Source of the DNA: Pirellulales bacterium | Lineage (GTDB): Bacteria > Planctomycetota > Planctomycetia > Pirellulales > JADZDJ01 | Direction: 5' to 3' | DNA: 38,761 nucleotides | Assembly (NCBI GenBank): GCA_035656635.1 | Contig: DASRSD010000037.1 | Span: 1 to 38,761, forward strand | Shown: positions 1-38,761 of the stretch, in pieces | How the letters are laid out: the number at the start of each line of letters is the position of its first letter | How positions within the stretch are numbered: the stretch's first letter is position 1 | The notes under the pieces: model-generated | What the model saw: only the letters and a program-made list of their open reading frames with translations | Databases searched by the model: none | Told to the model about the DNA's origin: nothing | Position numbers and translations under genes: made by a program

Positions 1-2
1 CC

Positions 3-2820
3 GCCTCGCTTTCTGTCCTGGGAGCTGATAGCGGAGGCGAAGCAGGTTTAACTTATACCTGGGCAGCCACCGGCGCGCCGCCCGCTGCCGTCGACTTCGC
101 AGCAAACGGAACCAATGCCGCCAAGAACACCACAGTTACATTCGCACAAGCTGGCACCTATAACTTGCAAGTTACGATTACAAACGCCGCAGGATTTTCG
201 ACGACCAGCTCAGTTAGCGTACAAGTTAACCAAATCACAACCAGCGTTGCGGTGACTCCTGTCACGCACGCCTTGGCGGCCAACACAACACTTTCCCTGG
301 CCGCAACGGCGCTCGATCAGTTTGGCGCGCCGATGGCAAGCCAACCAACCATTACATGGTCGATTGCCAGCGGCGCTGGAAGCGTAAGCCAAAGCGGACT
401 ATTTACCGCTTCGCGCACCGCCGGCACTACTGCTGTGCGCGCCACCACTCCCGGCAATTTGTTTGGCACCGCAAATTTCACGGTGTTTTACGAGGCCGTA
501 GCCTGGTATCAAGCTGACGCGAGTTCGGGTACCACGCTGGCAGATTCATCGCCCAATAATCTTAACGCCACGCTCACCGGCGCTGCCGCCTTTGGCGCGG
601 GCGTTAGCGGAAATGCTTTAAGCCTGACAGGAGGATATGCCAATCTTCCAACCGGCATTGTCAGCGGATTGAACGATTTTACGATTGCTGCGTGGGTCAA
701 CCCAACAACCCTGCAAAACTGGACCCGGATTTTCGACTTTGGCACCGGCACCACAGTCAATATGTTCCTGACGGCCGAAGCCAGCGACACCGGCGACCTA
801 CGGTTTGCCATTACCACCGGCGGAAACGGCGCTGAACAACGCCTTGATGGGCCGGCCCTGGCTCTTAACCAATGGACTCACGTCGCGGTCACCCTATCCG
901 GCAACTTCGCCACGTTATATGTGAATGGAGTAGCCGTTGCCACAAATGCTAGCATGACGCTGCATCCCACGAATCTGGGCATCACTACACAGAATTATCT
1001 GGGCAAATCGCAATATGCTGACCCAGCCTTCAACGGCAGCATCGATGATTTTCGCATCTACAGCCGAACGCTCTCGGCACAAGAAATTCTTCAACTTGCC
1101 TCTCCGGCGGTCGTCGTTCCAGCAACCGTGGCGCCTCTCACCAGCACTACGGCAGCGCTAAGCGTTTTGGGTTCCGACGTCACAGCCGGCGAATCGGCAT
1201 TGACTTATACCTGGGCCACGACGGGAATGCCTCCCACTGCCGTCACATTCTCCGCCAATGGCACCAATGCCGCGAAGAACACGACGGTTACTTTTGCCAA
1301 GGCTGGTATTTACGCGATTCAAGTGACTATTATTAATCCTGTTGCCGGCCTAAGCGTCGCGAGTTCCGTCACGGTGACCGTCGAGCAGGTTGCCACGAGC
1401 TTTGTGATTTTGCCCAGCAGCATTACCGTTGCCGCTAGCGCGACGGAACCGTTTGTCGCTAGTACGCTCGATCAATTCGGCAATCCGATGTCCGCTGCGC
1501 CAGCGGTCACATGGTCGATCGTCAGCGGCGCGGGCGGCATTAACCCGGCCGGAGTGTACTCCGCCCCGGCCAGCGCCGGCTCGGCAACCGTGCGCGGCAC
1601 TTTCAGCGGCGGCGCAACGTCCGACGCAACCATCACGGTTGTCACTCCCGTCGTCTGGTATCAGGCCAACGCTTCCTCCGGCACCACGCTGGCCGATTCC
1701 TCAGGCAATGGTAAAAACGGCACGCTCAGTGGTTCTGCAGGCTTTGCCGCCGGGGTCAGTGGCAACGCATTGAGTCTCACCGGTGGCAATGCCACGCTTC
1801 CCACCGGGATTGTTAGCAACCTGAATGACTTCACGATCTCGGCTTGGGTCAGACCCACGTCGCTGCAAAATTGGGCCCGGATTTTCGACTTTGGCACTGG
1901 CACTACTGTCAACATGTTCCTCACTGACGACGCTGGCGGCACCAATGCCTTGCGATTTGCAATCACTACCAGCGGCAACGGCGCCGAACAACGCTTGGAT
2001 GGACCAGCCTTGACCGCCAATGTTTGGACCCATGTTACTGTTACGCTGTCTGGAAACACCGGCACGCTTTACGTGAACGGAGTTGCGATAGCAACAAATA
2101 CTAATATGACGCTGCATCCTGCCAGCTTGGGCAGTACCACGCAGAACTACCTGGGTAAGTCGCAGTATTCCGCCGACCCGAACCTACAAAGTAAAATTGA
2201 TGACTTCCGCATTTATGACTCGGCACTATCCGCACAGCAAGTTTTGCAACTGGCGGACCCCGCCGTCATCCTCGCTGCTTCGGCGTCGTCAAATCCGGTT
2301 ACGACGACCAGTGCCGCGCTCAGTGTGTTGGGCGGGGATGTTACCGCGGGCGAGTCGGCTTTGACGTATACCTGGAGCACCGTCGGCACGCCGCCGGCAC
2401 CGGTCAACTTTTTGGTCAACGGAACCAACGCCGCCAAGAATACCACGGCCACCTTCACCCAGGCCGGCACTTACAATTTCCAGGTAGCCATCGATAACCC
2501 GATCGTCGGGGCGGCGTTTGTCGCAACCAGTTCGGTCAGCGTCGTGGTTGATCAAACGCTGACCAGCGTCCTGATCTCGCCCGGCGCGGTCAATCTTACC
2601 GACGGTCAAACGCAAGCATTTTCAGCGACCGGTCTCGATCAGTTTGGCAACGCATTTTCCACGCAGCCCAGCTTCACCTGGAGTCTTACCAACGGCTCGG
2701 TCGGTAGTGTGAACAGTTCCGGATTATACACCGCGCCGCTTTCGCCAGTGGGTTCGGCCACGGTTCGCGCCACCAGTGGCGCCGTGAGCGGCACGGCAGC
2801 GGTGAGCGTGTCTTATTTGA
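3..2820 (+). repeat. Coding tandem repeat, about 1.14-kb unit
   Basis: The PKD-like, Ig-like and LamG trio is repeated almost colinearly. LamG copies start near 495 and 1650. PKD-like copies lie near 3-213, 1143-1383 and 2316-2544. The copies are recognisable at the DNA level as well as in protein, for example the shared 'GNGAEQRLDGPAL' segment, which suggests a fairly recent duplication inside the gene. Confidence 0.8.
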
Positions 2821-3608
2821 AAGGCGATGTTAACCTTGACGGCCACCGCGACGCCGCCGATCTGGTGGCTTTGATGAAGGCCTTGGTGGATTTGAACGCG
2901 TATCAAAGCATACACAGCCTGTCGCAGCAGGATCTGCTCAATATCGCCGACATCGACAGCGACGGGCATGTCACGAACATGGACGTGCAGGCGTTGATTA
3001 ACTTATTGATTGGCGGCAGCGGTAGTTTTTCCAATCGCGAAGCACCGACAAATGCTCCGGCAAGCAGCACCATTTTAGGCAACGACGGATCGAGCAACAA
3101 CGATTCTAGCTCAAGTGCGTTAAGCATAGCTGTGCCGGTAAGTGTCACGATCGTTGCATCAACTCCTCCTGCAAGCAATTCAACCCCCGTTCCAAACTCC
3201 GCGGCAACTGTTGACGCCGTTATTAGCATTGAGACGACACCGCCCCAGCCAAATTCGCCCACTAGAATATTGCCTGCTGATTCCAATGCCGCCTTTTCTG
3301 CGGTAATTGTTGGTGAATCGGTTTCAAAGATTGCTCCAGTTCATTCCATGATTGAATTCATGGGGCCGCGCGATCAGGAATCTGCGACTTTTACGCCCGA
3401 CACAGCCACCGCCGTTTGGTCTAAGCCATCTGAGAACTGTATTCTGCCTCAAATCGAAGTTTCGAATGAACCAATTTGGCAAGCATCGTTGCAGTATTCG
3501 AGAATAAAGATACACACGAAGACAGCCTTGCTAACTCATGGGAATGATGTTGCAGATGTTTTCCTTTTCAGAGAATCTGCGGATTGGTATGGGTTCTTTG
3601 CCGATTGA
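3..3608 (+). CDS. Secreted LamG/Ig-like repeat protein with dockerin (5' partial)
   Basis: The frame is open from the window edge, so the N-terminus is missing; 1201 residues are visible. The architecture is a tandem array: a PKD-like segment (visible residues 1-70), a bacterial Ig-like segment (about 72-160), a concanavalin-like LamG domain (about 165-368), the same trio again (about 380-753), then a third PKD-like plus Ig-like pair (to about 938). A type I dockerin follows (about 941-1008), with two Ca-binding loops, DVNLDGHRDAAD and DIDSDGHVTNMD. After it comes a Ser/Thr/Pro-rich tail of about 190 residues with no PEP-CTERM motif and no recognised domain. LamG domains usually bind carbohydrate or mediate adhesion and dockerins bind cohesins, so a surface or exported carbohydrate-binding role is inferred. 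No catalytic domain is visible in the part shown. Confidence 0.9.
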   Translation, partial: ASLSVLGADSGGEAGLTYTWAATGAPPAAVDFAANGTNAAKNTTVTFAQAGTYNLQVTITNAAGFSTTSSVSVQVNQITTSVAVTPVTHALAANTTLSLAATALDQFGAPMASQPTITWSIASGAGSVSQSGLFTASRTAGTTAVRATTPGNLFGTANFTVFYEAVAWYQADASSGTTLADSSPNNLNATLTGAAAFGAGVSGNALSLTGGYANLPTGIVSGLNDFTIAAWVNPTTLQNWTRIFDFGTGTTVNMFLTAEASDTGDLRFAITTGGNGAEQRLDGPALALNQWTHVAVTLSGNFATLYVNGVAVATNASMTLHPTNLGITTQNYLGKSQYADPAFNGSIDDFRIYSRTLSAQEILQLASPAVVVPATVAPLTSTTAALSVLGSDVTAGESALTYTWATTGMPPTAVTFSANGTNAAKNTTVTFAKAGIYAIQVTIINPVAGLSVASSVTVTVEQVATSFVILPSSITVAASATEPFVASTLDQFGNPMSAAPAVTWSIVSGAGGINPAGVYSAPASAGSATVRGTFSGGATSDATITVVTPVVWYQANASSGTTLADSSGNGKNGTLSGSAGFAAGVSGNALSLTGGNATLPTGIVSNLNDFTISAWVRPTSLQNWARIFDFGTGTTVNMFLTDDAGGTNALRFAITTSGNGAEQRLDGPALTANVWTHVTVTLSGNTGTLYVNGVAIATNTNMTLHPASLGSTTQNYLGKSQYSADPNLQSKIDDFRIYDSALSAQQVLQLADPAVILAASASSNPVTTTSAALSVLGGDVTAGESALTYTWSTVGTPPAPVNFLVNGTNAAKNTTATFTQAGTYNFQVAIDNPIVGAAFVATSSVSVVVDQTLTSVLISPGAVNLTDGQTQAFSATGLDQFGNAFSTQPSFTWSLTNGSVGSVNSSGLYTAPLSPVGSATVRATSGAVSGTAAVSVSYLKGDVNLDGHRDAADLVALMKALVDLNAYQSIHSLSQQDLLNIADIDSDGHVTNMDVQALINLLIGGSGSFSNREAPTNAPASSTILGNDGSSNNDSSSSALSIAVPVSVTIVASTPPASNSTPVPNSAATVDAVISIETTPPQPNSPTRILPADSNAAFSAVIVGESVSKIAPVHSMIEFMGPRDQESATFTPDTATAVWSKPSENCILPQIEVSNEPIWQASLQYSRIKIHTKTALLTHGNDVADVFLFRESADWYGFFAD

Positions 3609-3852
3609 TTTGAAGTCCAAAAAATGCGCTCCGTTCGATGCGCAGAAGCGCATTAGCGACTGGTCACCCCGACAGTCTCGAATACGTCGTTTGATAGGAC
3701 CTTTCACTGCGTAAGGGTAATCAGACCCTTGTGCCTTCCACAGAGAGCCTAGTGCGGACGCGGCTTACATCGTTTAGATCCGAGTTTGTACGAGTGGTTT
3801 GTCTCCGGCATCCGAATCGCATCCGTCAATCCGTTCCGAAAATGCGCGAATG
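3609..3852. other. Convergent intergenic region with two small hairpins
   Basis: This 244-bp gap separates two converging genes. It contains a 6-bp perfect stem with a four-base loop at 3638-3653 (atgcgc/gcgcat) and a 6-bp stem at 3713-3730 (aagggt/accctt, six-base loop). Neither is followed by a T-tract in either direction, so they are only weak candidates for transcription ends. Confidence 0.3.
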
Positions 3853-6800
3853 TTAGCCAGACAGCAGCCTTCGGACGATCGAACGACCGCCGATGACGCC
3901 GAGCAACAGCAGAATCCACGACGATGGCTCGGGTACGGGATTGGCGGAGCCGCCGCCGGATTGGAGAAGATTGAGTAGCGCTTGGAGATCGGCGTTGCTG
4001 AATTTGTGATCGCCGTCGAGGTCGCCGATCAGTAGCACTTGCGCATCGGTAAGATTTGGTTTGTATGTCGTCTTATAAGCACTGAGGTTTGTCAGCGCCT
4101 GCTCCATCGGTAGAATGTCGGCGGCGTCGACGTGACCATCCCGATTAAAGTCGCCCGGAATATACGGCGTGGCGGTGATGACGCCGGTGGAATATAGTTG
4201 CGAGAGGTCCCAGCCCATGGGCGTGGTCAAGCTCGGCAATTGAGTACTGGAAAATCTACCACTCAAGGTTCCCCAATCTAGCAAATCAAACGAGGTCGCA
4301 ACGCCGGGTGCGGGAGAAAAGTTGTTGATTAGCGAAACCGTAAGCGATCCGTTCAGGCTAACCGCGCCGTTGGAAAGCACTGCATCGTACTGGCTGCCGC
4401 GGGTCGTACCGCCGATTTCGATATTCGTTTGCGCGCCGCTGTTCAAGGCAAGCGATCCGAAGGTGATAGCACCCAGGCTGTTACCCGGTGCCAGAACTCC
4501 TCCGCTCTTAACTGTCACCAAACCGCCTACCGATCCAGCGCCTTGCAGCGTGCCGCCGGAGTTAACAGTTACGCTGCCCAAGATTGAACTGTTCACGGCC
4601 AAAGCCCCGCCGTTGATTATCGTGCCCCCGCTATAGGTGTTGGCGGCACTCAAGGTAAGCGTGCCTAAACCGCTCTTGGTCAGACCACCATCGGCAGCAG
4701 AACCCAGAGAGGCATAGTGGATTAGCGATTGACCTAGGGTGATGGATTTACCACTGGTGTCAATGATAGCGCCGCCAGCTTGGACGCTTGCGGTGGTCAG
4801 GCCCTGGAGGAACGTCGTGCTGTTGATCGTGGGAGAAAGTGTCCCGCCGTTGAAGTTGATGGTTGCGGTGCCGGTGCCGCGCTGAATTCCGAGCGTTGTG
4901 AGTGTACCACCGTTAAGATTGATAGTGCCACTGCCGCCATTGTGGCCGACGCGCATTACATTGGCAGTCGTGACCTGGCCGGTGCCTGAGCTGTTAAGCG
5001 TGCCAGTGCCCGATTCGCCGACAAGCAGCCACCTACTGGAGTTGTTCACATTAAGGAGACCAGCGGAAATGTTCCAGATGCCGGTAGACCCAGCATAGCG
5101 CCCAATGGAAACATAGCTATTGGAAGTAAACGTGCCGCCGGTCTGGTTGAAGGTACCTGCACCGTATCCCCCCACGAATACATCAGTGTTGGCATTGACG
5201 GTCCCGCCGGAAAGATTATAGATACCCGTTCCAAGTCTTGAGCCGCGGCCGCCGATGACAAAAGCACCGTCGAAATTTCCATTCGCAGTGAGAGTGCCAC
5301 CGGATTGTTGAACCGTTCCCATCGCGGCGGTATTGCTGAAAAAACCGGAGCCCACGACAAATGCGCCGCTTGCGCCTACCGTAATGACGGCGTTGTTTTC
5401 GATCATCAGAGTACCGGTGGCGGGAGTGGCGGAGTTGCCGGTATCGCCGACGTTCAAATCACTGGATACGTGCAACACCGCATTGCCGGAGACAATAATC
5501 GTGCCTACATCGCCCGTGGTTTGACCGGCCGTCAAAATGCCGCTGATATTAGTGGTGCCGGTAATTTGCAGCGTACCGGCATGCGTGAATACCTGGCCGG
5601 TATATGTATCGGTTCCTCCGAGAGTAAGCGTGCCAAAACCGTATTTGTAAAGATTGACGCCCGACAGCGAACCGCTGAGCGTTAGGATGCTGGCCGCGGG
5701 GGTGACGTTTATTCCCAGATCGTTCGTCGTGGTAATGGGGGCCGCAATGGTGTGGCTGCCAGCGGAAACATTGATAGTTGCGGCTGGATCGTCCTCCATT
5801 TTGACGAATGTCAGGACGTTGCCGCCGTTGGCGCCGATCGTGTAGGAAGCGGAGCTTAGAAAATTGATCCGGCTTATGGTTTGCGGACTGTCGAGATTCA
5901 CGGAATAATGATTGGACGAGTTGGTTCCAAAGTTGGCCACGGATCCGGAAGCGCTGGGAACCTGACTACTGCTCCAGTTTCCCGTGGCCGACCAGTTGGA
6001 TGAAGTGCTGCCTGACCAATTTGGATTCACAGGTGCGACGCTGGGCCAGCCATCAGCAGTCCAATATAGATTGCTAAGACCGAAAGTCGGTGCGCCGTTG
6101 CGATTGCCATCGTAGTAGTGGTAGCTAAATTGGTCTTGTCCATTATTGGTTGAGAAAGCGAACTGGCCCGGACCGACACGCGCGCCGTCGTCATCATAGA
6201 ACAGCGTGCCGCCTCCATTCAGTAGATTGACGCCGTTTTGATCGAGAAACGGCCCGGTGGGACTGGTGCTGCGTCCCATGCGAACTTCATAGGTACTGTC
6301 GATGCCGGAACAACACGTGCCCCAGTTGACCATGAGATAATAATAATTACCGTGTTTGATTAACGCGGAAGCTTCGATGCTGGTATTGTCTGCTACGTTC
6401 ACCGGTACCGCACCGGCCAGGCGCTTGCCGGTGGAAGGATCCATTTCGACCACGAAAATTCCTGCATTGTACGAGCCGTAGCTCATCCACATATGGCCAT
6501 CGGTGTCTTGGAGAATATACGGATCGATGGCATTGAAGTTACTGCTATTTCCGGATTGAATGACGGCGCCTTGATCGGTCCAAGCGTAGTTCGGAGCGCT
6601 GGGGTTTAGCGTTGGGCTAGTGGCCAAGCCAATGGCCGAGACCTTGCTGCCGAATGTGGAGACAGCGTAGTACATGTAATACTGGTTGTTTTGAAAGATG
6701 ACGTCGGGAGCCCAGAAAAAACCGCTGAAGCCGGGAACGGCGGCAGTCGTCCATGCCGGCTGCGTTGCGAAGACCGATGGGCCCGTCGTCCAACTTGTAA

Positions 6801-7032
6801 GATCAGTGGACGAGCGCGAAACGATGCCTTGCCCGGTGGCGAAATAGTAATAAGTGCTGCCGTCTTCGATGACGTCGGAAGGATCGTGTGCGTCGATCTC
6901 CCCTGAAAGTTGAGCGAAACTGTGCCGCGGGCAGGCTACGAGAGTTGCACAGACAATTGCGATTAAGAGAACGCGGTGATTACCACGTTCGGTTTCGCCT
7001 GACTGGCGCGCTCGGTTGGTCTTTATGTACAC
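3853..7032 (-). CDS. GH43 arabinanase-like enzyme with beta-strand repeats, dockerin and PEP-CTERM
   Basis: This is a 1059-residue exported glycoside hydrolase. The signal peptide ends near residue 40 (HSFA/QLSG). The GH43 five-bladed propeller spans about 45-333. The three family acids are visible: D50 in AHDPSD (base), D170 in NAIDPY (pKa modulator) and E220 in TSIEAS (acid). The 120-residue spacing between the two Asp matches what I recall for endo-1,5-alpha-L-arabinanases. The HYYD segment (about 305-308) and the GWP end are also arabinanase-like. Autotransporter-associated beta-strand repeats form a stalk (about 340-880). A type I dockerin (960-1025) and a PEP-CTERM tail (VPEP at 1033, hydrophobic stretch, then RRLLSG) follow. 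The start is GTG, 6 nt after a strong GAGGAGGG site at 7039-7046. It lies 327 bp behind the DUF1559 gene on the same strand. Arabinan as the substrate is an inference. Confidence 0.92.
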   Translation of the reverse strand: MYIKTNRARQSGETERGNHRVLLIAIVCATLVACPRHSFAQLSGEIDAHDPSDVIEDGSTYYYFATGQGIVSRSSTDLTSWTTGPSVFATQPAWTTAAVPGFSGFFWAPDVIFQNNQYYMYYAVSTFGSKVSAIGLATSPTLNPSAPNYAWTDQGAVIQSGNSSNFNAIDPYILQDTDGHMWMSYGSYNAGIFVVEMDPSTGKRLAGAVPVNVADNTSIEASALIKHGNYYYLMVNWGTCCSGIDSTYEVRMGRSTSPTGPFLDQNGVNLLNGGGTLFYDDDGARVGPGQFAFSTNNGQDQFSYHYYDGNRNGAPTFGLSNLYWTADGWPSVAPVNPNWSGSTSSNWSATGNWSSSQVPSASGSVANFGTNSSNHYSVNLDSPQTISRINFLSSASYTIGANGGNVLTFVKMEDDPAATINVSAGSHTIAAPITTTNDLGINVTPAASILTLSGSLSGVNLYKYGFGTLTLGGTDTYTGQVFTHAGTLQITGTTNISGILTAGQTTGDVGTIIVSGNAVLHVSSDLNVGDTGNSATPATGTLMIENNAVITVGASGAFVVGSGFFSNTAAMGTVQQSGGTLTANGNFDGAFVIGGRGSRLGTGIYNLSGGTVNANTDVFVGGYGAGTFNQTGGTFTSNSYVSIGRYAGSTGIWNISAGLLNVNNSSRWLLVGESGTGTLNSSGTGQVTTANVMRVGHNGGSGTINLNGGTLTTLGIQRGTGTATINFNGGTLSPTINSTTFLQGLTTASVQAGGAIIDTSGKSITLGQSLIHYASLGSAADGGLTKSGLGTLTLSAANTYSGGTIINGGALAVNSSILGSVTVNSGGTLQGAGSVGGLVTVKSGGVLAPGNSLGAITFGSLALNSGAQTNIEIGGTTRGSQYDAVLSNGAVSLNGSLTVSLINNFSPAPGVATSFDLLDWGTLSGRFSSTQLPSLTTPMGWDLSQLYSTGVITATPYIPGDFNRDGHVDAADILPMEQALTNLSAYKTTYKPNLTDAQVLLIGDLDGDHKFSNADLQALLNLLQSGGGSANPVPEPSSWILLLLGVIGGRSIVRRLLSG

Positions 7033-7359
7033 GCCAGTCCCTCCTCACACCAAAATTTCTGACGGAACATTTTGTTTGTTGGACAGTGCACACAAGCTGG
7101 AACGCCTGCAATCGCGCATTAAGCGGTCGTCGTCTGAAAAGCAGATGGAAAGCGGCGATTCGCGCCTTTATATATGCCGGTTCCTTGCAGGGTGAGCGTG
7201 GCGCTCTCGCCTGATCAGATCACGATTAGCATTGTATGGCAAGCCGCGGCGATGGCGGCGCAAACGTTAAATTGCTCAAGATAATCCTCTGTGGAGTTCT
7301 TAAGCAATCAGAGAAGTTAACGGACCCTGGCCAATTCAGATCAAACCGCTGGTTATTGA
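7033..7359. other. Intergenic region between DUF1559 and GH43 genes
   Basis: This 327-bp gap lies between two same-strand genes. Apart from the GH43 ribosome-binding site (7039-7046) I see no convincing promoter, operator or terminator. The three-copy operator module found elsewhere in the window is absent here, so GH43 may depend on read-through from the DUF1559 promoter. Confidence 0.4.
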
Positions 7360-8496
7360 TTACGGGAGCACAGCGTTTGCCTCACCGCCTTCAGCGCTGG
7401 ACAGACTGCGCCACACGTTGATATCTATCACATCGGTGACAAAGTGTGTCGAGCCGTCACAAAAGCTCACGTTAACTCCGCCTTGATGTTTGCTACGCGC
7501 GGCAAAGGTTTCTATGTCAACGTTCGACCGCGCAGCCGGATCTCCGCCGGTACACGTACAAGGCGGAACTCCATCTAGTTCTTGAGTTGTGAGAATTGAG
7601 TAAGTACCACTCCCCCCGCCACCGGTGCACGGAACACGATTTGCGTAGTCGCCTTTTGTATCGTTCGGTAAGAGATAGCCTTCAAAGGTTTGCCCACCGA
7701 GTGCAGTTTCAATTTCGCTGATCGGTCCTCCCCAGTTGGAATCACGCTTGATCGTCCGCACTTCTGCCATCAAAAGTGTATGGCTGGTGCCATCAGGAAT
7801 TTTCCCCAGCGACCTGCTCCCCGGCAGGTTTTGATTGATTCCATTTTTTTTACCCGAAAGACTGGAAGGGCCAAACGGGGCGCCTTTAAAGGCGGTAAGA
7901 CTGTTGCCAGGACTCGTGCCCGTCGCCGTATTGGTGCCATGCTGAGTGTCAATGGCGGTTTGTGTCGTCTGCCCATAATTCGTATTGCCGAAATTGATGG
8001 CATAATTGCCACGCCAGCGGGCCCACATTTGAGGATTGGGGCCACTATTGAATTCGTCTGGATACATGCCGTCGGAAGGACATTCAAAGATCGGAACTTT
8101 TACTGTGCGGGCTGTGTAATTCAATGGGTCGCTAAATGATTTATCCGTATGCACATTGCCCACCATGGCTTTTTCTTCCAGATACGGACAGACCCAAATG
8201 TACCAACCATGATCGTCCCACCAGCTCCCGCCTTCGGGATCGGTGCCAGCAGGCTGCCCTGGCGGTTCATCACCCCACCAATACTTAGTTCCCGGCGGAA
8301 GTTTCTTTTTCGCAGTGTCGTAATTCATCATGGCCAACGCAGACTGCTTAAGATTATTGCCACACTGACTGCGACGGGCGGCTTCACGAGCTGCCTGAAC
8401 GGCCGGCAATAGCAACGCAATCAAGATGCCAATGATTGCAATAACAACCAATAGTTCGACGAGCGTGAAGCCGCGGGCACTGTGGCGAGACCGCAT
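7360..8496 (-). CDS. DUF1559 protein with prepilin-type N-terminus
   Basis: This 378-residue protein has a type IV pilin-like leader. A basic stretch is followed by [10 protein letters not shown] and one hydrophobic helix (about 10-35), the processing site of prepilin peptidase. The C-terminal region holds the planctomycete H-X9-DG motif ([12 protein letters not shown]). Proteins of this family are extremely expanded in Planctomycetes and their molecular role is unsettled; a pseudopilin or envelope-associated role is inferred from the N-terminus. I chose ATG 8496 rather than the upstream TTG 8514 because an AGGAG lies 7 nt before the ATG. A copy of the operator module (8697-8780) lies about 200 bp upstream and points at this gene, so AraC-type control is likely. 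The GH43 gene follows on the same strand. Confidence 0.92.
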
Positions 8497-8503
8497 GGAG
8501 TTT

Positions 8504-8508
8504 CTCCT
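8504..8508 (-). promoter_or_regulatory. Ribosome-binding site deciding the DUF1559 start
   Basis: AGGAG on the minus strand, 7 nt before ATG 8496. It would fall inside the coding sequence if the upstream TTG at 8514 were used, so it supports the shorter protein. Confidence 0.75.
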
Positions 8509-8696
8509 ACTCAACCGCTATTCCGCAACTCGTTTAGTCAACATCCGTAACCCAGCGACGAATGGAGTGCAGTGCGAAGAGCATTATAGGCAAGCTTGCC
8601 ATTTCCCACTCATGATGAATCATCGAGAAATGCTGCAAGTAATCCCTAACGGCGCTTGCGATGAGGCTCCCAAAACGCGCTCGTGCATCCCCCTGC

Positions 8697-8780
8697 GGCT
8701 GGCATTTATCAACCAACATACAGGCGATAAATCCCGCCGAGAATGGATATTTTTTTCCTGTACATGTATATTATTGACCT
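8697..8780 (-). promoter_or_regulatory. Operator/promoter module, copy A (AraC-type direct repeat)
   Basis: Positions 8741-8780 on the plus strand hold two 17-bp half-sites, ATGGATATTTTTTTCCT and ATGTATATTATTGACCT, starting 21 bp apart. Read towards the DUF1559 gene (minus strand) each ends in an ATnCAT-type core. Twenty bases further on comes TATG (plus-strand cata, 8717-8720), then TTGG...CCAGC (GTTGG/CCAGC stem with one G.T pair, plus-strand 8698-8718). The 40-bp repeat part matches copy C at 32 of 40 positions without gaps. AraC-family activators bind direct half-sites two helical turns apart near the -35 region; that this site is bound by the AraC-type protein encoded at 12746-13681 is inference. 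Confidence 0.75.
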
Positions 8781-8942
8781 GTTCAAGCCCTGCGATGCTG
8801 TCGTTTGAAATATCGGGAACAATCGTGTTTCACGGACCTTGCAGTCATGCCCGCATCAAAAATGAATGTCGAGCTTCAATTGCCGTGAATTCCTTCCCAT
8901 AGTTTCCCACGCATTGGGTGTTCGCTCGCGAGTGCAACGAAA

Positions 8943-10430
8943 TCAGTGGGCTGCGAACCAACGCCACTTAGGATGGTGGATGTATGCCAGCGATTCTTGC
9001 ACGTCGAGCCCCTGTTTCGCTTGGGTTTTGAATTGGTTACGGCGGGAATTGAGGATTTGCAACTCCGCAGCCGGGGGTTTATAGCGATTACGATATGGAT
9101 ATTGTTGCCCCACCAATAACGCCAAAAAACCTTCGATGCCGAATTGGCTGCCGGTGTTGCTGAGATGATAGCGGTTAAACCCGGTCGGGCCGTTCTCTTC
9201 GTAAAAGTCCAACAGCGCATCCAGGTGAGAGTCATCGGCATCTTCCCGGCAGTGTTCCCAATAGGGCGTGTTCAGCCGTGTATTGGCGATAAAGTGTATC
9301 GTCAAGAAATCTCGCAGCTCATCCCACGTCGCAGCCCACTTGGTGTTGAACAGGTCCTGAACGGTCGGGGTGATGCCGACGAAGTTGACGAGTTCAACAA
9401 ATGTCTCGCATTGCCAACAAACAACCATCAGAGCGCTTGATTCCAACGGCTCGACAAAGCCGCAAGCGTTGCCGATGGCCATGACATTGTCGACCCATCC
9501 ACGCCGATAGCGACCCGTGCGAAACTTAACGATGCGGTCGCGAACTTGCACTTTGGGATTTTTGCGCTGAAATTCCGCGCGGGCCTCGTCGTCAGAAATC
9601 GCGGAGGAAGAATATACATAACCACGATTGATTTCGCCGACGTGCTCGATCTGCCAGCACCATCCGGCATCCATGGTTTCGGCGGTGGTATAAGGCAAGA
9701 TCGTTTCATTGGTGCGCGGCCAACTGCCGACCAGGGCGCGGTCATTGAACAACGATGCGCTATAGCTGATGAACGGCTCCTCCAAACTGCGGCCTAAAAG
9801 CTCGCTGCGGAAACCGCTGGCATCGATGAAAAAGTCGGCCGCCAATTTCTGGCCGTCCTGTAAAACCACTGCGGAAATTCCTGTTGGGCCACGCTCGATG
9901 CCTTCCACCACGCTGTCGAGAATTTTAATCTCTCGTTCACGCGCAAAAATTTCCAGCGCCGCCACGAGCTTGGGATTGTCAAGATGAAACGCATGCCAAC
10001 TCGGAATAATCGGACCGCCTTCGTTGGGCTGACGGTCGAAGGCTTTTTTCTCAGCCATCAGCGAACTTTGTAAATTCATGTAGCTAAAATCATCGTCGCA
10101 ATAATATCCGTTGGGCCGCTGCAACTCGGGAAAGCGAACGTCGAGCTGTGGCTCGAACGAGTACTCAAACGACGGCCGCGATCCCCACAAAAAATGAATG
10201 CCCATTTTCCACGTGGGCTCGACCATAGAATAAAATCGTCGCTGATCGATGCCCAAGTAGTGAAATAAGTGGAAGGGTGTATTGGGTGTGGTGCTCTCGC
10301 CGACGCCAATCACTCCTATTTCTGGACTGCGCACCAATTGCACGGAGACCTGAGGCATGAATTGCTTCACGGTCATCGCTGCAATCAGGCCCGCGCTGCC
10401 ACCGCCTAAAACAAATAAACTATCGAACAT
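8943..10430 (-). CDS. Flavin-dependent tryptophan-halogenase-like protein
   Basis: This 495-residue protein is of the tryptophan halogenase family (FAD-dependent, reduced flavin supplied by a partner reductase). The dinucleotide-binding GGGSAG is at residues 9-14. The lysine in PTWKMGIHF (K75) sits where PrnA has its catalytic K79. The GWxWxI motif is present as GWCWQIEH (about 256), with Glu in place of the usual Pro. The conserved Glu of EPLES (near 327) is present. I chose ATG 10430 because the glycine-rich motif then begins at the usual distance. The upstream GTG 10481 adds a stretch not expected for the family, though neither start has a clear ribosome-binding site. The substrate is unknown; homologues also occur in polysaccharide-utilisation loci, so halogenation of free tryptophan should not be assumed. 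Confidence 0.88.
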   Translation of the reverse strand: MFDSLFVLGGGSAGLIAAMTVKQFMPQVSVQLVRSPEIGVIGVGESTTPNTPFHLFHYLGIDQRRFYSMVEPTWKMGIHFLWGSRPSFEYSFEPQLDVRFPELQRPNGYYCDDDFSYMNLQSSLMAEKKAFDRQPNEGGPIIPSWHAFHLDNPKLVAALEIFAREREIKILDSVVEGIERGPTGISAVVLQDGQKLAADFFIDASGFRSELLGRSLEEPFISYSASLFNDRALVGSWPRTNETILPYTTAETMDAGWCWQIEHVGEINRGYVYSSSAISDDEARAEFQRKNPKVQVRDRIVKFRTGRYRRGWVDNVMAIGNACGFVEPLESSALMVVCWQCETFVELVNFVGITPTVQDLFNTKWAATWDELRDFLTIHFIANTRLNTPYWEHCREDADDSHLDALLDFYEENGPTGFNRYHLSNTGSQFGIEGFLALLVGQQYPYRNRYKPPAAELQILNSRRNQFKTQAKQGLDVQESLAYIHHPKWRWFAAH

Positions 10431-10481
10431 AAGAATAATTCCATAGCAAGAAGTGCGTCGCGCAGTGGGCTGGTGTGCCAC

Positions 10482-11036
10482 ATTGCCATTGGTCGGTCGT
10501 CATTTGTCATTGGTCTTGTGGATAGGACCGCGCGCTAACGATGGGAAACAAATGACAAGTGACGAGGAACGATCGAGCCAGCGCGGCACAATTATTGTAA
10601 TGCATTGCGTCATCCTTTAACAATAAAAGTCATGCTTCTATGGCGCGGCCAAGATTTGCCATGGGCGGCGGTGTTAAGTTTCTTGTCGAGCCACAGTCCG
10701 TCTCGGTCTGGGACAGTAGATCGCGGGCAGTGGTTGCGATAGTTATTCGCGCGTACCATCAAAACAATCGGGATGCTTAACTCTACTCAACGGTTGCTTG
10801 CAAAACTTGACAAGCGGTTGGGACCGTTGCAACATGACACCATATCAAGGATTTTTGCCAACTGTCGAGATTCTCCCGGGAAGATGGCTGAACCAAACTG
10901 CCGTTAGCTGCGGCTGGCCAATCGTAGGCCTGCAATCCAACACGCACGACCAATGAGGCGATTCAGACAGTCATTGAGCTAACCACCCGCGTCCGGCTCA
11001 TCAACAACGCGAATTCTGCGACTCAGGAGAACATCG
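10482..11036. other. Divergent intergenic region, halogenase/GH51
   Basis: This 555-bp region must hold promoters for both the halogenase-like gene (-) and the Tat-GH51 gene (+). The only clear structure is the inverted repeat at 10498-10564. No ATCCAT-type operator pair like modules A-C was found on either strand. Confidence 0.5.
10498..10564. repeat. 17-bp imperfect inverted repeat
   Basis: The left arm is CGTCATTTGTCATTGGT (10498-10514). The right arm is ACAAATGACAAGTGACG (10548-10564). 15 of 17 positions pair, across a 33-bp spacer. The arms are built from the ATTGGTCATTTGTCATT type of motif that turns up as dispersed intergenic repeats in many genomes. It lies about 70 bp upstream of the halogenase-like gene. 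Confidence 0.6.
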
Positions 11037-12677
11037 ATGCACGTAACCGACCGACGCAGTTTCCTCAAGCACACGGTTTCGTCCGGAGCAGCGATTGCCG
11101 CTAGCTCCTGGCTGGCAGGTATTGCAAGCGCCCAATCACGCGGACCCGCAAAAGCAGTCATTGATCAAAGCCGAATCCGTTCCGATCTTGACCGACACAT
11201 TTTTGGTTCATTCTTGGAGCATTTGGGACGTTCGATTTATACCGGTGTCTACGACCCAAACTCGAAGTTTGCGGACGAGCACGGCTTCCGCAAAGATGTG
11301 ATTGCCGAAGTCAAGGAACTTGGCGTGCCCATCATTCGTTACCCGGGTGGAAATTTTGTCTCGGGTTATCATTGGCTTGACGGCGTGGGCCCGAAGAACA
11401 AACGGCCCACAGTGTTGGAACGTGCGTGGAATTCCTTGGAAACTAATCAATTTGGCACGAATGAATTTATCGAGTGGTGCCATTTAGTGGGCAGCGAACC
11501 ACTGCTCGGTTTTAACTTGGGCACCGGCACGGTCGAGATGGCTGTGGCTTATGTCGAATATTGCAATGTTCAAGAAGGCACCCGGTGGAGCGATCTGCGA
11601 CGCGAGCACGGCTACAAACAGCCACACAATGTTCGGTATTGGTGCATGGGCAACGAGATGGATGGTCCGTGGCAAATGGGGCACATAACAGCCCGCGAAT
11701 ACGGTCAAAAGGCGTGCGATGCTGCCCGGCAAATTCGCGTAGTCGATTCAACCACCAAGCTAATCGCTTGCGGCTCCAGCAACACCATTCTGCCGACTTA
11801 TTTGACGTGGGATCGTGAAGTGCTGGAGGAATGTTACGATCAGGTGGATGGAATTTCACTGCACAATTATTACGGCAATACGCCCGAGTTGACTGGCAAT
11901 GACTCCATGCGCTTCCTGGCGATGAATTTGGATATGGAGCGGCAAATCCACGAAATCGAGGCGGTATGCGATTACGTGCAAGGCGTGCTGCGCTCGCCGA
12001 AGCGGTTATGGCTATCGTTCGACGAGTGGAATGTGTGGTATCGTGAACGAGAAGGAGACGCATTAAACGGGCATGGCAAATTCGCTCCGCACTTGCTCGA
12101 AGAAAAATACAACTTAGAAGACGCGCTGCTCGTGGGCGGCTTCCTGAACACGCTGCTGCGCAACTCGGACCGAGTCCGTGTGGCTTGCCTGGCCCAAATC
12201 ATGAACGTGATCGCGCCGCTGGTGACCAACAATGATGGCGTGCTGCGCCAAACGATTTATTATCCATTCGCATGGGCGCTACAATATGCACGTGGTCGCG
12301 TGATCGATTTGCAAATCGACTGCGAAACGTATCCCATCCGAGCGAAAGGGCTGCGCCCCGATTTTGCCCACAACGATCAAGTGCCGTATTTGGATATTGT
12401 CGCCACGATCGATGCGCCGAATAACCAAGCGAGCGTGTTTATGTTGAACCGCGACCTACAAATGCCGCGCGAATTGACGTTGCAATGGCGGGATCCCAAT
12501 CCCAAGAAAGTTGTGGCATGCCAAACATTGACCGGGTCCGATTTGAAAGCCATCAATACATTCCAGAATCCCAAGAATGTTGTTCCGCAAACACTTGATG
12601 TTCCGCAGGCGAGCTCAAGCATGACGCTGAAGCTGCCCGCGGCTTCATACACCGTCGCGCAGTTTGATGTTTCTTGA
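11037..12677 (+). CDS. GH51 alpha-L-arabinofuranosidase, Tat-exported
   Basis: This 546-residue enzyme releases terminal alpha-L-arabinofuranose from arabinan or arabinoxylan side chains. A twin-arginine signal (DRRSFLK, residues 5-11, hydrophobic stretch, SA/QS near 32) sends it out folded. The GH51 (beta/alpha)8 barrel shows the acid/base E207 in GNEMDG and the nucleophile E330 in FDEWNVWY. RYPGGNF (101-107) and the C-terminal beta-sandwich (about 440-546) fit the family, and the length is normal. ATG 11037 follows AGGAGA (11025-11030) by 6 nt. The gene converges on the AraC-type regulator, 68 bp between stop codons. Its signal route differs from that of the second GH51 enzyme of this window. 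Confidence 0.94.
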   Translation: MHVTDRRSFLKHTVSSGAAIAASSWLAGIASAQSRGPAKAVIDQSRIRSDLDRHIFGSFLEHLGRSIYTGVYDPNSKFADEHGFRKDVIAEVKELGVPIIRYPGGNFVSGYHWLDGVGPKNKRPTVLERAWNSLETNQFGTNEFIEWCHLVGSEPLLGFNLGTGTVEMAVAYVEYCNVQEGTRWSDLRREHGYKQPHNVRYWCMGNEMDGPWQMGHITAREYGQKACDAARQIRVVDSTTKLIACGSSNTILPTYLTWDREVLEECYDQVDGISLHNYYGNTPELTGNDSMRFLAMNLDMERQIHEIEAVCDYVQGVLRSPKRLWLSFDEWNVWYREREGDALNGHGKFAPHLLEEKYNLEDALLVGGFLNTLLRNSDRVRVACLAQIMNVIAPLVTNNDGVLRQTIYYPFAWALQYARGRVIDLQIDCETYPIRAKGLRPDFAHNDQVPYLDIVATIDAPNNQASVFMLNRDLQMPRELTLQWRDPNPKKVVACQTLTGSDLKAINTFQNPKNVVPQTLDVPQASSSMTLKLPAASYTVAQFDVS

Positions 12678-12691
12678 TGCAGCGAAAAAAC

Positions 12692-12716
12692 GCACTTTGT
12701 GCCGCACGAAGTACGC
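12692..12716 (-). terminator. Rho-independent terminator of the AraC-type gene
   Basis: An 11-bp stem (CGCACTTTGTG/CACGAAGTACG, one mismatch and one wobble) has a 3-base loop. On the minus strand it is followed at once by six T (plus-strand A-tract 12686-12691). It starts 29 nt after the araC-type stop. There is no T-tract in the plus direction. Confidence 0.75.
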
Positions 12717-12745
12717 CCAAATCCGTATTTCGGTGGCGGCCAGAA

Positions 12746-13681
12746 TTACGAACGATTATTCCGTGTTTGCGGAACCATGTGTCGATGAAACTCGGTCGGC
12801 GAGACTCCGAAAACTCGCTTAAAAACCCGCGAAAAATGAAACGGATCGATAAATCCAAGTCGATAGGCAACTTCCTGCACTTTGGCCTGAGTATCACTGA
12901 GCAGATTCGCGGCGTGCTTCATCTTCTGTCGCAATAAGTACTGATGCGGAGATTGCTTGCCATACCGTTTGAACAGCCGACAGATATACGGCACGGTTAA
13001 TTGTGACCGGCCGGCAACCTCTTTTATATTTTTCAAATATTGACATTCCAAATCAATCAAATCGCGCAATTGCTGGAACGTTGCCAACGATTTCAAATTA
13101 TCAACTTTATATCCCAATGATTGCTCTGCGATTTTGTACACCAAAGTCGGCACCAGAGAATTGCAAAGTGCCTCGCTATGTCGGGTGCCGCTTATGCCGT
13201 AGCAGATCATCTGATCAAAAAGGTCGCGGATTTCATGGACATCGGCAACATGCTTCAATCCCGAGGGAATAAATCCAATTATGCTCAACAATTGCTTCGC
13301 CTGCCGGCCCACAAAGGTGACGTGATACTTGAGCATTAACTCCGTCCGCGAAGATTGAATCGTGATTGCAGAATTTGGACCAAAGCCAAAAACGGTCCCC
13401 GGCGTAAGATCGTACTGTTTTCCGCGCAGACTCAGCATCCCTTTCCCCTCGGCAACAAACTCAATACTGAAGTAAGGAAAAATTTTACGGTGATAGTGGT
13501 AGTCTCCGCTGAGACGCTCCGATCCACCCACCACAATCTTGATGGGCATGCGGGTACTGGGGTTCAGGTCGAAATGGAAACGCCGAGCTGCCAAAACTTG
13601 CCGGGAGACAAACGCCGGTAGCTCAATTGACTCGAGCCGATTCGATTGTGCGACGTCTATAAGCGTTTGACGAATATCCAC
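12746..13681 (-). CDS. AraC-family transcriptional regulator
   Basis: This regulator of about 311 residues has an N-terminal cupin-like ligand or dimerisation domain (about 45-140). The C-terminal AraC-type double helix-turn-helix occupies roughly the last 100 residues. Its first helix pair lies around IKEVAGRSQLTVPYICRLFK and its second around VQEVAYRLGFIDPFHFSRVFK, followed by the usual FGVSPTEFHR end. I prefer GTG 13681 because GGGGAG stands 7 nt before it; GTG 13696 is also in frame but has no ribosome-binding site, and a stop directly precedes it. The operator module B starts about 140 bp upstream, and a third ATCCAT half-site lies between (13790-13806), which suggests self-regulation. 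The sugar sensed is unknown; arabinose or an arabino-oligosaccharide is inferred from the neighbours. Confidence 0.92.
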   Translation of the reverse strand: MDIRQTLIDVAQSNRLESIELPAFVSRQVLAARRFHFDLNPSTRMPIKIVVGGSERLSGDYHYHRKIFPYFSIEFVAEGKGMLSLRGKQYDLTPGTVFGFGPNSAITIQSSRTELMLKYHVTFVGRQAKQLLSIIGFIPSGLKHVADVHEIRDLFDQMICYGISGTRHSEALCNSLVPTLVYKIAEQSLGYKVDNLKSLATFQQLRDLIDLECQYLKNIKEVAGRSQLTVPYICRLFKRYGKQSPHQYLLRQKMKHAANLLSDTQAKVQEVAYRLGFIDPFHFSRVFKRVFGVSPTEFHRHMVPQTRNNRS

Positions 13682-13688
13682 AGGTAAA

Positions 13689-13694
13689 CTCCCC
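13689..13694 (-). promoter_or_regulatory. Ribosome-binding site deciding the AraC-type start
   Basis: GGGGAG on the minus strand, 7 nt before GTG 13681. It lies inside the coding sequence if GTG 13696 is used. Confidence 0.55.
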
Positions 13695-13789
13695 ACTCAT
13701 TGCCAATCGTTTGGCACAACAAATACCTAGAACCACTATGTTGGCGAACGCAGATTCCCTCTCCTCCTGACTGCCATCCAAAGTCGCCC

Positions 13790-13806
13790 ACAATGCAAAT
13801 ATCCAT
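13790..13806 (+). promoter_or_regulatory. Possible extra AraC half-site
   Basis: This 17-mer ends in ATCCAT and matches the module B half-site at about 11 of 17 positions, in the same orientation. The same-core positions are 30 bp apart (13801 and 13831) rather than 21. It sits between the AraC-type gene and module B, where an autoregulatory site would be expected. Confidence 0.35.
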
Positions 13807-13819
13807 TGTATATGGCGGC

Positions 13820-13904
13820 AGGTTAAAATTATCCATGAACAGGGAAAAAAAATCCATTCTCAACGTGGTTTTTCGTCAATATGCTGGTTGGTAATTGCCA
13901 GCAT
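13820..13904 (+). promoter_or_regulatory. Operator/promoter module, copy B (AraC-type direct repeat)
   Basis: Reading rightwards, two 17-bp half-sites AGGTTAAAATTATCCAT (13820-13836) and AGGGAAAAAAAATCCAT (13841-13857) start 21 bp apart. Twenty bases after the 40-mer (13820-13859) comes TATG (13880-13883), overlapping a possible -10 box CAATAT (13877-13882). Then comes the palindrome ATGCTGG...CCAGCAT (13881-13904). The 40-mer matches copy C at 36 of 40 positions. The direction is away from the AraC-type gene and towards the 2906-residue protein whose start is about 830 bp away. Confidence 0.78.
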
Positions 13905-14735
13905 CCATGAGGGACCAGGAAATCGCGCTTGGCATTCAGAGGCCATTGCCGGCGTTCAATGCACACCCGGGGGGGTCGCGTCAGCGACAACTTGGTGATT
14001 TTCTGTTTCCCAAATGGGTGGATTTCAACCCAAAGTGATTTTGATTGAACGTGGAATACAAGAGAACATCCGATTCGATCTTCGATGAGCTCGCATACCG
14101 CATGTATTTGCAGCACGTTTAAAACGACAACCCAAAGTCATTTAGAATAATTAGCCCTAGGATGAGCGGGATTTAGTACGAGTGAGACCGAGTCCGACCG
14201 GACCATCTTGCCCCTCGGTCCGGCGGGCTCGGCTTTGGTTGATTAATTAACACGGCAGCAGCAATGACTTACAGATAAACCATATGCTCAATAATCGTAT
14301 CTTACGGGTGAGAGTTTTTGCCAATAAGATGTGAGGAGAGAGTTGTTCCGGTTGGAATCAATCTGGCATGATTTTCATTGGGCTGAATAGTCTTTTTTGG
14401 TTTCTGCGATTGGAGAGAGCATTGCGGAGTTGCACATTAAGTTGAATGAGCACCGATCGTGTGTATTGCCGGTTGGTGACCTCTTTTTTCTTGGTTCAAC
14501 AGCTTGCTTTCCATTGTGTTTAGGCTAGCCGGGGGAGACGTGGGCGCAGTGGTGTATGGGGGATTCTCTGCCAAGAATGTTTCGCTTCGACAGCGTTGTT
14601 TGTCATAAAAAAGATATTCCGATCGTGATTTGCGTTGACCAACAAGCTCGCGGCCGATTGATCGTTTAATTCACATCTTATGATTCCAACCACACGTTAC
14701 AGCTCATCACAAGCTTTATCCTGAGGAGCATTACG
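13905..14735. other. Long leader region before the giant repeat protein
   Basis: About 830 bp lie between module B and the giant gene. The region holds a strong GC-rich hairpin (14188-14232), a small hairpin gtcgc/gcgac (13975-13988) and the giant gene's ribosome-binding site. No recognisable gene was found. A separate promoter nearer the gene is possible but I cannot point to one. Confidence 0.5.
14188..14232 (+). terminator. GC-rich hairpin, possible terminator or attenuator
   Basis: A 15-bp stem (CCGAGTCCG, bulged A, CCGGACC paired with GGTCCGG, CGG, G.T, CTCGG) has a 12-base loop and is followed by CTTTGGTTGATT. The T-tract is short, so it could be a leader structure instead of a terminator. 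It lies about 300 bp downstream of module B and 500 bp before the next gene. Confidence 0.45.
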
Positions 14736-17700
14736 ATGTCACGCAATCGACGGCAAGCAAAGCGGCGGATAGCCTCGGCGAAACTTTGCCATCGGCAAGC
14801 CTGGTTTCGCCGGTATCTACGCGCACTTTCGGGCGGAGTCACCGCTGCCACGATTGGGGCCGGTAGCTTGCTAGGTCAGCCTGCTCAGGCGGCTACGGAT
14901 ACTTGGATTGGAAATACCGCCGGCGCCAATTGGGCGACGCCTGCAAATTGGTCCACCAATCCGTCGCTTCCTCAGACCGGTGATTCGTTGGTCTTTGGTT
15001 TAGCAGGCACGGCAGGCACCGTGCTCAACGACAATCTAACAACCAGCGCTACATACACGTTTGGGACCATTACGTTCAATAACAATGCACCGACCTATAC
15101 GATTGACGCCGCAGCCGGCACTCGCGGTTTTACCTTTAATGTCGGCAGCATCACAAACACCAGCACCAATGTTCAGAATTTCGATGACAACATCACCGTC
15201 AACACCAGCGCCACGTTGACGATGACATCCGGCGGCGGCAATCTTACCTTGGGCGGCAACATCTCCGGGCCTGGCAGTCTCATCACGTCTGGCGCCGGAA
15301 CTTTGACTTTGAGCGGAAACAATTCATTTGCAAACGGAGTTACCCTGGCCAGCGGAGACGCATTGGATATCGACAGCGCAACCGCCATCGGTACGGGTAC
15401 GCTCACGTTTGCGGGCTCTGCGACTCTCGACAACACTTCGGCCGATGCCATCACGCTGTCGAACAACAACGCCGTGAACATTAATGGCGATCTTAACTTC
15501 GTCGGCACGGAAAACCTGAATTTTGGCACCGGTACCGTGACGCTGGGCGGTGGTTCCGGACAGCGAATATTTACCATCAACGGTAGCTCCACGCTGACTA
15601 CGGGTGTCATCAATTCCGTTGTCGGATCGGGCAGCGGCATTATTAAGGCGGGAACCGGCACGTGGACGATCGCGCCCATCGCGGGCAATCTGCCGGCGCA
15701 AACTTCAACGGTGGAAGGTACGCTCACCGTCAGCGCGGGACGGGTTAACATCGGTCAGGACGATGCATTTTTCGGCGGATTGGAAGGTTCGGGCATCGTG
15801 GCAAATGGCAGCAATACTACGCGCTGGTTGACCGTTGGGTCCGACAACGCTAACACAACGTTTTCCGGTTCCTTGATCGACGGCGGCAGCGGGCACTTGG
15901 GGCTCCGCAAACGCGGCACCGGAACACTGACGTTGACGGGCACTAACACGCTCAGCGACCAAATTACCGTCGAAGGTGGCACGCTGGACATTGCTGCAAC
16001 CGGCTCGATTACTCCGGTTTCACCAGGCGCCAATTTGGTGGTTGGCGACAGCGCCACGCCCGCCATTATCCGGCTCGACGGTGGTACGCTGCAGGTGCAG
16101 ACTATTGCACTGGGCACAGGCGCTGGCGTCAACGGAAATAACACCGATAACCGTTCTGGTGCTTTCTACCAAACAGGCGGCACGCTGCAGCTTCTTAACG
16201 AAGCCAGCATCAACAACTTCCGCATCGGCGACGGGGCCAACGGCACGGCCACGGGCAACGGCGGTTATGGTTATTACGGCCTGTCGGGCGGCACGGTCAA
16301 TTTGGCCGAATTCGCGGTGGGCGGCGGCAATAATAGCGGATCGGGAAACATCGGCGTCATGGATATGACCGGCGGCACCCTGAACGATCAGGGTTGGGTT
16401 ACCATCGCTCGCGGCGCCAACGCCACCGGCATCCTGAACATCATTGGCTCCAGCCCAGGCAATCCAAATAATCCGGTAATTAACCTGTCGCAAGGCGGCG
16501 GCGGACAGATTCTATATAGCACGTTCGGTGACAGCCGTTTTTATGCGGTTACCACCATCAGCAACGGTACGATGCAATGTCCGGTAGGTGCAAGTGTTCC
16601 GCTGAACTTGTCAAATACAACCAATGGCAATGGGCTTGCGCTGGGAGCCATGAATCTGAACTCGGGCGGATTGTTGCGCGTCGGAAGCGTTTCGGCCGCC
16701 AATAATATCACTCCTAGCGGCGGCGCCACGTACTTGAATTTCAACGGCGGTACGCTGCAATCTTCCGTAACAAACACCAGTTTTCTTGCCGGCACCGCGG
16801 CGAATAACATCACGGGCATTGTCGTCTATGGCGGCGGCGGGACGATCGACAATAACAGCTTCAATATCGTAATCGGCCATCCTATGGTCGCTCCCGATTC
16901 CGGGGGCGCCACGACGGGAATCACGAATATTGCTGTCGATAGTGCGGGTTCAGGATACATTGGCGCCCCGGCTGTCGTACTTTCTGGCGCGGGGGCAACC
17001 GATGCCACGGCCATGGCCGTGATGGTGGACGATGGATCGGGCAATGGCACGTATAAAATCGACCACATCGTGATGACCAGCCCGGGCATTGGCAATGGAA
17101 CTCAACCAACGGTTACCCTGGTTGGTGGCGGAACAGCCACACCTGGAAGCGTCGGACAAAATCTTACCGATTTCACCTTTGCCTCCAACGTCGGAACCGG
17201 CGGCGGAATGACTTACAAAGGCTCCGGCGTCACCACGCTAGATGGCGTCAATACTTACACCGGGAACACGACGATTGCCGGCGGAACTTTGTCGCTTTTC
17301 ACTGGCGGCAGTTTGACGAGCAATGTGAATATTAATGGCGCCGGCGCCAAGTTTGTTACGAACACCGCTGTCACTTCGACTGTGACGGTTACCAATGGCA
17401 CATTGGATGGAATTGGAACATTGACCAATGTTGTGGTGCCCATTGGCGGCGGCACTGTCTCCAATGGCGGCACGGCAGTAAGTTCCGGCGGATCGCCCAC
17501 CGGCACAATCGCCAGCAGCGCCACGGGAATCAACATTGGTACTCTGACGTACAACGGTACAGGTACTTGGGCTCCCGTCACCTCCGACGCAAATGCCTCG
17601 GCCGGAACGCCTTCGTTAACCGTGGGCACATTAACACTCAATGGCGGAGTAGGCTCGGTCGCCGTCAGTCCCATCAATATCGCAGGCACGTTTACTAATA

Positions 17701-20700
17701 ACACATATACCCTGGCTAAGTACACGACGATCAACGGCACTACTGGCTTTGCAGCGCTAACTCCAAACGTTGTCGGGCTGGGCGGTCGTCAAACCGAAAC
17801 TCTCACCAACAACACGGGGAACAGCACCATTACGCTGACCATCGGCGGTAGTTATCTGATTTGGAACACCGCCGTCACTTCGAATTGGCAGTTGGGCGGT
17901 CCCTCGGATTGGAATTTGTCACAGGGCTTGACCGCTACCACCTATCAATCGACGTCCGGTATCCAAGATGCCGTGGTATTCGACGATACTGCCGGCGCTG
18001 GCAGCAAAACAGTGAACATTTCCAACGGAGACGTCGCGCCGCCGCGGGTCACATTTAATAACACCACCGCGGGCGGGTCTTACACGATAAACGGAACCAA
18101 TGCCATCGCGGGTTCCGGATCGCTATTCGTCAATGGCACCGGCGTGGTGAACATTAACACTGCCAATACTTTTACCGGCGGCGTCACCGTTTCTAATAGT
18201 TTAGGCGGCTCGAATGTGTCTGGCACGCTGGGCATTGGCAGCAACACAGCAATTGGATCCAGCACGTTAACGTTAGGTCTTAAAGCCACGATCGACGCCA
18301 TCGGGGCAGATCGCACCCTCACCAACAACAACGCGCAAATTTGGAACGGCGACATTAACTTCACCGGCTCCAACAATTTGAACATGGGCACGGGCGCGGT
18401 GAAAATCAATATCAACTCCAACAATACGACGGAAAACGCGACCACAGGAACTGTTACGGGTGGCGTGCCAACGGCCTCGACGGTTAACGTCGCGGCAAAA
18501 ACGCTAACCATCGGCGGCCCCATCAGCGGTCCCGGTGTGTCCTTGGTCAAGCAGGGCGCCGGAACTTTGGTGCTCAATGGCGCGGCCACCTATTCGCAGC
18601 AAACAATTGTTCATGCCGGTGAGCTGCAAACAGCCGGCGGCTTGGGCACCATCAACCAAAATATCCAGATTTCGCCGCTGGGTTCGGCCGGCGACAATGG
18701 AACCTTTACCGTGTTAAACGGCACCGTGAACGCAAACATTATTTACATCGCGGGCAGCTCCGTCGGAACGCAGTTTGCCGGTTCCGGCACCATGAACATT
18801 GACGCCGGCGTAGTCAATACCGGCGGCACTACGAATTCTTTGATCGTCGGTTCCGGCGGCCCGGCCGGCACCCAGACAACTCATCCTGCCACGGGAACAT
18901 TGAACATCAGCGGCGGCACGCTCAATGTGAATTTCCAAGGGGTTGCAGCCATTGGCGACCTGGAGGTCGGACGCAACACGGGCATGACGGGCATCGTCAA
19001 TCAGACGAACGGCGCTGTCAACATCCAGAATACCCAAGATCCCAACAATACCAGCGTCTCTGGTTTAGATATGTTGGGCAATGGCGCGACGGCCGCTACG
19101 TACAACATGAATGGCGGCAACCTAACGATCTACAGCAATGCGGGCATTACCCCTGGTGCGGGCGGTATCCGCATGGGTGTTGCCGGCTCGGGGACTGCAA
19201 CTTTCAATCTGAACGGCGGCACGGTACAAACGCAGTTTGTGAATAAGGATGCTGGCGGTGCAACCGGCATTTTCAACTTCAACGGCGGTACGCTTAAAGC
19301 GGCACAAAATAACCTGAACACCGCGAACGTTGGAGCAGGCGCAGCCCCGGCAAACGACAACAATGGTGGCGGCACCGGTTTTATGTCGGACCTTACCGCA
19401 GCCAACGTGCTGGGCGGTGGCGCAATTTTGGACAACAACGGCGTGCAAATGGGGATTTCGCAGGGTCTGATCCATGGGGCGGCCGGTCCGGCCACGGACG
19501 GCGGTCTAACCGCAAAAGGCATCGGCACCCTGGCTCTGTCAGGCATCAGTACCTATAACGGCGGCACGCTCCTCGATGCAGGAACATTGGCCATCGATAG
19601 TGCGTCGGCCATCGGCACTGGCGCGCTGACGATTAATGGCGCTAGCACAACCATCGATAATATTACGGGTGGCGCCATCACGCTGACCACCAACAATGCC
19701 CAGAATTGGAGCAATGACTTTAGTTTTGGCGGAAGCGCCAGCTTGAATATGGGCACTGGCGCGGTCACCCTGAACGCCACGCGCACCCTTACCACCAATT
19801 TGGTCAACGCCGGCGCTACTTTGACCATTGGCGGAGTGATCAGCGGCGTGGGCGACGGATTGATTAAAGCCGGCGCGGGTAATTTGGCATTGAGCGGGGC
19901 AAGCAACTACACCGGTCCCACGACGGTCAAAGGCGGCACTCTTTCGTTGACCGGCAGCGGTGTCATTAATTCGTCCAGCGGCATCACCGTGAGTGGCGGC
20001 CGCCTGTTGCAAACCAGTTCGTCGGCGATGACGCCGATTGTAACGTTATCCAACGGCTCCGTGGACGGCACCGGCACGATTAACACGGTAAACGTAGCCA
20101 ATACTTTTGCAGCGACCGTAACACACGGCAATGGCACCGTGGCCCCCATCACGATCGGCTCGCTAAGCTTCGGTGGCGCTGCGACAGCCAGCATTCTTAC
20201 TTCCGACGCCACTGCTTCGATAGCTAAAATTGCTACGACCAATCTCTCCACCAGCTCAGCCGGCAACATTGTGATCAATGCCGTGAATACCGGCGGCTCG
20301 TGGACTGCAGGGACAACCTACGAATTGTTCGGCTATTCTGGTTCCATCGGCGGCGCAGGATTTAGCAAGTTCGTGGTAGGTCAATTTACCGGTCTGGGAG
20401 CACATGAAACGGTCACATTGACGAATCCTTCAGGTTTTATTGATGCAGTCATCGGCGGCGACACGTTGATCTGGACAGGCAGCTTGGATGGCACGTGGAC
20501 AAGCGCTTCGCAAAGTGCTCCACACAACTGGAAGCTGTCTTCCACCGGCGCAGGAACCGACTTTTTCACCAATGACGCTGTTTCATTCAAGGATGGCGCC
20601 AGCACGGGCACGGTTAATATTACCGCCAATGTGAGCGCTGCCTCGGTGCAATTCGCCAATTCGTCGCAAGCCTACACGCTGGAATCAACCGGAGGTTTTG

Positions 20701-23456
20701 GCTTGGTCCAGGGATCGGTTTCCATTACTGGCGGCGGGGTAGTAACCATTGCCAACAATAACACCTACTCCGGCGGCACCACGCTGAGCAATGGCACGCT
20801 TAATTTGCAAAGCGCCGGTGCGTTGGGCGCAGGCACATTGACGATCGCTGCTGGCACGCTCAACAACACCAGCAGTGGTGGCGCACTTACGCTGACCAAC
20901 AATATTCAGGAAAACTGGAGCGGTGACTTTACATTCACCGGATCAAACGATTTGAATATCGGTACTGGAGCGGTGACGCTGTCCGGCTCGGGGACAACTC
21001 GTAGTGTAAACGTTGCAAACGGCGATCTTACGGTTGGTCCGATTTCTGGTTCTTTGGGAATTACTTTGCCGGGACCGGGCACTTTGACGATTGATTCCAG
21101 CAATCCGAACAACGGGGCTCAAAGTAATATCACCGGCGAAATCAACATCACGGGGGGCGGCAAATTACAGATCGGCTCCCCCACGTCGGCCACATCCAGC
21201 GCCAGTGATTTCAACGCCGGTGGGCTGACGGGCAACGGCACAGTCGAAAATGGCAGCACCGGCAATCCCGGCACCACGAACATTGTGGAACGCTGGTTGA
21301 TTCTCAATAATTCCGCCAATGATGTCTTCAGCGGTGTGTTGCAAGATGGGGCCGGCGGCGTCAATGGCCGTCTGGGCTTAAGCAAGAGCGGTGCGGGAAG
21401 TTTAACGCTGTCTGGGGTGAATACGTTAAGCGGTGCCATTACCGTGGCCGGTGGACAAATGATTCTGACCGGAACGATTCAATCGTCCAACAACTCCGGC
21501 ACCGCCAATGGTCCGGTCAACATCGGTACCAATGCCATCGGACAGAACGGTATTCTTACTGTCCAAAATGGCACATTGATTGTTCCTAAGAATAACGCGC
21601 CCAGCATTCAGGTGGGCGGTGGACCAAACACGGCGGGCGTGTTGCAGGTGAATGGAGCAAGCGCTAACGTGCAAACGACCAGCGAACTATGGTTGTCCAC
21701 CGCCGATAGCGGCTACGGTTCCATGGACATTACCAACGGTTCGGTCACCGTGGGATCGTGGCTCGCCGTGGCGCGCGGCGGTGGCGTGGGCCTGATCAAC
21801 ATGAGCGGCGGCACGCTCAATCTCAATGCTAATGCCCTGACCATCGGGTCCCTAGGAGGCGCCACCGGCGATGGCATTGTGCACGGCCAGGTCAATTTGA
21901 CAGGCGGCCAAATTATTACCAACTCCCTCACCAGTGTCTTTGTTGGCGAGCAGGCTAACGGCGTGCTGAATGTTTCCGGCACGGGCCTGCTTACCGTGGG
22001 AGGCACGGAGGGCTTGGCGTTTGCTCGCGGGAATGCCGCCGCATTTGGAATAATGAATTTGGGCACCGGCGGCATGGTGCAAACCGCCACCGTTCACCCG
22101 GGCCAAGTGATTACCGGCGCCAATGTTGGTGGAACTGGCACCTTGAATTTCCACGGTGGCACACTACAAGCCACTTCCAGCGATACCTTTACGACAGGTT
22201 TCGACTTCATGCCGGCAAATGGCATTGGGTATGCCGGCACCCTTAATGTCTACAGTTATAGAGGAGGAGCAATTATCGACGATGGCGGCAATAACATTTC
22301 GATTGATTTGCCAATCCAAGCCCCGACCGGAAACGGTGTCAGTGCGGCTGGACTAGCCGTAAGCGGCAGCGGTTTCGTGGACACTCCTGCCGTTCAAATT
22401 ACCGGCGGTGGTGGTACAGGTGCCACGGCCAATGCGGTCATTGACGCCAATGGACATTTGACGGGCATTGTAATCACGAATCCGGGCGTTGATTACACCA
22501 GTGCACCAACATTTGCTTTGGTGGGCGGCGGCGTTAATAACACCGGGGCCATTTCTGGTACGGACATCTTGGTATCCAACACCAGCGGCGGCTTGACCAA
22601 GCTTGGCAATGGCACTTTGAATTTGACAGCTGTTAGCACTTATACTGGTCCAACTTCCGTCGCGGCCGGAACCTTGCATTTAGGGATAGCCGACGCAATC
22701 AGTTCCGCTTCGAATCTGCAAATGGCAGGCGGCACATTCAATACCGGCGGCTTTAATCAATCGCTGGGAGCGTTGAAAGTAATTCAGACCTCAACGATCG
22801 ATATGAGCTCGCCGCAAGCAGCGCCAGAAATTCTCAATTTTGCTAATAGTCGCAACGTCCATTGGACAAATAATTCGGCTAGCACTCCTGCAATCCTCAA
22901 CATCGTCAGTTGGAACGATGCCAATACCGATCAAATCATTTTCCCCAGTCAGAATTCACTGAATGCCAACCAATTGAATCAAATTGAGTTCAACGGCTCA
23001 GGTTTCGCGCAATTGGTTCATGTAACCGGTGGCTATGAATTAGAGCCTTCAGCAACTCCAACCCCTGGGGCATTATTGTACGGCGATGTGAATCAAGACG
23101 GCCACGTTGACGCCAGTGACCTTGTTGCCTTGGAAAAAGTTCTGATAAACATTCCGGCCTATGAAAATGGATCGTTTCGTCTGGGCGGAGGTCTCTGGGA
23201 TAATTCGCAGGCAATTTACGTTGCCGACATCAATTACGATGACACCATCGATAATGCTGACGTGCAAGCCCTTATCAATTACCTAAAGGCTGGCAACGGT
23301 TCGACGACGCCAACACCGGAACCGGATACCCTGGTACTGCTTTTCCTGGGTTCGATTCCTGGGTTGTGGATGGGCCGCAAACTACGCCGGCAAAGAGCCT
23401 CTGATTCCACCAAAAACGCAGACAACGATGCCGACAACCAAGGAACGACCGGGTAA
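14736..23456 (+). CDS. Giant autotransporter-type beta-strand repeat protein with dockerin and PEP-CTERM
   Basis: This protein has 2906 residues. An unusually basic leader runs into a hydrophobic stretch ending near residue 52 (GQPAQA/ATD). The body is a Gly/Thr/Asn-rich beta-solenoid with at least eight autotransporter-associated repeats of the GTLTLSG-N-TYSG-GT-GGTL type. Tryptophan-rich segments restart at about 54, 1041 and 1911, dividing it into three large modules. Two segments of the GSGY-aP-GGG-GATA type occur, near 735-805 and 2535-2605. A type I dockerin (GDVNQDGHVDASD from 2783, then DINYDDTIDNADVQ) precedes a PEP-CTERM-like tail: PTPEPDT, hydrophobic stretch, RKLRRQR, and an atypical extension of about 20 residues. 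ATG 14736 follows GAGGAG (14723-14728) by 7 nt. It is probably a cell-surface or extracellular structural protein; no catalytic domain is recognised. Confidence 0.9.
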   Translation: MSRNRRQAKRRIASAKLCHRQAWFRRYLRALSGGVTAATIGAGSLLGQPAQAATDTWIGNTAGANWATPANWSTNPSLPQTGDSLVFGLAGTAGTVLNDNLTTSATYTFGTITFNNNAPTYTIDAAAGTRGFTFNVGSITNTSTNVQNFDDNITVNTSATLTMTSGGGNLTLGGNISGPGSLITSGAGTLTLSGNNSFANGVTLASGDALDIDSATAIGTGTLTFAGSATLDNTSADAITLSNNNAVNINGDLNFVGTENLNFGTGTVTLGGGSGQRIFTINGSSTLTTGVINSVVGSGSGIIKAGTGTWTIAPIAGNLPAQTSTVEGTLTVSAGRVNIGQDDAFFGGLEGSGIVANGSNTTRWLTVGSDNANTTFSGSLIDGGSGHLGLRKRGTGTLTLTGTNTLSDQITVEGGTLDIAATGSITPVSPGANLVVGDSATPAIIRLDGGTLQVQTIALGTGAGVNGNNTDNRSGAFYQTGGTLQLLNEASINNFRIGDGANGTATGNGGYGYYGLSGGTVNLAEFAVGGGNNSGSGNIGVMDMTGGTLNDQGWVTIARGANATGILNIIGSSPGNPNNPVINLSQGGGGQILYSTFGDSRFYAVTTISNGTMQCPVGASVPLNLSNTTNGNGLALGAMNLNSGGLLRVGSVSAANNITPSGGATYLNFNGGTLQSSVTNTSFLAGTAANNITGIVVYGGGGTIDNNSFNIVIGHPMVAPDSGGATTGITNIAVDSAGSGYIGAPAVVLSGAGATDATAMAVMVDDGSGNGTYKIDHIVMTSPGIGNGTQPTVTLVGGGTATPGSVGQNLTDFTFASNVGTGGGMTYKGSGVTTLDGVNTYTGNTTIAGGTLSLFTGGSLTSNVNINGAGAKFVTNTAVTSTVTVTNGTLDGIGTLTNVVVPIGGGTVSNGGTAVSSGGSPTGTIASSATGINIGTLTYNGTGTWAPVTSDANASAGTPSLTVGTLTLNGGVGSVAVSPINIAGTFTNNTYTLAKYTTINGTTGFAALTPNVVGLGGRQTETLTNNTGNSTITLTIGGSYLIWNTAVTSNWQLGGPSDWNLSQGLTATTYQSTSGIQDAVVFDDTAGAGSKTVNISNGDVAPPRVTFNNTTAGGSYTINGTNAIAGSGSLFVNGTGVVNINTANTFTGGVTVSNSLGGSNVSGTLGIGSNTAIGSSTLTLGLKATIDAIGADRTLTNNNAQIWNGDINFTGSNNLNMGTGAVKININSNNTTENATTGTVTGGVPTASTVNVAAKTLTIGGPISGPGVSLVKQGAGTLVLNGAATYSQQTIVHAGELQTAGGLGTINQNIQISPLGSAGDNGTFTVLNGTVNANIIYIAGSSVGTQFAGSGTMNIDAGVVNTGGTTNSLIVGSGGPAGTQTTHPATGTLNISGGTLNVNFQGVAAIGDLEVGRNTGMTGIVNQTNGAVNIQNTQDPNNTSVSGLDMLGNGATAATYNMNGGNLTIYSNAGITPGAGGIRMGVAGSGTATFNLNGGTVQTQFVNKDAGGATGIFNFNGGTLKAAQNNLNTANVGAGAAPANDNNGGGTGFMSDLTAANVLGGGAILDNNGVQMGISQGLIHGAAGPATDGGLTAKGIGTLALSGISTYNGGTLLDAGTLAIDSASAIGTGALTINGASTTIDNITGGAITLTTNNAQNWSNDFSFGGSASLNMGTGAVTLNATRTLTTNLVNAGATLTIGGVISGVGDGLIKAGAGNLALSGASNYTGPTTVKGGTLSLTGSGVINSSSGITVSGGRLLQTSSSAMTPIVTLSNGSVDGTGTINTVNVANTFAATVTHGNGTVAPITIGSLSFGGAATASILTSDATASIAKIATTNLSTSSAGNIVINAVNTGGSWTAGTTYELFGYSGSIGGAGFSKFVVGQFTGLGAHETVTLTNPSGFIDAVIGGDTLIWTGSLDGTWTSASQSAPHNWKLSSTGAGTDFFTNDAVSFKDGASTGTVNITANVSAASVQFANSSQAYTLESTGGFGLVQGSVSITGGGVVTIANNNTYSGGTTLSNGTLNLQSAGALGAGTLTIAAGTLNNTSSGGALTLTNNIQENWSGDFTFTGSNDLNIGTGAVTLSGSGTTRSVNVANGDLTVGPISGSLGITLPGPGTLTIDSSNPNNGAQSNITGEINITGGGKLQIGSPTSATSSASDFNAGGLTGNGTVENGSTGNPGTTNIVERWLILNNSANDVFSGVLQDGAGGVNGRLGLSKSGAGSLTLSGVNTLSGAITVAGGQMILTGTIQSSNNSGTANGPVNIGTNAIGQNGILTVQNGTLIVPKNNAPSIQVGGGPNTAGVLQVNGASANVQTTSELWLSTADSGYGSMDITNGSVTVGSWLAVARGGGVGLINMSGGTLNLNANALTIGSLGGATGDGIVHGQVNLTGGQIITNSLTSVFVGEQANGVLNVSGTGLLTVGGTEGLAFARGNAAAFGIMNLGTGGMVQTATVHPGQVITGANVGGTGTLNFHGGTLQATSSDTFTTGFDFMPANGIGYAGTLNVYSYRGGAIIDDGGNNISIDLPIQAPTGNGVSAAGLAVSGSGFVDTPAVQITGGGGTGATANAVIDANGHLTGIVITNPGVDYTSAPTFALVGGGVNNTGAISGTDILVSNTSGGLTKLGNGTLNLTAVSTYTGPTSVAAGTLHLGIADAISSASNLQMAGGTFNTGGFNQSLGALKVIQTSTIDMSSPQAAPEILNFANSRNVHWTNNSASTPAILNIVSWNDANTDQIIFPSQNSLNANQLNQIEFNGSGFAQLVHVTGGYELEPSATPTPGALLYGDVNQDGHVDASDLVALEKVLINIPAYENGSFRLGGGLWDNSQAIYVADINYDDTIDNADVQALINYLKAGNGSTTPTPEPDTLVLLFLGSIPGLWMGRKLRRQRASDSTKNADNDADNQGTTG

Positions 23457-23789
23457 TAGATTTTAATTCCGTCGAGAAGCAGTGTTGACGAAGAGGGGCA
23501 CCCCATATCTTGCATGCGAAGTACGACAACTGACGCCAGGCATATGTTCCGATACAGGTCCACCTACACGGTGACTTATTTTTCGGGATCAAGTCGAGAG
23601 ATTTGCGTTTTGGGCTTCACCAGCGGCTAATCGCATTTCTGGGCAAAGCGTGCCAAGACGAGGAGAACATTCCGTTGGGCATTCTTCATTATGATTTGCG
23701 CGATTGCGTTAATCACGGCCCTTATAGGTTGCTGATGCAATTGTCGTGCAGTGGTTCAACTTTTTGTCCAAAACCACTGGGCGGGTACA
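23457..23789. other. Intergenic region with candidate terminator and hairpin
   Basis: This 333-bp region follows the giant gene. A short stem CACC/GGTG flanked by GT/AC (23558-23574) is followed by CTTATTTTT and could end transcription of the giant gene. A perfect 8-bp inverted repeat CAGTGGTT/AACCACTG (23749-23779) ends 10 bp before the next start codon and could mask its ribosome-binding region. No gene is recognised. Confidence 0.35.
23558..23584 (+). terminator. Weak candidate terminator after the giant gene
   Basis: A 4- to 6-bp stem with a 5-base loop is followed by a T-rich run (ttattttt). It lies about 100 bp after the stop. The short stem makes this uncertain. Confidence 0.3.
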
Positions 23790-24143
23790 ATGCGGAGTAT
23801 GAAACGACCACGGTTCAGTCTACGCACGCTCTTTGTGCTGATAGCGCTAATCAGCCTGCCGATGGCATGGGTTGCCTACCAACGTAATTGGATTCGGCAA
23901 CGACACGTATTTTTAGCCGGAGAAGACCACTTGGCTTTTGGCTACAAGTTCAATGGCGAAGATGTTGCGGTCATCCCAATGAGTTTGCGGATATTCGGCG
24001 AAAGTCCAATATACTCCATAAACGTTAAGAAAGACGATTTTGCGGAAATAAAACAGCTATTCCCGGAAGCAAAAGTCTTTGACGACTGGGAGCCTGGGAA
24101 ATTTCCGCCAGCTCACATCAATAATTTTCATCCCACCCATTAG
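23790..24143 (+). CDS. Small planctomycete membrane protein (FSLRTLFVLIAL type)
   Basis: This protein of about 117 residues has a basic N-terminus, the RFSLRTLFVLIALISLP segment and a single membrane helix (about 8-28). A WVAYQRNW segment and a soluble domain of about 85 residues, with no domain I can name, follow. The FSLRTL-type N-terminus is a very common planctomycete signature of small proteins of unknown role. Three in-frame ATG/GTG choices exist; ATG 23790 and ATG 23799 are both plausible and neither has a strong ribosome-binding site. The gene converges on the second GH51 gene, 113 bp apart. No function is assigned. Confidence 0.7.
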   Translation: MRSMKRPRFSLRTLFVLIALISLPMAWVAYQRNWIRQRHVFLAGEDHLAFGYKFNGEDVAVIPMSLRIFGESPIYSINVKKDDFAEIKQLFPEAKVFDDWEPGKFPPAHINNFHPTH

Positions 24144-24256
24144 CTTATCCGCACGGAATTTTTGGGCAGACTCGCGATTATTCGGGCAAGATTAAATTGT
24201 CGGGCAATGCCTATCAGCATGAAGATGATTAAATACTTTCGCCGGAAGATCAAGTC

Positions 24257-26779
24257 TTACGAACGCTTCAATCGCATCACTGTGACGGAGTACGCTGGAA
24301 ATACATGGGTAAAACGAGTTGCAGCGTTGTCGATCGTCATCGTTTTCGTCGCGACGTGTGTGGGATCGGCCAGCGTATTCACGTCGTCGGGTTGTCCGGC
24401 TAGCTCTTCCACCAAGGCCTGAGGCTTCACTCCATCGATTCCCGCTAAGTTGATTTCGATGGGCCTATCAGCTGCTTCGGTATTCACGACCTTCAAAATC
24501 ACGTCGCCGCTGGCGTCTTCACGGCTGGCGGTGGCATACACCGGTAATGCCGGCGGTTCAGGGGTATCATCGACGTCGCTTAGCAGCTTGCCGTCCAAAT
24601 AGCAGCGGATGTGTCGTCCTTTCGTTTCGATCTTGATGTCGTACCAGCGATCGGTATCGACAGTGATGTTTTGGGCCCGTCCCAGCTCTCGAGAAGCGCC
24701 GTGCTCTGTTTTTTGAATGACTGTCCGCGAGTTATTCCAACCGCCAATGTTCCACCACAGCCAGTTATCATCATCCTGCACGTGGAACATAATCAGGAAG
24801 CCTTCGTTTCCGGAAATTTTTCGCGCCTTGAGAGTGTAAACGCAATCGGTCCATTTGGTATCGCCCACGGTGTCTCGACAATTGACATCATTGCTCTTCT
24901 GCCGCAGTGTGCCCTGGTCCCAACTCCACTCGCCGGCTCCTGGTTGCCAATCATCAGTGCTGTCGGCGGAATCTGACGAATAAACCACTTTATCACCCAT
25001 GGAGACCTTCATGTTTTTGTATTCGCTTTGCGTCGCCCAGGTGCCCACGCCGATTTTTCCGTGGGGCATCGGGGGTTCGGGAGGCTTGCCGGGAGCCACA
25101 TCAAGTTGCACCGGAAGAACTCGATCACCCCGATTCTCGTTAAACATTTTCTGCGCATAATAGGAAGGTGATCCAAAACTGGCCAGCGCATCATAACCGA
25201 TCAAATTCGTTCCCCATTGCGAGGCCCCTTGGTTCACATTGACCAGCAGCGGAGCATAGCACGATATCAGGATTGCGTCGGAATTTCTTTCCATACCCGT
25301 CATCCAAGCTGCATCACCCAAAGCGGCCTGCAACGTGGGGGTGGGACGTCCCTCTGTTGTTGCCCACTCACCAACAAATATTTTGGGACCGGATCGCGAG
25401 AACTTCGGCCGGCCGCCTGCTTGTGCATCGTAATGGTCCGAATCCCGCTCCATTTCTCGGGCTGATCGATAATAGTGATCGTCGACCAGATCAGGTTGGC
25501 GATCTCGCACAGGCATGGTGGCAATGATTTTCAAATTAGGATACTTAGCCTTAATGGCATCGAAGAACTGTGCAAAGCGTTTTTCATAGCTGCTCTTTAC
25601 ATTATCGAAATTGTCTTCATTGCCCACTTCAACGTAGTTCAATTTGAACGGCTCCGGGTGCCCATCTTTAACACGCTGTGCACCCCAGGTTGTTTCCGGA
25701 CCTCCAGTGACATACTCAATTTCGTCCAGTGCATCCTGGACGAAGGGTTGCAAATCACTGCCTGGGGTTACCCGTTGTTGCTGAAGAGAATAGCCTGCAT
25801 AGACGGCCAGCACCGGTTGCATCTTTAGATCTTCACACCAAGTCAGAAACTCCAACAACCCCACGCCATCGCTGGAAGGGTAACCCCACGGGCAAACGTG
25901 GCCCGGTCGCTCTTCAAGGGGCCCGATCGTTTTTTTCCAGTCGAAACGTTCTTCAATTGTGTTTCCTTCCAGATAGTTGCCGCCCGGAAATCGTAAAAAA
26001 GCCGGCTTAAGACCAGCCAACATCTGCATCAAATCGGGTCGTAGCCCATTGGATCGATTATTGAATGTCGGTGGGAACAGCGAAACCAAGCTTAACCATA
26101 CCGAACACTTACTCCCTGTAGGCGCCGAGATTACGAATCGATTGTTCGTCGAAGATTTGGCTTCTCCTACGTTCAACGTAGCATGATGCTTTTTCCATTC
26201 CGGACCAATCCCCTCTACCGTTGCGGAAGCGTACACCGTTTTTCCATCCGCAGATTCAATGGCCACCGTGAGGGGTTGTTTCAAATCACAATTGGCGCGC
26301 GCGTAAAAGCTCACTTGATATGCTGTGTGCGTCTTGACTGGAATTCCCCAATATCCGTCGTTTGCAGCTCCGATGCATCCGTCGCCACCATTGATATCTA
26401 GCCGCAGACTCGTCGACAGCGCTGTGGAATTCACAGGATTTGTGGCATCTAACTTCATCGCGCCATCGGCAGTGCCTGATTTAACCAGGCTCCAGTGAGG
26501 CGGATGGTTGGGGTCGGGAGCCTCTCCAATCTTCGGACCATCCTTAAATGCGCGGTTCTGGATTAACTCCGCATATAATCCACCATCGTAAGCGTGATTG
26601 ATTTCTTCGGTCATTAGTCCGTAAAGGGTCGGACTAATTCGCACCCCCGGCTCCGTCACTTGGACGTTCAACTTGCCCGGTTCTGCACCCTCTGCCACCC
26701 CGATTGCCAATAATCCCAACGGCAGTAATATCCGTGTGAAATGGATTGCGAATGCAAATAATTTTTTTTCGTACTTCAT
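24257..26779 (-). CDS. GH51 alpha-L-arabinofuranosidase, multidomain, Sec-exported
   Basis: This 840-residue enzyme has a Sec signal peptide (basic start, hydrophobic stretch, cleavage near AEGA/EPG at about 32). The barrel begins with ISPTLYGLMTEEINHAYDGG and is interrupted by a CBM4/9-like beta-sandwich (about 93-235). FPGGNY (264-269) leads to the acid/base E388 in VGNEDN and the likely nucleophile E471 in FVGEWA. A C-terminal insert (about 590-735) looks like a concanavalin-type fold (WSWDQGTLRQK, DDNWLWWNIGGW, CYLDGKLL), possibly a second sugar-binding module. I prefer ATG 26779 over TTG 26800 because the signal peptide then starts normally; neither has a clear ribosome-binding site. It is much longer than the Tat-dependent GH51 of the window (546 residues) and belongs to a different subgroup, suggesting complementary substrates. 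Confidence 0.92.
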   Translation of the reverse strand: MKYEKKLFAFAIHFTRILLPLGLLAIGVAEGAEPGKLNVQVTEPGVRISPTLYGLMTEEINHAYDGGLYAELIQNRAFKDGPKIGEAPDPNHPPHWSLVKSGTADGAMKLDATNPVNSTALSTSLRLDINGGDGCIGAANDGYWGIPVKTHTAYQVSFYARANCDLKQPLTVAIESADGKTVYASATVEGIGPEWKKHHATLNVGEAKSSTNNRFVISAPTGSKCSVWLSLVSLFPPTFNNRSNGLRPDLMQMLAGLKPAFLRFPGGNYLEGNTIEERFDWKKTIGPLEERPGHVCPWGYPSSDGVGLLEFLTWCEDLKMQPVLAVYAGYSLQQQRVTPGSDLQPFVQDALDEIEYVTGGPETTWGAQRVKDGHPEPFKLNYVEVGNEDNFDNVKSSYEKRFAQFFDAIKAKYPNLKIIATMPVRDRQPDLVDDHYYRSAREMERDSDHYDAQAGGRPKFSRSGPKIFVGEWATTEGRPTPTLQAALGDAAWMTGMERNSDAILISCYAPLLVNVNQGASQWGTNLIGYDALASFGSPSYYAQKMFNENRGDRVLPVQLDVAPGKPPEPPMPHGKIGVGTWATQSEYKNMKVSMGDKVVYSSDSADSTDDWQPGAGEWSWDQGTLRQKSNDVNCRDTVGDTKWTDCVYTLKARKISGNEGFLIMFHVQDDDNWLWWNIGGWNNSRTVIQKTEHGASRELGRAQNITVDTDRWYDIKIETKGRHIRCYLDGKLLSDVDDTPEPPALPVYATASREDASGDVILKVVNTEAADRPIEINLAGIDGVKPQALVEELAGQPDDVNTLADPTHVATKTMTIDNAATRFTHVFPAYSVTVMRLKRS

Positions 26780-26987
26780 AATCGTTAGCCAGTTTTGCAA
26801 GAACGGTGGAGAAAAATTGCTGCCTAGTGTTCGGAGCGATAATCGGATATTCGACCGTCAAAACAAAATTCTGCTGTCTTGGTGTGTGCGACGCTAGCGG
26901 CCTTCCGGCGTGGCCCGCGGCACGCTGGCCGGTCTTTGAAGTGAAAAGCTTCAAGGTAAATCACGGATGCCGACCGCAAGAAGCCAG

Positions 26988-27170
26988 TTAATGGAAAAAC
27001 GATGTCACTTCGGCGCCTTCTCCAGCTTTATGATGGCCCCAGGCCCAGGTAGCTGCGCCGCCGATCGCGCTTCCTTCCAATGCGACAGATGCGATCAACG
27101 AACTCAGAGATTCCAGCAAGTGCCCTAAAATAATGACCCCCGTGCGTCGAACACGGGGGTCATATTTCAT
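26988..27170 (-). CDS. Possible small protein of 60 residues
   Basis: An open frame lies between the LamG and second GH51 genes, on their strand. Its C-terminal two thirds have protein-like composition (VALEGSAIGGAATWAWGHHKAGEG). Its ATG lies beyond the terminator hairpin at 27133-27163, so the hairpin would be inside the coding sequence. There is no convincing ribosome-binding site. It may be a remnant or a chance frame. Confidence 0.22.
   Translation of the reverse strand: MKYDPRVRRTGVIILGHLLESLSSLIASVALEGSAIGGAATWAWGHHKAGEGAEVTSFFH
27133..27163 (-). terminator. Rho-independent terminator of the LamG/PEP-CTERM gene
   Basis: A perfect 12-bp stem ATGACCCCCGTG/CACGGGGGTCAT has a 7-base loop and is followed on the minus strand by TTATTTTA. 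It begins 33 bp after the LamG gene stop. Confidence 0.85.
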
Positions 27171-27195
27171 TCAAGTAAGTACGGGGTTCAACTCT

Positions 27196-28152
27196 TTACG
27201 CAGCTCGTGCTTTCCTTGAACGAGCAGCCACCAATCCGAACAAACCCAATGCCGCCAGCACAATGGAGCTGGGTTCGGGAACTCCTACGACATCGGGGCC
27301 CGCAGCTTCGTCGGCCGCGATCTGTGAAGCGCTTTGGGCGTCGCCATAAATGCGGAACTCATCAATCATGCCGCTGGTGGCGTTGTCGCCAAGGAACGGT
27401 GAACGCCCCAAGTACAGGTCGGTGAAGTTGTAACTGCTCAGCGGGATGGCCGTAATTGACTGCTGGAGGCCGCCGAGGCCGTCCGAAGTTCTGTACAGAT
27501 AATAGCTAAGCGTGCCGGCGGTACCATCGATCACGGTGGCCATCATATAGGTTCCCCCGTCGTCCAGGTAACCACCGCCGCCGGCGCCAAGGCCAGGAGT
27601 GGTTTCAAAGGCATCGGTTTCCGAGCCGCCCTGATACCCATTGAGTGCTTGGGCAACATGCGAACCACCTGTGTTCGCTCCGCCAGGCGGGCTTGCAGGC
27701 TGCGGGGCGGAAATCGCCTGCATGAGGTATTGGCCGTTCGTTTGGCCGGGGGGATTATTGTCTTCTGCGTTGTCCGAGAAAGCGTACGACTCGGTAAAAA
27801 ATCCTGAACCGGTGAAGGTAAACCATTGTTCCACCGTCATGCTATTGCCTGCCGGCAGAATGGACGGGCTGTTCTGGTACCACAGATAGTTTTCGACAAC
27901 CCCAGGACCAGAAAAGTTGGGGTTATTCAACTGTGCTTGGCCACCGGTAAAGGTAATGGGATTGGCCAGATTATTGACTGGCGTCAAGTTGTAGGTGGGT
28001 CCGCCAACAGAATCACTTCCATCCGTCGTGAAACTATAGCGGTGAATAAGCTGTGCGCTGGCCGTCGAAACGCAAATGCCCAAAAACAGAATTGCCGGAA
28101 GTGGAACAAACTTTAATACGTTACTGTGTGACGAGAAGCTCTTGATGCTCAT
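27196..28152 (-). CDS. LamG-domain protein with PEP-CTERM anchor
   Basis: This 318-residue exported protein has a signal peptide ending near residue 33 (STASA/QLIH). The LamG/concanavalin-like domain fills about 34-285. It opens with HRYSFTTDGSDSVGG, has the central NSMTVEQWFTF strand, and closes with SGMIDEFRIYGDAQSASQIA. The PEP-CTERM tail is classical: VPEPSS, a hydrophobic stretch, then ARSRKARAA. That tail directs proteins to the exosortase system in other bacteria; no exosortase gene is in this window. ATG 28152 was chosen because GGAG lies 6 nt before it, with no support for the upstream in-frame start at 28200. Operator module C stands about 215 bp upstream, pointing at it, and a strong terminator follows it, so it is probably a single-gene transcription unit. 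Confidence 0.92.
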   Translation of the reverse strand: MSIKSFSSHSNVLKFVPLPAILFLGICVSTASAQLIHRYSFTTDGSDSVGGPTYNLTPVNNLANPITFTGGQAQLNNPNFSGPGVVENYLWYQNSPSILPAGNSMTVEQWFTFTGSGFFTESYAFSDNAEDNNPPGQTNGQYLMQAISAPQPASPPGGANTGGSHVAQALNGYQGGSETDAFETTPGLGAGGGGYLDDGGTYMMATVIDGTAGTLSYYLYRTSDGLGGLQQSITAIPLSSYNFTDLYLGRSPFLGDNATSGMIDEFRIYGDAQSASQIAADEAAGPDVVGVPEPSSIVLAALGLFGLVAARSRKARAA

Positions 28153-28158
28153 ATTTTT

Positions 28159-28162
28159 CTCC
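28159..28162 (-). promoter_or_regulatory. Ribosome-binding site deciding the LamG gene start
   Basis: GGAG on the minus strand, 6 nt before ATG 28152, supports this start and a normal-length signal peptide. Confidence 0.7.
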
Positions 28163-28365
28163 AAGTATCTGAATGTGTACCCTCTTCCCCGTGCCGCCAC
28201 ATTTCAGACATCGGACTAAACGAATAACCGCACCTCCTTCCGAATCTCTCAATTGCTTGTGACTTGATTCATTCTCAGTTCCACCAACTCCGCAATCCTC
28301 TCTCCGCAGCGCAATTCGATCGTTCCCCTGTTACCATGACTCCAACGTGTTGCTAGCTCCATTGC

Positions 28366-28448
28366 TGCTGGCAATTAACAATCAGCATATTATTAAATTC
28401 CTCGGTGCGAATGGATTTTTTTTCCCTAACCATGGATAATTTTGACCT
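28366..28448 (-). promoter_or_regulatory. Operator/promoter module, copy C (AraC-type direct repeat)
   Basis: On the plus strand, half-sites ATGGATTTTTTTTCCCT (28411-28427) and ATGGATAATTTTGACCT (28432-28448) start 21 bp apart and agree with each other at 13 of 17 positions. In the minus direction a TAATAT box follows 18 bp after the last ATCCAT. The TATG element comes 19 bp after the 40-mer, then TGCTG...CAGCA (plus-strand 28366-28387). It points at the LamG/PEP-CTERM gene. The overlap of the last half-site with the expected -35 position is as in AraC-activated promoters. Confidence 0.78.
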
Positions 28449-28614
28449 CTTAGGCTCTTCGGACTATCTTCCCCCCCGAATAGGGCTTTTCTTGGGCTCT
28501 TTGGGCCAATTTGCACGCCCAATTGCCTGGTCGAAGCGCGTCCAGCCTCGCAGCTTGGCCCGAAAAGAATCAATGTTGAACTAAACCGCTGCGCGGTAGG
28601 CCGGAGTTGCGCGG
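28449..28614. other. Gap between the LamG promoter region and the pRiA4b-like gene
   Basis: This region holds a run of seven C (28471-28480 area) and, at 28575-28589, the GTTGAACTAAACCGC sequence that recurs inverted near 31721. No gene was seen. This may be where the mobile region begins. Confidence 0.35.
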
Positions 28615-29229
28615 TTATCTTGCGTCGCGCCAGTTGGGTAGGCCACGGTGCATGGCTTTGGTAGCGGCAGCGGCGCTGAACTTTTCAGGATCGAACCGGC
28701 CGCCGATCCATTCAAGCATATCCTGGTGATCTTCGTGCTTGGGATCTCGGATGGCTGTGAGGAAGTCGCCATATCCCCAGGGGCCGCCCACGTCGTCCGG
28801 GGGACAGGCGCGTGCACCCTCGAGGCAACGGGGATATTTCCCTCCGGATTCAGCCGATTGAGGACCTTCGTACACAATCTCGTGTCGCCAGCCATCGCCG
28901 AAGTCGTATTCGTAGTAGAAGCGAAACGAGCGGCGCTTCTTCGCCAGCAGATCGCCCAGTCGCGTGTTGGTGGAATCCAAAAAGTCGTTGTCGCCGCTGC
29001 CGTCGTCGAGTAATTCCGGGTCGCCGTGGCGACGGCCGCCGATTTCAAACTGGTGCAAGTGCGAATTCGTCCAACCCATCGCCGTTTGAATATGTTCGTG
29101 CAACTCATCCAACGTGCCGTCGGGCACTTGAATCCGCCGCCAGATGGGCGGCTCAATGTCCAAGAGCGTGATTTTGAACTGGTACACCGGCGACGGCTTT
29201 TTCGCAGCGGATTTCGACGCGCGGGGCAT
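28615..29229 (-). CDS. Plasmid pRiA4b ORF-3-like protein
   Basis: This 204-residue protein matches the pRiA4b ORF-3 family: YQFKITLLDIEPPIWRRIQVPDGTLDELHEHIQTAMGW is the hallmark start (here split as residues about 16-53). It is followed by LHQFEIGG, the FYYEYDFGDGWRHEI core (about 102-116), and a C-terminal segment with CPPDDVGGPWGYGDFL. The family's biochemical role is unknown, but members are common beside mobile elements. ATG 29229 has an excellent AAGGAGG 7 nt upstream. The gene is transcribed away from the IS91-like element next to it. Confidence 0.9.
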   Translation of the reverse strand: MPRASKSAAKKPSPVYQFKITLLDIEPPIWRRIQVPDGTLDELHEHIQTAMGWTNSHLHQFEIGGRRHGDPELLDDGSGDNDFLDSTNTRLGDLLAKKRRSFRFYYEYDFGDGWRHEIVYEGPQSAESGGKYPRCLEGARACPPDDVGGPWGYGDFLTAIRDPKHEDHQDMLEWIGGRFDPEKFSAAAATKAMHRGLPNWRDAR

Positions 29230-29236
29230 GGCGAGT

Positions 29237-29243
29237 CCTCCTT
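29237..29243 (-). promoter_or_regulatory. Strong ribosome-binding site of the pRiA4b-like gene
   Basis: AAGGAGG on the minus strand, 7 nt before ATG 29229; the most consensus-like site in the window. Confidence 0.75.
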
Positions 29244-29408
29244 GATCCAGGGATGAAACTAGACCCTATTGTCCGATTCATCCTCCGAATCGCAAGGTCG
29301 AGTGAGCACGGTTGTGCCGATTGTAGGGACTTGCGCGCGGCCCCGTGGGCAATCAGGCTAAAGGAACAACCGCACTGCTGATCGCAACCTATTCTTCGGA
29401 GCCTCGTC

Positions 29409-30275
29409 ATGACGGTGTTACGCCAGCGTTTTCAGGGCGATCTGCAACTGAAAGGCTTTTCGCCGCATACCCAAAAGGCATACATCTCGGCCGTGGCGAA
29501 ATTCGCGGAGCACTTCCATCAGTCTCCCGACCAACTGAACTCGGAGCATGTCCGCGAATATCTGTTGTACTTGGTGAACGAGCGGCGCGTGGCATGGACG
29601 ACCTACAACATTGCTCTATGCGCGCTGCGATTCTTGTACCGAAAGACGTTGGGGCAAGCGCGGCTGCTGGAAGGCATTCCTTGTCCGAAGGGACCGCAGC
29701 GACTCCCTGTCGTGTTGAGCCGCGCGGAAGTCGCGCAATTCTTGCCGGCAGCCAAGTGGCTGCCGGCGCGGACCATGCTCACCACGGCCTACGCGGCGGG
29801 CCTGAGAGTATCCGAGATTGTCAACCTGCGAGCGGCCGACATCGACAGCCAGCGGATGGTGATTCGTGTCCGTCAAGGGAAGGGACGCAAGGACCGTTAC
29901 GTGATGCTGTCTCCCACACTGCTGGAGTTGCTGCGAAGTTACTGGAAGCAGTACCGGCCGCGCGAGTTTTTGTTTCCCGCTCGCAGCGGTGGACAAAGGC
30001 ATATCGTGTCCGTGGCTCGATTCTGCCGCACGACCTTGCGGCGCTCGGGGCTCAAGAAGAACGTCACGATGCACACCTTGCGACACAGCTTCGCCACGCA
30101 CCTCTTGGAAGCCGGGGTGGACATTCGCACGATTCAGGTGCTGCTCGGACACCGCAGCCTGCGCACCACCGCGCTGTACACCGCGGTCTCGATGGAACGG
30201 ATCCACTCGCTTTCCAGTCCGCTGGATGCCTTGGCGAACTTCGAGGCAGCGCGGACCGAGCCGAAATCGAAGTAG
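29409..30275 (+). CDS. Tyrosine recombinase/integrase of the IS91-type element
   Basis: This 288-residue XerC/D-like recombinase has an N-terminal SAM-like core-binding domain (about 5-85). The catalytic domain carries all the expected residues: R133 (AGLRVSE), K159 (GKGRKDR), H222 and R225 (HTLRHSF), H248 (LLGHRS) and the nucleophile Y257 (TALYTAV). It performs DNA strand exchange through a 3'-phosphotyrosine. ATG 29409 lies at the expected distance from the conserved FSPHTQKAY box. The stop is followed 5 nt later by the transposase GTG, indicating a shared transcript. The gene looks intact. Confidence 0.93.
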   Translation: MTVLRQRFQGDLQLKGFSPHTQKAYISAVAKFAEHFHQSPDQLNSEHVREYLLYLVNERRVAWTTYNIALCALRFLYRKTLGQARLLEGIPCPKGPQRLPVVLSRAEVAQFLPAAKWLPARTMLTTAYAAGLRVSEIVNLRAADIDSQRMVIRVRQGKGRKDRYVMLSPTLLELLRSYWKQYRPREFLFPARSGGQRHIVSVARFCRTTLRRSGLKKNVTMHTLRHSFATHLLEAGVDIRTIQVLLGHRSLRTTALYTAVSMERIHSLSSPLDALANFEAARTEPKSK

Positions 30276-30280
30276 GCACC

Positions 30281-31482
30281 GTGTTTCGCGCCATCGGCGC
30301 GCGCTACTTGCACCACTACGGTGCGGTGATGCGTAGCCAGCAACGGCGGGCGCTGCGCGATCTGGCCGCTTGTCGCACCAGCGCTCTGGGTGGGCACGAG
30401 GAAGCGTGCGACGGCTGTGGCGCGCGGCGCTTCGCCTACAACTCTTGCCGAAGTCGGCATTGTCCCAAGTGCGGGGCCACGGCCCGCGCCCAGTGGCTCG
30501 ATGCGCGGGCGGCGGAGCTGCTGCCGGTTCCTTATTTTCATCTGGTGTTCACGCTGCCCGCTGAACTGGGACCGTTGGCCCTGGCGAACCAGCGTGTTCT
30601 GTATGGGATGCTGTTTCAGGCAGTGTCGGAGACGCTCCTGCAAATCGCCGCACAGCCCAAGCATCTGGGCGGCCAGATCGGCTTTTTGGCCGTGCTGCAC
30701 ACCTGGGGCAAAACCTGCTGCACCACCCCCATTTGCACTGTGTTGTACCGGCGGGCGGGCTGTCGGCGGACGGACAGCGTTGGATCGCCTCCGATCCGCG
30801 ATTTTTCCTGCCAGTCCGCGTGTTGAGCCGCGTCTTTCGGGGGAAGTTCATCGCGCTGCTCAAACGCGCTCGGCAGGCAGAACAGTTGCGTTTTCCGGGC
30901 CGCCTGGCGTCCCTCGCCCCAGCGACCCAGTTTGAGGAGTTGCTGGATCAAGCCGTCAGGCAGGATTGGGTTGTGTACTCCAAGCCCCCCTTCGGCGGCA
31001 CTGTCCAATTACTCAAGTACCTGGCGCGCTATACCCAGCGCGTGGCGCTGGCCAATTCGCGGCTGGTCGCGTTCGATGGCAAAAAGGTCCGCTTTCGCTG
31101 GAAAGACTACGCCGACGGCGGTCGCCACAAAACCATGACACTGGCCGCCGACGAATTCACGCGACGGTTCCTCTTGCATGTGCTGCCGGGTGGCTTCACG
31201 CGGATTCGCTACTTCGGCTTCTTGGCGAATCGGCATCGGGCGGCCAAACTGGCCGCGATTCGTCAATTGCTTGGCACGCCCGCCGTCGCCACGGAATCCG
31301 AGTCCACGGTTCCCCAAGCATCGCCCAAGGAAACTGCGGAAGTCGGCCAACGTTGTCCTGTTTGCCGAAGCGGTCAGTTTTTGCCAGTGGCCGTCATTCT
31401 TCCTCATGTGCCACGCGCGTGGCATTGGCTGCTGCGGCGAACTGGGGGTCTATCCCGCCCGCCGTCTGGAACGCCACCATGA
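30281..31482 (+). pseudogene. IS91-family transposase, one-base frameshift
   Basis: The first part (30281 to about 30711) carries the N-terminal zinc-binding region, C-x2-C ... HCPKC, and the segment FHLVFTLPAEL up to LHTWG. The second part (from about 30712) is one frame back: the HUH motif HHPHLH, then VVPAGGL, WVVYSKPPFGG, and the catalytic tyrosine pair YLARY with TQRVALANSRL. Restoring a single C after GGC (near 30711) gives HTWGQNLLHHPHLH, the normal family sequence, so a one-base deletion is the simplest explanation. I see no slippery heptamer suited to programmed frameshifting. The start GTG 30281 follows the recombinase stop by 5 nt. The C-terminus contains a second CPVC metal-binding pair. 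Confidence 0.88.
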
Positions 31483-31918
31483 TCCTGCGATTCGCCGCCC
31501 CATTGGCTTGGTCGCTTAGGCTGCTTCTCAACAAGCATCGCTACGCGTGCGCGCCTGTCGCACGTCCAATCGTCAAATATGGCGACCATGCCGTTTGTGC
31601 CATCCCTGCAAAACAGGCTTGCGAAATCGTTCGCCTAGCAAACACCATCCTGCCGCGGTTGCTAAGTCACTCCCTGCCACGACACAAGTCGATTGCAATT
31701 CCATAGTCCCGGGCGGCTGCGCGGTTCAGTTCAACCCGTTTTATCTGACGTGCCGATCTTGCGGCCAGTCCACTTCGTGTCGTGGGCAACGCTTGCGCCG
31801 CCTGAGACCGCGACCGACCAAGGCACGGCAGATAAAACACTCTGCGTTATGATGCACAACGTGGGTGAATCTGGCTTCGAATTCACACGCCGTTTGCGCA
31901 TCCATTTATCGGAGGCAA
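31483..31918. other. Region between IS91-type element and second integrase
   Basis: About 430 bp without a recognisable gene. It probably contains the right end of the IS91-type element. GCGGTTCAGTTCAAC at 31721-31735 is the near-perfect inverse (14 of 15) of a sequence at 28575-28589 on the far side of the pRiA4b-like gene. No tRNA-like structure, which could have been an attachment site, was found. Confidence 0.4.
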
Positions 31919-32893
31919 ATGGACAAGGAAGATGTCGTCACGTCGCAAAAAGAATTAGCTCGAATTGGCCTTGGCGCCCTGCCGCTGGCAATCGCCAATT
32001 CCGGCCGGTCCGGCGCCCGTCGTTTTCTTGAATTCTTCGCGGTGACCATTCGGAATAAAAACACGCGGCTTGCATACGCTCAGGCCGCAAAACAATTCTT
32101 CGATTGGTGTGAACAGCGTGGCATTGACACGCTCGATCGAATTGAACCGGTTGTTGTTGCAGCTTACATCGAACAGCATCCGGCATCCAAGCCGACTATC
32201 AAACAGCATTTAGCGGCGATTCGAATGCTGTTCGATTGGATGGTGACCGGGCAAATCGTTGAACACAATCCGGCAACTTCAGTGCGGGGCCCGAAGCATG
32301 TTGTCAAACGTGGCAAAACTTCGGTGCTGACGGCGGAGGAAGCGCGAACACTTCTCGATTCCATTGAAACGACGACGGTCATCGGGCTACGCGATCGTGC
32401 CTTAATCGGCGTCATGGTTTATTCGTTTGCCCGCGTAAGCGCTGCGGTTTCGATGAAGGTCGAAGACTTTTATGCTGAGGGAAAACGCTGGTGGCTTCGT
32501 TTGCACGAGAAAGGCGGAAAGCGTCACGAAGTGCCCGCACACCACAATGCCGATGGATACATCGACGCGTACTTGAAAGCTGCTGGCATAGCCTCAGACA
32601 AAAAGACTCCCCTCTTCCGCTCAGTTGATCGAAAGGGATTTCTAACCGCACGCGGTTTCACGCGCAATGATGCGTTACGGATGATCAAACGCCGTGCAGC
32701 GGCTGCAGGTCTCTCTGCGAAAACCTGCTGCCATTCATTTCGAGCAACCGGGATTACCGCTTATTTGGAAAACGGCGGCACAATCGAAAACGCTCAGGCA
32801 ATTGCAGCACACGAGTCGCCGCGAACGACAAAACTATACGACCGCACAAGTGACGAGATTACGCTAGACGAAATTGAGCGGATAGCGATCTAA
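31919..32893 (+). CDS. Second tyrosine recombinase/integrase
   Basis: This 324-residue tyrosine recombinase is not closely similar to the IS91-associated one. The N-terminal core-binding domain runs about 25-125. Its catalytic residues are R172 (SFARVSA), K199 (HEKGGKR), H272 and R275 (CCHSFRATG), H298 (AAHESPR) and Y307 (TKLYDRT). ATG 31919 was chosen because GGAGG is at 31911-31915, although the 3-nt spacing is short; a GTG at 31865 would add 18 residues. It precedes a small HTH gene and the type I restriction genes, so it could be the integrase of the island that carries them, or an orphan. Confidence 0.88.
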   Translation: MDKEDVVTSQKELARIGLGALPLAIANSGRSGARRFLEFFAVTIRNKNTRLAYAQAAKQFFDWCEQRGIDTLDRIEPVVVAAYIEQHPASKPTIKQHLAAIRMLFDWMVTGQIVEHNPATSVRGPKHVVKRGKTSVLTAEEARTLLDSIETTTVIGLRDRALIGVMVYSFARVSAAVSMKVEDFYAEGKRWWLRLHEKGGKRHEVPAHHNADGYIDAYLKAAGIASDKKTPLFRSVDRKGFLTARGFTRNDALRMIKRRAAAAGLSAKTCCHSFRATGITAYLENGGTIENAQAIAAHESPRTTKLYDRTSDEITLDEIERIAI

Positions 32894-32921
32894 GCCACGG
32901 CAGGCTGCTATCTAGCTGTGG
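32894..32921 (+). other. Hairpin after the second integrase
   Basis: A 7-bp stem CCACGGC/GCTGTGG (one G.T) lies directly after the integrase stop. It has no proper T-tract, so it is a weak terminator candidate. Confidence 0.3.
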
Positions 32922-32925
32922 TATT

Positions 32926-32959
32926 CTTTGGTAAGCTTTGGTGATCTTTAGCACTTTGG
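32926..32959 (+). repeat. Helically phased CTTTGG repeats before the HTH gene
   Basis: CTTTGGT at 32926-32932 and 32936-32942, CTTTA at 32946-32950 and CTTTGG at 32954-32959. The starts are 10, 10 and 8 bp apart. They lie 19-52 bp upstream of the HTH gene start, a good position for an operator bound on one face of the helix. Confidence 0.5.
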
Positions 32960-32977
32960 CCTACTAGGTGTGGCATA

Positions 32978-33196
32978 ATGGAAAAACTCTCCCAGTTCCT
33001 GACTGTGAAGGATGCCGCGGCATACCTTGGAGTTGCCGAGAATACTCTGCGGAATTGGGGACGCGCCGGGAAGATTAATGAGCGTCGGCACCCAATTAAC
33101 CACTACCGCCTGTACTCCACGACTGAATTGGAAAAACTGCTGGGCAAGGTAAATATTTCTGCAAGCGGCCATAGGCCGAAACGCAAACCGAAGTGA
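32978..33196 (+). CDS. Small helix-turn-helix DNA-binding protein (MerR/excisionase-like)
   Basis: This 72-residue protein has a MerR-type winged helix-turn-helix: FLTVKDAAAYLGVAENTLRNW forms the two helices (about 7-27), here split as LTVKDAAAYLG and VAENTLRNW. The wing RHPINHYRLYS (about 37-47) and a basic tail (RPKRKPK) follow. There is no effector domain. Such proteins act as excisionases of integrative elements or as small repressors of restriction-modification operons. Its position between an integrase and hsdR allows either role. The phased CTTTGG repeats just upstream could be its own binding site. Confidence 0.88.
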   Translation: MEKLSQFLTVKDAAAYLGVAENTLRNWGRAGKINERRHPINHYRLYSTTELEKLLGKVNISASGHRPKRKPK

Positions 33197-33264
33197 CTTT
33201 CCCGCTGTGTGACAAATCCCGCGCACGTCCTTAGCCGAGTAACCTGCGACTCGGAAGCGAACGC

Positions 33265-34332
33265 ATGACTCCCGAAGAACAATCTCGCGAACTAATCGAC
33301 GCCAAACTCAAGGCATCCGGGTGGATTGTTCAGGCATACAAGCATATGAACCTTGGCGCCGGACCAGGATTGGCGATTACCGAATTCCCTGGTGCGCATG
33401 GCGAGGCCGACTACTTGCTGTATGTCGATGCCAAGGCGATTGGGGTCGTTGAAGCAAAACCCATTGGTCACACGCTTAAAGGAGTCGAAGGACAGTCAGC
33501 CAGCTATGCCGACGGGCTGGCGGCAAAGTTGCCTGCCTGGCGCCGTCCCCTTCCCTTCCAATATGAGTCGTCCGGCGAGGTGACCCAATTCACGAATTGG
33601 ATGGAGCCGCACGCTCGCAGCCGTGACATCTTCCAGTTCCATCGCCCTGAAGCGCTTCGCGAATTGGTTCAAGAAGAGCTTTCGGTGCGCGGATGGCTGC
33701 GGCAAATGCCAAATGTGCCGACTCAGGGTCTTTGGCCTAAGCAACTTACTGCGATTGCAAATCTGGAACAATCGCTTAGCCTCGCTAAACCAAAAGCACT
33801 AATCCAAATGGCCACAGGCTCTGGCAAGACTTTTGCCGCTGCCAACATTGCCTATCGACTAATTAAGTACGCTCATGCACGTCGCGTTTGCTTTTTGGTC
33901 GACCGCACGAATCTCGGCCTCCAAACGCTGAAAGAGTTCCAGCAATTTCAGCCGCCGGATGAACGTCATACGTTCGACAAGCTTTACAACACGGCCTTCC
34001 CGCATAAGAATCACTTCGATCCCGTCAATCGCGTCATAATTACGACAATTCAGCGCCTCTACTCTGTGCTCACCGGCCAGCCAGATCTGATTGAAGAGGA
34101 TGAAGAGCGTTCAAGTTTCGAGGGACCAGGAGCCTTCAAAAAACCTCCGGTTCCTATCACTTACAACGAAAAATTGCCGCCCGAGTTCTTTGACGTGCTG
34201 ATCGTCGATGAATGCCACCGGTCGATATACAGTGTGTGGGGCGACGTGCTCAAATATTTCGATGCCTTCGTAATTGGGCTTACCGCCACGCCGAGCAAAC
34301 AAACCATCGGGTTCTTTAACAAGAATCCGTGA
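33265..34332 (+). CDS. hsdR: Type I restriction enzyme HsdR, N-terminal half (split gene)
   Basis: This 355-residue fragment carries the HsdR nuclease domain: D49 in GEADYLLYVD and E63-A-K65 in GVVEAKPIG, the PD-(D/E)xK residues. It also carries the first RecA-like motor lobe: Walker A MATGSGKT (about 182-189), motif II DECHRS (about 315) and motif III GLTATPS (about 339-345). It stops in NKNP directly after this lobe, where intact HsdR continues NKNLVMEYSHE. Adding one base near 34327 (CC to C-T-C) restores the reading into the next frame, so a one-base deletion is likely. The stop overlaps a GTG start (GTGA, 34329-34332). ATG 33265 is preceded by a weak GGAA. Confidence 0.88.
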   Translation: MTPEEQSRELIDAKLKASGWIVQAYKHMNLGAGPGLAITEFPGAHGEADYLLYVDAKAIGVVEAKPIGHTLKGVEGQSASYADGLAAKLPAWRRPLPFQYESSGEVTQFTNWMEPHARSRDIFQFHRPEALRELVQEELSVRGWLRQMPNVPTQGLWPKQLTAIANLEQSLSLAKPKALIQMATGSGKTFAAANIAYRLIKYAHARRVCFLVDRTNLGLQTLKEFQQFQPPDERHTFDKLYNTAFPHKNHFDPVNRVIITTIQRLYSVLTGQPDLIEEDEERSSFEGPGAFKKPPVPITYNEKLPPEFFDVLIVDECHRSIYSVWGDVLKYFDAFVIGLTATPSKQTIGFFNKNP

Positions 34333-36104
34333 TGGAATACTCTCACGTCGACGCCGTCGCCGACCGAGTGAATGTTCCCTACGATGTCTACGACATTACA
34401 ACTCGGATCACTAATCAAGGTTCGCAGGTCGAAGCCGGCTACTATGTCGGCAAACGAAGTCGCATGACCCGTGCCGAGCGGCAGGAAGAGCTAGATCGGG
34501 ATCTGCAGTATGGCGGCGACGACCTCGATCGCTCAGTTGTTGCAGTTGATCAAATCCGCACAGTGGTCCAAACCTTTCGCGATAAGTTATTTACAGAAAT
34601 CTTCCCGGGGCGCAATGAAGTTCCGAAAACGATCATTTTCGCCAAGGATGATTCGCACGCGGATGACATTGTGCGCATCGTGCGCGAAGAGTTCGGTCGC
34701 GGTAACGATTTCTGTCAAAAGATTACTTACCGTACCGGCGTTATGCGACTCACCAAAAAGGTCTCCGACCCTGATGGCACGGAGCGAGAAGTTGTTTACT
34801 ACGAGAAGACAAAGGGCAAGACCGGTGAAGACGTGTTGGTCGCGTTCCGTAATTCCTTCAATCCGAGAATCGCAGTCACCGTTGACATGATTGCGACTGG
34901 CACAGATTTGAAGCCAGTCGAGATCGTATTCTTTATGCGATCAGTTAAGAGCAGCAATTATTTTGAGCAGATGAAGGGCCGAGGTGTCCGCGTGATATCT
35001 CCGGACGAACTCCACGGTGTGACACCACAAGCATCGGGTGAAAAAGTCATCAAGACCCGATTTGTTATCGTCGATGCGGTCGGCGTCTGCAAACAGTGCA
35101 AAAGCGAACGAGGACCGATCGATCGTCAGCCTACGAAGACGCTAAAACAGGTGCTGGACTATATAAAGGCAGGCGGTACCGATGCCGACGCCGTTAGTGC
35201 TTTGGCCGGGAAGCTCACAGGTCTCGCTCGGGAGATGACTGATCCGCAACATAGTGAAGTTCGCAAACACGCTGATGGTCAGAGTGTTGATGACCTAGTG
35301 CGGCAGCTAGTTTCGGCGATTGAAGACGGCGCAATTGAAGACAAGGCGCGTGAGTCGAATCCAGGCATTACCGAACTGACAGAGCTGCAGCTAGCCGCCG
35401 CAGAACAGGAATTGATCAAACACGCCGTTAAGCCGTTTTACAATCCTCAACTTCGCGACCTGCTGTTGGAGATTAAGCGTGACAACGAACAGACGATCGA
35501 TAGCGTCAGTCAGGACGAAGTAATCTTCGCCGGTTATTCGCAGGAAGCTATAGATAAGGCAAAGACGAAGATTGAGAATTTCAAACAGTTCATCGAAGAC
35601 CACAAAGATGAGTTACTGGCCTTGCAAGTTATGTACGGCCAAGCGACCGCTGATCGGCTGAAATTCCGTGATTTGAAGGAGCTTGCTGAGCGGATTAAAC
35701 GGCCGCCAGTCGCCGCGACAACTGAGGAATTATGGCGTTGCTACGAAGCGATCGAAGCGGCGAAGGCCTCCGGCCGGGGCGGACAGATGATTACCGATCT
35801 CGTATCCCTCATACGTCATGCACTGCAGCCGACGGAGCCCCTCACCCCATTTGCTGAGGTTGTTCGATCGCGATATGCAGCGTGGCGTGCACAGCAAACG
35901 GAGGCAGGAGCCGCGTTCAGCGATGAGCAAGCTGCCTGGCTCGACAAAATTGCCGAGCACATTGCAACGAGCCTCGCTATCGAGATGGACGATTTTCAAG
36001 ACGGCTGGTTTGCGCAACGCGGAAATCTCGGCAAGGCCCACGAACTTTTTGGCGATCGACTCCCCATTATTCTTAACGAGATGAATAGGGTTTTGGCCGC
36101 ATGA
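34329..36104 (+). CDS. hsdR: Type I restriction enzyme HsdR, C-terminal half (split gene)
   Basis: This 591-residue continuation of HsdR begins at GTG 34329 (MMEYSHVDAVADRVNV), one frame back from the N-terminal half. It contains the second RecA-like lobe: TIIFAKDDSHADDIV, the VTVDMIATGTDLKPVE motif V region and QMKGRGVRVI (motif VI). The long helical C-terminal domain that docks to the methylase core follows. In family members both halves are one chain of about 950-1000 residues; the sum here is 946. The coupled GTGA could allow reinitiation and a two-piece enzyme; otherwise restriction is lost. The stop overlaps the hsdS start (ATGA). Confidence 0.88.
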   Translation: MMEYSHVDAVADRVNVPYDVYDITTRITNQGSQVEAGYYVGKRSRMTRAERQEELDRDLQYGGDDLDRSVVAVDQIRTVVQTFRDKLFTEIFPGRNEVPKTIIFAKDDSHADDIVRIVREEFGRGNDFCQKITYRTGVMRLTKKVSDPDGTEREVVYYEKTKGKTGEDVLVAFRNSFNPRIAVTVDMIATGTDLKPVEIVFFMRSVKSSNYFEQMKGRGVRVISPDELHGVTPQASGEKVIKTRFVIVDAVGVCKQCKSERGPIDRQPTKTLKQVLDYIKAGGTDADAVSALAGKLTGLAREMTDPQHSEVRKHADGQSVDDLVRQLVSAIEDGAIEDKARESNPGITELTELQLAAAEQELIKHAVKPFYNPQLRDLLLEIKRDNEQTIDSVSQDEVIFAGYSQEAIDKAKTKIENFKQFIEDHKDELLALQVMYGQATADRLKFRDLKELAERIKRPPVAATTEELWRCYEAIEAAKASGRGGQMITDLVSLIRHALQPTEPLTPFAEVVRSRYAAWRAQQTEAGAAFSDEQAAWLDKIAEHIATSLAIEMDDFQDGWFAQRGNLGKAHELFGDRLPIILNEMNRVLAA

Positions 36105-37702
36105 ATACCGCCGATCGCGCCCTACCCCCGAAATGGGCCGAAGTTACACTTCACGATGTCCTGCTCGGCCATGCAAATGGCAAAGTATTGCAGCATGGCT
36201 GGAGTCCTCAATGCGAGAAATGGCCGTCTGGCTCGCCGGAGGATTGGGGTGTTCTAAAAACGACTGCAGTTCAGGCTGGTGCTTTTCTTGAAGAGCACAA
36301 CAAATTGCTCCCTAAAAAGCTGCACCCTCGGGCGCACTTGGAGGTTCGACCCGGTGATATGCTGATCACCTGCGCAGGGCCACGAGTACGTTGCGGTGTT
36401 CCCGCGCTAGTAAGGAATACACGCCCTCGGTTAATTCTTTCGGGCAAGATGTACCGATTTCGCGGCAATCCCGAGCTTATCGATCCGCGATATTTGGAGG
36501 CGCTTCTGCTCTCGCCTGAGTCGCAAGCCGCTATTGATGGGATGAAGACCGGCATAAGCGACAGTGGTTTGAACCTCACTCACGACCGCTTCGTGCGACT
36601 TCGCGTTATTTTAGCGCCCCTTGCAGAGCAAACTCGTATTGCGGATCGAATTGAAGAGCTCTTTTCCGACCTGTCGGCTGGAGTCGCGGCTCTTGAACAG
36701 GTGCAGCGTAAGCTTAAGCGATATCGCTCAGCGGTGCTACACGCCGCTGTGACAGGGAGGTTGACGGCAGCTTGGCGGAAGCAGCACGGCCCTCCCCCAG
36801 AACCGGGCAATAAGCTTTTGGCGCGCATACTTGTCGAACGTCGCCTCAATTGGGAAACCCAAACTCTCGCACAGTATAGAAAGGAACGCCGCCAGCCGCC
36901 AAAGAATTGGCGCGACCGTTACCAGATGCCGGTCGAGCCAAAGCCGAATGATCTGCCGGAATTGCCGGACGGTTGGTGTTGGGCGACCGTCGATCAACTG
37001 TTGATAGAGGGACTCTCAAGCGGCATTTCAGTAAAAGGTCAAGACACGCCCCCCGGTGTCGCGGCGTTGAAGCTGAATGCGCTCACCGATAACGGTTTCG
37101 ATTACACGGCCATCCGTTATATCCCGATCGACAGGCGGACTGCGGAAGCGAATGCAATACGAGAAGGCGACTTCTATGTTTCTCGCGGTAACGGATCACT
37201 GCGCCTATTGGGTCGTGGTACAGTCGCGCAACGACCGCCGAGACAAATCGTCTTCCCCGATACCATGATTCGCTTCCGATTATCACCATCGGCCGCATAC
37301 CTTCCTACATTCTGGCCATCGCCTCTCGTGCGAAGGCAGATTGAAAAAAAGGCCAAGACTACTGCTGGAATTCACAAAGTGTCGCAAGCTGATCTTGAAT
37401 CGATAGTCGTTCCCTTGCCCCCAATTGAGGAGCAAGCTGAGGAAATCGCCATGATTCAAGAGAAACTCTCCCAGATCGACGCAATGGAAGCCGAAGTTAA
37501 ACGCGGGCTTGCGCGGGCGATGCGATTGCGACAGTCGATCCTTAAGTCGGCCTTCGCAGGCAAACTTGTGCCACGGGATCCAAAAGACGAATCAGCAAAA
37601 GAATTGCTTGAGCGTGTTCGGTGCGCACTAAAGGGGAGGCCGACTAAGTCGGACGATCTGCCGAAGCGTTCCAAGAATGCAAAGAAACAGCGCATTGCGT
37701 AA
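36101..37702 (+). CDS. hsdS: Type I restriction-modification specificity subunit HsdS
   Basis: This 533-residue DNA-recognition subunit has two target-recognition domains (about 5-180 and 285-445). Each is followed by a conserved helical spacer. The first spacer is LAPLAEQTRIADRIEELFSDL through LKRYRSAVLHAAVTGRLT (about 170-225; quoted in parts), and the second is PLPPIEEQAEEIAMIQEKLSQ to LRQSILKSAFAGKLVPRDP (about 440-500). The two half-sites of a bipartite target are read by the two domains; the target cannot be predicted from sequence alone. ATG 36101 overlaps the hsdR stop by four bases (ATGA), indicating translational coupling. The gene appears intact, unlike its R and M partners. Confidence 0.93.
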   Translation: MNTADRALPPKWAEVTLHDVLLGHANGKVLQHGWSPQCEKWPSGSPEDWGVLKTTAVQAGAFLEEHNKLLPKKLHPRAHLEVRPGDMLITCAGPRVRCGVPALVRNTRPRLILSGKMYRFRGNPELIDPRYLEALLLSPESQAAIDGMKTGISDSGLNLTHDRFVRLRVILAPLAEQTRIADRIEELFSDLSAGVAALEQVQRKLKRYRSAVLHAAVTGRLTAAWRKQHGPPPEPGNKLLARILVERRLNWETQTLAQYRKERRQPPKNWRDRYQMPVEPKPNDLPELPDGWCWATVDQLLIEGLSSGISVKGQDTPPGVAALKLNALTDNGFDYTAIRYIPIDRRTAEANAIREGDFYVSRGNGSLRLLGRGTVAQRPPRQIVFPDTMIRFRLSPSAAYLPTFWPSPLVRRQIEKKAKTTAGIHKVSQADLESIVVPLPPIEEQAEEIAMIQEKLSQIDAMEAEVKRGLARAMRLRQSILKSAFAGKLVPRDPKDESAKELLERVRCALKGRPTKSDDLPKRSKNAKKQRIA

Positions 37703-37713
37703 AGGAACTAGTG

Positions 37714-38694
37714 ATGAGTCAGGCAAATGAACTTCGCCAATCTACTCCGACTGCGAGCCAAATCGGTACCCGCGTATGGTCGTACGCAGGTGTGCTAAAG
37801 GACGACGGCCTATCCTACATGGCCTACGTCGAGCAGCTAACGTTTCTATTATTTCTAAAAATGGCGGACGAACTGACCAAACCGCCATACAACCATCCCA
37901 ACAAAATCCCCAAAGGAAAAGACAAAAACGGTAAGCTAATCTCCTACGATTGGCAGAGCTTGCTTAAGAAAGATGGGGCGGAACTTTACCAGCACTATCG
38001 CGATACTCTCGAATCACTCAGTACTCAGCCCGGCTTGTTGGGCATAATTTTCAAAGAAGCGGAATGCAAAATCAAAGACCCGGCAAAGCTGCGTCGGTTG
38101 ATCGTGGACCTAATCGACCGCGAACGGTGGTTGAGCCTTGACCTCGACGTAAAAGGAGTCATCTATGAGGAACTCCTCTCTCGCAGTGCGGCCGAAAGTA
38201 CAGGAGGTGCCGGGCAATATTTCACGCCGCGGCCAATCATCCAGACTGTGGTTGACGTGATACAACCGACACCGGAGGAGTCGATCATCGACCCTGCAGC
38301 CGGTACTGGCGGGTTTCTCACCGTTGCTTATCAGTACGTGCTCGACATGCACAGTGCTGAGATGGATAAGGACCAGAAGAGGAGAACCCGCGAAGAATTG
38401 ATCACCGCGCAAGAACTGGTGCCTGAAACTGCCCGATTATGTGCAATGAACCTCTATCTGCACGGAATTGGAGGCGCCGACGCCGGTCCCGATAGTAGCA
38501 GCCCGGTCATCAGCGGTAAAAGCAGTCTCGATACGCCTCCCACGAGGCAGTATTCGATGGTGCTGACTAACCCGCCCTTCGGAAAAAAGCAAAGTCTGAA
38601 GACGGTCAACGAAGAGGGCGAGCTAGTGCCGTCGTCGGTTAATTGTAGCGGCATCCACAGTGTTGGAGGTAGTTGCGGCATTCGCTTTCGGTGA
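37714..38694 (+). pseudogene. hsdM: Type I DNA methyltransferase HsdM, truncated by insertion
   Basis: This N6-adenine methyltransferase subunit is cut short. The N-terminal HsdM domain (about 10-140, VWSYAGVLKDDGLSYMAYVE) is normal. The SAM-binding motif I is DPAAGTGGF (about 193-201) and the catalytic NPPF is near 286-289. Homology ends in VNEEGEL at about 38625. The following 22 residues (from [11 protein letters not shown] to the stop) are not HsdM-like; about 200 C-terminal residues are missing. The break falls directly after a TA dinucleotide (38624-38625), with transposase coding sequence on the other strand beyond. Start ATG 37714 has AAGGA 8 nt upstream, 11 bp after hsdS. Confidence 0.9.
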
Positions 38695-38761
38695 ATAGAT
38701 CGAGTACTTTGCCGCAGAGTTGCCAAAGTTTGTCGGTGGTTCGCTGGGCACCATCGCGGAG
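38626..38761. mobile_element. End of a probable IS630-type insertion in hsdM (runs off window)
   Basis: HsdM homology stops at TA (38624-38625), the dinucleotide target of IS630/Tc1-type elements. The DNA beyond encodes the C-terminus of a transposase-like protein on the minus strand, 13 bp in from the junction. The other end and the terminal inverted repeat are outside the window, so the family is inferred. Confidence 0.65.
38639..38761 (-). CDS. Transposase C-terminus (partial, 40 residues)
   Basis: The frame on the minus strand is open from the window edge to TAA at 38639-38641. The visible end contains [17 protein letters not shown] and [17 protein letters not shown]. The pattern 'DLFT-ECRNY--H-GY' resembles the C-termini of IS630-family transposases common in Planctomycetes. 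The catalytic DDE residues would lie outside the window. Assignment rests on this short end and on the TA junction. Confidence 0.6.

Follow-up and report, generated by a model that had tools for sequence, protein, structure and literature searches.

In the closest described system, the araBAD promoter of E. coli, AraC activates via the adjacent I1 and I2 sites, as described in two reports (PMC4486848, PMC3711423). The K-12 record shows araI1-I2 as direct half-sites with a period of 21 bp, with the −10 box at 37 bp. Related operators are found beside uxaE (tagaturonate epimerase) in other families of the order, where the regulator is homologous to the one described below (35–43% identity over 23 loci) and the operators have the same period of 21 bp and the same divergent layout; their half-sites, unlike those described below, mostly read GGTCAAGAATnnnCAT. 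A literature search on planctomycetes found no title on such operators.

The window, that is, the whole stretch of 38,761 nucleotides analysed here, carries an arabinan-degradation cluster that includes an arabinanase with PEP-CTERM (3853–7032) and two alpha-L-arabinofuranosidase-type genes (11037–12677 and 24257–26800). The occurrence of DUF1559 and PEP-CTERM points to a planctomycete. Within the cluster lie three modules, which we designate copies A, B, and C, each composed of an operator of ~40 bp, a spacer of 19–20 bp, and a 23-bp block (Table 1). We consider it likely that these modules are promoters activated by an AraC-family protein, with the geometry of E. coli araBAD.

Table 1. Coordinates of the three modules, the genes behind them, and the regulator gene in the window.
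Feature	Position	Strand	Remarks
Copy A, tandem AraC-type half-sites	8743–8779	minus	GGTCAATAATATACAT (8779–8764) and GGAAAAAAATATCCAT (8758–8743), period 21
Copy A, block	8698–8720	minus	TATGTT (8720–8715), likely −10 box; start predicted at ~8708 from related promoters
DUF1559 prepilin-like gene behind copy A	7360–8496	minus	~212 nt from predicted start; start codon read from sequence
AraC-family regulator	12746–13696	minus	Pfam AraC_binding and HTH_18; probable regulator of the three promoters
Copy B, tandem half-sites	13821–13857	plus	GGTTAAAATTATCCAT (13821–13836) and GGGAAAAAAAATCCAT (13842–13857); divergent from the AraC-family gene
Copy B, block	13880–13902	plus	TATGCT (13880–13885), likely −10 box; predicted start ~13892; sole copy with the long dyad (7-bp arms)
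PATR/dockerin protein (2906 aa), next gene after copy B	14736–23456	plus	~844 nt from predicted start; target status uncertain
Copy C, tandem half-sites	28411–28447	minus	GGTCAAAATTATCCAT (28447–28432) and GGGAAAAAAAATCCAT (28426–28411)
Copy C, block	28367–28389	minus	TATGCT (28389–28384), likely −10 box; predicted start ~28377
LamG PEP-CTERM protein behind copy C	27196–28152	minus	~225 nt from predicted start; start codon read from sequence

The ~830 bp behind copy B (13905–14736) contain no reading frame of note and no Rfam match, and may represent an extended leader, a gene since lost, or an RNA that escaped annotation; at gathering scores, Rfam matched nothing in the whole window. A tryptophan-halogenase-like gene (8943–10481; PF04820, E 1.3e-96) lies between the prepilin-like gene and the first arabinofuranosidase gene. 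The region 29345–38691, beside the arabinan cluster, encodes an IS91-type transposase zinc-binding domain, a phage-type integrase, and type I restriction-modification genes (EcoEI_R_C, Methylase_S, and N6_Mtase), and is likely a mobile island.

Operators with the half-site geometry of araBAD

Comparison between the window and E. coli araBAD revealed that (i) all three operators consist of two direct 16-bp half-sites with a 21-bp period, as araI1-I2 does; (ii) the distance from the start of the second half-site to the start of the −10 box, which in the window is an inferred box, is 38, 38, and 37 bp in copies A, B, and C, respectively, and 37 bp in E. coli; (iii) E. coli I1 and both half-sites here have TATCCAT or ATCCAT in common; and (iv) an AraC-family regulator is encoded at the locus, divergent from copy B. 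The two systems differ in that the block behind the −10 box is absent from araBAD, and in that E. coli AraC targets araBAD, whereas the putative targets here are a prepilin-like protein and a LamG PEP-CTERM protein. The best NCBIfam match of the regulator was the AraC model NF007860, with a score of 63.9 bits that is far below the cutoff of 208; by this model, therefore, the regulator is not an AraC orthologue. In the K-12 araBAD record (L151), an inverted repeat (CTCCAT...ATGGAG) surrounds the start. The spacer of copy A, alone among the three, makes an inverted repeat of its own (GGCGGGATTTATCGCC, 8723–8738).

With a half-site matrix, the three copies scored 37.4–38.5 and the next best pair in the window 14.5, a gap that demonstrates isolation rather than discovery since the matrix was built with the copies. 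No additional operator was recognised in the window for the arabinanase gene or the two arabinofuranosidase genes.

Operators of related regulators

Of 296 genomes sampled from the order, 37 had a homologue of the regulator (E ≤ 1e-20, own genome counted), as did 16 of 397 genomes of the class (E ≤ 1e-55). The order search gave 41 matches, of which 30 loci, including the window's own gene, were taken; with 6 loci added from the class, 35 related loci were examined. By a pattern that was composed after some of the loci had been inspected, tandem half-sites with a period of 21 were located at 23 of these 35 loci; like those of copy B, they lie on the opposite strand to the regulator gene. Among the 12 loci that fail the pattern, L033 has a variant of it and L010, which belongs to the window's own genus, has a four-site array of its own. 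TATGCT lies 20–21 nt behind the operator at 5 of the 23 loci (L011, L013, L018, L023, and L030), compared with 19–20 nt in the window.

The block itself was found at none of the 35 related loci, where the best match had 6 mismatches in 23 positions, and the start regions of the 23 relatives contained no inverted repeat that exceeds shuffles; even the best was equalled by 58 of 500. This best case is an inverted repeat behind the operator of L025 (TGGTTACGAACCA); this locus also has CCAGC 12 nt behind a −10-like TATTCT, the distance seen in the window. The repeat is probably due to chance because L037, a relative of the same genus, does not have it. In G001, a genome of the same genus as the window, four tandem GCAA-type half-sites at 21-bp spacing (L039:6806–6882) lie beside an AraC homologue, whose match (51% identity) is interrupted by a stop; the array is upstream of a DUF1559 gene and is not followed by the block.

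The −10 box and the predicted transcription start

The preliminary description assigned the −10 box to CAATAT or TAATAT at the left edge of the block. TATGCT/TATGTT, the first 6 bp of the block, fits better and is preferred here because TATGCT sits at the same place behind the operators of related regulators; at the position formerly claimed, copy A reads CTGTAT. The CAATAT/TAATAT choice, which is less likely, would also leave part of the left arm of the proposed palindrome untranscribed. A sigma-54 promoter, for which the consensus is GG-N10-GC, was rejected, as the spacing is 9 in copies A and B and copy C has GA.

The position of the start was derived from the related promoters. At five loci (L011, L013, L015, L018, and L030), the −10 box is followed at 6–7 nt by an ATG that begins a reading frame of 415–419 aa, the first 45 residues of which are nearly identical among the five; L017 is similar, with the ATG at 8 nt. 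The frame of L013 is a tagaturonate epimerase according to Pfam. The box ahead of these tagaturonate-epimerase-like ATGs reads TATGCT or TAGGCT. Judging from sequence, the genes at the five loci are probably leaderless transcripts under AraC-type control. Because the ATG follows the box by 6–7 nt in these apparently leaderless transcripts, the start should follow the box by ~7 nt. In the window, the same distance would place the start in the loop of the supposed palindrome, and the left arm would thus be an untranscribed −10 box. The view of the block as a promoter element is supported: each copy carries a likely −10 box and start site for one of three AraC-type promoters.

Conservation and descent of the block

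The three copies of the block share the consensus TATG(C/T)TG(G/A)TTGnTAA(A/T)TGCCAGC. The block of copy A reads TATGTTGGTTGATAAATGCCAGC on the minus strand, and relative to it the other two copies carry 3 and 4 substitutions in their 23 positions. Identical columns across the three copies amount to 31 of 40 in the operator, 6 of 20 in the spacer, 19 of 23 in the block, and 3 of 40 and 4 of 40 in the 40-bp flanks, which bears out the report of a conserved block 19–20 bp behind an operator-like core. Relatedness is still detectable in the spacers of copies A and B (12 of 20 positions identical; 0.1% of shuffles as good) and of copies B and C (12 of 19; 0.02%), and is not detectable in those of copies A and C (6 of 19; 22%). 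The three copies probably had a common ancestor, the sequence comparison suggests, and the spacer drifted while the operator and block were kept, because two of the spacer pairs are still related while operator and block stay conserved.

A search of the window for TGSTTGNTAAWTGCCAGC with up to 3 mismatches gave 4 matches, whereas shuffles gave a mean of 0.42 and none of 100 reached at least 4; the 3-mismatch match at 8974–8991 on the plus strand was dropped, and the three copies were retained. When the 23-bp pattern was searched with up to 3 mismatches in the window's own genome and two other genomes of the family, only the three window copies were found, and the reversed control pattern gave one match in the same genomes, in G001. 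The own genome also matches AAAAATCCATTC on contigs 51 and 78, within open frames where no module is seen. In 396 genomes of the order, the operator pattern (up to 3 mismatches) yielded, beyond the own copies, only three look-alikes (L006–L008), one each in G366, G392, and G052; these have 3 mismatches and were rejected with three-copy matrix scores of 7.0, 6.5, and 12.1, respectively, versus 61.0–64.4 for the copies. A three-copy sequence model run on 196 genomes recovered the copies at E values of 6.8e-26 to 2.3e-23 and nothing else better than 0.0066; matches at E ≤ 1, present in 39 of the 196 genomes, are read as chance. In a wider contig collection, the operator-plus-TATGYT pattern gave 73 matches with no planctomycete title, judged to be chance from the titles alone, and a search with the regulator as query gave 26 pattern matches, none at a confirmed relative.

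Sequence, not pairing, is conserved

The block had been described as a palindrome with a covarying pair, whose paired arms persist while the sequence varies. Neither statement holds in the alignment. Two-sided changes occur in 0 of 8 pairs; one pair has changed in a single arm (C-G to U-G in copy A), 4 are invariant, and 3 are broken in at least one copy. Variable columns number 3 of 12 in the arms and 2 of 10 in the loop. Perfect inverted repeats reach 7 bp in copy B (as good in 20 of 3000 shuffles), 5 bp in copy C (513), and 3 bp in copy A (2812), so that a clear palindrome exists in copy B only and the arms of copies A and C are ordinary in shuffles. On its own, the missing covariation is weak evidence because little power can be had from three sequences; a stronger argument against pairing is that copy A has lost the symmetry.

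These data bear directly on a 5′ RNA stem-loop at the mRNA start that would protect the mRNA or control translation, which now appears very improbable. As RNA, the whole block of copy B folds clearly above shuffles (z −3.65), and those of copies A (−1.70) and C (−1.21) do not. The left arm coincides with the likely −10 box, and the predicted start lies in the loop; 43-nt RNAs that begin 4–5 nt upstream of the predicted start and lack the left arm show no folding advantage over shuffles (z +1.25, +1.57, and +0.64); and base pairs kept by compensatory change, as expected of a structured 5′ RNA, number 0 of 8 in these three sequences. On the aligned copies, what is conserved is probably the sequence and not a stem.

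A second operator, also proposed in the preliminary description, is a more serious alternative, though on balance an unlikely one. A dimeric repressor bound to a dyad centred at the start (TGCTGG-N10-CCAGCA) would block RNA polymerase while AraC would still activate, and this reading is compatible with AraC-type activation for the rest of the module. It would account for the conservation past the start, where all three copies agree at 14 of the 17 columns that follow the −10 box while the spacer has drifted, and for the 7-bp dyad of copy B beyond shuffles (20 of 3000). However, dyad symmetry in every copy, as expected of such an operator, is not found, the perfect arms of 3 bp in copy A and 5 bp in copy C being ordinary in shuffles, and the arms are as variable as the loop; moreover, the genome contains no further block within 3 mismatches, and hence no sign of a wider regulon. 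An imperfect operator could still lie over the start site.

Instead, the start might be overlapped by a third and weak AraC half-site, through which the regulator itself would exert repression or autoregulation; we regard this as improbable. The sequences GGTTGATAAATGCCAG (copy A, plus strand) and AATTAACAATCAGCAT (copy C, minus strand) are the top matches behind the operator, the match in copy C has a corrected chance of 0.009 with the relatives' matrix, and the array in G001 shows that four tandem half-sites can stand beside a homologue in the same genus. The remaining corrected chances, by contrast, are 0.12 and 0.10 for copies A and B with the relatives' matrix, 0.08, 0.23, and 0.22 for copies A, B, and C with the own matrix, and 0.07, 0.18, and 0.05 with the mixed matrix; the preferred strand and offset vary by copy, and several matrices were tried.

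The block may also be read as coding, from the ATG within TATG(C/T)T. All three copies would encode M-L-V/I-x-N/K-C-Q, and the C-to-T change in copy A is synonymous, but the frames stop at unrelated points (codon 10 in copy B, codon 12 in copy C, and about codon 60 in copy A), changes are not concentrated in third positions, and the ATG is upstream of the predicted start. Such a leader peptide is hardly credible. These alternatives are partly compatible with activation by an AraC-family protein, and the likelihoods given for them are not shares of one whole.

A proposed local AraC-type regulon

In the explanation that we favour, AraC-type activation, the three paralogous promoters would form one local regulon in the arabinan-degradation cluster. 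An AraC-family regulator, most likely the product of 12746–13696, would bind both direct half-sites as a dimer and, when bound by inducer, would touch RNA polymerase from the half-site adjoining the −35 position. TATG(C/T)T would serve as the −10 box, and transcription would begin ~7 nt on, in the middle of the supposed palindrome; the block would thus comprise the −10 box, the start site, and the first transcribed bases, retained as sequence and unpaired. We infer that the 12746–13696 protein binds these half-sites and that the inducer is arabinose or an arabinan product. Several observations count against AraC-type promoters: 12 of 35 related loci are without the half-site pattern, 18 of 23 are without the exact TATGCT at its position, the next gene behind copy B begins only after 844 nt, and the regulator scores 63.9 bits with the E. 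coli AraC model, for which the cutoff is 208. In addition, the constraint extends 10 bp beyond the predicted start, which exceeds the needs of a −10 box. A second operator, a weak third AraC half-site, or a constraint on initiation could be behind this conservation past the start.

It is conceivable, if doubtful, that a second regulator, or the AraC protein itself, recognises the 17 bp around and behind the start as an element specific to this regulon. If this were true, each of the three genes would have a double-checked promoter: activation would come from the −35 side, and an element of a sort not found in the related promoters or at araBAD would gate the start site.

The RNA structure claimed for this locus thus gives way to a probable regulon of one AraC-type protein and three promoters, with starts predicted to within 1–2 bases. 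The conserved block at the start site becomes a small, well-delimited question. For this group of regulators, the result supplies a half-site pattern, and it points to araBAD-like spacing far from the enterobacteria.
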